Origin: Diphasiastrum complanatum
Taxonomy: Eukaryota > Streptophyta > Lycopodiopsida > Lycopodiales > Lycopodiaceae
Reading direction: 5' to 3'
NCBI GenBank assembly: GCA_029204225.1
Contig: CM055097.1
Span: 29,189,192-29,253,191, forward strand
Length of the DNA stretch: 64,000 nucleotides
Under the pieces are notes generated by a model. The model worked only from the letters and a program-made list of their open reading frames with translations, did no database searches and was not told where the DNA came from. Position 1 is the stretch's first letter; the number at the start of each line of letters is the position of its first letter. This document shows, in pieces, positions 1-64,000 of the stretch. The position numbers and the translations under genes are program-made.

Positions 1-1046
1 GAAATCTAATCTGATTGTTAAACAGGGAAAGTTATTCAGATCACCAATCTTAAGATCCATTTGGATCTGAGATATCAAAAAAAACAACAAAAATCGGTCA
101 AGTCTGCCAGATTTGGTCAAAAAGAGGCAAAAAGCGTCATCAGAGTTGATAACTTTTTGCCCTCTTTCAGAAAACCTTCGCCGAGTTGCAAACACCTTCA
201 GTTTTGTTCACAGAACCTTCAGTTTGAAGGGCGAGGATTAATTCCCAGCAAAACGGCAAAAAGACACCAAAAAATCACCAAAACCCTAAAAATACAGAAA
301 AAGAACCTTCGCCCGATTCACTGTGCATAGGTGTGATTCAGATCTATCTACTGCCAAGTCGGCGAAGAATAATACCAAAAATAGAAAGGTTTTCAGAGGA
401 TCAGTTGTCATATTGCCATATTTTTGCCAAAAAGTCACTTTTTTGCAAAAATACCAGTATTACTCTTGATCCTTCACCAGAACCTTCGCCGAGTTTCCAG
501 AACATTCTATTTATAGTAAGATACTATTTTTGAGTTCGGCGAAGATTCTTCTTGATCAGATCATAGAAAATCTTCATTTTTACCCTCGCCAAACTACAGA
601 AACTGTATTTTCTTGTGTCAAAAACCTTCGCCCGGTTTTTCATAGTTTTATATGTGTCAGATCTTTCATCTGAGAGGTCGGCGAAGGTTATTTCCCAAGA
701 AATTGTCAGAAAAGTTGTTCGGAGAGTTTTTTCCCAAAATAGCATTGTTGAACCTTCGTCGAGCCAATCTTTGCCTACTAAACCTTCGCCGGTCCTATTT
801 TTAGTTTTTGATTTTCCAGATCAAGTCTCTGTCAAATTTTGGATCAAATCTGATATATTCTGATTTGGATTTTGAGAGACTTATCATTTTTGGGAAGTAC
901 CGATTGATTGTATTTCAAAATCTTTTTCATGATATAGAATCAGATTTTTGGAAAGAGGAATAGATCTAGCAGATCTGATCTGAGATAGTTTTTGATTGAA
1001 AAATCTAGATCCAATCTCATTGTCTACTTGATCTAAATTTGTAAAG
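1..1046 (+). other. Leader/LTR-like region with clustered CCTTCGCC motifs
   Basis: No credible coding sequence. The core CCTTCGCC, or its reverse complement GGCGAAGG and close variants, occurs about ten times between roughly 175 and 790 (for example near 176, 305, 485, 628, 750 and 782, inverted near 357, 537 and 681). Motif orientation alternates. The region directly precedes the gag start codon at 1047, so it is probably LTR/leader of this element. What the motif does is unknown. Confidence 0.45.
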
Positions 1047-2620
1047 ATGGCTGCCCCTAGAGCTGCTCCTGGAGGTGCTCAACAGGAAGTCAATCCAATC
1101 ATTGTTAGAAGAGCACCCCGTTTGCATCTACCCAAATATAATGGATTAACAGATCCAGTTAGATTTCTTCAGATCTATACTGAATCCTGTGAAGTCTATG
1201 GCGAGATTTATCCTCAAGATAAACTTAAGCTGTTTCCTATGGCTTTAACAGGCGCCGCACAAGATTGGTACTATAATCAAGATGAAACTGAGCATACAAA
1301 TTGGGAGGTTGTTAAACGAGCCCTCATCACACGGTTCAAACCGCGGAAGTTTATGGAAGACCCTTTTGTACTTTTAAGTAAAATTAAAATGGGAAAGCGG
1401 GAAATGGTTCGCGATTACATTCAACGGGTGAAACGCCTCAGATCTGAATGCGAACCTGAGCTGATTAACGAAAATGCCATGATTATGTGGTTTTTGTCAG
1501 GTCTACCTAAACGGATCAGACGTGAGCTGAAACGCCATAATGAGTATGCACTCTTGCAAAATGCTATGGACGATGCAATTCGGGAGGAGGATGAAGATTC
1601 AGATGATGAGCCGAATATCAGTATGTTGCCTTATACAGCAGGGCAGACTACTACGACATCCACCACTATTGCATCAACGAATGCCAACGCTACTGCAAAA
1701 ATGATGCTCACTGAGTTCGAGAAACTTGGGAAGAACCAGCAAAAACAGATGGAAAAGTTGCAATCGCAATTTGATGAGAAGATCAAAGCATTGGAAAATT
1801 TTCACGGACAAGCGAACAAGGAACCTGAGAAGTTTGCGAAGACTTTTCCTACCAGGCAAAATGTCTGGTGTTCTATTTGTACAGGAAATCACACAGCGAA
1901 CGAGTGTCCTCAATTGAAAAAAGGAATGGAAATCAGTGTTTGCCATCTGTGTAATTCACCTGACATGAGACTGCTTTTTGCAACTTCAATCCTCGGATAA
2001 TTCAGCAACGGTATGCCCAAATGGGATATCGAGAACCACAGTATGGAGGAAATCCAGCAGCAAGACCTCGACAATCTGCTCTTGGATACCTGGAACGTTT
2101 AGCTTTACCTACCACACCAAAGCACTCCGCTCCTCCTGCCAATTTGATGGAACCAGAACATTACGGAAGTGCTGAGCAATGGAATTATGGTACTGATCAA
2201 GAAGGTGGATCTTCGGAACAGTATGGTATTTATGTTGCCGCTCAACAACAAGCCTCTAGAAATTGGACCAGAGCACCACTTGGATGCTTTGCATGTGGAG
2301 AAAATCACAGAGTTGCAGAATGTCCAAATAAAGAGAAATTTGTACCATTCTGTCGTGACTGTGATTATGGGCATTGCTATAAAGACTGTCCAGCAAGACC
2401 GAAGCCACCACCAGCTACAGCACCTGTAAATTTGATAACAATCAAGCAAAGACCAGTAGCTCAGAATAAACCAAGTGCACCCTTGATGGTGGTCACCAGA
2501 GCACAGAAGCAAAAAGAACCAGTAGTGGATCCAGTACCTGTTGATTCTATACCATTGAATGATATACCAACAGCATCAGGAGTCTATCCAAATTTTAATA
2601 CAAAAAAACGAAGATATTAG
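1047..2620 (+). pseudogene. gag: gag polyprotein, frameshifted
   Basis: Residues about 25-180 from the ATG at 1047 match the retrotransposon Gag capsid-like domain (LPKYNGLTDPVRF, then AAQDWYYNQ and the ALITRFKP stretch). Four zinc knuckles follow. The first (CSICTGNHTANEC) is C-x2-C-x3-H-x4-C. The second, near 1940-1975, is broken: after CHLCNSPD the frame slips, and the expected His and last Cys are read only in the next frame, consistent with loss of one base near 1962. The remaining reading frame (2021-2620) holds two more knuckles (CFACGENHRVAEC and CRDCDYGHCYKDC) and a basic VVTRAQKQK tail typical of the gag-protease boundary. Gag packages element RNA in virus-like particles. One indel makes this copy inactive. 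Confidence 0.8.
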
Positions 2621-2728
2621 AATATGAGACAGTAGATTAAACATCTGCAAGAAGAAGAGGAGCTCGAAACCCTTCAAGATGACTGAACCGGAAGCACCGC
2701 AAACAGAACTGCTCTTGAACATTTTGTC

Positions 2729-4066
2729 TAGCAAGATTAAAGCAATATACTCAAGACCAGTAATGCGCACACGTAGCCGAATGGAGCGAGGACCGGGGCA
2801 CCCTGTCCAGGTAGCATAAGCAAGCTGAGCATGGCAAGTAGCAGGAAGTAAATCAGTAGAAGGCTCAGGAGATAGATCAGGCTCATCAGATATATGAATG
2901 TAGATATCGGACTCATTTGGGGTAGTGCCCTCATGGTAGAAAACAGCAGTAGAAGTAGGCAGGGGCTGGCGGCAATCACGGGCAATGTGGTCAGGACTCT
3001 TACAACGAAAGCAAAGACGCTTCTGCTGAATGTCAACGAACTCTGCAGACGTGTAACGTCGGACAAAAGCAGGACGAGAAGGCGGAGGGCGAGGAGTGGG
3101 AGAAGTAAGAGAAGAGGTCGGGACGACAGTGGATGGGGCAGATGGGGCCGGAGATGGTAGAGGTGAAAGAGATGGACCGGGTCGGGAAAAGCGAAAGGGA
3201 GCAGGATCAGGGTACTTATGCTGTAAAGTACTAGCAAGGGACATGGCCTCAACAAGTGTGGGTGGACGAAAAGAAGAGACATCGTATCGTAGAGCACCAC
3301 GAAGTCCAGCAATGTAGCGAGAAATAAGCTCGGTGGGCTGAAGATCTATAAAGAGGTAGGAAAGGTCCATAAACTGATCTGTATAGGAAGAAAGATCACC
3401 AGTCTGAGTAAGACTACGGAATATATCACGCTGGCGGCTCAGCCACCGAGGGTCAATCATAGCATGACGAAGATCACGACGAAAGGTAGGCCATAACTGG
3501 AGACCGTCCCGATCAGGGTCAAGTCGGTAGACCCGCCACCAAGTGGTAGCACGTCCATCTAAATGTAAGGCGGCTAACTGGATCTTCTGAGGATCAGTCT
3601 TAGGGTAAATCTGAAAATAAGTATCAAGCTTTGCAAACCAATTCTCTAACAAGTTCCCGTCAGAGGAACCAGAATAGGTGGCAAGCTGTACCCGATCACG
3701 AAAATCTCGAGCAAAATGTGGCTCAGGAGCTAGATGTCGTGGAAAATGTGACTCAGGAGCTGTAGGACGTGGAAAACCGGGTGGTGGGTTAGGTGGAAAA
3801 TGAGGCCCACCGCCAAAGGAAGTAGACGAGGATGGAAGTCCAAATGGAGACCCAAATGATGAATGAACAGGGGCTTTGCCAGGTCCATGTGGCTGTAAGG
3901 AATCAATCTGTGACTGCATAGTGGCAAAGCCGATCTGTAGAGTGGTAAAACCGGTCATCATTTGGTCGAAACGACTACTGAGGAGAGTAAGAGAGTCACG
4001 CATATCAGCAAACTGTTCATCTAAAGGTCCGGAATGACTCGCAGGTGTAGTGGGTGAGCTAGCCAT
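2729..4066 (-). pseudogene. gag: gag with the beginning of protease, 3' truncated
   Basis: The ORF opens with MASSPTTPASHSGPLDEQF and a proline-rich stretch. At about residues 125-290 comes a Retrotrans_gag domain (ENWFAKLDTYFQIYP, then ATTWWRVYRLD and LISRYIAGLRG). One canonical zinc knuckle follows (CFRCKSPDHIARDC, C-x2-C-x4-H-x4-C). The open frame runs on into 2576 with a tail (after ILLD) that is not family-like and reads into the neighbouring element. Capsid and nucleocapsid look intact, so Gag could in principle be made; no polymerase remains. Confidence 0.8.
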
Positions 4067-4552
4067 GAGGAAGAAAAAGTAAGCGAGAAAAGAAATGTGC
4101 TAAACAATTGGACGAACTGAAGGAGAGGACATAAGTCGTCACAACAAGCACGCCAATGAAAAGACACAATAGAACTCGCGATGTAAGATGAACGGAAAGG
4201 ACAACTAAGGAAGAAATACCTCGTAACCGCAACCGGAAGTGAGCTGAAAAATAGCGGCGATATGTCGAGGTACCGGGCAGCCTCCGAAAAAGATGCCAAG
4301 GGCCCGACAACGTGGAGTAAACGGTGGGTAAAAGTATGGGAAACAATAATGGACTATGGGGCTGGAAAGGGAGCAGCCAAGGAAAGGAAGTGATAACAAA
4401 AAGGAGGTATGGGCAGCGAGGAAACAAGGCTGAAAAATCAGAGATCGCCCTTCAAGGGTAAAAAAAAGTTTGCGATAAAAACGGGGAGCAATCCCGATGC
4501 GCGATGAAGTTGGGTGGGAGTGGCTTTCTAAGCATCTAGGCGTGTTTGTATT

Positions 4553-5072
4553 GTCCGGGGTAGGGTTGCGAACACAGACAGCAATGTAGGAGGGTGACCA
4601 GAAATTGAGGCGGATGTAGGGCGCCAGCTATGGTGGAGTGTGGGCGTCCAAGAGAGGTCCGGGGTAGGGTTGCGAACACAGACAGCAGTGTAGGAGGGTG
4701 AGCTGAAATTGAGGCGGATGTAGGGCGCCAGCTATGGTGGAGTGTGGGCGTCCAAGAGAGGTCCGGGTAGGGTTGCGAACACAGACAGCAGTGTAGGAGG
4801 GTGAGCTGAAATTGGGGCGGATGTAGGGCGCCAGCTATGGTGGAGTGTGGGCGTCCAAGAGAGGTCCGGGGTAGGGTTGCGAACACAGACAGCAATGTAG
4901 GAGGGTGAGCTGAAATTGAGGCGGATGTAGGGCGCCAGCTATGGTGGAGTGTGGGCGTCCAAGAGAGGTCCGGGGTAGGGTTACGAACACAGACAGCAGT
5001 GTAGGAGGGTGAGCTGAAATTGAGGCGGATGTAGGGCGCCAGCTATGGTGGAGTGTGGGCGTCCAAGAGAGG
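4553..5072. repeat. Five tandem copies of a 104-bp unit
   Basis: The word GTCCGGGG(T)AGGG recurs at 4553, 4657, 4761, 4864 and 4968, giving periods of 104, 104, 103 and 104 bp; the shorter one lost a single G. Copies differ at only a few bases (for instance GGTGACCAG against GGTGAGCTG). The array lies between primer site and gag, in the untranslated leader of the minus-strand gypsy element. The open frames across it (4536-4895) are by-products of the repeat. Confidence 0.95.
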
Positions 5073-5487
5073 TAGTAAACGGCAAAAAAAAATTGGATCA
5101 AAAAGATGGGTTGGTAGGGCGCTAGGAGTGGCTGATGGAAGGTGGCGAATAGGGGCAGGAAAAAGCAGAAATTTTCAGCAAAGGAAGGAGCAGTAGGGCG
5201 TTGGTCAGCAAGCATGAGGGCGCCCAATAGGGCAGCAAATAGGAGGCAGTAGGGCGCCCAAAATAGGGGAGGAAAAAGGCTGAAAATGCAGCAGTAGGCA
5301 GCCAGCAAGAGGGAGCTAGAAATGGGCAGCAAGTGGGCGCCTGTCCTCCTCCGATCCGTCATGAAAATCTGCAAGACAAGTGTGGAGAAATGCTGAAGAT
5401 CCGGCTGAAAAATGGTGAAGATCCAAGCTGAAGATGGGCGCCCTCCTGTGAGAGAAAAATCTGCTCAATGGAGATGCTCAGGAAAGT

Positions 5488-5499
5488 GCTCTGATACCA
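5488..5499 (-). promoter_or_regulatory. Primer binding site (initiator tRNA-Met)
   Basis: The minus strand reads TGGTATCAGAGC, the complement of the 3' end of plant initiator tRNA-Met, used to prime minus-strand DNA synthesis. It sits a few bases from the presumed LTR end at 5505, as expected. Confidence 0.85.
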
Positions 5500-5504
5500 A
5501 GTTA

Positions 5505-6060
5505 TGAACGTAGCCACGGCTGATCTAGATTTAGTCTATGAAAGCATCACATAAGCAAGACTTAACCCTAGAAAGCAGGAGAGAGAAAGCTTAAAGAGAC
5601 TAAAGAAGGAGATCATATCATAAGCCAAGTAACAAATGACACAGAATCCCTACTTATAGCCAAGAGGAAGCCCTAAAAGGAAGCTTCCAGTGGCTAGGGC
5701 CAAACTGAGAGGGAAAATAGTGCGCCCTCCAAGAAGGCCCCCACTCTCAGTAATATGACCAAATAACCAATATAGTGAATCATAGGGCCCAAGGCCAATA
5801 ATATGGTCTAAATGTCAATAATAGGGCCCAAGGCCAACCATATAGTCTAAATGTCAAATAATGAATAAAAAAGGGCCCAAAGCCTGCCTATGCATAAAGT
5901 AAAGTAAATGTAAATGGACATGGCGAATGTAATGAGCCGAGTCCATAACTTGGACCAATAGGATTCAGAGCCCAAGGTCCTCCTCTCTATTATTAAAAGC
6001 GACCAACTCGAGTTGCTCCTGATGTTCATTTCCTCATTTCAATAAAGCATATTGGTTCTG
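5505..6060 (-). repeat. 5' LTR of the minus-strand gypsy element (outer edge approximate)
   Basis: The inner edge is set by the adjacent primer site; the plus strand begins TGAACGTAGCC, so the LTR ends ...TTCA on the minus strand. A TATA-like CTATAAGTAGGG on the minus strand near 5650-5661 is a plausible U3 promoter. No second LTR is present, so the outer edge near 6.06 kb is a guess. From there to about 6326 I see nothing assignable. Confidence 0.55.
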
Positions 6061-6326
6061 TTCAGAAATGGATTGATGAATGTCCTTGCTCTTCTTCTTT
6101 CCTTCTCCATCTCTCATGCTTTCTTTGGTTTTTGTTGATTATTGGATCTGAATGTTATTGGGAATGGATGTAGTGTTAATGGATCGTAGGGTTAATGGAT
6201 GTTAGAGTTAGATTTGGATCCTCCATTCATGTTGAAATCTGAACTATACTATCGCTCTTATGGGAACGAACCTACACGTGACAATTAACTTCGTCTCTTT
6301 GATGCTAGATTGACTAGATCTTGGAT

Positions 6327-6902
6327 TCAGGTTAGGCAAGGAAAGAAACCCACTACATTGGCCCGAATCATCCTGCTAAGCATGAGAATCTGCAAACGTG
6401 AGATGTCACTCCAAGTATCTCTAGCCCATGTTTCTGCTGAATACAGTGCAACTGGAGAGACAGTCGAAGAGAAAAGGCAGCAGCGTGTATCAGGATCATG
6501 TACGTAATAAGTAGAGGAAAACCTCTCCATCTGAACAAGAGCAAAGCGCCCCTTGCGGAGCCTAGCCAATGCAGCTGGTCTAAAAGAAAGTAATGGACCC
6601 GAGAAGAGAATACCCAGGTATGTGTAAGACGCTACTATCTCTAGAAGCTGGCCATCATAATAAAACATAGTGTCTCTCATATGCTTTCTGTTGGTGTTAA
6701 ACACCATAACCTACGTCTTACCAATGTTCACCCTCAGTATACAAGGCATCCACGTGTCGCTGAAGTGCTGCAGCCGAACTAGATAATAGAATCACATCAT
6801 TTGCATAAAGAAGAATAGGGATGACAAGATCAGTTAGAGGACGGGCCATCACCTCCTTCTTCCCGAATGATCCGCTCAAGGTCGTCAATGTATAGAGCAA
6901 AT
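6327..6902 (-). pseudogene. LINE reverse transcriptase fragment (AATTCT-tail subfamily)
   Basis: Read downward, the protein begins FALYIDDLERIIREE, continues to the catalytic box (YANDV in place of YADDV) and to MVFNTNRKHMRDT, SYTYLGILFSGP and SRLQILMLSRMIRA, where similarity ends near 6350. It closely resembles the RT at 51.19-51.78 kb. Asp to Asn in the catalytic YADD would abolish polymerisation, and there are frameshifts. A shorter LINE 3' end (6903-7565) is inserted immediately upstream. Confidence 0.75.
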
Positions 6903-7565
6903 AGAGAGAGAGAGAGAATTAGAATTAGAATTGCTAAGAAGAAGTATCAAAGCTTGACCACCAGCTTGTGAGGATACAATGCAAGAGCTTAACCACCTAT
7001 GAGCGAGCTGAAAGTAATGAGTGATGGTAGTAGTTGAGCATGCTGTAGGCTGGCAAGAAGCACGTGAAGATCTGGTAATACTGGATCTAGCAGAAGCATG
7101 TGAGACTCTCTGTCTTCGATCTTCGAACGGGGACTTAAATATCCTCAACTGAAATTTCTTCTCTATCTTGCTTCTGGAAGAACTGGGTAATATGAGCCTG
7201 ATTGTGATCCAAATCTGGGAGCGTAGGTAGAACTGAAGTAGAGTATACATCTCTCTAACTAGAAGACCTACACATCTGGGGTCTGGATACTCAAGGAAGG
7301 ATCCCAGTGTGAGAGGAGTATCTCTGTATAAACAATGGTATCGCCCTCTGAACTCATAAGATACTGGACAACGAAAGAGGAAATGAAACTCATCCTCCAC
7401 CTCCTGAAAAGAGCAAAGCTGACATACCCTCTGCGATCTGGGCGTGTCCGTGTATCTACCCGTCTCGATAGCAACCTGGTGAGAAGATAGTCGAAGCTGT
7501 CCCATACGGTATCTCAGACCACAAGACAGTGGTTGTGTTGGAGAAGTACATGTGCATGGGTGTGT
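6903..7565 (-). mobile_element. 5'-truncated LINE 3' end, tail (AATTCT)n(CT)n
   Basis: The fragment begins in the C-terminal domain (CGLRYRMGQLRLSSHQ), contains a zf-RVT zinc motif (CQLCSFQEVEDEFHFLFRC: C-x2-C-x9-H-x4-C), runs through a basic C-terminus and ends in about three AATTCT units plus (CT)7 at 6931-6903. The same tail ends the longer LINE at 52.9 kb. Just after the tail the sequence resumes inside another LINE's RT, so this copy seems inserted there, perhaps with a target deletion. An internal deletion of one element is the alternative. Confidence 0.7.
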
Positions 7566-8462
7566 GGGAAGTGGAGGTGTGTCAGGTATAGAGTACAACG
7601 ATGTGGCATAGGTTACCCATGTGCTAAGATCTGTGATCCGGGGTGCAGGTGCTCGTGAAAGGAATTTTTGCCAAAATGATCTCGACAAAGAGCTAAAGAG
7701 AAGGTCCATCATCTTCTTTCCTTGGCAGATTTCGTATGTAAATTTCTTTAATCGGGTGGTTCTACGATATACACAAGATAAGTCCTTTACCAGATGGGGA
7801 AAGTGGCAACGTGCATAGACCAAGTTCAGGTGAAGTTGGTTACATTCATGGTCATACCAGGGGTTATGTGGTCGACAATGTCGTAAGTGCTTGGGCCGTG
7901 GGGTGGGAAAGCAAGGGATGCAGCGGTATGCATGGTCTAGACAAGAAAAAGAGACTGGTCCGCTAAAGTATGTGCGTAGGAGAAATGAGTCAGAAGGTCA
8001 GATAAGGCTTCTCTGTACAGAGGAGTGTTTTGAGGGTTATAACGATATACGGTCTTTTCGCTAGGGGTTAATGTGCTAGCATATGGGGTGTGAAGAAGGC
8101 CAATAGAGAGAGAGAGAGGTATGAAAGGTCCGATAAGGTGGTGCGGTGAACCAAGAAGGATGAAATGGAGGGGAGGAGAGATGGCAATCCCATGAAATAG
8201 TCAACAACACTATCTTCCGTTGTGTGGAAACATGTATAGTCACCTGAATCAGGCCATTGCAGTAAGCCATTATAAATGGCCAATCCATGAGCCTCGCCCA
8301 ACTGAAGCATCTGCTCTCCATATGCAGTAATTGGACCCTCCGCATCTGCTGATCGTCGCTGGATCATCCCAGTCTAAAGCCTGTACATCTGCCTGGATCC
8401 AGTCCTGGCATTAAAGTTGCCAGCTAAAAAAATATAACCCCACTCCTCATCTAATAATGTCT
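7566..8462 (-). pseudogene. LINE endonuclease and linker fragment
   Basis: Part of an EEP (APE-like) endonuclease: AGNFNARTGSRQ near 8410-8450, where family members have GDFNAR (catalytic Asp to Asn), then GPITAYGEQMLQLGEAHGL, then TTLSDLS where SDHS is expected, so the catalytic His is lost too. The linker before RT is recognisable at 7560-7820 (FWQKFLSRAPAPRITDLS, then TYATSLYSIP). It carries several frame breaks and is probably the 5' part of the LINE whose RT lies at 6327-6902. Confidence 0.7.
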
Positions 8463-9389
8463 GAGAGAGAGAGAGAGAGAAAGCTTTATTAATGTCTTTT
8501 CCATGCCAAAAGGCATATAAGACTAGCAAAATACATGTCAAGTATGTGGCAACAAAGGGAGCGTACAAAACGTCTCCGAAGCTGTAATAAAAAAACATCT
8601 AGTACAAACTAAGATATGCGATAATGAGAGAGTATGTGCATAATAATAAATGTATCTATGTCATGATGTCAAGTTTGTGCTGATGGAGGAGGCGCTGGAA
8701 GAGCTAGAGCCCTCTGACGTCATCTATGTACAGTGTGTCTCTGCATAGGAGGTCTGGTGATCCTGGCAATAGAGTGATGGTCAGAAGTGCATTGTCTCTG
8801 ATCTCTATGAGTATGTAAACAGCATCCCACCTCATCATCGTCATAATCATCAACATCATCGTGCACTGTCTCTTGATCTCCGCCTGGTAAAGAAAGAAGT
8901 GATCAAGGGATGAGAGGTAAAATGTTGAGCTATCCCACATAGATCTTGCCTCAATATGAACATCTCTCGTACCATAAGAGCGACACACCGAGGGTCCTCA
9001 TGATCCATGAGAGAGCGTAGAATGATAGGCATGTCTCGAAACAAGCAGTGATATCTCCCTCTGATCTCATAGTATACAGGACATCTCAAGATAAAATGCT
9101 CCTCGGACTCCACCTCATCTAGAGAGCATAACTGGCAAATTCCGATAGAAAGCAGGCTTAACCCCTAACTGGTGACCCCAGGTCTGCTCCAGATATGTTC
9201 GATAAAGAAATCGTCTGATATACTGGTGGGTTCCTAAGCTTCCCTCTGCAATGGAAATACCAAATGACTCAAATAGGAGGTGAGATGCCTGAGAGAACCA
9301 TGATAATCCTTCTCCCTGATCATGGACATAATGTGAGAAGGATAGTGCAAGCCGTGTGTATCATCTGTCCATCTCTGGTAATGCCTCCG
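8463..9389 (-). mobile_element. 5'-truncated LINE C-terminus with hairpin/AATAAA/(CT)n 3' end
   Basis: On the minus strand it starts near the (AT)n at 9389 with C-terminal domain sequence, reaches QLGVKPAFYR, then jumps (near 9140) to the zf-RVT region (CQLCSLDEVESEEHF). About 200 bp are missing, so it is internally deleted. The 3' UTR ends with the family signature: ATGCC-TTTT-GGCAT hairpin, TTAATAAAGCTT and (CT)9 at 8480-8463. The tail lies in the endonuclease region of another LINE. Confidence 0.75.
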
Positions 9390-9390
9390 A

Positions 9391-9467
<77 letters not shown>

Positions 9468-9985
9468 AAGAAAGCTTTATTAACATCTTTTAATGCGAAA
9501 AGGCATATAAGACCAAGTAAGTACATCTCAAGTGTGATAAATACTAAAAGGAGCATATAAAGGTCTCCATAACCAAACAACAACAAATGCGAGATATTAA
9601 TCAATCAAGATTAAACAAAAAATCTACTCTGCCCTCAAGACATCAAAGTCTGAGATATGGTACAATTGGGAGTCATATAGCTAAAGTTGTACAATAATCA
9701 TCTAAATTGTATGATAGATCATGTCACCACAAGACCATTAAAAAAAGCAAGGATAGAAGATAATGATGATGAAGATACATGAACTGAGGAGGTGGTGTGT
9801 ATGTGAGCTCTAGATCTGCGACATCTCCGTAATGTGTGGTCTAGAAGCAGTACGCTGTCGGCGATCACGGTGAGCATCCCAAAATAATATCTGATAAAAT
9901 GTCGGCATCAATGTTTGCTCTAGATCATCTCCTAGAGAAAAAGGAGGTAGTTTGGGTCTGCTGGGAGTCATGGTATCCTAAAACT
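9390..9985 (-). mobile_element. Short LINE 3' end with compound (CT)n(AT)n tail
   Basis: Only the basic C-terminus and 3' UTR remain; the piece near 9940-9985 matches the LINE at 33.06-33.10 kb. The hairpin and TTAATAAAGC signature is followed on the minus strand by TTTCTTT, (CT)9 (9466-9449) and about 58 bp of (AT)n (9448-9390). The tail abuts another 5'-truncated LINE. Confidence 0.7.
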
Positions 9986-10331
9986 TGATTTTGGACAAAC
10001 AACAATTACAAAGATGTGAGATGGGGAGGCTTTAAACGTGAAGCACTCAAGGTGTTCTTGAAACATCAAAGTCTGCTGCTCCAAAATCTTTCTTGGTTTT
10101 ATACTGGACAGCCCACTCACTGTCCTCATCCAAGCTCTTCATTGGAGGTATTGCCATTGAATATGTTTGTTTGGTGGTTTTGTATTGGAGGCTTTGTTGC
10201 AACTCATGCTTGAGTCAGTCTAATTTTGGTTTTGAGCAAAAAGGAGGAGGATCGGAACACTGTGAGAAGCAGATATTGAAGAAAATGATTGATTCAATGT
10301 TGCCAGTGGTTCTGGCCATCACCAGCATCAT

Positions 10332-10465
10332 CGTTTTCGCCTTCAAGTGGGGATCTGCTCCCAAAGATGTGGTGAAATATGATAAACTTTTTTATGTTCG
10401 TTTCTGCCTTCAAGTGGGGATTTGCTCCCAAAGATGTGTTGAAATGTGGTAAACTTTATTTATGT
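10332..10465. repeat. 67-bp tandem duplication
   Basis: CCTTCAAGTGGGGAT starts at 10340 and again at 10407. The two 67-bp copies agree over most of their length (CTCCCAAAGATGTG, then a TAAACTTT stretch). Confidence 0.85.
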
Positions 10466-10881
10466 TTTTTTAAGCTTTTTAATTTAATGCCTGCTTAAGC
10501 AGGCTTTGGAAAGCCCTATTTGAACTCCTAAAACTTCAGGATAGCTGCTTTGACATCCAGTTAGTGACCTGAGGTCTTTTTTTTTTTTTTTCTGAAAATT
10601 ACTTGCATGGAATTGACTGTAGATAGGAAACGTCTATAGCAATGTAAGTTGTAGGTCTCTGCTCAACCTGTTGTTCAGATTCAACGGTCAGCTACTGAAT
10701 CATTTTCCTAGCCAATAAATGATCATTCTTGATTTCCCAAAATCCAGGCTTCTAGCAGTTGGTCTTTTGTTTTGCACCTACAGCTGATCACTGTGACGGG
10801 AGTGCCTTGAAGGACAGTCGATTGGAAATGGATTCTAGATTAGTAGGTTTCCTCCCTACACTGGAGTCCGCAAGCCAGAAG

Positions 10882-10884
<3 letters not shown>

Positions 10885-10921
<37 letters not shown>
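10885..10921. repeat. (CT)18 microsatellite
   Basis: A pure CT tract of about 37 bp with no LINE 3' signature next to it, unlike most other CT tracts here. It shows that (CT)n also exists independently of LINE tails. Confidence 0.95.
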
Positions 10922-10924
<3 letters not shown>

Positions 10925-11095
10925 CCCATGGGTATCACCTGTTGTGCCAGCGCACAAATGCACCTGTTGGCAAATGCACCGGAAAACAACAAAAAGGCAG
11001 GACCATCCATAATTCTCATCCGTTTAGGAGTTAGGGCAGGTAAGAAAGACTGAAAGGATGGAGACTTACTTTTGTGGTCCTTCCCTTCAATAAAC

Positions 11096-11620
11096 TCGAA
11101 TATTTGGACGAACTCGAATTTGGACGAACTCAACGAATTTTTGGACGAACTCAAATTTTGAGACGAACTCGACTTTTGGAACGAACTCGAATTTCTGGGC
11201 GAACTCGAATTTTTTGACGCTCGAATTTTTCAAGACACCATTTTTTTCAACGAACTCACATTTTCGTAAGAACTCGAATTTTTCTAGACTCGAATTTTTG
11301 GACGGACTCGAATATTTTTTCAGTCGACTCGATTTTTGGAACGAACTCGAATTTTTGGACGAACGCGAATTTTTGGACGAACTCGAAATATTCTAGACTC
11401 GAAATTTTTCTAGACTCGAATTTTTCTAGACTCGAAATATTCTAGACTCGAATTTTTGGACGAACTCGAATATTTGGACGAACCCGAATTTCTCTAGACT
11501 CAATATTTTTGGACGAACTCGAATTCTTGGACGAACTCGATTTTTGAAACGAACTCGATTTTTGGGACGAACTCGAATTGTTGGACGAACTCGATTTCTG
11601 GACCAACTCGAATTTTTCCA
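11096..11620. repeat. Degenerate satellite-like array with unit ~16-18 bp
   Basis: The core GGACGAACTCGAATTTT recurs some 25-30 times over about 525 bp with variable spacing and variants such as TCTAGACTCGAATTTTT. The minus-strand frame at 11426-11656 reads as an Arg-Val-Arg-Pro repeat and has no other protein character, so this is a tandem repeat and not a gene. Confidence 0.85.
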
Positions 11621-11701
11621 AAAGACATACTGAATTTCCAAATCATCGGTCGCCACCTAGATCGGCCTCCATTGCCTGTCAACAACGGGCACTCACAACT
11701 A

Positions 11702-11775
<74 letters not shown>

Positions 11776-11836
11776 AAAGCTTTAATAACGTCTTTTAATG
11801 CCAAAAGGCATCTAAGACTAAGTACATCTCAAGCAT
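11702..11836 (-). mobile_element. Very short LINE 3' end (about 65 bp plus tail)
   Basis: The minus strand shows TTGGCATTAAAAGACG, an imperfect AATAAAG-type signal and CTTTCTTTTT, then (CT)15 (11770-11741) and about 38 bp of (AT)n (11740-11703). It has the same compound tail order as the copy at 9390. Only the last ~65 bp of the 3' UTR were copied. Confidence 0.75.
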
Positions 11837-11837
11837 A

Positions 11838-11932
11838 GTGTTCTCTGGTACCACTGGTATGGTACCGCCGGAACAGTGGTACCGCCGGTACCGTACCGCC
11901 CTGGGATCCGCGATACCAGGGCGGTACCATTT
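11838..11932. repeat. GGTACC-rich block, candidate hAT transposon terminus
   Basis: About 95 bp packed with GGTACC(GCC) words in both orientations (near 11852, 11862, 11879, 11889 and, inverted, at 11922), able to fold on itself. Clustered short subterminal motifs are typical of hAT ends, and a hAT transposase lies 7 kb away. The opposite end was not found, so the link is inference. The AT-rich tract 11933-12000 has no gene. Confidence 0.4.
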
Positions 11933-11999
11933 TTAAAAAAAAAATTAATATTTTTAATATTTAATTATTGCCTTTTACCTACCAAAATAGGTTAAAAAA

Positions 12000-12326
12000 A
12001 TGGAAAAAAAAAAATTAAAAGGGGTTCCAGGTGTAAAAAAAGAGGGTACAGTACATGGTGCAGGGGACAGGTGCAACAGCACATGGGCACTGTGGGTGAG
12101 CAGACCATGGGGCCAATGGGAGAGCAACATAGAGGGAGAGCAACACATGGGGGCAGGTACAGAGGCACATGGAGGGATGATGGGGATCCACATGGCCGAT
12201 CAGGCTGTGGGGATAAATAAGCACTCACAATGCCATTGTGAGAGGCATTTTCAGAGGCTGTGAGAAAGCCAGTGAAAGAGCCAGCGAGAGCCAGTGACAG
12301 GCAGTGAGAGGCTGTTTGAGAGCCAG
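12000..12326 (+). promoter_or_regulatory. Probable promoter/5' leader interrupted by the LTR element
   Basis: A TATA-like GATAAATAAGC lies near 12211-12221. It is followed by a leader of GAGAGCCAGTGA-like words that stops at the LTR element (target duplicate GCCAG, 12322-12326). The same kind of sequence resumes at 16284 and leads to the ATG at 16345. I infer one transcription unit split by the insertion. Confidence 0.4.
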
Positions 12327-12820
12327 TGTCAAGCCCATGACTGGTCTCGGGTAGCGTGTCCACGCTAGGGACCGGTAGACCGACAACCCGTAAGTTAATT
12401 GTGACTATAAGGGATTTGGGGCCCTTATGTGTACATGGTCATAATTAATGGTTGTAGACCTAAACTCTTGATGGTGAATTGGTATGGGTCTATCAGTGAG
12501 TCATTGGGAAACTGGATGATGTGGCCCAGATAGGCTACAGAGGTGTCCAGTGAGATGTCACAGTGCACTACTAGTGGTGCATGGGCCTTGAGGGTATAAG
12601 TATACCTGCTGGGCTCTCACTAGTGTATGCTTGATAACATGACCGGTGGCAGGATGCTGCGGGTATGATGCCTCATTCCTCTTTTGTGATTGATCCATAG
12701 CTTGGGGGCTAGATCCGTTCGATCTAGGTTTGGTTGGGTTGGTTTGTCCACCATCAGGTTCCCTTGTGTTGCTTGTGATTGGCATGCTTAGAATAGGATC
12801 CTTGGATTGAGGACTTTATA
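12327..12820 (+). repeat. 5' LTR (494 bp)
   Basis: Starts TGTCAAGCCCATG and ends GGACTTTATA, so the ends are TG...TA and not the usual TG...CA. A TATAAG-like word occurs near 12595-12603. The 75-aa minus-strand frame inside (12558-12785) recurs identically in the other LTR and is not a gene. Confidence 0.93.
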
Positions 12821-12843
12821 TTGGTATCACGAAGTGGAGGGCC
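12821..12843 (+). promoter_or_regulatory. Putative primer binding site
   Basis: Directly after the LTR the sequence reads TTGGTATCACGAAGTGG. The first eight bases of TGGTATCA match the initiator-tRNA-Met site, but the rest does not, so another tRNA or a degenerate site is possible. Confidence 0.5.
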
Positions 12844-15149
12844 TTCGTGGCGGAAGAACCTGTAGTATGGAACGCAGACAATTCCAAAATGAAGATCTGA
12901 AACTAACTGGATCAGTTGACCATGGTATGGTCGTAAGTCTTAGTGATGCCAAATACTATCGGTCATAAAATGGGTGTTTTGTCGGATGAGATAATGGTCA
13001 TGACCCCTTTTTGGATATCTCAAATTTACAAAACCGGAAACCCGGCAAGCTATTTCTTTATAAAGATATATTGATGAATTTCTAAACACACTTGTTAACC
13101 CGACTTTTTGTGATTCCTTGGAAGGTAATACTGATTACCCGTTGACCATGGACGATGTCACAGGAAATGGTTAATGAAACCGTTTTCTAAACTTATTTTC
13201 TCTACTTGAATCTTCAAGAAATCCTTTTATAATTTATAGGTTAATTCTCAAGCTTGGTAACCAAGAAGATCTTTGGTTTAGTCGTGGTGTTGGGACATCA
13301 TTGGTATTTACTTACACTGATGCAACACTTCTTTGGGCTTTCAAGATTTTCTTGGATCTCTTATTAAACTCTTCTCCTGGGCAAATCTTAAATGATCTGC
13401 ACCCCTTGGAAACTCGTGGTGTCTCCTGTTAAAAAGGGGGAGAAGTAGGAAGAAAAGAGAATTATCAAGGAGAAAAATCGGTCAAAGATTCAAGGAGGAA
13501 TCTGTTATATCGATGATGGACCTGTTTTATGAATTAGAAACGATAGGATAGAGAGATATTACAAAAATCCTTTATGGATTATAGTGAATATCAGATTTGA
13601 AGATTTAACAGGGGGAAAATTTAGAAAGTACTCTTGCGATAGGAAAGTGGCTGATAACAAGTCTGATTGATTTGTGTCAGAACTTGGTAATACTATTGCA
13701 AGATGGGAGGTTGTTGAAAAACTGTTCCGTACTGGAAGTAATCAACTTGATCTTAGTATGGACTGAGATCCGTGGGTTGATGCAAGGAAGGAAGTTCATG
13801 CTAACATTATATTCTTTTGAGATTATCTCCGATTGAGATACTGAATGTGAAATAGCACTCTTTGAGAAGTTACAGGATTCTCGGTTATGAAAGTGTTGTG
13901 TACAAATCTGGAGATATCTGTAGAGATATGCTATGTAGGGAATCTTTGTGGATCATTAAAACCTTTTGTACAAATTTCTAATCCTGTGGATCTACAAAGT
14001 ATTTCGTGAACTAAGTTTATTTGCATGCATAAACTAGTTGTTGGTAGATAGGCATATTGATGAGAATTGTGTTTGAGACAATTTCTCGCTGGGTTATAGT
14101 AATTTCTCATTGAGAATTGCTTATTGACCTAGAATTGATTTAGAATCAGATTAAATGTGGTGTTTTGGTACCACACCTTGACATTTAAATATTTTCTAAA
14201 TCTGATAGAGCTAGCCGAGTCAAAAGCGTTACATCTGAGTTAGTTGTTGTAAATCAACAATAGAAATCTTACTTATGGATATTATTGTTGAAATGTATTG
14301 CTTATAAGTCACAACATTTATGAGTCATTTTGGATTCATTTACTGATGGGTGTGCATAGAATACACGAAAACTTTTGGGAGTTATCTTTTCCCGTTCGGA
14401 AAGGATGGAATGCTATCCCGGAAGACTCAGGAGAGTTGGATAGTTGTTTGCCAAAAGTTAGAACTTCACATAATGAGGTTCCGATGAATCTTAAGTTATT
14501 CTAGATTAGAACTTAAGAGGAAAATCTAGACGTATTCTAGATTGGGACCCTAACTTTGGAATGACAATTTGTGCCGTGTCTAAAGTAAGGGCATTTTTTA
14601 GATTACAATCCTTATATTGGCACCATGTGTGAGTTGTAGAAGTCTCAAGAATTTGGAGAGTTGAGATTGGTGAATCATAACTCAGATTCTAAGATATACC
14701 TAATCCATAGAGGAGATTGTGTTCACGGTAGACTACCCCGGATGAATAAACAAGATAGTGGAATTTTGGTAATGACTGGCCATCTTACCAAATCGACTAT
14801 GTTTATTTGGGTAAAGACCAAGTAATTATTAGAGTATCAGTTTTGGCTTTATGGATTACCAAAGTGGCATTATGAACATTCGCGATTCGAAATTCATTGG
14901 TCACTTTTGGTCGGCCGTATTTGCTAAAATAGAGATGACTCTGAACCTAAAGTTCTTCTAATCATTGGTAGTTGTCTTCTTTTATTGAGTATAGGACAAG
15001 AATCCGATGAATTATGATTAACGAATCATAGTTCAGATTCTAGTTATACTTGATCGGTTAAAAGAAGGACATGATCAAGAAATTAGTTAAGATCTGTATT
15101 CATATTTTCTTAACAATCCCCTCGAAAAGGAAGTTATCCTTGATGGAGA

Positions 15150-15530
15150 TTGAGTTATAGCAAGCATTTGGCTATCGGTTATAGCTCGTGCATGCTTACG
15201 TATAGTTTTAAACCTATATCCATTGCGGTAGAGACTCGGGCGTTCAAGTTTCAGAAAGTAGCGGATTTCCTACATGATATGCAGGAAATGCTACGGATTG
15301 CACGTGAGAATGTCTGGGGTACCCAGGATGGGGACCGACATTATGCAAGTCTGAAAAGATCATCGAGAGACTTCCAAGTGGGGGATTGGGTACCGACAAG
15401 CATTATTAATTGTCCCCTAAAATTTAGAGGACCGTATTAGATCTTAAAAAAGATCGGGTCCTTAGCTTACCAATCGGAACTCCCGAATGGATCTTAAGTG
15501 CATCCCGTATTTCACGTAAGCTGTTTCTGA
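15150..15530 (+). pseudogene. Degraded integrase C-terminus (GPY/F-type) of the LTR element
   Basis: Readable words are FLHDMQEMLRIARENV, a diverged HYASLKRS, FQVGDWVP, FRGPY (then a stop), ILKKIGSLAYQSELPNGS (stop) and VHPVFHV. These match the order of the integrase C-terminal region in chromovirus-like gypsy elements. In-frame stops show it is dead. This is the only pol remnant I recognise in the element. Confidence 0.65.
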
Positions 15531-15773
15531 AAGAGTCTACGTGAAGGAGAGCATCTTGGATCTAGAGATCGATTAGACCTGTTGGATGAATCATCGGGTG
15601 TGTCTCCGCTTGAACCCGGAAAGATCTTGGATACAACTAAACGATTGTAAAATCGTATAGTTACCAAACATCTGGTTCGATGGAAGGGATGTACAGACGA
15701 TGACAATTCTTGGTAACTGGAAGGAAGCTTAAGGAGGAACTTCCCCAGTTTTAAGTTTTGCGGACAGAACTTG

Positions 15774-15789
15774 AATAAGGGGGGAAGAA
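15774..15789 (+). promoter_or_regulatory. Polypurine tract
   Basis: AATAAGGGGGGAAGAA lies immediately 5' of the 3' LTR start (15790), the expected position of the plus-strand primer; it fixes the LTR boundary. Confidence 0.85.
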
Positions 15790-16283
15790 TGTCATGCCCA
15801 TGACTGGTCTCGGGTAGCGTGTCCACGCTAGGGACCGGTAGACCGACAACCCGTAAGTTAATTGTGACTATAAGGGATTTGGGGCCCTTATGTGTACATG
15901 GTCATAATTAATGGTTGTAGACCTAAACTCTTGATGGTGAATTGGTATGGGTCTATCAGTGAGTCATTGGGAAACTGGATGATGTGGCCCAGATAGGCTA
16001 CAGAGGTGTCCAGTGAGATGTCACAGTGCACTACTAGTGGTGCATGGGCCTTGAGGGTATAAGTATACCTGCTGGGCTCTCACTAGTGTATGCTTGATAA
16101 CATGACCGGTGGCAGGATGCTGCGGGTATGATGCCTCATTCCTCTTTTGTGATTGATCCATAGCTTGGGGGCTAGATCCGTTCGATCTAGGTTTGGTTGG
16201 GTTGGTTTGTCCACCATCAGGTTCCCTTGTGTTGCTTGTGATTGGCATGCTTAGAATAGGATCCTTGGATTGAGGACTTTATA
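15790..16283 (+). repeat. 3' LTR (494 bp)
   Basis: Same length and, by eye, the same sequence as the 5' LTR except one base near its start. It ends ...TTTATA and is followed by the GCCAG target duplicate. Confidence 0.93.
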
Positions 16284-16344
16284 GCCAGGGTGCTGTGAGA
16301 GAGTGTTCGAGGACCAGTGTGATGTGAGGAGAAGGTCGATAGAG

Positions 16345-16689
16345 ATGGCAGAGCGCATACCACCGAAGCCCGAGGGCAAAGCCAGGAGGAAGCTCGAGGA
16401 AGATATCCGAAGGCACAACAAAAGACATCGGAAGCAAGAGGCAGACATTGCAGAGATGCTGCGACAGACTCGGCAGAGACACCCAGAGCTGTAGATCCCC
16501 GCCCCCGCTGTGGCCCCTGCCCCCTCTGTCAAGCTGGATTTGGATGAGCAGATCGGAATGATCTTCACACAACGGCAGCTCATCATGGTCAGGGAAAGGG
16601 TGGCCAGACATCAGGCTAACCAGGAGGCAGAGCAAGAGCGACAGAACAATGCACTTGACGAGGGCGAGGAGTCGGTGGAGGATCAGTAG
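16345..16689 (+). CDS. Small charged protein, unknown; premature TAG at 16492 or two-part gene
   Basis: From the ATG at 16345 a 49-residue protein runs to TAG at 16492-16494 (MAERIPPKPEGKARRKLEED..., very Arg/Lys/Glu-rich, probably helical). The same frame stays open for 64 further codons to TAG at 16687-16689 (including KLDLDEQIGMIFTQRQLIM and a coiled-coil-like Gln/Glu/Arg stretch). It could be one ~113-residue protein with an internal stop, or a decayed gene. It lies inside the presumed hAT element, tail-to-tail with the transposase. I do not recognise a family. 16690-17070 has no gene that I can see. Confidence 0.4.
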
Positions 16690-17072
16690 GCATGTTTAGA
16701 ATTGATAAGGTCCAGCCGTATGTGGAAGACTGTTGCTATGTAATTTTCGGCAGTTTAGGGTGCGGCAAATAACTAGATGGCTGCATAAAAAAAAGACGAG
16801 ATATGTAATGTTATCTTGATACAACGGCTGAATCAATATATAGTTGTTTTTTGTGCAACGCGAGCCTGGTCATGTGAAATGCAATCTCTGTATTTTTTTA
16901 AATGCAAATGTAATACATATGTTTATGAAATGCCATTTGGGGTGTAGGGGTAATTGCTATGCTCATGACGTAGGTGCATTTATGTGAAGCTATCATTCAC
17001 TTCAATCAAAATTAGTTGAAAATACGATTCACACACGCACATAGAACTTGACATAAAATTGAAAATAGAGCA

Positions 17073-18599
17073 TCACATGTACAGAGCGACATACGCACAA
17101 TGAGTAGCAAATAAAGTACGCCAAACACTGAATATAATGTGAAACAAACTACTGAAACTAAAATAACAGAGCCACAACCAATGCTCTGGCTCTGACTCAG
17201 ACGAATGCTCCGGAGACAACTCAGGGCCCCTAGCTGACTCTCGTAGCCGATATTTGTGTCTGTCTAGAACTGGCATGGGCTATGTATCCGAGAGAGGACT
17301 CGTCACTAGCATCATCCCAATCTGCCTCCGCATCAGCCCCCAAGCAAGCCAAACCAACAACACTTGCTCCAACTAGCTGTAATATTGCACCTCTAGCTGT
17401 ACCTAGAGCCCTACGTGGTCGTCCTCTCTTCCCTAGCAGTTTCTGTGCCTTGCCTTTCTTGTTTGGTGCACCCTTGGGCCTTCCTGGTCTCTTGCGGACA
17501 AGAGAAGCTATCAATGCCTCATCACCCCCATGCAAATCACCTGGTTGGCTAGGCTGGGCCCAAGCTGAGGCAGGCTAGGATAGGGAAGCAAAAGAGGGAA
17601 CTCCATGTGCAGCTGAGCGAGGAGGATGAGCTCGTGGAGTCTGTGCCTGTGGGGCTATTGTAGGTGGAGGAACTGGCTGTGCAGGAGGCAAGTACTGCGG
17701 CGATATGTACTGAAAGTGGCCGGTACTGGTACATCCTGGGTGCTGCCAAAGGGAGCCAGTGGAGTGGGTGAAGCCAAAGGAGGAGGATGTGAAGAGGGTG
17801 CTTCCACTGAAGGAGACACTGGAGGAGCCACTGTGGATGTGAACGCTGCAAGAGAAAACCTGGGCACAGATGGTGGCCTGACATGGAGACCAAGTGCTGC
17901 AGAAGTGGACGGCGATGGTGGGGCTGCAGGCCTCAATGGCATCGATGGCACTGGAGGTGCTGTGCAGCGCACATATACCCTCTGAGGAACTGGAGGAACT
18001 GTAGGCACCTCATGTGGCTGCTCTGGCTGGGACTCTGTGTATGGCATGCTGGCAAGAGATGAAGGGGCTGCCCTGACACTCGGCATCTACTGAGCCTCTG
18101 AATCCAATGTGGCAATCAAGTCGTCTAGCTGGGCATCTGAATACAAATGCTCAGGGCTCTGGGCCCCATCCTGTGCACCATCCCCTGAATCAACCCTGTA
18201 GACCCTGCATGGCCTCCCAATCTGTGCAATCAAAGTCATCTGGTGCCTCCTCTGGTGTGCTGTCGTAGTTACAGCCATGACTCTGTATTGCACGCATCCA
18301 AGCAGCTGCAGGACCAGCATCTAAATCACTCTGCCCTCTATCAAGAGCCTCCTCCATCATATCGACATAAGTAGGTATGCCACTGGCCTCCCCTGTGTGC
18401 CCTGCCTATCTCCCAATATAACCTGCGCCATGTGCCCCAACTCTGCCACGTGATGCACCTGTGACCCCTGCCCGTGGCGTGTGCCCTGCACCTATATCAT
18501 TTGCCTCATCCCTCTCTGATCTGGCAAACACAACCCGAATGGGCTCATCCTCATCATGCTCATCCTCTGACACTGGCTCATCCCCCTCATACAATGGAG
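17073..18599 (-). pseudogene. Probable C-terminal region of the hAT unit: acidic, Pro-rich and AT-hook-like
   Basis: Downstream of the transposase on the same strand are, in order: an acidic stretch (DEPVSEDEHDEDEPIRVVF, near 18540-18590), a long Pro/Ser/Ala-rich stretch (17655-18086), and a basic segment with KRPGRPKGAPNKKGKAQ and GKRGRPRR (17360-17500) resembling AT-hooks. Frames change between them, which means introns or decay. Whether they belong to the transposase or a second gene cannot be decided by reading. Plant hAT transposases can carry acidic C-terminal tails; the AT-hook part is unusual. Confidence 0.4.
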
Positions 18600-19702
18600 G
18601 CTCTCTGTGCTCAAGCCCAAGCTCTCTCTCTCTCTCAACTCAGCAAGCTCCCTCTCTCTCTCTGCCATCAACTGTGTGCCCAAGTCATCTGCAGGCATGG
18701 GATGGACGCTATTCGTAGGCAAGTCAACCTGGCGCTACAAACATGCTATGGGAGAATAGCCCATCACCTGCAATGCACTCGTAATGGTCGGCAGTCTCCT
18801 GGCGAGACGTGCGTTGGTGCTACAGAACACCAACCGCTCTAGCTGACTCACTGACAGCCTGTTTCTTCTCCTCGTGTGAACGAGGGCCCATGTGCTCCAA
18901 TTACTCTCACACACGGAGGCAGCGCAATCTTGTGGTACGTGCAATGAAATGGTTCAGCACATGTGCCAGGGTGGAATGTCAACGAAACACAGCAAGAGAG
19001 GAGGAGATGAGATGCATACCTGTGAAAGGACCCGCAGTGCAAGACGCTGTATGGAGGGATAGGTGCTACCGAACATGGTCCACCACGTAACGGGGAGCTG
19101 CCTCCTCTCTGGATCCTGAGCAGCCGGGTGACCGAACGTGCCCATTCCGAAACGAAATGCAGCTAGCTCCTCCATGAGTCTGATAGGATCCAAGCCAATG
19201 TGTGGACCCACCCTGTAGATGTACTCAAGCCAATCCGACTCGAGCTCCCTGTCTGATATTTGTGTCGGAGAGAGGAAGAGGGGATGCAAGATGTGTGCAA
19301 CGCTGTGGATACTCCTGTGAAAGTAGTTCCACCGCGTCTCCCAAATGAACCTCAGCTCCGTCATCCTGCACGAAATCGAAGCAAATTTTGGAAAAAACAT
19401 AACATCAACAAAAAACAAAGTAGCAAACACTGAAAAAATAAAAACCAATTACAACACTATATCGCTTACCACTTTGGCTGCAAGATGGGCAGCTGCAGGA
19501 AATATCCGATCCGGTCCATGAGCTCATACACCAGTCCCAGTGTGGACCCCTCGTTGTCAGCCATGCGGAGCACAATGTAGAGTGGTCGAAGCAGTCCTAA
19601 CAATGTTTGTGCATCCCTCCAGAACTGGTCTCCCCTCATCGTGGAAGAAAAGTGCTCCCCATCCTCCGTGTGCTGAAACGTACTGGACCGCCAAAGATCA
19701 CT
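18600..19702 (-). pseudogene. hAT-family transposase, C-terminal half (5' end lost)
   Basis: Exon a (19702-19470) contains FWRDAQTLLGLLRPLYIVLR and a LVYELMDRIGYFL segment, matching the middle of plant hAT transposases. It ends AAGTG|GTAAGC and continues phase-correctly at GTGCAG|GATGACG into exon b (19365-19020; RFIWETRWNYFHRSIHS, then FGHPAAQDPERRQLPVTWW and RLALRVLSQ). Exon c (from about 18928) gives SVCESNWSTWALVHTRRRN and LERLVFCSTNARLARRL, the hATC dimerisation region; its junction with exon b does not agree in phase. The BED finger and N-terminal half are missing: the unit is cut at 19703, where a LINE fragment begins. hAT transposases excise and reinsert DNA elements, making 8-bp target duplications. 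Confidence 0.75.
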
Positions 19703-20400
19703 GCGGATCAACATATGAAATGAGTGAGCACAGTGTGACTGGGGAATCCCGGAAAAGACAATGATAGCGTCCTCAGATCTCATAATAGACCGGGCATCCT
19801 AACAAAAAATGCTCCTTTGACTCCACCTCCCCTAATGTACACATCTGACAAAGTCTACTCATATGAGGGATGCCCTGGAAACACCCCGTCTCCACATATA
19901 GCTGGTGTGAGGAAACTCGGAATTGTCCCAATCTGAATTGGAGGTAATGTGAAATTCCACTATCCAAGTAACGAGGCAAAACTGGGACCCTGAAACTGTC
20001 TAGCTCTAGGAAATTGAAGCGATAGAAGTCCAGTTTGAACCCCAAGCCCCCCTGCCATGTCACTCAAGAATCTGCACGATAAATAAACCTCCTGATATAT
20101 TGATGAGATCCGTCTGGTAGATCAAAGATATCAATGGTGTATATGGTAAGAGATGAGAAGCCTAGGAGTACCATGAAAGTTGATGACCCTGGTGATGAAG
20201 CTGCTAAGAAGAGAGAAGAGTTATGTGTGGATAACGTGAAACCAGAAGACTCATCACTCTCTGGATGTATGTGATCAACCTAAAGATAGCCTCAACCCGA
20301 AGTGGAATGACGGCAAACTCAGCAAGTATAATCTGATGAGCAACATATATCCGATCTGATGCATCCCCAAACCTACTCATATAGTGCCATGACAGCCAAT
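19703..20400 (-). mobile_element. LINE C-terminal fragment, both ends lost
   Basis: From about 20400 downward: HQIILAEFAVIPLRVEAIFR, then GLGFKLDFYRFNFLELDSF, PRYLDSGISHYLQF and the zf-RVT motif CQMCTLGEVESKEHFLLGC. The end reads directly into hAT transposase sequence at about 19703, with no 3' UTR, hairpin or CT tail, so the 3' side was lost by deletion or the hAT sequence joined here. Confidence 0.75.
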
Positions 20401-23400
20401 ATTTGGGTACCTTGTAGGGTGTTCTTTTTTCTTGCATGTTATGGAGGCCGTAGGCAACTGTTTTAAGCAATCTCAGTTGCTAAGATTGTCTGCATTGGTT
20501 CCAACTACGTTGCCCTGAAGCTATTTTGCATAGGTTTGAGGTGGTAAGAGAGTTGTAAGCTGATTTCTAGTTGCCTCTATTGCTCAAGTCACATTTGTTG
20601 GGGCTCTCATTACTTAATGGCAGGACACAATGCATTGCTTTGTGCCAAGTGATCATTGACGAGCAATCTTTCCATTTTATATGTATAGATGCTTAGAGGA
20701 AAGATGCAGTTTCAAGAAGGAGCTAATTCTTAAGATAGAGCAAAGTTATTAGGTGAAAATAGCAAATATAGTTGAAGAGGGAGTGTGAAAATTTGTCAGC
20801 ATTGTCACCAACAAGGCATTGAGTTGTGAGGGCATGGAGGCTGCCTATGATTGACTTCCCTAGCATTGTATAGATTCCATGTGCTGCGCATTGTAGCCAA
20901 CATCTAGTGCAAGCAACAAAATTGCAGTAGCTTCTGACTGGGTAGTACAAGTTGTCATGTGATTTGCAACATGAACTATGATGCAAATTGTTTTGCCTTG
21001 CTCATGCGGGAGATTGGTAGCTTTCCATGAGCGTCATGCATCAAGTCGACAACTATGTCAATTGATCCCTTCATCAGTTGGAAGCATCCTACTTTGGCCA
21101 TGTTTTGTACTTACAATAATCTTTGTTTTAACTTCGTTGCACTCAAGCAAATCCTTGTAGTGTGAGCTGAGTTGTTCGGTGTTTCATTATTAAGCAGTCT
21201 TAACCTCCAACTAGTTCGAATCAGTACCGGTTTGAATCGGCCAGATTCAAACCCAAAAAAAAGGACAGCCAAAAAAGCATTAATTTCCTCTAACAGATAC
21301 TCACTTGATGTTTATCTTGAATGGTGTTGTAGTTGGCATAGTTACAGATCTTGAGGCATTAAAAACGGTAAAGCTCTCTAATGCAGGTGAACTATCCTAT
21401 TGTCCAAGGGCCTACTCATAGGTGTTTGATGGTGTATTTAGTTGTCATAGATTTGACTATTGATGTGTCCTTGCTATTGGCTACCAACTACCATGTTTGA
21501 AGTTTCGAACCAATTTTGAAAAGCTCTTTAATTTTCTTTAGTTATAAGTTCTATTATCGTGCATTGAAGCCCCTAATTTGATTCTAATGTTCGAACACTA
21601 GGTGTCTTGTTATCACTAATCAAGCACCTACTAATATGTTTCAAAACAATTTGAAGATTCGAACAAGATTTTACAGTATCATATTTGAAGCGCTACCATT
21701 CAAGAATGCTATTTCCTTCAAAACTCATTGTGATGTGACTATGTGTAGTTGCGACATTTGTAGTCATGTTAAGAAAACAAACCATGAGGATTCAAACGTG
21801 ATTCAAAAGGTGAAATCTAATCAACCAATGAAACATTAAACTAGACAAACATAATAGTATACTACAAACCTAAACAAGCAGTACTTATATGCCTTGATAC
21901 AAAATGATTCACAAAACCTAAACTTATCATTTTATGGAAACCTGGCAATTGTTGCATAGTGTTGGCTACAAAAACGAAATTGTCAATGGATCTTTGAATG
22001 AATGTCCCTTGAATCTTGCAACAGTTTTTTACTTTTCTACTTTGAATTTAAGTCATTGTATACAATCAGATTTAAACATGGGGAGATCTATTGAACACAT
22101 GGAATCTTTACAAGTTTACACTAAAAGATCTTTGCGATCAATTTCGGAGCTGGACTTGATCGTAATGAATGTTTGTTGCACTATACAGAAGGACTTCATA
22201 AACACATTATAAATGTTCTTGAAGCCGATCTTGAATATTAGTGCTAATAGATCTTAAGCGAACACTCTAAATAATGGATCGTGTATTTGTACTGTGCAAA
22301 AACCATTTGTTCATGCCAATAATTCTAGCAAGCCATGGAAAGACACCAATGTGGTCCAACGGTTGTGGACTCTCAACAATTTCTTTTGGTATAGGAACAC
22401 ATATGAGCATGGCAAGGTTTTGTTTGACAAGTGCTGTTTTATTGGTAGTGTCCAATTTTTTTGAGAAAATGGTTTTGAGACTTTCATTATGATGTGGGTA
22501 TGGTTATAGCGAGCTTCATACTAGATTTCTTAGTCACTAATCTCAAGAGATGCTCTTTGAAACAAACAACCACTGTTGTAGCCTAAAATCAAAAATTCTT
22601 ACAGTTAGTTCCAAGGTTTGAATTTGGGGACGTATTCTCAGTGAAATCTTATACGTATGGACTCCAACCTCAGATCAAAAGGGAAGCTTCTTTACAGCTA
22701 GATTAACAATTACAAACAATAATGCAATATGTATTCAATTGGAAGGCAAGGGAGAAAGGAGCAACATTGGAGGCAAAGGAGAGAAGAAATGAGCTGAAGA
22801 AACAAACAATGAGCATCATTGGAAGCAAAGGAAAGAGAAGAGAAGAGAGTGCAGCATTGGAAGTAAAAGAAAGGGTAAAGAATGAAGAAGAAAGAAGGAA
22901 ACGAGAACAGGCAAAGGAAAGATAACAAAAGAAACGGGATGAGCAGATACGAACATTAATGAGTCAACTGTGGAAAAAGGTGAAATCAAAAAGTGCATTC
23001 AGCCTTGATTGCTTGGCATTGCGAGACGAGCACAGAAAGCAAGCTAGAAAGGACGCGCAAAACTGAACCGTGACAGTCTTGAAGTTTAGCATCAAAAGCT
23101 AAAGCAAAGGCAGACTAGGCTGAAGAAGCCCAAGTGTAGGAGTGGTGAACATCATGAGGATAAAAGCTTGGAGGTCGTGAAAAGAGTAGTCGTGAACCAT
23201 CTGACAGTCATAGAAGAAGACAGAAAGAAGTGCTGATTTTCAAAAGGTACATCGTAAAGCAATCACATGAACTAGTGCCTGAAAGGCATCGATACATACC
23301 TGACAGGGTGGGAATGCATTCACAAAGGCTACTGAAATTACATGTGAAGGAGGAAGCAATATCATGAGAGAATATTCTAGGAAATTTCAACCTGAAAAGT

Positions 23401-24291
23401 AAGGGTTTGCAGCTGGGTGGGACAACCTTGTGCTAAGGCTAAAGTCCTACATTGAAAGGATCAACCCCTTATCTGAAGGAATCAACATAAAAAGTAAAAA
23501 AATGGCCCCAATACCTGAAAGTGTGGCCCAAAATTTTCAGAGCTAACCCTTTATTGAATCAAGACAAGTAGAGAGGGACAGCCCCTAACCGAGGATGTCT
23601 CTAAAAGTAAAAGAAAAAGAGCTTCCCATAGTGTAAAAAAAGTTAGAAACGTAGAAAATTGACAAAGATTAGACACTAGAATCTTGTCTCACAAATTTCC
23701 AAACTATACGACGTTTAAAATATCTTATTCAATAGATTAAAAATATTAGGCATAGTTCAAACGACAACCAAATTCCTCTCCTACAATCACGAGCCATTAA
23801 ATACTCTTTCATCAATGAACACGGGAGTCAAAATGAATGCTTCTATGTTACCATAAAACAGCATACTCAACCGTAAAATTTTCTTAATCTGAAAACTTCA
23901 AAGTCAAAACTTTAATGGTGACGCTTGGTTCTTTGTACTTGCAATCCGTCAAGAAACAAGACCCAAAGTGATAAGGGTGAACAGCTCCATGTGATTTAAT
24001 AAGTCGGCAAGAAAGAAATTTCACCTAATTAATATGTTGGTATACAAACCGAGGCCACAAGTACAATAGATCACTAGCATGCCTGCCATTCAAGTTTGCA
24101 AGATCACTAGCATCCACCATTGGGACCACACATTGTGGCTTTCTTATTGAAGTCTAACTTCCAAAACATGTAGGTCAAAAAACTATGAAAATAATTCAAA
24201 TCAATCAAGACAGAGTATTATCAATAGAAACTTCCACATTTTGTATAGCTTAATGTCACATCAAAAACAGAAACAAAGTCAAATAAATGAC
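20401..24291. other. No recognised gene or element; inferred to lie in a Midasin intron
   Basis: AT-rich sequence with only short unconvincing frames. A Lys/Glu-rich stretch at 22722-22925 (then more basic sequence to about 23065) could be a coiled-coil remnant. A near-perfect inverted repeat, GGTTTGAATC / GATTCAAACC with a 5-nt spacer, lies at about 21232-21256. Since Midasin exons end at 24292 before AAA5, this is probably intron. I looked for the AAA5 Walker A and saw none. Confidence 0.5.
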
Positions 24292-24412
24292 CTTTATCAA
24301 TGTAAAATGGGTGAATTCCGAATCTTCCAAGTGAAGAGTCTAGTTGGATCTGAGGCGGGCAATAATTGCCATCTTCACTCCAAATGGCACCCTTGTTATC
24401 TACCTCTTCAAC
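24292..24412 (-). CDS. MDN1: MDN1 exon just before AAA5
   Basis: Acceptor GATCTAG, donor AAAG|GTCATT. GAIWSEDGNYCPPQIQLDSS, then LGRFGIHPFYIDK; the GIxPFYI motif marks the entry to AAA5 in Midasins. No further exon is seen down to base 1, so the next intron either exceeds 24 kb or I missed small exons. Confidence 0.85.
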
Positions 24413-27400
24413 CTAGATCCTCAAAAGCCAGAAAGAAAAATCAATAAGTACCAATCTTAAGTCAAGGTTCAAAATTACAAGACAATTCTAGTAGAAATGT
24501 TTTATTCCATGCGTCTTTATCTCCATGCACACCACACATGCATAGATTTCTTTATGAAGGGAAAATGTCACTCCTCTAGAGGAGATAGAGAAAATTGAAA
24601 TATTTTTTAAGCAATAAAGAAACAACATTAACATAGATACATCAAACAACACTCCCATGTGTCAAATAGAAACTAGACAAAAGCCTTCTACACACTAAAC
24701 ATTCTAAGACTTCCTTGGTAGCACAATGTGTTTGCAACAAAAAGACGAGGTCATTACTACTGGTAATGCTTGTAAAAGTTGTTGGACACATTCATTCTTT
24801 CTCTTCTGACCTCCTGAAGCTGACAACCCTGTCCCTGTATCAAGAAAAACCATGTCACACGAGTCACAATCAAAAGACTTACAGAAACAATTACCCCAAA
24901 CAACCAAATTGCATCGATCCTACATCAACCACTTAGCTATGTGACTAACTTAATTTGATGCATTTGAGCAGAAATTTGAAAAACTGTAACTTGGAGCATA
25001 TACTTAAAAAAACCCTTTTATGTTACAAATTCTAATAACATTGTCCCAAAACACCATACTGTCATACAATACGTCACCTATCTATGACAAATTTGATGCA
25101 ATTTAAAAGTTTATGGATTACCAAAAGAGAACAATGTCAATCATTGCAAATTTCAACATGTACAGCAAAGTACTCAAGGGTTAGAGATTAGAATTACTAG
25201 ATACACTTGGAGAAGTACGGTAACATGGGAAATGACCTAAAAAGAACAACTATAATATCCCAACTTGAATGAATTACATTTACAAACTGTCATCTGCATG
25301 AGAAGCACACCCTATATTAGGACGCAAGTATATGTAAACAGTTCCTAGAAAGAGAACAAACAAATTACAAAAAGATGGAGTCCCTGCAACTAGTAAAGAC
25401 TAGAAATTCAAAAGTCAAATATTTAAGAGATGTAAGTAGTGGTAGAAGTTCCCCATTGTAGGAGAATAATGATTCCATATTTTCAAAAAAAGGCACAAAA
25501 GGACCATGTCCGAGGTGAAGAAAGTGAAAGTGGTCGGCCGGGGAGAGATGGAGATGGGTGTGTCTGTGGGTGCAGTATATAAAGTAGTGGCATATGTAGT
25601 CTAGGTATGAAGGTCGGTGAGGGGAGGTGGGGTACGGGCAAGGAATTCCCTCCAGAAGGCACCAGTGGAGGAACTGCAAAGGGAATCGACTAAGCTTTTC
25701 CCTTTTTGGGTTTCATACACTCGTTTCTTCCGACGAAGGGCAAAATGGAAAGATCAACGAGCTGCAGGAAGGAGATGTGTGTCATGAGATCTAGCTTGGG
25801 TGACTTGGAGATGATGAGAACGACACTCGGCGTCAAAAACTAGGGAGGTCGGATAGGGTGTGGCGAAGTGGGTGGACGTCGATGTGGTTTAGAGGGGAAG
25901 GAAAGGATGCAGCAGTATGGAGTGAAGTGGTAAGGAAGCTAGCTTGAGTTTCCAATGGTGTGTGGTGTGGAACATGACAAAAAAATGAGCTGAAGGCCTC
26001 CTGGTATGTCGGGATGTGGGAGCGATCATAAGTGTATTTGGGTGCTCGAGGAATAAGTGGAGTAATGGGTGGACGGGAAATCGGGATGGATCCGGATAGG
26101 AAGGAGTGATCAGAGAGGGTAGTCGGAAGAATGTGGAAATCAGACATAAGTGGGATAAAAGCTGGTGACCCCATGAGATAGTCGACAACATTGTTTCCTC
26201 CGCTGTGTGGGTGGCAAGTGAGAAGGACATACCCCCGATCTGTAAACCTGACAATGTCTACTGAGAGATCAGCATAAGGAGAACCTGATCCGTCCGCGAA
26301 GGAGGGGGACTTTGGAAGGAAGTAACTTGCTGCAATAAAGAGATCTCTATCCAAACCAATATCTCGTCCGGTGATATGAACCCACATGTATCGTGTCTAT
26401 GCGTCATGTCTAATAAACTCTATAACTGACTGTAGTGACTCTCGATAAAGACATGCAACTCCACCTGAACCCCCACAGCTCGTTGATCGGGCAAATGTGG
26501 GTAGTCCTCGCTCTGGGCTCTCGTGTGTATCCATAAAAAAAGGTATATCTCTGTCTGTGATGAAATCGGAAGATCTCCGGCCGTGGATGATGAGGGGTAT
26601 GTCGTGGATGATGAGTGTATGCCATGACAATTCCATACTCCGAGATGTAGGTGGTGCGGAAGGTGTGGGAGGGGTCCCGGGATGCGCCCATGCCAGGGTA
26701 CCCCAATTTCCTATAGGCTGTTTCCGGATGCAGTACCATCGAGGTACCGAACAACTCCATCTCGATAAATCACCCGTCTTCCGGTAGCTATGGCGGTTTG
26801 GAATGCTTGACGTCTTTCTTCAACTTGGATATAGGTAAGGTCATCATCCATGAAGATTTTGGTGCCTTTCAATTTGGCTCTTTGTCGCAAGGTTTCTTTA
26901 CGATACGTATGTGACATAAAGCGAAGGATCAAAGTAATGGTGTCCTTCTTAGTGCGCCATGCTGTATCCAAACCACTTGCATTATGTCCTAGGGTAGTAC
27001 ATAAAAATCTTTTTGCTTCTTCGATGGCGTTTTGGGTGTCAACGATGCCTCGTACCCTGATATGAAGAGCCTTGGAATCTCAAAGTTTTTCATCCATAAG
27101 AGTAGCAGAAATGAATGATGAGAAGGGGGCAGACTTACTTTTGCCATCGGCTGTCCACGGTGGGCTCGTACTTTTGTCCTTGGTGAGGATGGAAGCCCAT
27201 GATTTGGTGGAGTCTTTGTGTTGGCTCAGTTGCTATTCCAGATCTTGTAGCTTCGTCATTGTCTCTTTTTGCGGCTGGGAACCATGTTTGTTATCTATCT
27301 CTGTCCGAAGTTGTTGGTTCTCTGTACGTAGGTGGATGACTTCCAATTTCAAGCGTCTGCTGTCAGTTCTTTCAGTTGGTAGAGTAGTATCAGATAGTGT

Positions 27401-30400
27401 CAGATACTGCTGCTGCTGAAAAAAGACGTAATACGACCTGTATCAGGAGGCCGTCGCTGACGTCATCTAGGAGGGTGAAAATTGTGTACTCTCGTAACAA
27501 GGCGAGAAGTGTGAACTGCAGCATGACTATGAGTGATACACTGTCTCTGACATCGGTGAGGTGGTATGTCGTCGTCATCCTCGTCGGGCCGAGTCCGTCT
27601 CCTGGTGAAGAAAGACGTAATCTGAGCCTAAGAGCTAGGATGTGGCTGGTGAGCTGTCTGGTACATATCCTGGCGCAGCAAGACCATCTCTTGTAGCATA
27701 AGTACAACACAGCGAGAGTCCTCATATCCCATCAGTGCTCTAAGTGTAGTAGGCATGTCACGGAATAAACAATGATATCTCCCTCTAATCTCATAATATA
27801 TGGGGCATCTGAAGATGAAATGCTCCTCGGACTCTATCTCATGTAGGGGACACAATAGGCATAGTCTCTCCTCTCGTGGTGTACCCTGGAATCTGCCTGT
27901 CTCAATAGCCAACTGATGTGAGGAGATTCTGAACTATCCCAAAATGAAACAGAGACCGTGTGATAGTCCAGAAGACAAATAGTTAGGTAAAACTGGAAGA
28001 CCAGTGGCATCCTGCACTAGAAAGTGAGTCCGGTAGTAGTCAAGCTTAACCCCCAGCGGGGACGCCAGGTACGATCGAGATATGCTCTGTATAAAAAACG
28101 TCTAAAGTACTGGTGTGTACCCAAAGGGAGATCAGTGATAGTGATACCAAATGCTTCCATGAGGAAGTGTGATGCCTGAGAGAACGATGATAGCCGGTAT
28201 CCCTGAGTCTGAAGGTGATGAGAGGACCTGAGAGCAATCCGCGTATATCTCTGCTCGGTATCAGGAAGTGCCTGAGCTCACTGGATGTACGTGATAAGCT
28301 GGAAGGCAGCCTCAAACAAGGCTGAGGGGGTGACGATGGTGTCAAACAGTCTGCACTTACTCGGAGCATCTCAAATAGACTTACAGAAGCAGAATCTCTC
28401 CAACTGGACTAGGGAAGAGTGGCCCTTCCCAAGTCTAGAAGTAGCCGCCTGTCTCATACTGAAGGTAGGACCAGAGAAGAGCACGCCCAGGTAAGTGTAT
28501 AAAGAAACCACCTCTAGGGACTGTCCATCGAAGGTAACCTCCTGGCGCTGCATGAAGGCCCAAGAGGTATTGAAGACCATAACTTTGGTCTTCGAGAGGT
28601 TCACCCCTAAACCCCACTGAGTACAAAAAGTGTGTAAACAGTCCAACTGTCTCTGTAATCCCTCTCTGGTACGAGAGACCACATCATCCGCATAGAGAAG
28701 GATGGCAATCAAAACGTCTCCCAGCCCACAACCGTCCCCACCACAATGAGAGATAACCTGCTCTAGCTCGTCAATATATAATCCAAAGAGAACTGGTGAG
28801 AGAGAGCATCCTTGCTTAACCCCAATAGTGCTCCAGATCTACTCAGAAATGCCACTACCATGACGAAAGCAACCCAAACCCTCTCATAGAGAGCCATGAC
28901 AGCTACAAGAGTAATATTTGTAGAGAAACCTAGGTCTCGGAGTCTCTGGATAAGTAAAGAGCGTGGAACAGAATCAAAGGCTTTCATGAAGTCCACAAAA
29001 CAACAGTAAACCTTTTCTTTCCTGTGTCTAGCTTCCTCAATGATGGTGCGGAGTGTGAAAATGTGATCTGTAGTGGAATAATGAGCGCGGAACCCTGCCT
29101 AACCCAAAGCCTGTAATCTCCTAGACTCTGCTTCTGAGCTAACTGCAGACTGGAGGATGACGCCATATATCTTCGCGAGGACATGTCCAATCATAATTGT
29201 ACGGTAATTACCAGGTACCATGGGGTCACCGTTTTTATGGATAAGATGTATGATGTTGGTGCACCAAGAGGATGGGAAGCCCTCAACAACAGCATGGCTA
29301 AGGAGAGTGGATAATGTAGGGGCAAGGGTATCGGGGGCGTGAATCAATAGCTCAGACTCAAGATCTTCAATGTCTCTGGTGCGGTGGGTTTTCAGCTTTT
29401 TGATTGCTGCCCGAACCAAGTCAGGGGTGAAGAAGGTGAAGTCTGAAGGTCTAGGAGAGATGGAGATGGGCGTATCAGTGGGTATAGTGTAAAGCTGGGT
29501 AGCATAGTCAGTCCAAATATGTAAATCGACTAGAAGAGGGGGAGGGGCACGAGGGATAAACTCACGCCAAAAGGCACCAGAGGAGGAGCTGTGAAGGAGG
29601 TTCACAAGACGATTTCCTTCGGAGTCGTCATAGGCACGTTTTTTGCGACGGAGTGTGCGGTTGTACAATTGCCGTGAAAAGCGGAGAAGATCGCGAGCGT
29701 GGAAACGAGCATATGTACAGAGTGGTGAAGGGATCGGCATTCCGCATCATACCACGGTGGGTGGAAAGGTCGTGATGATCGAGGATGGACTAGTTTGTGT
29801 TTATGAGGTTTAGAGGGAAAAGCCAAAGTAGCCACAGAGTGGAGATAGGTGGTGAGGAAGGCGGCTTGTGACTCCAGTGATTCACTATGTGGAAAAGAGT
29901 GAAGTAAGGAGGTGAGGGATTCCTGGTAGAGTGGGATAGAGAGGGGATGGAAGGTGTATTTGGGTGCACGGGGAAGGGTGGTGGACTAGTGTTGAAGTTG
30001 TGGTGGTGGGAGGTGGCCAGTAGCGAAGGATAGGAACGAATGATCAGAGAGGGTGGTATGGGAGATACGGAAGCTGTGAATGAGAGGAATGGATGACGGT
30101 GACCCAATGAGGTAATCAACCACACTATGACCACCACTGTGAGGGTGACACGTATAGCTGCCAGAGTTAGGCCAGTGAGGTAGGCCATTATAAATGGCTA
30201 ACTCATGTGCCTCACCAAACTGCAACAGGTACTCACCATATGAAGTAATAGGTCCCGGTCCATCATCGGAGATCCTGGTGATCCCCAAGCTGTCACTATC
30301 CAGGGCATGAACTCACAGCTGATCTGTAGCATCATGGAACTCTGTCTGTCGTGAAGCTGTCCGGGCATTAAAATCCCCAGTGAGGAAAATATGCCCCTGC

Positions 30401-32257
30401 TCTGCAAATCTGATGATATCCACCGAAAGGTTCAAGTAAGGTGAGCCAACATCCTCAGCAAAGGAGGAGGACTCTGGAGGAAAATAGCAGGCAGCAATGA
30501 AGACGTCCCTGTCCAAACCAAGCGCTCGTCCTATGATACGAAGCCAAATATACCGTGCATGCTCATCATGCCTGACGAACTCAAACATCTGATGAAGGGA
30601 CTCTCTGTAGAGACAAGCCACTCCTCCCAAACCACGGCCACTGGCTCATCTAGTCTCAGATCTGTATACTGAATCCCATCTGTATCCCGGGAAGACGGGT
30701 AAACCGCGCACCTGGCTCTCGTGAGTCTCCATAAAAAACAATAGGTCTCGTCCAGTGATAAAGTCAATCAGATCACCTGCTGTAGAGGATGAGTGGATGC
30801 CATCACAATTCCATACCCCAATCTGAAGATGGTATGGATGGGGCCCCGGGATGCTCCCACCAATCCCGGGGGCCCCGAATTCCTAGCTCTGGGAACGGCT
30901 AGGGGTGCCAGCAACAAATCGTATCTAACCATCTCGATATATGACTCGTCTACCAGTCTCTCAAGACGCCTGGAAGGCTTTTCACCTCTCCTCAACCTGG
31001 ATGTAGGTAAGATCGTCATCCATAAATATGGCAGTGCCACGTAACTAGGCTCTAAAGCGTAAGGCCTCTTTGCGGCTGTCTAGTGATGTGAAGCGGATGA
31101 TCAGTGTAGCTGCATCCCTGGTGGTCCTCCAAGCTGTATCTAGCCCATCTGTCACATGTCCTAGAGTGGTCTCGAGAAATCTCGTAGCTTCATCCTGGCA
31201 TCCTGTGTGTCCGGTATCCCACGAACCCTGATGTTATGAGCTTTTTGCTCCCTTGACCGCTCTTCCGAAATGGTGGCTGAGATAACTGAGGAAATGGGAG
31301 CGCTAGGTTTGGTGCCTTTCTTCAAGACTGCTGCCCATGAATCTTTATGTTGTTCAATTTTGTGTTCGAGCTCCCATATCATGGTGGTGTGCGTTTCCGA
31401 GGCTGCAACTTGCCTATCGTTGATCATGTGCTCCAGTGAGGCGACTTTAGACTGCAACAGGTTCTTTTACTAAGGAGACCACTACTTCTTTCAAAGGTGT
31501 AAGTTCTTGCTTCAAGAGCTGTAAATCTGCTCTCATTTGGTCAGCTTCCCAAGAGGAAAAGAGTTCAACTAATTTAGAGGGAGTGTAGGGAATGGGTGCG
31601 GTGGCAAGAGTTGTGGATTGGTGTGAGGACGGTGTGGAAGAGGAGGATGAAAGAGAAGCACCGTTCTTGGCAGCCGCAGCAAGGAGTACTGTTGAGGTGG
31701 CAGCAATGGCGTGGAGGGAGATGGGTGAGGTAGCGAGGGGGGTGGGTGAGGTAGCGAGGGGGGGGTGGGTGAGGTAGCGTGGAGGGAGATGGGTGAGATA
31801 GCGAGGGGGGGAAGTGAGGTAGCCGCGAGGGAGGGGGTGGGTGAGGTAGCAACGAGGGAGGGGGTGGGTGAGGTAGCAGCGAGGGAGGGGATGGGTAATG
31901 TAGCAGCGAGGGAGGGGATGGGTAATGTAGCAGCGAGAGGGATGGGGGATGTATCGAAGGGGGGTGGGTGAGGGGATGGGTGGGGTAGCGAGGGGGATGG
32001 GTGAGGTAGTGGGTAGTGTAGCAGCGAGGGAGGTGGTGGGTGAGGTAGCAAGGGGGGTGAGTGAGGTAGCGAGGGGAGGGGGTGAGGTAGAAGGGCGAGG
32101 GGGTAGGACGGTCCTACGGGCAGCACGGGGAGGGACCATCGTTGGCCAGAGAGAGGGCTGGTAGCGATGTCAGATTGCTGGAGAGAGAGGTCGGATCAGC
32201 GCTGGAGCAGCCATGTCAGATCGCTGGAGCAGCAGGCAGCCTTCGCTGGAGGAGCGC

Positions 32258-32310
<53 letters not shown>

Positions 32311-35300
32311 GGCAGATCTAATATACCATCTATCTATAAATTACACATTTTTTTCCCCAAAAAAGAGGATTTAGGGTGTTTTTGGGTTCACTCGTTCTGG
32401 AATGCAGTTGCAGCAGAATGGAGACAGAAATAAATACAGAGAGAGTATTGAAGAGGCATCAAGATTGTCATTATGAAGTCAAAATAGTATAATTAGTAAA
32501 GCTCGGTGTCTCACCTTATTGTTTCCTCAATGTGAAAAAAATTGCAAAAGAAATTACAAAAATAGAGAGAGAGAGAGAGAGCTTTATTAACGTCTTTTGA
32601 TGCCAAACGGCATATAAGACCAATATCTCAAGTATGATATATACTGAAAGGAGCATGTAAATGTCTCCATAAACAAACAACTACTAGCTAAAATAATTGG
32701 TCTATCAAGACCAGATAAAAAACTCTAGAATCTCTCAAATGGTCTAAAATGCTAATGGACGTGGAAGTCCGAAACATGAGGTGTCATATAACTAACTATA
32801 CAATAACCATCCGAACTAGGTGATAGATCATGTCAACACTGAAACGCTGCTGAAGAAAGTAAGTATAGAAGAGGATGCAGGTACTGGTGCTGAAGCGTTG
32901 GGTCTACGCCCATGAGCTCTAGGTCTATGAGGTCTCCTGGTAACTCCAACATGTGATCCGGAGGCAGTACGCTGACGGCGATCACGATGAGAGTCCCGAG
33001 CTAAAATATCTTACTCATCCTCTGATAAAATATTGGCATCTGCTCTAGATCGTCTCCTGGAGAAAAAGGAGGTAATCTGAGTCTGCTGGGAGTCATGGTA
33101 TCCAAAATGATCTCTCTGACAAATATCTCTACGGAGCAGGAACATCTCACGAAGCATCAATGCCACACATCGAGGGTCAACATATGAAATGAGAGAGCGA
33201 AGTGTGACTGGAGCATCCCGGAAAAGATAATGATAGCGTCCACGAATCTCATAATAGACAGGGCATCTGAATAGGAAATGCTCCTCTGACTCCACCTCAC
33301 CTAATGTGCACATATGAGGGATGCCCTGGAATCGCCATGTCTCCACATATAGCTGGTGTGAGGAAACTCTGAACGGTCACCCAATGTAAAGTGGAGGCAG
33401 TGCGAAAGTCCGCTATCCAAAAAACGAGGCAAAACTGGGACCCCAACATTGTCTAGCTCTAGGAAACTGGAGCGATAGAAGTCCGGTTTGACCCCCAAGG
33501 GCCCCCACAAAGTCACTCGAGAATATGCACGATATATAACTCCCCTGATATACTGATGCGAACCCACTGGAAGATCAGAAATGTCAATGTTGTATGTGCG
33601 TAGAAGACGAGAAGCCTGGGAGTACCATGATAGCTGATGACCTTGAAAATGAAGCTGCTGAGAAGACATAAAAGCTATGCGTAGATATCGTGAAACCAGA
33701 AGACTCATCACTCTCTGAATGTATGTGATCAACCTGAAAATAGCCTCAACTCATAGTGGAATGACGGCAAACTCAGCAAGTATAACCTGGTGAGGAACAA
33801 ATGGTTTGGCCCGGATCATGCGCGAAGCATACTGATCTGTAAACGTGAGATGCTAGTCCAGTCTGACTCTGGAATTCCAGTACACCAGGCCTCTACTGCA
33901 TACATAGTTGTGGGTGCAACAATAGTATCAAATAGGTTGCAATTACTCAAAGGACAGGAAAGTGCTCTGATACCATGTTATGAACATAATCACAAATGTT
34001 GATATCAAATGAAGAACAATGGCTAAAGCCCTACAAGCAATAGCTAAGCATAGACAAGAGATCTCCCACGAAGAGCCCAAGTAATACCTATTAGCTGAGA
34101 ATGAATACAATGAATCCTGTATCTAATGTCTAGCCCTATATATACTTTCTAGAGGCCCTTAGTGGAACCTTCTAGAAATTAGGGCAACTAACTGGAATCG
34201 TAAGAATTCAACCCAAAAAAAAAAGTTTGATCTTATTTTCACATTCTCTTCTAGAATAGCTGAAAGGTGAACCTACCAAATGTCATGCCATCCAAGAGCA
34301 CAAGAAAGGCTCCATGGATATACGCTGCATTCCTTCCAATGTCCTTCTCTGCTATATTGATGTAAGACACCCAGGACAAAAGATCCCTTAATGACAGCAA
34401 CCTTCCACTCTCTTGAAATTGCTGGAACCACTGTAAGCAAACCTAAATGATGTTCAAAGGATATCCAAAAACAAGTTCTCCTCACTAGAAAATTTTGTAA
34501 AACTTGAGAGTTTATTTACAAACATATATGGTATATTCACTTGCCTGCCAAAACTGCAAAAGTGGTTCTACAACACATTCAAGGTGGGGCCCCATTAGCC
34601 TGCCAAAAGAAAGTCACTATTGTCAGGTATGAATAGGACATGACTTGATAAAACCTTAAGTTACAAACACTATACGTATTGTGATTATGTCCAAAAAAAC
34701 TGTCATAACACCTGTTCGTTACAATGCTCTTTATGTCATCCATATCATCAATGGAAGGAACCCATATTTCAGTAAAACGATTCCGAAGGGCCGGAGAAAG
34801 TTCCTTCTTTCCAAAGTCACCTCCAGGATTCATGGTAGCCATAAGATGGAAATTGAAATGACCAATGATTTCCTCCAAAGTGGGCCCTCCTTTCTCAGCC
34901 AACACCTACAGCACAAAATGACACACTTACATCACCAGGCGATCCTCTTGGTTATCAAAAAATTCACCTCTTGATTGGTTACATGCAAGGAGAATTAACA
35001 ATACATTCACAAGTTCTGACTTGCTTCGTTAGAAAAGCACTTAACAAAGGTGTCCAAAACTAATGGTCATCTTCACACTAAAAAACGAATGTTACCCAAA
35101 ATTAGGATCAATCAAAGCTATGTAAACTTGAACTACCTTGCTTCTATAGAGTCTTTGAGTGTAACAAGTATAGGGGATTCTCTTCAAATATAACATCTTC
35201 TAGTTTCATACACGATAATTTTGTTTGTTGAATCAAAAATAGTTTCACTAGTTAATCATGACAAAACAAAAATGGCAAAGATTTCAACAATTACAAGAAG

Positions 35301-38300
35301 ACAAATTAGTAGCAAGAGATAATGTTGTGGTCAGTTAAGAATAGAGCCAACTAACATGAAAACTGTAGAACCATTGGAGGTGCATATAAGAACCATTTAT
35401 ATGAGTCGTCAATTATACAAACACACAAACAAATGCATAATATATACCACTAGTGATACAATCCAGAAAAAAAAACTTGCTTGGTTACATCTTACATGAC
35501 AAAAAAAAAGCTTCAAAAGCAACAAAGTATCCACTTAACTAAGGCAATTATGGCATCAAACAAAACCAAAGCATTGTTGTGAGAGCAATTATTGGTCACT
35601 TATTAGAACCTATAGAGATTAGACTTTAGAAGGTACAAGAGCATGTTAGGGTTCAAAACAAAATCTTAAAAACAATATCCATTTATAGCATTCTACTGAG
35701 CATCAAAAATATCTCAAATTCACTTGAAGCCATATCTTTGGTTACGACCAAAATAGCACAACAAAGAAATGAAATGAAATGAAACGTTCTATAAATGAAA
35801 ATCTTGTTAGGATATTCATGTTTGATTGTTACCTCTAAATGTTATTTGTTCAAGGTAATTGAGGCCAAACCAGCGTGCTATTACCAAGGGCCTATTTTTG
35901 GTAATGATAGTCTAAGTGAGTTTCACTCCAGTCAATAGTATATGTGCATGAATATGTGGACTATTTTGGTAGTCATAGCTATTTAGGATGATTACCAAAT
36001 CTAGAAACTTATTATCAGTCATTTGCTTTAGCAAATTTAGACATAGGCTGAAAATTTGATTTCTGGCACCTAGGACATTCACCAATCTCGTTGGAAATAT
36101 GTCGTAGAATATCGAACAAGTCTAGCCAACCACACAATCACACTCCTCACTACCCGTAGATATCAGTCGACCACAAGAACACTTGTAGAACATTAGTACA
36201 TAAATAGAAAAAGAAGATTGAAGTAGGGCATTGGGGTGGAAGTGCATGGAATCTTCGACCTAGAAGTTCTGATACCATGTTCGAAAAGATGTTACTTGCT
36301 AGCATACAACAATTCCTACGAAGATAAGATTCTCAAAGAGTTCAATGAATGATATACAACATGGAAGAGAGAGTAGGAGAGAGGACATCCTTACTTAACT
36401 CCGAGAGTACCACTAAATTCCATACCAACCATAAACAGTCTTGCTAGTTCAGCCCATACTTGCTCATAGAGCCTAAAAGTGGCCCACTCCACGTACTAGC
36501 ATCCCTGCCATCCTATTCCAAAAAACAATTCTTGGCATGGTATCAAAAACTCTCCTAAAGTCAACAAACTATAGGAGAGGGATCTACATTATTCCTTTCA
36601 CACTTTTTGGCTTTCAAGGTGATGACATGCTATGTTGTTGAGTTCATTAGTCTCAATCCAGCAAGCTAGGTGGGAACACTAATTCCATATTCTCTACTCA
36701 CTTCCCAATTTTCCTTTCTCGGAAGTTCTGCAATCAAGTTGCAAACAATCATTCTTGTGTATGATTTCAAGGATCTTGGTCGTCACCTCCTTTGAAATCG
36801 GGATAAACCTATTCGAATGCCATTATGCTGAAAAACCTAAAGAATTGGCTTTATTAATCAAATTTTAAGGATCTCCACTTCTCCTCCCCACTTCATCATC
36901 TCAGCTAAAAGACCATGTGGTCCTGTGGATCTTGCGACTTTCCATCTGCCAGCTTTGAAGCCTTATTTCAACATCCTCATAAGTTATTATGTCATCTTCA
37001 AATTTGATGCATTTAGCTTTTGTGGCACCCACTCTTTTCATAGAGGTTTTGTACATGCACTACCATATCTTGACATTTGACCTCTCCCAGTTGGTTAGCC
37101 TCAGCATGAAGTTTCTTCCAAAATCTGCATGAATAGGTTATCCATAGTGTAGATAGCAAGACTTGTTTTTCTCTAAGGCAAATTCTCTTCTTTCGTCTCA
37201 AATTGAATGATGAAGTTTTTCTTTAGTTATGTTTTCCATATCCCTTGTCAGCTTCCAATCAATTCGTGCATGTTGGCACTCATCATCATACTAAGCCTTG
37301 CAAGCCTACCCCTACCCCTGCTTTTCTTCAAACACTTCAATGCAGTTTAAATTGTAACATATCAGAATTATTTGCTCATTTTCTCACATGAATTTGTCAA
37401 AGCATATTTTCCAAGCATCTCCTCTAGCTTCAATTCATAAAACTCGATCTTATGATCCATCGTAATAGTTGACAATTTATATTCCTTCGAGTTGCCCTCT
37501 TCCCCATGTTGATCCTGATCTTGATCCTCATATAGCTTCTCAAGCCTTGTTGATCTTTGAGCTCCCTAGTTACTTGAATCTCCTTGTGTTAGAGTTGATT
37601 TTCACATTGTTACCCCTAATGTTGTCATCTAGGATTAATTAGGATTATAGGGCCATGCATGTGTGCTTATTCTAGGGGCCTTTACCTATATTTAGTAAAG
37701 TCAAGTTAGACTATAGTTAGACAAGTTCGAGATTCTAGTGCTTCATTTGGAGCACAAGTCTTGCTATAGATAGGTGTTGGGTGCTTTTACCTTTACCTTA
37801 TATAGAGACATTAATTAGGCAATTGCATTAAGGTTGCTTTTAGATTGCTTTTGCTTTTTGGCATAGACTATTGTCTATAAGTATGTAGTGCACCCTAGTC
37901 CATAGACAATGGGACATAGTTGGAGTTATAGTTCCTTTTATGGTTAAAGAACGAAGCATATGAGGGGATTTTGGCTCCTTCCCTATTTATAAACTCTCTC
38001 CAGTTGTGTCACACAAAAATCAAAAACGACTCAAACAACCACATTAGACCCTTGCTTGGTTTTGCAAAAAAGTCAATTATGATTGATCTTGGGATCTTCA
38101 AGTGTAGCCTTTTGCAATCCTTTCTTCATCTCTCTCTTCCAGCCAACAAGAATCATTACCCTCAATAGTGACGAGATTGCTTGGAGCCCATTTTTGCATT
38201 ATAGTCAACCACCAATAGGACATTCCCGTTCCCAACCAAGTCTTTGTGTCTTTCTGAAGTGTAGAAATGGGTCTTCAATACAGATTTCCCACTTTTTATA

Positions 38301-41300
38301 TCTTGGGAATTGGGGAGGTGAAAAATAACATGTTGAGACATGTCTTGTTTTACAGCTGATTTATTTCCAAAAAAAATATTGTTTATGTGTATTTTCTTGA
38401 AAACTCATATTTTCTTGTCAAGACCCTTTCTAAAGTACCATGCCAAATCCTCTACTACCTACATGATCCTTGTTATACCAAATTCCAATTAGCTCATTTG
38501 CTTCGTGTTCCCCATTTTCCAAAAACAATGAGCACATCCACTTTTTGCAAATAAGATTTAAGAGCAAGTGCTATATTTATAGAAAAATCATCTATGTTCC
38601 AAACATAGCACTTAAGGGTCTCGAGTTCTTAATTTAAGGGTATTGATTAAGAACTCAAAACCCTCAAGTTCTATGTTTGGGACCCTCATGATCATAATCA
38701 ATTCATAGGTCGAGCTAGGCCTTCTAACCTCCTTATAGGACATAGATCCAAGGTCAGTCCATTCGTCAATTATATAAGCTTCTTTACCCCCCATCCCTCT
38801 TGTTATCATCTTGTTGAGTTGTTTTGCCATCTTTAGGAGGTGAAGTCGCAATACGTCGTTGACCGAGATACTCTCCCTTTTAATGTCTTTTGTGCCTTTC
38901 CTACATTTCGTTGGATATACAAGTAATTAGATTCTGACTACTGTGGTTCTTCAATATGCTTGTTCAAAAAAGGGTCACCACTTCCCGTGTATCTTCCTTA
39001 ATCTGTATCATCCTTAGGTTGAGTGCTTTTTGCCTTATTTCTTGTTCCTCTCTTAGGTTTGCTTGTTGCACCCTCTAAGTTACCACCTTGTTTATTGACT
39101 TGATTGAGCAAAATATTAAAACTTGGCTAAGACTTCCTCAACTATCTCTTGCTAACCAAGTTGAGATTCTTTATTGATACTTAATTAAGTGCCTCTATTC
39201 TAGTTCCCATTTCCATCATTTGTTCCATGGCCTCCTTGAGTTGACATTGTAATCTGAAATTTTCTTGCTAAAAATCACGGGTTTGCTCTTGTAACATTAT
39301 ATACTCAACCTTGCTTAGCATTGTGTGTTAGTTTTTTTTTTGGGGGGGGAAGAGGGGGGCAGGGGTGGTGTTTTAGCCAGCCCTAATCGACAAGGAGGCC
39401 AATCAAAGAAAAAGGATAGTGAGCTATAAATCGATGCCAGAGGTTTGAAGAACGTAGAGGGAGAGATGGTAGATTAGATTAAATTACCTTTATTAGCATC
39501 CACAGAGACCAAAATGGGACCAAATAACAAGTCCACCGTGAATATCTTGTAAAAGCCAATAAGCTTCAAAATAAAACTAATGTAAGAACCATGTCTGATT
39601 AGACAATTTCAACATATTCTTAAGTCCATCTTAAGCTTTAATGCCAAAGCTACCAGGCATGCTAAGATTATCATAAGTAAACAAACTCCCTCTGTCGCCT
39701 GCTTGTACAGGGAGGCTCTTCACTCGAGTATTGACTTCATCCGACATGACGAGCAGGCCCGCTACACCTGGACTCGCATCGTGGGTCAGGATATTGGCTT
39801 GGATAGAGATCTTTTTATTGCAGCATGTTACTTTCCACCAGAGTCCTCGTCTTTTGCTGAGGGTATTGGATCTCCATATTAGGACCTCTCACCAGATATT
39901 ATCATATTTTCAGAGCGGGGGCATATTCTCCTCACGGGGGATTTTAATGCCCGGACATCTTCACGACAGATAGAGTTCTTCGACACCACTGATCAGCTAC
40001 GTGTTCGTGCCTTGGACAGTGATATGCTTGAAGTTACCAGGACCTCCGCAGATAGTTTTGGACCTACTACTTCATATGGTGAGCACTTATTGCAGTTTGG
40101 AGAGGCACATGAGCTAGCCATTTATAATGGCTTACCCTGCTGGCCACATTCAGACAGTTATACATGCCACCCTCACAGTGAAGGACATAGTGTCGTTGAC
40201 TATCTCATGGGGTCACCATCCTTTGTACCCATAGTTTCTGACTTCCACGTTTTCCCCACCACCCTTTCTGATCACTCATTTCTCTCCTTCGATATCGGCC
40301 ACCTTCCACCCACTCATTCATCTACACTACCCACGCTTACCCGAGCACCCACGTACACATTTGATCCCACTTACATGCCACTATACCGACAGTCCTTAGC
40401 TTCACTTTTACACTCCTTTCCTCATGACAGTCCAGTCGACACCCAGGCTGATTTCCTCACCACCTCTCTCCACACGGCCGCATCATTAACCCTCCCCACA
40501 AAACCCCACCCCAGAAAGACCCGACGCACACCGTCGACCACTACACCCTCCTTGGTACGATACTGAGTGCCGCTCTCTCCATCAGTCAGTAACCCACTCA
40601 TGCATCCATGCCCCACATCTGCTTCGATCTTCCCGACACTCCTACCATCGTGCTCTCTGTCGTAAGAAACATTCCCATGATGATTCTAGAGGGAAACGTC
40701 TCATTGACCTTCTTTTCAACTCTTCTTCGGGCGCTTTCTGGCGCGAGTTCATTCCTCGCTCTCCACCACCTCTCTTGGAGGACTTCCGCATAGGGACTGA
40801 TTATGCTACTAGCCTGTACACGGTCCCTACCGACTCACCTATCGCCATATCTCCACGGCCACCTGAGTTCTCCTTCTTCACATCTGAAATGGTACTTTCA
40901 GCCATTAAAAAGATGAAGTCCCACAAGGCCAAAGATATCGAAGACCCTGAATCTGAACTCCTTTCCCATGCCTCCGACTTACTAGCCCCCACTATAGCCA
41001 CCCTTCTTAACTCTGCAGTTGTTTCTGGTTTCCCATCCTCCAGGTGCACTAACATTATCCACCCCATCCATAAGAATGGTGACCACATGATTCCGAGTAA
41101 CTACCGCACCATCATGATTGGGCATGTTCTGGCGAATTATATGGTACTATACTGCAGTCTGTTGTGAGCTCAGAGGCGGAGACTAGGAGACTACATGCCA
41201 TGGGTCAGGCTGGTTTCCAAGCACATTATTCTACGGCATATCACATCTTCACATTGCGAGCCTTGATTGAGGAGGCTAAGCACAGGAGAGAGAGGGTTTA

Positions 41301-44300
41301 TTGTTGTTTTGTGGACTTCAGGAAAGCCTTTGATTTTGTTCCTCGCTCATTGCTCATCTATCCATACACTTTCTAAAGTGTTTTTTAATGCATTTTGATG
41401 ATCTTGTTGAATTTTTTGGCTTTCTGCCTCAGCCACATACAGATCTGGATCAAATGTCTCCAAACAGCCGATTGCTCAAGATCTTGTTTCATCAAGCTTC
41501 GAAGTGATTTTATGCTTGCATGTTCTTGCACGAAGTCCTACAAGAACTCCTAGACCTTGCATGGTCAGTGCATGCTCTTGCATGTTGTTGCATGAGCTTG
41601 CATGTTGCTTAAACGTTCTTGCATGTCAATGCATGTTAATTGCATGCGGTCTTTTAAGCCTCGAGGCAACTTGTGGGCTTATTAGATCCAAGATCCTCAA
41701 GCTTCCACTAAACTTTGGTGTCTAGAATTGTGTTTTTTCATGCTCTAGGCCACCCCGATTTTGCAGCAGCACTATCCTCCTCACAGCGCCTTCACGATCA
41801 GGGCTACAGGCTATCATGGTTCTCTCAGGCCTCTCACCTCCTACTGGTATCATTTGGCATCTCCATCATAGAGCTCCCCTCCGACACACATCAGTATATC
41901 AGACGCTTCCTTTATCGCACATATCTAGAGCGGACTTGGCGTAACCAGTTAGGGGTTAAGCCAGCTTTCTACCGGACTCATTTCTTGGAGCTAGATGCAT
42001 CAGGGACCCCGGTCATGCCGCGCTACTTGGACTCGGGACTGCCACATTGCCTCAGATTCACATTGGGGCAGCTCAGGGTGTCCTCTCATCAGCTAGCTAT
42101 TGAGACTGGGAGGTTCCACGGTATTCCCAGAGAGGAGCGGATTTGCCAGTTCTGCTCTCTAGGTGAGGTGGAGTCTGAGGAGCACTTTATATTTAGGTGC
42201 CCTGTATATTATGAGATCAGAGGGCGATATCATTGCCTGTTCCGAGAGATGACTACCACTCTACGCTCTCTCATAGCTTATGAGGACCCACGGTGTGTCG
42301 CTCTGCTGGTACACAAGATGTCCAGACTATGGAGAGATTTATACGAGACACCCCAGCATTTTACCTCACAGCCATTGATTACTTCGTTCTTTACTAGACG
42401 GAGATCGCGTGATTTAGTGCCTGAGGATGAGGATTATGATGATGACGACGACGAGGATGATGGCCGCTCTCATGCTCATAGAGATCAGAGACAACCATCA
42501 TGTTACTACCAGGATTACTAGACATTCTACGCAGAGGCGTACTACTACTATTACACATGCACGTGCTCATGCTCATAGCCGCCGCTGGCAGGCTCCACTG
42601 CTTTCCCATTCTGTGGCTCGCATTACATCTTTTTACAGCATCAACACAACAGCAGCAGCGCAGCCTTGACATCTTACCCTAGATACATATGATTATTATG
42701 CGCACTCTCGCATACGTGTCTATTTTAGTTTGCACTAGATGTTTTCTTTATTACAGTTTGGAGACGTTTTTATACGCTCCCATGGTTACCACATACATGA
42801 CATGTACTTCATTAGTTTTATATGCCTTTTGGCATGGAAGACATTAATAAAGCTTTTGGCATGGAAAAGACGTTAAAGCTTAAAGGTCCTAATACTGTTG
42901 TTCTATCACCTCCATCTTCTTTTATCTCGGCTACCTTCACCGAGAGCCGTTTGCGAGAGCAAAAGGCTCTTAATATCCGAATCAGAGGTATTACGAACTC
43001 CCATGATGTTGTTGGTGAAGCTAAAAAGTTTCTTGAAGAGAGTCTTCAACACCACCACAAGGATATGGATACTAGATGGCGACCTAAGAAAGACCCAGAC
43101 ACTCTTGTCATACGGTTTGCATCTACAACTGGCCGTCATGAAGTGCTAGGGAAAAGATCTACACTGCGGGGCACTACGATATACCTGGATGAAGACCTTA
43201 CTTTCATTCAGGTTCAAGAATGGAAAAAGGCAAAACAGGAGGCTATAACGAATGGAAAGCGGCTGATCTATAGGGATGGTATCATTCGCTTTATAGATAT
43301 TAAACATGTTGCTACTAATGAGATATCTGAGATTATTCAGAGTTAGTGTGAGAGTTAGAGCACTGAAGAGATGCCAGTTGAATCTGTAAATGGTCTTCAT
43401 ACCATATAATCCTGGACACTATCCTCTTCTTAGTTAGATTGTTTTTCAGTTATGTTGCTTGACGGCATTGCTCCGTCTTGAGTCCACTTTACTTGATGTA
43501 CTTGCTCGTCTTATACGCCTTTTGGCATGGAAAAGACGTTAATAAAGCTTCTTCTTCTTCTTCTTCTCTCTCTCCTTCTCTCAATTGCAGCTCCCTCGCT
43601 GATCCATAGCCCGCTGATCCACAGTCCGCTGATGGCTCCACCCTGCACCTGAACCTCCATCGCTGAGCTCCAGTGTTGCCCCCTGTTCATCGCTGCAATT
43701 GCAGCTCCCTCGCTGATCCATAGCCCGCTGATGGCACCTGAAATCTGACTACAGGTCTGATCCTTTGTGTAGCGCTCCATTACCTCTCGCGATGGCCCCT
43801 CCACCTCGCACCAGCCTTACCCGTAGGACACGCTCTCCTGCTGCCACCTCACCCCCTCCCACCCACTCCCCTGCTGCCACCTCACCCCTTCCCACCGCTG
43901 CCCCAGCCTCCACGGATGTCACCACAGCCTCCAACGCTGCTCCTGTAGAACACATTGCTGCCTCTGACTCCATCGCTGCCTCCTCCATCACTGCCTCTGA
44001 CTCCAGCGCTGCCCTTCCCATCACGACTTCCATCGCTGCCCCACTCCAACCTACTGTTGTGGCGCCCCCTCTGGATGTACAGTTGCCGAGGTGGAACCTG
44101 TCCGCCCACCAATCTCGACCCTGCCTGCTCATCCCGCTCCTACGCTCCAGCCCGTTTCGGTCTCTCTCTCGTTTCCTGAGCCCATCCTCCCCAAGCCGAC
44201 TGATGCTATCTTCCTCACGGCACCACCATCTACAACAAATATCCCATACACGCCCTCCAGATCAACGGAACTTTTCTCCTCTTGGCAGCTCGACCAAATC

Positions 44301-47300
44301 AAGACAGATTTCCAGACTTTGCGGCAAGAAATCTCGCAGCTGAAAGGAACGGTTTCCTCTCTGATCAACGAAAAGACTATGCTGCAATCCAGAGTTGCAT
44401 TGTTCGAACAATCCATTGGGACCAAACAGGTTGCAGTCGCGGAGTCCACCACCAATATGTTACGGGAGCTAGAAACCAAGCTTGAAAAACAGCAGGAAGA
44501 GGCACTTTCTTGGGCATCCGTTTTGAAAACGGGCACCAAACCAAGTGCTCCCATCTCTTCGGTTATCTCAGCCACCATATCAAAAGAGAAGTCTCGAGAT
44601 CAAAAAGCCCACAACATTAGAGTTCGCAGGATTCTGGACACACAGGACGCCTTGGCTGAAGCCAAACGCTTTCTCGACACCACTCTCGGACACATGACAG
44701 ATGGACTAGACACCGCATGGAGGACCACCAGAGACGCAGCCACACTCATTATCCGTTTCACTTCTCTGCAGAGTCGTCGAGATGCTTTGCGATGCAGAGC
44801 TAAGCTACGCGGTACCACTATCTACATGGACGACGACCTCACGTATATCCAAGTGGAAGAGAGACGTAAGGCCTTTCAAGTAGCCCATGAGTCTGGCAGA
44901 CGAGTTATTTACCGTGATGGACGAGTGCGCTTTTTTGGTAGCGCTCCTAGCAGCTCACAGTGCTAGGGATTTGGGGTCCCCGGGTTCGGGAGTGCCCCGG
45001 GGCCCCATCCACACCATCTCCGGATTGGAGTTTGAAACTGCGATGGTATACACTCATCTTCCATAGTTGGCGACCTAATTGATTTCATCACTGGTAGAGA
45101 CTTATTGTTATTTATGGAGACTCACGAAAGTCGGGAACGAGGATTACCTATTTTTCCAGGATACAGATGGGATTCCGTATTTAGGCCTGAGACTAGATCA
45201 GCTAGTGGTCGTGGATCCGGACGGGTGGCATGCCTATACAGGGAGTCTCTTCATTGGAGTATTGAGTTCATCATACATGACGAGCATGCACGTTATATCT
45301 GGATTCGTATTGTTGGACATGACTTTGGTTTGGATAGGGACCTCTTTGTGGCAGCATCTTACTTTCCTCCAGAGTCTTCATCTTTTGCAGAGGGCACAGG
45401 TTCACCATACCTTGATTTGTCACCCGATATTATCAGATTCGCAGAGCGAGGGCATATTCTCCTCACTGGGGATTTTAATGCCCGAACCTCCTCACGACAG
45501 TCAGAGTTTTATGACGTCACCGACCAGCTCCGCATTCACGCCCTCGATAGCGACGAGATGGGAGTTACCAGGATTTCAGAGGACAGCTTGGGACCTATTA
45601 CCCCCTATGGTGAGCATTTGTTGCAGTTTGGAGAGGCACATGAGTTAGCCATTTACAATGGCCTAACTTGCTGGCCAGATTCCGGCAGTTATACATGTCA
45701 TCCTCACAGTGGCGGACATAGTGTTGTACACTACCTCATGGGATCACCATCCTCCATACCTCTCATCTCTAATTTTCACATCTCCCCCACCACTCTCTCT
45801 GATCACTCATATCTCTCCTTCGCTATTGGTCGCCTCCCACCCCCCTAGTTATCCTCACATCCAATACTTGCTCGTGCACCCAGGTATACATTCAGCTCTC
45901 TATATGCACCCAATTACCAGGAATGTCTTTCCTCCCTACTTCATTCCTTTCCGCATGATAGCACAGTCGAGGCTAAAGCAGGTTTCCTTAGCACCTCTCT
46001 TCATACCGCTGCTTACCTAGCCTTTCCATCCAAGACCCATAAAGGCAAACACACACGTCCCTCATCCCTACGTCCTCCACACCCCCCATGGTATGATACC
46101 GAGTGTCGCTCTCTACATCATCTTGTCACCCATGCCTGCATTCATGAACCTCACCTCCTTCGCTCCACCCGACGCTCTCTCCGTCGCACACTCCGCCAGA
46201 AAAAACGCGCTTTTGATGACTCCGAGGGAAAACGTCTTGTTGACCTTCTCTTCAGTTCCTCTTTAGGCGCCTTTTGGCGTGAGTTTATCCCTCGTGCTCC
46301 ACCACCCCTCTTGGAAGACCTTCGCATATGGACCGACTAAGCTACCAGCCTATATACCATACCTACTGACACACCCATCTCCATCTCCCCTCGTCCCTCT
46401 GAGTTTACCTTCTTCACCGCTAACATGGTACTTGCGGCCATCAAGAGAATGAAAACCAAAAAATCAAGAGACATTGAGGACCTCGAATCTGAACTCCTAA
46501 TCCATGCTTCCGACCTCCTTGCTCCCACCCTAGCCACTCTCCTCAATTCCGCCGTTGTCTCTGGCTTCCCTTCATCCTGGTGCACCAACATCATCCACCC
46601 TATCCACAAAAATGGTGATCCCATGATTCCTCGTAACTACCGCACTATCATGATCGGGCACGTCCTCACTAAGCTTTATGGCACCATACTCCAATCTGCA
46701 GTAAGTTCAGAAGCGGAATCCAAGAGATTACATGCATTGGGACAGGCAGGTTTCCGAGCTCATTACTCTACCACTGACCATATTTTCACACTTCGAGCTT
46801 TGATTGAGGAAGCCAAGCACAGGAAAGAAAAGGTTTATTGCTGTTTTGTGGACTTCAGGAAAGCCTTTGACTCTGTACCACGCTCCCTGCTCATTCAGCG
46901 ACTTCGAGATCTTGGTTTCTCCATGGATATTGTTCTGGCAGTGATGGCTCTTTACGAAAAAGTCCTGGGATGTTTCCGACATGGTAGTAGCATCTCTAAT
47001 CATATTTGGAGCACCATTGGGGTGAAACAGGGTTGCTCTCTTTCGCCGGTCCTTTTTGGACTATACATTGATGAGTTGGAGCGAGCCATCACACAGTGTG
47101 GCGGAGCTGGATGTAGACTTGGCACCCTTTTGATTGCTATTCTCTTGTATGCGGATGATGTGGTACTAGTATCCCGGACCAGAGAGGGATTACAGAGACA
47201 ACTGGATTGTCTACAGGTTTTCTGTACCAGATGAGGCTTGGGCGTGAACACTGCGAAGACTAAGATTATGGTCTTCAACACTTCTCGAGCCTTCATGCAG

Positions 47301-50300
47301 CGCCAGGAGCTCATGCTTGATGGACGGGCTTTAGAGGTAGTTTCCTCGTATACCTATCTGGGAATACTCTTCTTTGGTCCTACTTTCAGCATGCAACAGG
47401 CAGCCACCACCCGACTTGGGAAGGGACATTCCTCCCTTGTTCAGCTTGAGCGGTTCTGCTTCAGGAAGTCCATCCGAGATGCTCGCAGTAAGTGCAGACT
47501 TTTTGACACTATTGTCACTCCCACGGCCTTGTATGCAGCAGAGATATGGTGTACAGGTCTCCCGTCATCACACTGGGCCAGCATTTCACGACTACAGACC
47601 ACCATGCTAGCTCGTATGATTCGGGTGAAGTCCTCGGTCCCACACGAGATTCTTCTTGCAAAGTTTGTCGTTCCACCCATTCAGATAGCTGCAGCATCCC
47701 AGCTCATCGCTTATATTCAGAGAGTTCGGGATCTACCAGATACAGACACGAGATATACCCGGGCCTTCATGACCAGGGCTATCGACTGTCGTGGTTCTCA
47801 CAGGCGTCCCATTTCCTCCTTGATTCATTTGGCATATCCATCACAGAGCTCCCTTTGGGTACCCACCAGTATATCAGGCGCTTCTTATATAGAGCGTATC
47901 TCGACCGCACTTGGAGGCGACAGCTTGGGGTTAAACCCGCCTATTACTGGACTCATTTCATTGAGCTTGACACAGCAGGGTTCCCTGTTTTGCCACACTA
48001 TTTGGACTCGGGATTATCGCATAGCCTCAGATTTACATTGGGACAGCTCCATGTATCATCACATCAGTTGGCTATTGAGACTGGGAGATTTCAGGGCACC
48101 CCGAGAGATGAGCGGATTTGTCAGTTTTGTTCCCTGGGTGAGGTGGAGTCGGAGGATCACTTTATCTTTAGGTGCCCTGTGTATTACGAGATCAGAGGGA
48201 GATATCACTGTTTGTTTTGTGACACACCTTTCACACTACGATCCCTCCTAGCCTACGAGGACCCCAAATGTGTCGCACTCATGTTACGAGAGATGTTTAT
48301 TCTACGGCAGGACCTCTGTCAGACAGCCCAGCGGAGTAATATTTATCAGCAGCAGATCCCCTCTTTCTTTTCTAGGAGACGAGGACGAGACTTTGTATCT
48401 GATGAGGATGAGACAGATGACGACTTACATGCCCACAGAGATCAGAGACAGTGTCCCACTCATACTCATGTTGTTGCACGAGTTACCCGACCTATCAGGA
48501 GGAGGCCTAGCGGATTTGTCCCTCTCTCGCGGATCAGTACCCGCGGATCTATCCTCGTGGATCCCCCTCTCGCGGATCTGTCCTAACCTGAGCGGGTCTC
48601 ATGCCTGTCCTAGCCTGAGAGCACGATGCTGCCTGTGGTGCCCTGACCTGGTTCGCCCTGCACTGGTCCACCCTGCCCTGGCTTGCTTCCTCAACCTGAG
48701 CGGACCTGCGGCACAATTTGGTGTTGACCACTTGCTGACCAGCCTACAGGGTTCTTGCTGCACAAAGTTGTCCTATGGCTCCACGCAACAAACGAGGAGG
48801 GAGGTAACTCCCCCCACTCTCCACCACGCCCTGCTTTGGAAGGCTCGGAAAACACCAAACTGTCCCCCACATCTGAGTTTTTGGTACCTGCTCCTGCCAT
48901 CGTACCTGCTTTAACTGATCTGTCCACCGCATCTACATCTGAATCCAAGACTGATGCCCGCTCTGCTGTCGACACATTTGCGGTGAATCAACTACCCACA
49001 GTTGATTATACCCCTTCCAAACCTACTGAAGGCCTCTTTGCTTATGACATCAGCTTTATTCGACAAGAAATCATCGGACTCAAAAGACAATTACACTTCT
49101 TTGAAATTGAGAACGGCAAGTTGGCTTCGGATCTCTATGGGGTTAAAGAGCGAATGGAGCAGCTTGAACAAGAAAATATATATCTTAAGCAAAGGATTGC
49201 GGAACATATCCCTCAAAAGAATATATTGGAGGAGACGTCAAACAAAATATCCAGCCTTGAGAAACAAGTGGAGGAAACGAAGACATGGGCAGCGCGTTTC
49301 AAAAACGATGGTGAGGTCGAATCTTCAAGCTTGGTTCAACATCCAGTTGTAGCCTTTACGTATTGGTTTTTGGAATTGTAATGGCATACTATCATCTTCT
49401 TCAGCAGGTGACTTCCATTCTTTCATGCTGAAATGTGATATCCTTTTGTTAGCAGAGACTCATGAATCCTTATATAGACCGCTCCCATCCATACAGGATT
49501 GCACCTGGCACTCAGCGCATCGGCCCTTTGTGAGAGGGAAGACCTTCCGTGGTTCTGGTGGTGTTGCATGTCTCACCAAGGATGTTTTCAGTTCTCATCT
49601 TAAACTGGTCAAAAGTGATCCATTTGCACACTTTATTTGGTTTCAGTTCTCTGGTCACTGTTTGGGGTTTTCTCAAGACCTCTTTCTTGCAGTTTGTTAC
49701 TTTGCACCACAGACATCATCGTTTGCAGATTTTGGTGGTGACCCTTTCCAAGCTCTCTCAGATGATATATTCAGCTTTGCACAGCGAGGCCTTATTCTTT
49801 TAGCAGGGGATTTTAATGCTCGTACGAGCATCAAGCAAGCTGAGTTTTATGCAGAGAGTGATTTTCTACAGGTTCACACATTAGATATGGGCTTTGACAG
49901 GACCTCACAGGATGCAGATACTCCAGCTACCCACTTTGGAGAGCGGCTGATTGGTTTAGCAGAGGCTCATTCCTTAACCATTTTGAATGGCCTTCCTTAC
50001 TGGCCTTCGTCATATCATTTTACTTGTCACCCACATGGAGGAGGACATAGTGTTGTTGACTACTTCATTGGGTCACAGGCTTTGATCCCATTTCTTCATA
50101 CCTTCCGCATTATACCTCCTACCATTTTTTATCACTCCCTCCTACTTCTATCCCTTGGTCATCATAGTACCACAGTCACAACACACCGTCCCACTCATCA
50201 CCATCGCCCGGTTTTCTCTCCATCTGGTTTTCCCCTTTACATCGAGTCCCTAGCTACTTTTCTCCAAGACTTCCCCTTCACCTCCTCAGTTGACCAACAA

Positions 50301-53300
50301 GCTATCTTTTTATCTCAGTCTCTTTTGCAATCTGCCAATACTGCCTATCCTTCGAAAACCTTCCCTTCGCATAAACGCACTCACAACAAATGGTATGATA
50401 AAGAGTGCTTCTCATTGCATAAACAAGTTGTATACGCTAGCCCGCTCCTATTGCTATTGAATCATGGATAAATTATGCTACTAAGCTTTATACAGTTGAC
50501 TTTCTTTCCATTTCTCTTTCCCCACGCCCTTCAGAATTCACCCTCTTTACCCCGTCCATGGTTGAAAACGCCATCCAAAATGGTCAAACCCAAAAAGCCA
50601 CTGATGTTGACCTCCTAAGTATGGACTTCCTAAAACCAGTTGCTCACATTATTGCCCCATACATTTCCCATATCTTTAACCAATCTGTCATCTTCGGTCT
50701 CCCCACATCGTGGTGCACCAACCTTTTACACCCTATCCTCAAAGTCGGGGACCCCTTGATTGTCGACAACTATCGCACTATAATGATCAGTCATACTATG
50801 GCCAAGCTATATGGATCCGTTTTAAAGTCTATTGTCAGCTCACGGGCAGAGACAGAGGGGTTACATGCTATGGGACAGGCAGGTTTTCGCGCTGGCTACT
50901 CCACGGTTGACCAGATATTCATCTTGAGATGCATTATTGAGGAGGCTAAGTTCAGGAAGCAGAGGGTTTATTGTTGCTTTGTGGATTTCCGCAAAGCCTT
51001 TGATTCTGTTCCGAGACACCTTTTGCTCCAGCGCTTAGCATCGCTTGGCTTTTCTCAGGAGATCATTGCTGCTATCGTCACATTGTATGAGAGAGTGCTG
51101 GCCCGTTTTCGAGATGGTGATGGATGGTCCTCTTACATTCATAGTACAGTGGGAGTTAAGCAGGACATGGAGTTAAGCAGGGATGTCCTTTGTCCCCTAC
51201 TCTCTTTGCTTTATATATTGATGATCTTGAGCGGATTATTAGGGAGGAGGGTGGAGATGGCTGTCCGTTAGCAGATATGATTATCCCTATTCTACTGTAT
51301 GCGGATGATGTGATACTTCTATCGAGATCCACATCTGGGCTTCAGCAGCACCTTGATGCTTTATATACTTTTTGCCAGACATGGGGTTTCATGGTGAACA
51401 TTGGTAAGACTAAGGTCATGGTGTTCAACACCAATCGACAACATATGAGAGACACAGTGTTCTACTATGATGGGCTTCCACTGGAGATAGTAACCTCTTA
51501 TACTTACTTAGGTGTCCTTTTTACTGGTCCATTGCTCACTTTTAGACCAGCTGCATTGTCTAGGCTCCGCAAGGGGCACTCTGCTCTTGTCCAGATGCAG
51601 AGGTTTTCCTCTATTTACTATGTACATGATCCTAATACGTGTTATCGCCTTTTTTCTGCCACCGTCTCTCCGGTGGCTCTACATTCAGCAGAGACGTGGT
51701 GTCCTGGCTTGTCCAGAGATACTTGGAGTGATATTTCACGTTTGCAGATCCTTATGCTTAGCCGGATGATCCGTGCGAAGCAGTCAGTTCCCCATGATAT
51801 CATACTGGCAGAGTTTGCCTCACCACCTCTGATTGTCGAGGCTATATTTCGGATTATCACATTCATTCATAGAGTCTCGGAGCTTGATTCATCCAGATAT
51901 GTTGCTACAACTTTCACATCCTCTCACAGTCTAGCTAGTCAGCTCTCATGGTTTCAGTGTGTTTCTGACCTTTTGAGTAGGTGGGGTTTATCTATATCTG
52001 ATCTCCCGAATGGGACACACGCATATATCCGCCAGCAGATTTATAGAGCTTACATCAGCACAGTGTGGTCTCACCCAGATCCTGCACGGGTCAAGCTTCA
52101 TTTTTATCACACTCATCTTCTTCAGCTTGATGTATCCGGGCTTCCCATTCGGCCGGGTTATTTGTCTCAGACGTTATCTTTCGGCCTGCGTTACCATCTT
52201 GGTCATTTTAGGGTCTCTTCTCACCAACTTGCTATTGAGACAGGCAGATACACAGACACACCTCGACCGCTACGGATTTGTCAATGCTGCTCTTTACAGG
52301 AGATTGAGGATGAGTTCCATTTTATTTTCCGATGTCCAGCCTACTATGAGATCAGAGGCAGATACCATTGCTTATACAGAGATACTCCACTTACACTTGC
52401 TTCTTTCCTTGCCTTCTCAAATGCGAGATGTGTTGGTTTATTGTTACGAGAGATGTTTACTCTGAGATCTTCCTTTTTATTGGATGTTTCTGATGTGGAT
52501 CATAGCCAGTCCCACATTACGCACTTTTTAAATAAAAGGGATAGAGATGAGACTTCTGACAGTGAGATAGACATTCTAGTACGACGACCGAAGCTCCAGC
52601 ATCCTCTTCGCTCCTCCAGGCCCAGGGCTCTTCACCGGAGGCCAACACCTACTTCTCACCATATCACGCAGTTTTTTATATCCCTTATTTCAGTTTTCTC
52701 TTTCCCTCTGTGTAGCTGGTGGTTAAACAGAGCTGGAGGTTAAGCTTTGTTTTTCTCTCTGTTTTCTAGTGCTAGTTTAGCTGTTAGGAAAAAGTCCTAC
52801 ATGGACAATGCTCCTTCTTTTTTGATGTACTTTCTACTTGTCTTATGTGCCCTCGAGTACTTGACAGACATTAATATAATTCTAATTCTAATTCTAATTC
52901 TAATTCTCTCTCTCTCTCTCTCTCTCCACCCTCCACCCATGCCACCCTGTAAGGCGCCTCCCCGCTCCCCCCTGCCACGCAGGCACGGCAGCAGCGCCTG
53001 CCTGCGTGGCAGGGCCTCCCACCGCTGATGCTGCTGACGCTGCCGCCACCACCTCCTCGGCCTCTGCTGCTCCAAAACTTCCTTCTACTGCTGCTCCAAA
53101 ACTTCCTTCTACTGCTGGCCTCCTCCGGATTCCTAACCTACTGCTATTTCCTCTTCTTCGTCCACTCAAGAAACTGCACCTCCCTATACTCCATCAAAAT
53201 CCCCCGAACTGTTCTTATCTTGACAAGAAGATTAATTTAAAGCCGATTTCCATAATATGAAAATAGAACTCTTGCAGTTGAAAGAAACGGTTGCAATGCT

Positions 53301-56300
53301 GATTATGCAAAGGAATATGATGCAGTCCAAGATTACACATTTGGAGCAAGTAATTGGCAACAAACAGATTTCAGTCTCCAAAACATCGATGTACTCTTTA
53401 CAAATGTACAAATTGATTCAATTTGTAAGTTGAAGGACACAAACCAAATAAGTCATTCGAGTGAGCCCTGTTATATTATCACTATAGAAAAATGTGATAG
53501 AATCAACAAGCTGATAAATCAAACAGAGCTAAAAATATTTTCCAAACTGAACTCCTTTAGTACACATAAGGCAACAGGAGAGAGAATCTTCTTAAAGTAA
53601 ATGTTGTTACCAGGCTTCGCTTTGGCTCCAGAACACTATTAAGCCTTTCCAAAACACTATCTTCGGCAAGGGAGATTTCATCCACAAGGAATAAATCACC
53701 CTCTTGCATAGCCTCTACAAGAGACCCATCATGCCACACAAAAAGTGACTGCCAATCTTTATGCAATTCCTTTAACTTCTCCTCAATGGACCAGATTTCG
53801 GCTGCATCTGTTGTATTGGGTTCAATCACAGCATGCTGCCGACATTCAATCTCTTCTCTTACTTGCTTTAAAATCCGCAACAATGTAGTATGCTCTTCAA
53901 TTTTTGAGGGTAGCTGAACAGGAACAGCTTGGACAACTTACAATTTGGAAATGCCAGTGAGTCATGAACGTTTGGAAATGTCACAGAATACATGAACATT
54001 CTCTTTGAGATATCAGAATGGGCAAAGTTCGAAAATAACTAAAACATCAACTTACCTCCCCTTGAAAAGTACCACAAAATAATTTTGTTGCAGCTATGTT
54101 CTTCACAGCATCGTGATATTGTAACAGGATGCTTTCTTTGTCACGTACTGGACGATACCCCTATCATCCCAAGAACTGATGTTAAAAATGAACAACTGCA
54201 AAAACACTTCAGCCTTGTTCAAAAATTACAAAACCGAAAAGAACCCAATTATCCACAATAACTTATCACGCTTAAAAATCCTTGGGAAAAAAACAGCCCA
54301 GACTTAAATAAAAATTACCCCAAGAAAATCTGAAGTTTCAGTGTTTTGATGACAATTCAAGATCCGAAGACGTTGCCCAAGGGCAAAAGCCAGCAACTGG
54401 AAAACTGTAGTTTTTCCGCATCCGGTCTCTCCAACCAGTAGGGTGGGTTCCCTGTGCTCATAACACTTGTTCACCAGGTAAAACAGGCGCTTCATGCTTT
54501 TGGTCCAGACAATTCTACAACAGGAAACACAATAGGACACAGGAGACATAAGAGAAGCTTCGGTATCATGACAAAGCTTCAAACTCAATCAGTACAAACT
54601 TATCAAATTCTTTTTGATTGAGAATAGAATCTGCTGCAAAGAACAAGTTCACAACTTAGTCAAAGTCAAAAGTCGAATATTCAACATACTTGCCAAACTG
54701 AAGAACAGCTTCTGGTGACTCCAAGCACTTCTGAAGGCTTTCCAACCTCAAGTCGCCAGCAAACTTCGAAAATCAACATGCCAAAAGTCTATAATGTGAT
54801 AAAAAATGATCCATACTAATTTGCTAATTGCATTCCTATCCCAACTCCACACTCATGCAAAGAAATACTCAACTCACAAGAAAAAAAAAATATAGCGTTT
54901 GAGGAAATCGAAGCATCAGACAACGTAGTTTTAGTTTCAATTCTACAGGCAGTGGTTTACAAGACATGACATGTCTCATAATAAATTGTATAGATAAAAA
55001 GATAGACAACTTAATGTCAAATTCTCCCCACCACAAGGTACATAAGCAATCGATCTGTATCCATCACAAGGTTTCGGTCGGTGACGAGAGCTATTACCTT
55101 AGCATACTAATACTTTTCAGTCAGAAGAGCTACCGAAAAATGTATTTCTCCCTATTTCGGCTCTGTTTTTTTTTTTTGAGTTGCTTCAAAAACAAACTAG
55201 CAGCCATAATAGCACAGTTCAATATAGCATGTCAAGCAAAATTGAGTCATCTGACTACCAATACAAAAACATGAGTAGTCTTCTTCTCAATTGAACTTAT
55301 ATTGACCTTTTTCAAGAATACAATGTCCAATATATCACTAATGTAATGCAATAAACATCACACATCATACACGCGTCCAACAAGAAGGCATAGGTTCATG
55401 ATTACTGACGTGCATTGTTTATCTTTGATTTGTTGGGATACAGCGCATTTAGTTAGGAGTCAGGACATGCAGCAGTTACAACACTGTAAAGATTTACAGA
55501 TGCCCTTTACAACCAAAATTTTACCAAAGCACAACGCAACGGTCAAGAGGACAGTCTCGTTATAAAACTGTAAGACCAGTAATAAGGAGAAAAGAATTGT
55601 CTTGTAAACTGCAACATCAGCCCTCATCATTAATTTAAAAACCAAGTTCTCCAACAGCTGACAGATACAAATAGGTAGAGAAAGAGAAGTTGCTCTTCCA
55701 TGAGTCAGGCTGTAACAAACAGTTTGAGACTGGAAAGTGTAAAACAGATATACCTTATCATATAGCTTAGTAATATCAAGCTCAACGTGCATATGTTTCT
55801 CCAGAGTTTTTTGAACAACATTCTTCTCAAGCGGGTCACGTAACCTTTCTGCAAGAAGCATGTACCCACTCATGGCAAGATCTTCATAAGATATTCCAGT
55901 CTTCTTGTGCCTCTCAGCCCACCTAAACAGATCCCTTGGGGTAATAAATCCATGTTTTCCAGCAAAAACCTTACTACCCTGTCTGTGTCTTTGCAAGTCT
56001 TTCATGACATCCACCATCTTGGCAGCATGGCTGGGAGGTATCTGACAACGCTTTTCAAGTATGGCTGACAACTCATTTTCAGGTATGTCGTCTACATGAA
56101 GCTCCATGAAACGGTTTCGAAATGCTCTGGAAAGCACTTTTCGCCCTCCGTACAACCCTGGAGGATTTTGTGTTGCAAATAGCATGAAATGAGGGTGTGG
56201 TTTTATGGTTTGCTGGATTTCTGGTATAAAAAGCTCCCGATTGTCATCCAGCAAACGATTTAATGCCTCCAGTACATCTGGAGGAGCCAAATTAAGTTCA

Positions 56301-59300
56301 TCAAGCACAATCCAATAACCTTTGCGAACAGCTTCAACGAGTATTCCATCCTGGAAAACAAGCCTCCCTGATAGATCAGTCATGTACGTACCAAGGTACT
56401 CTTGTAAATCTGTATGTTCATGATTATTGATCCGAACAAAGCGATGACCAGTTCTATCAGCAAGGTATTCAATCAGGCTGGTTTTTCCACTAGAAGTCGG
56501 GCCTTGCAAAAGTACTGGATATCTTCGCACAAACACAGCCCTTGCAAGATTTTTCAAATTTTGTTTCACACTAGCTGTAAGGATGTAAGGGTTGTGGGGT
56601 GAAAGTGAAGAGTCAAATGGTTTTTCAACTCCTCTCTCCAACCAAAATTGCTCAACAAGTATGTAAGTAGGACCAGGCTCAGGTGGTGCTTTTGACAACA
56701 ACTTCCAGTCTCTCACCGATGCAGCATTTTTCTTAAAAATGATTACTGCAATGAGTTGCTCTACAATTGGTGCACTTTCAAGATCTAGAAGGGTTAAAAA
56801 TGACATGCAAACTCCATCATACAGAGCTCTATTGAAGCCATATACCGGCATCGCGATTTTAGTATACTCCAAAGCACGTGAAAGGCTTCGAAGACTATAA
56901 TGAGGCTTTTGACCAGCTCCATCAAGTAATCTTGTGTTGGCTTCCTCACGTGCTTGTAAATAAAAGTTGACAATCTCTTCCACTGGGGGAGACGGTAAGA
57001 GCTGTTCAAGATACCCATTTACAAACAGACTTAGATCTTCTCTGTTTATCATCTCATCTATGTAAAACTCTGTGAATCGATTCCTCAATGCCATTGGCAG
57101 ATCTCTCTTTCCCACATCAGTTGCTGGGTTCATGCAAGCAAATATTCGAAAGTTAGGACTGCGAGAGATAGTATTGATGTCGCCTCGTTCTGTAAGGCTA
57201 ATGGTTCCGTGTTCACCTTCCAGAACACCACTCAACCTTTCCAATGTCTCTCTTGGTGCTAAGTTCACTTCATCAAGTAAAATCCAATGACCATCACGCA
57301 ATGCCTTCACCAGAGCTCCTTCAACAAAAGAAAAAGCAAATGAAGTATTTGCAGCTTCTACCTGCCTCTCAGCATTACTCACATCAAGGGAAAACTTTTT
57401 CCATTTGTCAAGTAACCTCTTATCTATTGCACGCTTTCTCTTGCGACGCCCGTCTGCAATATCCTCACTTGGAGAAATAACAATGTTCAGAGTGGATGAC
57501 TCAGAGAGTTTAGCGACCTTAGTCACAGCCATCTGAAAAGCCTTAATCAATTGAGCCCACTTCCTAGACTCGGCAAAATGCTGTATTCTTGACAAAAAGT
57601 CTGCATTTTGCTGCAAAAATGGTTATAATATTTATGAGAGGATAACCAGTCATTGAAAAACTACCTGCTCAATTTTTTTTAATTAAAAGGAAAGTACCTA
57701 ATGACAAAATATCATCTTGTCAAATACCTGTGAAGGAAATGTGAGAGCAAACAGATTGCTGAATTTTTCAAGCAGCAGTAAACAAGTGCCTTGAGCTTCC
57801 ACAGGCTTGTAACCTCCCAATAACTCGGTGCTATCACTTTGTTGACTTAAGTTCTGCAAAAAATTAGGAGAAGCTGAGGAGGTATCCTTTGATATTACAT
57901 GGTGCATAGCAACAAGAACTTGGATTCAAGACAAATATAGCAACAGCTTACTAGAACAACTAATGGGACTGCTAGCTGGCGAGCCAGATGCTGCACAAGA
58001 GTGGTCTTTCCTGTGCCTGTTTCTCCAACTAATAGCGCAGGCTCCTGTTGTTCAACACACATTGCTATGTGCTCCATACTCCGCATTGCATGCCCAGTAT
58101 GTATGAAAACACTATTTGAACCAGCCTTGATCTGCAACACCAGATCCAGGACTGGCTAAATCAACCCTTCTATTACAAAAAAACCTCTACACCAAAGAAA
58201 ATAAAGGAATATGAAATGTATAGCCATTTCACCTGTGCACCATGTGAAGCCAAGATGGCACGACCAATGTGGAGAGAAGATGGGAAGACCTGACAGAGAA
58301 AATACAGATGATATACTAAACATTTCATCTAGAAACATTCCAAACAACCTCCAGCATACAAAAAGTGTATTCACACTTGTATAGCAAGACATAATATTGA
58401 CTCATTTAGGGAGAGATTATAAAAAATGAGGACCTGCAAGGCAGGTTTCAATAGCTGATCATAAAAATTCACACGTCCCAAAGGTATGTCCCATTGTTCA
58501 GCAATAGCCCTCATAACAAGCTGTCGATCTGCTGAAGAATGTATAGCACCAACAAAAATATCCAGGGCCTGCACCAGATGGTTATGGCTCCTTAATAAAA
58601 AGCATAGCCAGAAGCGATGAGGAAATTCTACTTCAAATGCTTTTTCAGAATATTTGTGTTCAATAATCTTGCCATTTCATCCTAAAATGTAAAAAAACTA
58701 CCTCAACATAGACCCGCTCTTTATATGCACTTGTTTGTGCAGTCCGTCCAACAGCTATTAAGCCAGATTTTGCTATCCTCTGACACCACTTCATCAGGTC
58801 CCTGCAATGTGTGTAAAGCCATAAAGTCATCACGAACAGAATGGTAAAGGATGAAGTAGTATGACATAAAGAGAAACATCGAATAATTTGCAGGCTCTAA
58901 GGTAGTCTATCAACAAATTCTAATGCTTCATTGAGGTAGTCAAAACATGTACGTAGTGTACACCATATATTCCACATTTTCTACTTCCAAATGTAACTCA
59001 TACAACAAACCTTGTGGAAAACTGGCGCTCGATATGCACAGAAAGGTTCCCAAGTGTGTTGACATGTATGCTAGATTGCGAGCCAATGTCTTTTAGCATG
59101 TTAAATGTCCCTGAAAGCAAGAAGCACATAAACCAGAGGTTCACAGAAGTTCTTGTGACACTTTGAATATTACTCAAAGGTAAGAGATGTCCAATCCATA
59201 CTGGTCAATAGGTAAATCTCCACCACGAACATATGCTTTTGCTTTTCCTTGTTCGCACCAGCCAAAGGAGCCTATAGCAAGGAGGAACTAAAAGAGAAAA

Positions 59301-61636
59301 AATAAAAAAGTCTATTCTATCTTGCTCTTTCCTCGCGTTTTCTGCCAACAATAACTATTGAGGGACAAAAAAGGTTTTCGCATTTTATACCCAGTAGCTT
59401 TTGAGACAAAGACACGAGCATTGGAAAACGTGACTCGATAATAGCCACAAGCTCCTCATCGTTAGGAGCATCCACAATGATTCTCTTCCAGAGGTGGTTG
59501 AATTCGTTGCTTTCTGTGATCCAAAAAATCAGTGCATCTAGTCTCCCATCAGTATCAGCCACATGTATTTATAACAATATTGAAACTGCTGCAACATGCA
59601 ACTTGTACCATATATGACTGGAAAAATCTTAATTCAACAACCAAATCAAGAGATAAACAAATTTTCACTCATAAATTGCACAAAAGCACCACGAAAAACT
59701 GAAACAGAAGGAAGTGTCCAACACAATTGCCAAAAAATCTATGGCATATTGATCAAAATAGCTCAAAAGGAGATCATTTCAAGTGCATCAGTTGATTCAG
59801 CCATTTTACCGAACTTAGAAGTAACTGTGGCACAAAGCAAGAGAACATCTACAGTAATCTGTAAATGAGAAATGGACAGGGGCTAAGCACGAGTTATGGC
59901 CTGACTATAAACCTAGCAAACTCTGCATGCACAACACCATACAGAAAGGAAGCAGCTAGGAAGCTGCCATTGACTCTTCATAAATGAACTGCCACCTCAT
60001 CGCTAAGAAATACTCTAGCACATCAATTCAACACTTATATCAACATAACACAAGAAATATATGGCACACGGGTAGACGCACATTGAGAAGGAATCCCATT
60101 CATTAGGACTTAAATCATACACAGAGACTGACACTAATTTGGTCACTTGGCAGTAGAGTTTTGGCCTTGAACTTGAGTTGATCATGCCAGAGACTTCAAA
60201 ATCTAGATGCAATGAGAAAGTGAACTGTTTGCTCAGATTTGATTTCCTAGAACTTGAAGGGATTATAATAGGAAAGGAAAATCTAGTTTCAAGCCCCTAA
60301 AGACTCTGAAAGCACAAAACTTCAGAATGACCCATTGAAGGGCCATCCCAAACGTCAAAGTTTGGAAAAATCCAATCTTTACAAATTTGGGTAAAACAAA
60401 TTATTTGGATGAACTTAAGTTATAAATCAAAGACAAGTGGTAACGTGAAACCACTATGACATAGCAAAATTAAATAGCTATCTATAAGTTTCTAAATCTA
60501 ACCAAAATTAAGCTACCGAGAAATCAATCAATACTTTTATCCTACCACGTGAGACAGCTTTACAATGATGTAAACCTCTGAAGGATCGAGAGTTTTCCAG
60601 CTTGGGATACATTTTCACTTGCTAATTCAGTTTCAGCCTCATCGTGTTGCACCGTCTCCTGTAGTTACCCATTCACTGCCTAGATCTGCTCCTACTTTCT
60701 CTTCTTTGTGTTCTACTACTGGAGGATCTCAATAAAGCCACGAACAAGCAATCTCTGCTGCGTTCTCCAGCCAGAGATAGCTCTACCAGTAGCTATAAAT
60801 TTCAACCTAAGGATTCTAATGGAGCTGTGATTTCAGTTTCTGGGGAGCCAAGTACACCATATAATTACTAACTGTAGGTAAAAGAAAGTTTCTTCAATCT
60901 GCTTTCTTTCGACATTTAAACTTTGAGCATTTAGTATGAATAACCAAACAAATTACAAGTTACAATGTGTGCTCAAAATCTACCACTAAAACAAAATAGT
61001 GGATCAAAATAAGTCTGAATCACAGTCTCACAGCTCGCCTTGATATGCAGATATACTTTGTTTTAAAATTTCATATCAAAATTACATTCAAGTGAAATAA
61101 AAGTAGACATATCAAGATTGACAATAGACTTGGTCCTATCTAAGAGCACTACGTATTCGAGGTCAGCATCCCTTGACATTCAAAATATAGCACAAAAATA
61201 AAATAGTGGATTAAAATAAGTCTGAATCACAGTCTCACAGGTTGCCTTAATTTGCAGATATATTCTGTTTTAGAATTTCAAATCAAAATTACATGCAAGA
61301 TCAATAAAAGATTGGGCCATCAGTAGACAGCAAAAATCATTCGATTAACAATAGACTTAGTCCTATTTAAGAGCACTACGTAATGCTGGACGATTCAAGG
61401 TCAGCATCCTTTGACATTCAAATGAGCTCTTAGCTTCAAATGCTACAAATTACAGTGACCAGTGACCTGATGGAGTGAAATTGTAAGCAAACTTTCTTAA
61501 GATCCACATCCATGTCATGCTCTCTGTAGCATTGAAATATCAAAAATTCCAAATAGGTCATACCTGCATGCGTTGAACCAAACTTCATCCGAGTGATAGT
61601 TGAAAACAGACGAAAATTGTCAGCTGCATGAATTAT
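24292..61636 (-). CDS. MDN1: Midasin (MDN1/Rea1), internal portion: AAA1 end through AAA4 and pre-AAA5; 19 exons located
   Basis: Midasin is a giant dynein-like AAA+ ATPase (about 4,900-5,600 residues in known species). It strips assembly factors from pre-60S ribosomal particles in nucleolus and nucleoplasm. Visible signatures in order: AAA1 sensor region; AAA2 Walker A GETGTGKTT, Walker B WILLDEVNLAP, sensor MNPATDVGKRDLP; AAA3 GPTSSGKTS and WIVLDELNLAP; AAA4 GETGCGKTT, LFLVDEISLAEDS and MNPGGDFGKKELSPALRNRF. The set totals about 4.1 kb, roughly 1,380 codons. Junction phases agree at nearly all joins; exceptions are around 59.2-59.6 kb. Catalytic motifs are intact and splice sites good, so the gene looks functional. 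The N-terminus, AAA5-6, the acidic linker and the MIDAS domain are not in view. Introns between 53611 and 34905 and between 34277 and 24834 are 18,705 and 9,442 bp and are full of LINEs. Confidence 0.93.
24761..24834 (-). CDS. MDN1: MDN1 exon beyond the 9.4-kb intron
   Basis: Acceptor TGATACAG; GG completes the split Gly codon and the protein continues TGLSASGGQKRKNECVQQLL, then QALP, the expected continuation of LDGMTFG. The donor CCA|GTAGTA is moderate. Confidence 0.8.
25490..27395 (-). mobile_element. LINE: ORF1 end, readthrough-type junction, deleted endonuclease; RT and 3' end absent
   Basis: On the minus strand: ORF1 coiled coil (KLEVIHLRTENQQLRTEID, from about 27390), RRM-like domain to TAG at 26713-26711, a hairpin, then endonuclease (GVWNCHG, FMDTHES, GGVACLYRESL). 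The endonuclease jumps from GYVLL straight to CHPHSGG near 26220, losing the GDFNAR segment. It continues to SDHS and the linker and stops near 25490 at FTFFTSD. The interval 24835-25489 is otherwise featureless intron. Confidence 0.8.
26671..26713 (-). promoter_or_regulatory. ORF1 stop TAG + 6-nt spacer + GC-rich hairpin (readthrough candidate, copy L)
   Basis: TAG 26713-26711, spacer GAAATT 26710-26705, hairpin 26704-26671 with arms GGGGTACCC and GGGACCCC. The frame after TAG runs on without a stop into GVWNCHGIHSSS of the endonuclease. Confidence 0.6.
28371..30767 (-). pseudogene. LINE ORF2 endonuclease and reverse transcriptase (copy K)
   Basis: EEP endonuclease: GVWNCDGIHSSS (before 30767), FFMETHES, GGVACLYRESL, LTGDFNARTASRQ, GSYTCHPHSGGHSVVDYL and TTLSDHSFLSF. 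RT: FWREFIPRAPPPLL, SWCTNIIHLIHKNGDPMVP, NYRTIMIGHVLAK, CCFVDFMKAFDSVPRSLL, YIDELEQVI, AILLYADDVV, TYLGVLFSGPTFS. The catalytic motifs are present but split over several frames, so the copy is dead. Confidence 0.8.
30840..30885 (-). promoter_or_regulatory. ORF1 stop TAG + 6-nt spacer + GC-rich hairpin (readthrough candidate, copy K)
   Basis: TAG 30885-30883, spacer GAATTC 30882-30877, hairpin 30876-30840: arms GGGGCCCC(C)GGGAT and ATCCCGGGGCCCC pair over 13 bp with one bulged C and a 10-nt loop. The frame stays open after TAG through PGPHPYHLQIGVWNCDG; no in-frame ATG occurs before FFMETHES. Confidence 0.65.
30883..32139 (-). pseudogene. LINE ORF1 (copy K) with N-terminal minisatellite
   Basis: Starts MVPPRAARRTVLPPRPS. 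The N-terminal ~110 residues are an expanded repeat of PLATSPTP-like units (31720-32090). Then come SPSKLVELFSSWEADQMRAD-type sequence and a coiled coil (KELTPLKEVVV, VASLEHMINDRQVA); after a frameshift near 31457, VISATISEERSREQKAHNIR and the RRM-like domain DDLTYIQVEER follow. Stops by C-to-T change interrupt the last part (near 30985 and 30960). It ends TPSRSQS-TAG at 30883. Confidence 0.75.
31720..32090. repeat. Minisatellite inside LINE ORF1 (GGTGGGTGAGGTAGCGAGG-like units)
   Basis: About fifteen imperfect units of roughly 20-30 bp, mostly variants of GGTGGGTGAGGTAGC with (AGC)GAGGGA(G) extensions. On the coding strand they give PLATSPTPLATS. Other family ORF1s have a shorter Pro/Ser/Thr-rich N-terminus here (for example 43800-43960), so this copy expanded. 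Confidence 0.85.
32261..32308. repeat. (AG)24 tract at the 5' end of LINE K
   Basis: Pure tract; on the LINE strand it is (CT)24 directly upstream of the element leader. The flank beyond (32309-32563) is not LINE sequence, so the tract probably belonged to the target. Confidence 0.9.
32564..33955 (-). mobile_element. 5'-truncated LINE (copy J) with complete 3' end and (CT)n tail
   Basis: Starts in the C-terminal part of RT (TIVAPTTMYAVEAWCTGIP near 33880), continues IYRAYSRVTLWGPLGVKPDF and the zinc region (CTLGEVESEEHFLFRC), basic tail DYHDSQQTQITSFFSRRRSR, 3' UTR, hairpin, TTAATAAAGC and (CT)8 (32580-32564). Several frameshifts. At 33955 it abuts LTR/PBS sequence. Confidence 0.8.
33957..34250 (-). 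repeat. LTR with adjacent primer binding site, remnant of an LTR retroelement
   Basis: Minus strand: TGGTATCAGAGCACTTTCC (PBS, about 33975-33957) directly after an LTR end (...TATGTTCATAAC). A TATATATAG-like word near 34140 could be its promoter. The PBS neighbourhood matches the element at 5.48 kb. The interior was lost at the junction with LINE J. The LTR's outer limit is approximate. Confidence 0.65.
34277..34430 (-). CDS. MDN1: MDN1 exon, RDLLSWV region
   Basis: WFQQFQESGRLLSLRDLLSW, then VSYIN and AYIHGAFLVLLDGMTF. Acceptor CTTACAG, donor TTTG|GTAGGT opening a 9.4-kb intron. Confidence 0.93.
34545..34599 (-). CDS. MDN1: MDN1 55-bp exon ending in a GC donor
   Basis: Encodes LMGPHLECVVEPLLQFWQ. 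Phase agrees on both sides (Arg codon split 2+1 upstream, phase 0 downstream). Acceptor TTGGCAG; the donor is CAG|GCAAGT, the canonical form of a GC-AG intron. Confidence 0.85.
34712..34905 (-). CDS. MDN1: MDN1 exon, AAA4 sensor 1 and Arg finger
   Basis: VLAEKGGPTLEEII directly continues NSVLEPKRSL across the 18.7-kb intron, in phase. MNPGGDFGKKELSPALRNRF and TEIWVPSIDDMDDIKS are textbook Midasin. Acceptor CTGTAG, donor ACAG|GTGTTA. Confidence 0.95.
34906..36260. other. MDN1 intron, no recognised element
   Basis: AT-rich DNA with short A-runs and no convincing frame, repeat or splice-flanked exon on either strand. Confidence 0.5.
36266..36370 (-). repeat. Third PBS-like site with LTR end
   Basis: The minus strand has ATGGTATCAGAACTTC after ...TTTTCGAAC; GGTATCAGA matches the initiator-tRNA-Met site but the next bases differ. 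Only a short flank can be attributed to the LTR. Confidence 0.45.
36370..39310 (-). pseudogene. Old, heavily decayed LINE of a different lineage
   Basis: On the minus strand: ORF1-like coiled coil and domain (RLQCQLKEAMEQMMEMGTRI near 39210; EIRQKALNLRMIQI near 39030), an endonuclease-like start (NIDDFSINIALALKSYLQKV near 38560), and far downstream RT words FVDFRRVFDTMP and LGVK-stop-GCPLSPT (36400-36580). Order and spacing fit one ~3-kb element with many stops. It differs from the CT-tailed family. The assignment rests on short motifs. Confidence 0.45.
39694..40566 (+). pseudogene. LINE endonuclease, N-terminus missing (copy G)
   Basis: EEP fold motifs: HILLTGDFNARTSSRQ, SYTCHPHSEGHSVVDYLMGS, and TTLSDHSFLSFDIGHLPP (catalytic SDH). 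One in-frame TAG near 39883 and the missing N-terminal Asn and Glu motifs make it inactive. Confidence 0.8.
40608..41358 (+). pseudogene. LINE reverse transcriptase, N-terminal half (copy G)
   Basis: RFLFSSWRTS-like linker, then AISPRPPEFSFFTSEMVLSA, NSAVVSGFPSSRCTNIIHPI, NYRTIMIGHVLA, and after a frameshift AMGQAGFQAHYSTAYHIFTL and YCCFVDFRKAFDF. Motifs after the first catalytic Asp (FVDFRKAFD) are gone, including YADD. Confidence 0.8.
41359..41744. other. Foreign 380-bp insert with nine GCATG motifs
   Basis: It does not resemble other LINE copies. Between 41516 and 41648 GCATG occurs nine times, mostly as CTTGCATG or ATGCATG. Simple insertion is not proven, because about 1.2 kb of LINE sequence is missing at the same place. 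Confidence 0.6.
41745..42521 (+). pseudogene. LINE ORF2 C-terminal domain (copy G)
   Basis: Open reading frame: LHDQGYRLSWFSQASHLLLV, YIRRFLYRTYLERTWRNQLG, PRYLDSGLPHCLRFTLGQLR, zinc motif CQFCSLGEVESEEHFIFRC (C-x2-C-x9-H-x4-C, zf-RVT type), basic TSFFTRRRSR and an acidic run of Asp/Glu. This domain follows RT in plant LINEs and probably binds template RNA. Stop at 42519-42521. Confidence 0.8.
42884..43346 (+). pseudogene. LINE ORF1, N-terminally truncated (half-LINE 1)
   Basis: Open frame: SFISATFTESRLREQKALNI, RIRGITNSHDVVGEAKKFLE, DTLVIRFASTTGRHEVLGKR, TIYLDEDLTFIQVQEWKKAK, RLIYRDGIIRFIDI. This is the RRM/C-terminal nucleic-acid-binding part of LINE ORF1p. It ends in AGT TAG TGT without the hairpin found at ORF1 stops of the full-length LINEs. 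The coiled coil is missing, so trimerisation is not expected. Confidence 0.75.
42884..43580 (+). mobile_element. ORF1-only 'half-LINE' copy 1, with (TTC)n(TC)n tail
   Basis: Contains ORF1 from the RRM-like part onward, a 3' region of about 200 bp unlike the full LINEs, then the family signature (CGCCTTTTGGCATGG, TTAATAAAGCTT) and a tail of TTC units followed by TC units (43548-43580). No endonuclease or RT. It starts directly after the end of LINE G and ends at the leader of LINE H. Confidence 0.75.
43792..44966 (+). pseudogene. LINE ORF1 (copy H), one frameshift
   Basis: ATG at 43792 (MAPPPRTSLTRRTRSPAATS), a Pro/Ser/Thr/Ala-rich N-terminus, a frame change near 44085, then TELFSSWQLDQIKTDFQTLR, a coiled coil (SQLKGTVSSLINEKTMLQSR and ELETKLEKQQEEALSW), the ISSVISATISKEKSRDQKAH linker and the RRM-like domain (TLIIRFTSLQSRRDALRCRA, DDDLTYIQVEERRKAFQ). 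Ends SAPSSSQC-TAG. ORF1p binds element RNA; the coiled coil should oligomerise. The earlier frame from 43765 is just upstream read-in. Confidence 0.8.
44964..45006 (+). promoter_or_regulatory. ORF1 stop TAG + 6-nt spacer + GC-rich hairpin (readthrough candidate, copy H)
   Basis: TAG 44964-44966, spacer GGATTT 44967-44972, hairpin 44973-45006: GGGGTCCC(C)GGG against CCC(C)GGGGCCCC with a ~10-nt loop. After TAG the ORF1 frame reads GFGVPGFGSAPGPHPHHLRI, then GV, a TGA where other copies have Trp, then NCDGIHSSS of the endonuclease. Confidence 0.65.
45040..45848 (+). pseudogene. LINE ORF2 endonuclease domain (copy H)
   Basis: EEP/APE-type nuclease: NCDGIHSSS (catalytic Asn), LLLFMETHES (catalytic Glu), GRVACLYRESL, LLTGDFNARTSSRQ (Asp/Asn), SYTCHPHSGGHSVVHYLMGS and TTLSDHSYLSF (Asp-His). 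All catalytic motifs are present. The first ATG in this frame (45105) lies at FMETHES, after the Asn motif, so initiation there would give an incomplete enzyme. Broken at both sides by a TGA and a stop at 45846. It nicks target DNA for target-primed reverse transcription. Confidence 0.8.
46081..47234 (+). pseudogene. LINE ORF2 reverse transcriptase (copy H)
   Basis: Linker YDTECRSLHHLV and RRTLRQKKRAFDDSEGKRLV, a TAA at 46339, then the RT proper: NSAVVSGFPSSWCTNIIHPI, NYRTIMIGHVLTKLYG, YCCFVDFRKAFDSVPRSLLI, STIGVKQGCSLSPVLFGLYI, LIAILLYADDVVLVSRTREG. All catalytic Asp residues are present. A TGA at 47233-47235, at a position that is Trp in LINE I (TWGF) and in K (QWGL), ends the frame. The two stops are the main lesions. 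Confidence 0.85.
47238..48500 (+). pseudogene. LINE ORF2 thumb and zinc-finger C-terminus (copy H)
   Basis: KTKIMVFNTSRAFMQRQELM, SYTYLGILFFGPTFSMQQAA, AEIWCTGLPSSHWASISRLQ, then a frameshift near 47770 and LHDQGYRLSWFSQASHFLLD, QLGVKPAYYWTHFIELDTAG, zinc motif CQFCSLGEVESEDHFIFRC and IPSFFSRRRGRDF. Frames that run past 48500 (to 48586 or 48914) are read-through into the next leader. Confidence 0.8.
48775..49381 (+). pseudogene. LINE ORF1 (copy I), RRM region deleted
   Basis: ATG at 48775 (MAPRNKRGGR, then a stop by frameshift). The other frame gives DYTPSKPTEGLFAYDISFIR and a long coiled coil (LKRQLHFFEIENGKLASDLY, RMEQLEQENIYLKQRIAEH, ISSLEKQVEETKTWAARF). The RRM-like domain is absent: ORF1 passes into RIGFWNCNG of the endonuclease within about 60 bp, so an internal deletion is likely. 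Confidence 0.7.
49366..50471 (+). pseudogene. LINE ORF2 endonuclease (copy I)
   Basis: FWNCNGILSSSSAGD, then DILLLAETHESL (catalytic Glu), GSGGVACLTKDV, LILLAGDFNARTSIKQ and HFTCHPHGGGHSVVDYFIGS. The last motif is altered: PPTIFYHSLLLL where others have TTLSDHS, so the catalytic Asp is Tyr. The protein ends at 50471 in a frame break in the linker. Confidence 0.8.
50558..52743 (+). pseudogene. LINE ORF2 reverse transcriptase and zinc-finger domain (copy I), one 17-bp duplication
   Basis: First part: SVIFGLPTSWCTNLLHPILK, NYRTIMISHTMAKLYGSVLK, CCFVDFRKAFDSVPRHLLLQ, STVGVKQ. Here GTTAAGCAGGACATGGA is tandemly repeated (about 51146-51180), shifting the frame. From 51190 one open frame of 517 codons: MSPTLFALYIDDLERIIREE, IPILLYADDVILLSRSTSGL, TYLGVLFTGPLLTFRPAALS, zinc motif CQCCSLQEIEDEFHFIFRC, basic C-terminus. 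Catalytic residues are intact; the duplication and the linker break are the main lesions. Confidence 0.85.
52926..53410 (+). pseudogene. LINE ORF1 5' fragment
   Basis: Starts right after the (CT)11 tail of LINE I: MPPCKAPPRSPLPRRHG, an Ala/Pro-rich stretch, PPYTPSKSPELFLS, then KADFHNMKIELLQLKETVAM and SKITHLEQVIGNKQISVSKT, corresponding to the ORF1 coiled coil of copy H. Sequence similarity ends near 53410. The rest to the MDN1 exon at 53611 is intron without features. Confidence 0.7.
53611..53913 (-). CDS. MDN1: MDN1 exon with AAA4 Walker B
   Basis: 303 bp, 101 codons. LFLVDEISLAEDSVLERLNS then VLEPKRSL; donor CTG|GTAACA opens an 18.7-kb intron. The acceptor TGTTCAG at 53914 gives phase 0 with the preceding exon. 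Confidence 0.95.
54056..54160 (-). CDS. MDN1: MDN1 exon, AAA4 core
   Basis: 105 bp, 35 codons, phase 0. GYRPVRDKESILLQYHDAVK continues DFLG from the preceding exon. Acceptor ATGATAG, donor GAG|GTAAGT. Confidence 0.9.
54319..54514 (-). CDS. MDN1: MDN1 exon with AAA4 Walker A
   Basis: IVWTKSMKRLFYLVNKCYEH, then LLVGETGCGKTT and NCHQNTETSDFLG. Acceptor GTTGTAG, donor GGG|GTAATT. Confidence 0.95.
54690..54763 (-). CDS. MDN1: MDN1 exon between AAA3 and AAA4
   Basis: Acceptor TTCGAAG, donor GGCAA|GTATGT. Encodes FAGDLRLESLQKCLESPEAV, then LQFG; the split Lys codon joins in phase to IVWTKSMKRL. The 990-bp intron before it holds no recognised gene. Confidence 0.85.
55754..57610 (-). CDS. MDN1: MDN1 long exon: AAA2 Walker B to end of AAA3
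   Basis: 1,857 bp, 619 codons, phase 0 at both ends; acceptor TTTGCAG at 57611, donor AAG|GTATAT. Order: basic coiled segment (GRRKRKRAIDKR), AAA2 Walker B (WILLDEVNLAP), sensor 1 (FACMNPATDVGKRDLP) and arginine finger region (ALRNRFTE); AAA3 Walker A (LLQGPTSSGKTSL), HEHTDLQEYLG, Walker B (WIVLDELNLAP) and sensor (FATQNPPGLYGGRK, SRAFRNRF). The length is intact and no stop interrupts it. The frame remains open past the donor to 55460, which is intron read-through. Confidence 0.97.
57728..57853 (-). CDS. MDN1: MDN1 exon, AAA2 core
   Basis: 126 bp, 42 codons. NLSQQSDSTELLGGYKPVEA is among the most conserved Midasin stretches. Acceptor TTGCAG, donor CAG|GTATTT. Confidence 0.95.
57952..58131 (-). 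CDS. MDN1: MDN1 exon with AAA2 Walker A
   Basis: 180 bp, exactly 60 codons, phase 0. Carries GETGTGKTT (ATP-binding P-loop) about two-thirds along. Acceptor TTGCAG, donor CTA|GTAAGC. Confidence 0.95.
58233..58289 (-). CDS. MDN1: MDN1 19-codon exon before AAA2
   Basis: 57 bp, phase 0, acceptor TGTCAG, donor CACAG|GTGAAA. Encodes VFPSSLHIGRAILASHGAQ, the loop leading into AAA2. Confidence 0.85.
58434..58568 (-). CDS. MDN1: MDN1 exon between AAA1 and AAA2
   Basis: 135 bp, phase 0 at both ends, acceptor GTGCAG, donor CAG|GTCCTC. Encodes ALDIFVGAIHSSADRQLVMR, then AIAEQWDIPLGRVNFYDQLL. Confidence 0.9.
58702..58801 (-). CDS. MDN1: MDN1 exon, RDLMKWC region
   Basis: Acceptor TTGCAG, donor GAG|GTAGTT. 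DLMKWCQRIAKSGLIAVGRT and the following TSAYKERVYVE are characteristic of the Midasin inter-AAA segment. Phase 0 at its end. Confidence 0.9.
59011..59110 (-). CDS. MDN1: MDN1 exon between AAA1 and AAA2
   Basis: Acceptor TTTCAG, donor ACAAG|GTTTG. Reads TFNMLKDIGSQSSIHVNTLG, then NLSVHIERQFST; the split Arg codon joins perfectly to DLMKWCQRIAKSG in the next exon. Confidence 0.8.
59202..59271 (-). CDS. MDN1: MDN1 exon after AAA1 (donor uncertain)
   Basis: Acceptor CTATAG at 59272. Reads SFGWCEQGKAKAYVRGGDLP. The best-looking donor (CA|GTATGG) does not fit the phase of the next exon; donors at CGTG|GTGG would. A micro-exon is another possibility. Confidence 0.6.
59391..59562 (-). CDS. MDN1: MDN1 exon, AAA1 lid side (start uncertain)
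   Basis: Contains NEFNHLWKRIIVDAPNDEEL and AIIESRFPMLVSLSQKLLG, a Midasin-type stretch after the AAA1 sensor. The donor GGGTATAA at 59390 leaves one base. No acceptor gives the phase required by the upstream exon (GGGAG at 59543 is off by one), so the 5' edge or a missing small exon is unresolved. Confidence 0.7.
59563..61563. other. MDN1 intron(s), no recognised coding sequence
   Basis: AT-rich sequence. A small exon may be hidden here because the phases on either side do not match. The only structure noted is the imperfect duplication at 60992-61423. Confidence 0.5.
60992..61423. repeat. Imperfect tandem duplication (~200 bp, two copies)
   Basis: Copy 1 (about 60992-61185) and copy 2 (about 61198-61423) share AAATAGTGGATNAAAATAAG, GTCTGAATCACAGTCTCACA, AGAGCACTACGTA and GGTCAGCATCC in order. 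Copy 2 has a ~30-bp extra segment. Confidence 0.8.
61564..61636 (-). CDS. MDN1: MDN1 exon, AAA1 sensor region
   Basis: Between TTCCCAG (acceptor) and GTATGACC (donor). Encodes IIHAADNFRLFSTITRMKF plus five residues, the pattern of Midasin AAA1 after Walker B. Ends with one base of a split codon. Exons 5' of it were not found up to 64 kb. Confidence 0.65.
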
Positions 61637-63875
<2,239 letters not shown>

Positions 63876-63912
63876 GCGATGGTGATCCTCCCCTCCTAGT
63901 CCGCCCTCCTCC

Positions 63913-64000
63913 ATGGCCCGTAAAACCAGGGGGAGCCCTTGCTCCCCCAACACCCCCCAGCCCTTGCTCTTCATCATTCCAACCTGTGCAGAAACTATTT
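63913..64000 (+). CDS. Start of another LINE ORF1, cut by the window end
   Basis: ATG at 63913 opens MARKTRGSPCSPNTPQPLLF and stays open to the window end. The basic then Pro-rich start resembles ORF1 of copies H and I, and the short leader after (CT)n (CCAGCG...) resembles that of copy K. The family assignment is inference from position and composition. Confidence 0.5.
   Translation, partial: MARKTRGSPCSPNTPQPLLFIIPTCAETI

Follow-up and report, generated by a model that had tools for sequence, protein, structure and literature searches.

Three copies of one LINE family share the same arrangement at the boundary between their two genes: ORF1 ends with UAG, a GC-rich hairpin begins exactly 6 nt further on, and the ORF1 frame continues past the stop codon into the start of the ORF2 endonuclease. 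The best reading of this arrangement is probably type III stop codon readthrough (UAG-G plus a 3′ structure), which would yield an ORF1-ORF2 fusion protein. The three copies, H on the forward strand and K and L on the reverse strand, are the junctions that keep both sides, ORF1 end and ORF2 start, within the window, i.e., the whole 64-kb stretch of DNA analyzed.

The window contains many pieces of this family. The element is a non-LTR retrotransposon (LINE) with an RVT_1 reverse transcriptase (PF00078, E-value 5e-24; 46425..47231 in copy H, + strand) and an APE-type endonuclease, for which two Pfam matches fell just under the cut-off. The C-terminal part of ORF1 is possibly RRM-like, as suggested by a low-confidence model (mean pLDDT 48.5) with weak matches to RRM folds (best E-value 0.03); its sequence gave no PDB match at E-values up to 10 and no Pfam family above the cut-off. 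The window is eukaryotic; its other features include a midasin-like AAA exon of 718 codons with no internal stop (55463-57616, −) and Ty3-type gag ORFs in opposite orientation (1047-1997, +; 2579-4066, −).

Copies H and K differ at 0.79 synonymous and 0.10 nonsynonymous changes per site in the C-terminal part of ORF1 (96 codons), at 0.65 and 0.14 in the endonuclease (377 codons) and at 0.71 and 0.10 in the reverse transcriptase (181 codons), where only the part of K ORF1 downstream of its frameshift was compared and any codon with a stop or a gap was excluded throughout. For ORF1 of H and L, the values are 0.87 and 0.26 (138 codons). Since synonymous sites are near saturation while the proteins are conserved, the conservation of the junction is not due to recency. 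Judging by these rates, H, K and L are old lineages which were long under protein constraint and kept the junction meanwhile. All three are decayed today by in-frame stops and frameshifts; 100 ORF1 codons of K include four stops, and L is frameshifted soon after the start of the endonuclease. A further copy, M (48755-52743, +), has an ORF1 that ends abruptly behind the coiled coil and passes into ORF2 out of frame; in its ORF2 frame, at 49350, a TAG stands just before PLRIGFWNCNG. Lacking the C-terminal part of ORF1 as well as the hairpin, M was left out of the junction count.

In copy H (+), the C-terminal part of ORF1 (44547..44963) is followed by the stop codon TAG, the candidate readthrough codon (44964..44966), the spacer GGATTT (44967..44972) and a hairpin of 34 nt (44973..45006). 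The corresponding features of copy K (−) are TAG at 30883..30885, the spacer GAATTC at 30877..30882 and a hairpin of 37 nt, with a loop longer by 3 nt, at 30840..30876. In copy L (−), TAG is found at 26711..26713, the spacer GAAATT at 26705..26710 and a 34-nt hairpin, two of whose 11 pairs are broken, at 26671..26704. Every hairpin has the form GGGG…CCCC. When the whole window was scanned on both strands for the hairpin pattern, only the H, K and L junctions matched. A G stands directly 3′ of UAG in all three junctions, the contexts being UAG-GGA in H and UAG-GAA in K and L; the alternative purine octanucleotide of type III readthrough is absent. Past TAG, the ORF1 frame extends to GVWNC(D/H)GIHSSS in every copy, with TGA replacing the Trp codon in H. 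The sequence thus bears out the initial annotation, which had described both this layout and the continuous frame. In addition, it had claimed that ORF1-only pieces of the family lack the hairpin, which is true of the two such pieces in the window (one at 42822-43346, the other a fragment that ends at 63587, both +), each of which has a short 3′ tail.

The position of the stop codon is as constant as the spacing behind it. The distance from the ORF1 motif RF/RY to TAG is exactly 10 codons in each of the three copies, with the intervening sequence strongly diverged: within the 30 nt before TAG, L is identical to H at nine positions and to K at 11, compared with 19/22 and 18/22 in the stem. The initial annotation had offered the alternative that an ancestral CAG, or another sense codon, once joined both ORFs into one polyprotein and that TAG arose independently in each decaying copy. 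In methylated DNA, decay commonly turns CAG into TAG; every copy shows decay, and K indeed has TAG in its reverse transcriptase where H and M have CAG. However, stops are rare per aligned codon, each counted once (H 3/838, K 8/766, L 2/256). At columns with CAA or CAG in another copy, the counts are H 1/32, K 1/22, L 0/9 and M 0/5, and two copies share a stop at no other aligned column. Multiplying the three rates, which are rough and based on few events, gives about 3e-7 per codon; for a Gln codon, with the pooled rate taken for L, the value is about 4e-5. Moreover, the stop would lie nine residues after the last strand of ORF1 in the low-confidence model, and the ORF1-only pieces end 17 and 21 codons after RF, i.e., 7 and 11 codons further on than H, K and L. 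Given the near-saturated synonymous sites and the conserved proteins, TAG is most simply ancestral, and we give very little credence to a triple coincidence of this kind. A reassigned code with TAG read as Gln was rejected as well, as four ORFs of 292-719 codons contain 82 CAA/CAG codons and no internal TAG; the ordinary genetic code is in use.

The predicted energy of TAG plus hairpin is −25.1 (H), −26.7 (K) and −18.5 (L) kcal/mol. In a survey of 7,666 GC-rich 37-nt windows, taken every third base on both strands of the 64 kb, the junction hairpins were the second, fourth and sixth most stable separate places. Some of the junctions are equalled in stability by hairpins at 52975-53011, close to where ORF1 begins in another LINE fragment, at 11893-11929, in sequence without a listed long ORF, and at 63913-63949. 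GGN and CCN codons are reverse complements of each other, and a hairpin could arise as a by-product of a Gly/Pro-rich peptide or of GC-rich composition. After dinucleotide shuffling, 30, 13 and 31 of 200 sequences (H, K, L) folded at least as stably, corresponding to z values of only −1.1, −1.7 and −1.0; shuffles fold nearly as well because the runs of G and C alone make a hairpin. The fold is nevertheless lost on randomizing synonymous codons. With the codon usage of the element, z was −4.5, −4.3 and −3.9 (H, K, L) and 0, 4 and 15 of 10,000 randomized sequences were as stable; with uniform usage, 5, 20 and 38 were. Among 654 overlapping coding windows of the H, K and L ORF stretches, treated in the same way with 400 draws each, the junctions ranked second, fourth and fifth, the top window being in the endonuclease of K. 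Further, GC-rich third positions are not the norm of the element (in the ORF2 frame of H, GC3 is 0.47), and the substitutions in the linker between TAG and the Trp codon (W) of the endonuclease start have no third-position bias. At seven hand-picked codons of the stem, third positions differ in 0/7, 2/7 and 2/7 cases against a background of 50-68% (P = 0.008, 0.036 and 0.070, values which are not independent). The hairpin is therefore stronger than its peptide requires, and the Gly/Pro content does not explain it. A mere by-product is very unlikely in our judgment.

A structure close to the stop is predicted in all three copies, but it does not covary and is weak when measured against dinucleotide shuffles. 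The term “covarying”, used in the initial annotation, has to be withdrawn: only one of the 11 stem pairs varies compatibly (C-G, U.G or U-A), two pairs break in L, and in a covariation test of the three copies no pair was significant, with the observed values equalled in 333 of 500 shuffles. Pairing of the loop with downstream sequence, as in a pseudoknot, was at chance level, 769, 936 and 997 of 1000 shuffles being as good. No Rfam family matched at its gathering score within the window. When a longer stretch was folded with RNAalifold, the final base of UAG, together with the two bases that follow it, could pair with UCC past the stem in all copies (44966-45010 in H, likewise in K and L), which would consume part of the spacer.

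The linker measures 22, 23 and 25 codons in H, K and L, respectively, and contains no further stop. Its alignment has two length differences, of 3 and 9 nt. Differences at codon positions 1/2/3 amount to 3/4/6 between H and K (22 codons), 4/2/3 between L and K and 5/3/4 between L and H (13 codons each); no protein-coding pattern is detectable here. Beyond W, the picture changes. ORF2 sequence begins in H with the endonuclease from (W)NCDGIHSSS (45033..45845, +), in K from WNCDG (30004..30813, −, with in-frame TGA codons) and in L with WNCHGIHSSS (26606..26635, −), where the frame is broken shortly downstream. For the 26 codons after W and before the sequence METHES, H and K differ at 2/2/14 sites in codon positions 1/2/3, a clear protein signature; these codons evolve as protein. 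Protein constraint on the in-frame region after the stop is thus present from W onward and not detectable in the linker.

The Met of METHES had been proposed as the first in-frame ATG of ORF2. This holds in H (45114-45116, +) and K, whereas L has the matching ATG outside the ORF1 frame owing to the shift after the endonuclease start. In copy M, the Met is replaced by Ala (AETHES), whereas WNC.GI does not vary among H, K and M if the TGA of H is read as W. The protein constraint upstream of METHES, together with the Ala in M, implies that translation must begin before METHES, in agreement with the earlier claim that a start at this Met would come too late for the enzyme. WNC.GI.SSS aligns with the first Asn motif of the L1 endonuclease, which we take to contain the catalytic Asn, but with a sequence score at noise level (PDB 2v0s: E-value 1.2 for the whole query, 1.8 bits for the WNC.GI.SSS stretch). 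In a low-confidence model of the endonuclease (mean pLDDT 46.8), WNC.GI.SSS would form part of the first strand and METHES would lie at the end of the second; the best PDB match of the model is the human L1 endonuclease (E-value 2e-7, TM about 0.4-0.5).

The main rival, and a serious one despite being rather unlikely, is a separate start of ORF2 at a non-AUG codon of the linker, either by reinitiation after ORF1 or through internal entry; the hairpin would then slow ribosomes that scan or have just terminated, as downstream structure may in the LINE SART1. Initiation close to the 3′ end of the linker fits the onset of constraint at about W. Reinitiation in SART1 needs structure downstream of the stop-start site (PMC5972666), and an ATT located three codons upstream of W is present in both H and K. 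However, this codon is common to these two copies only. Between TAG and W, none of the three copies has an in-frame ATG, nor is any near-cognate start codon common to them, so that the conserved initiation codon upstream of WNCDG which would have spoken against the initial annotation was not found in this sample of three. In addition, the ORF1-ORF2 frame is intact up to W in every copy despite the indels, and with a separate start a UAG at a fixed distance of 6 nt from a stem would have no obvious purpose. The least probable reading is that the hairpin serves another step, such as packaging, RNA stability or a splice or RNP signal, while ORF2 is expressed from a spliced or a shorter RNA. The fixed position of the hairpin 6 nt after the stop in all copies argues against this, and a transcript with ORF2 alone would also have to supply a start codon upstream of W.

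We prefer readthrough because a single mechanism then accounts for stop, frame, spacing and hairpin as well as for the lack of an AUG. The element would then be a two-gene LINE in which ORF1 and ORF2 are in one frame with a single UAG between them. Some of the ribosomes finishing ORF1 would encounter the GC-rich hairpin with its stem starting 6 nt past UAG, near the mRNA entry site; a near-cognate tRNA would outcompete release at UAG, and the ribosome would continue across the linker of 22 to 25 codons into the endonuclease. The products would be much ORF1 protein and little fusion of ORF1, linker, endonuclease and reverse transcriptase. That UAG is read through is what we infer from this layout, as are the frequency of the event, the amino acid put in and the part played by the stem. 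Against readthrough stand the absent covariation, the weak z values of the dinucleotide shuffles, a linker that does not look coding, the absence of a pseudoknot, the 6-nt spacer and a sample of three decayed copies. As originally put forward, the readthrough reading keeps its support from the TAG maintained across lineages, the constraint on ORF2, the strength of the hairpin and the type III layout, but loses that from covariation.

How LINEs synthesize their second protein at a low level is only partly understood. We lean slightly toward the view that this lineage adopted virus-like UAG readthrough, with a hairpin as stimulator and ORF2 made only as an ORF1-ORF2 fusion. If so, a retroviral and plant-virus solution would be added to the list known for LINEs, a covalent ORF1-ORF2 protein would be predicted, the ratio of RNA-binding protein to enzyme would be fixed as in retroviruses, and a recoding element both short and easy to test would be at hand. 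A literature search, which did not cover most subscription journals, found no LINE in which UAG readthrough joins ORF1 to ORF2. Relatives were sought in other sequence collections: the H reverse transcriptase matched none of 17 candidate stretches in viral contigs, a three-row reverse transcriptase alignment matched one of 20 (18 residues, locus L001), genome contigs gave no match among 22 candidates, and plasmids had no match to the 121-nt junction.

Among known systems, the plant retroelement SIRE1 reportedly uses stop codon suppression to make an envelope-like product, going by the title of the report; SIRE1 is an LTR element. The 2A motif of StopGo recoding is D-V/I-E-x-N-P-G-P. All three linkers carry PGP, preceded by A in H (APGP) and by I in K and L (IPGP), and do not match this motif, so that StopGo was rejected; PGP and the non-LTR nature are shared with L1Tc-type elements, which have a 2A signal (PMC5972666). 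Besides 2A peptides, the LINE solutions described in PMC5972666 are reinitiation and stop-start coupling. SART1 represents the latter, with UAAUG and a downstream structure (PMC5972666). Our family resembles it in being a LINE with coupled ORF1 and ORF2 and RNA structure downstream of the stop; in contrast to SART1, no AUG overlaps the stop or follows in frame before W, unlike the stop-start overlap of SART1-type reinitiation, and ORF2 shares the frame of ORF1. Mammalian LINE-1 likewise has ORF1 followed by an ORF2 with an APE-type endonuclease, the fold which our model appears to match best, but its two ORFs are set apart by a 63-nt spacer and its ORF2 has an AUG (PMC5972666), whereas here no in-frame AUG precedes the first endonuclease motif.

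The closest parallels are viral. Type III contexts described in PMC3542737 include UAG-G in gammaretroviruses, UAG-GGR in Tombusviridae and UAG-GGG with a compact stem-loop in rice stripe necrosis benyvirus. The LINE junction is unlike these in that it has a simple hairpin and not a pseudoknot or long-range pairing, a spacer of 6 instead of 8 nt, and a non-LTR retrotransposon as host element, with readthrough as a candidate only. Of the retroviral gag-pol layout invoked in the initial annotation, UAG-G and the compact 3′ structure are present (PMC3542737), but the 8-nt spacer and a pseudoknot above the level of shuffles are not, and a gammaretroviral gag-pol signal proper was rejected. What the junction does share with gammaretroviral gag-pol, the Tombusviridae replicase and the benyvirus coat protein extension is a UAG followed by G, a 3′ structure a few nucleotides downstream, and an extension or enzyme ORF in frame (PMC3542737; PMC4178896).
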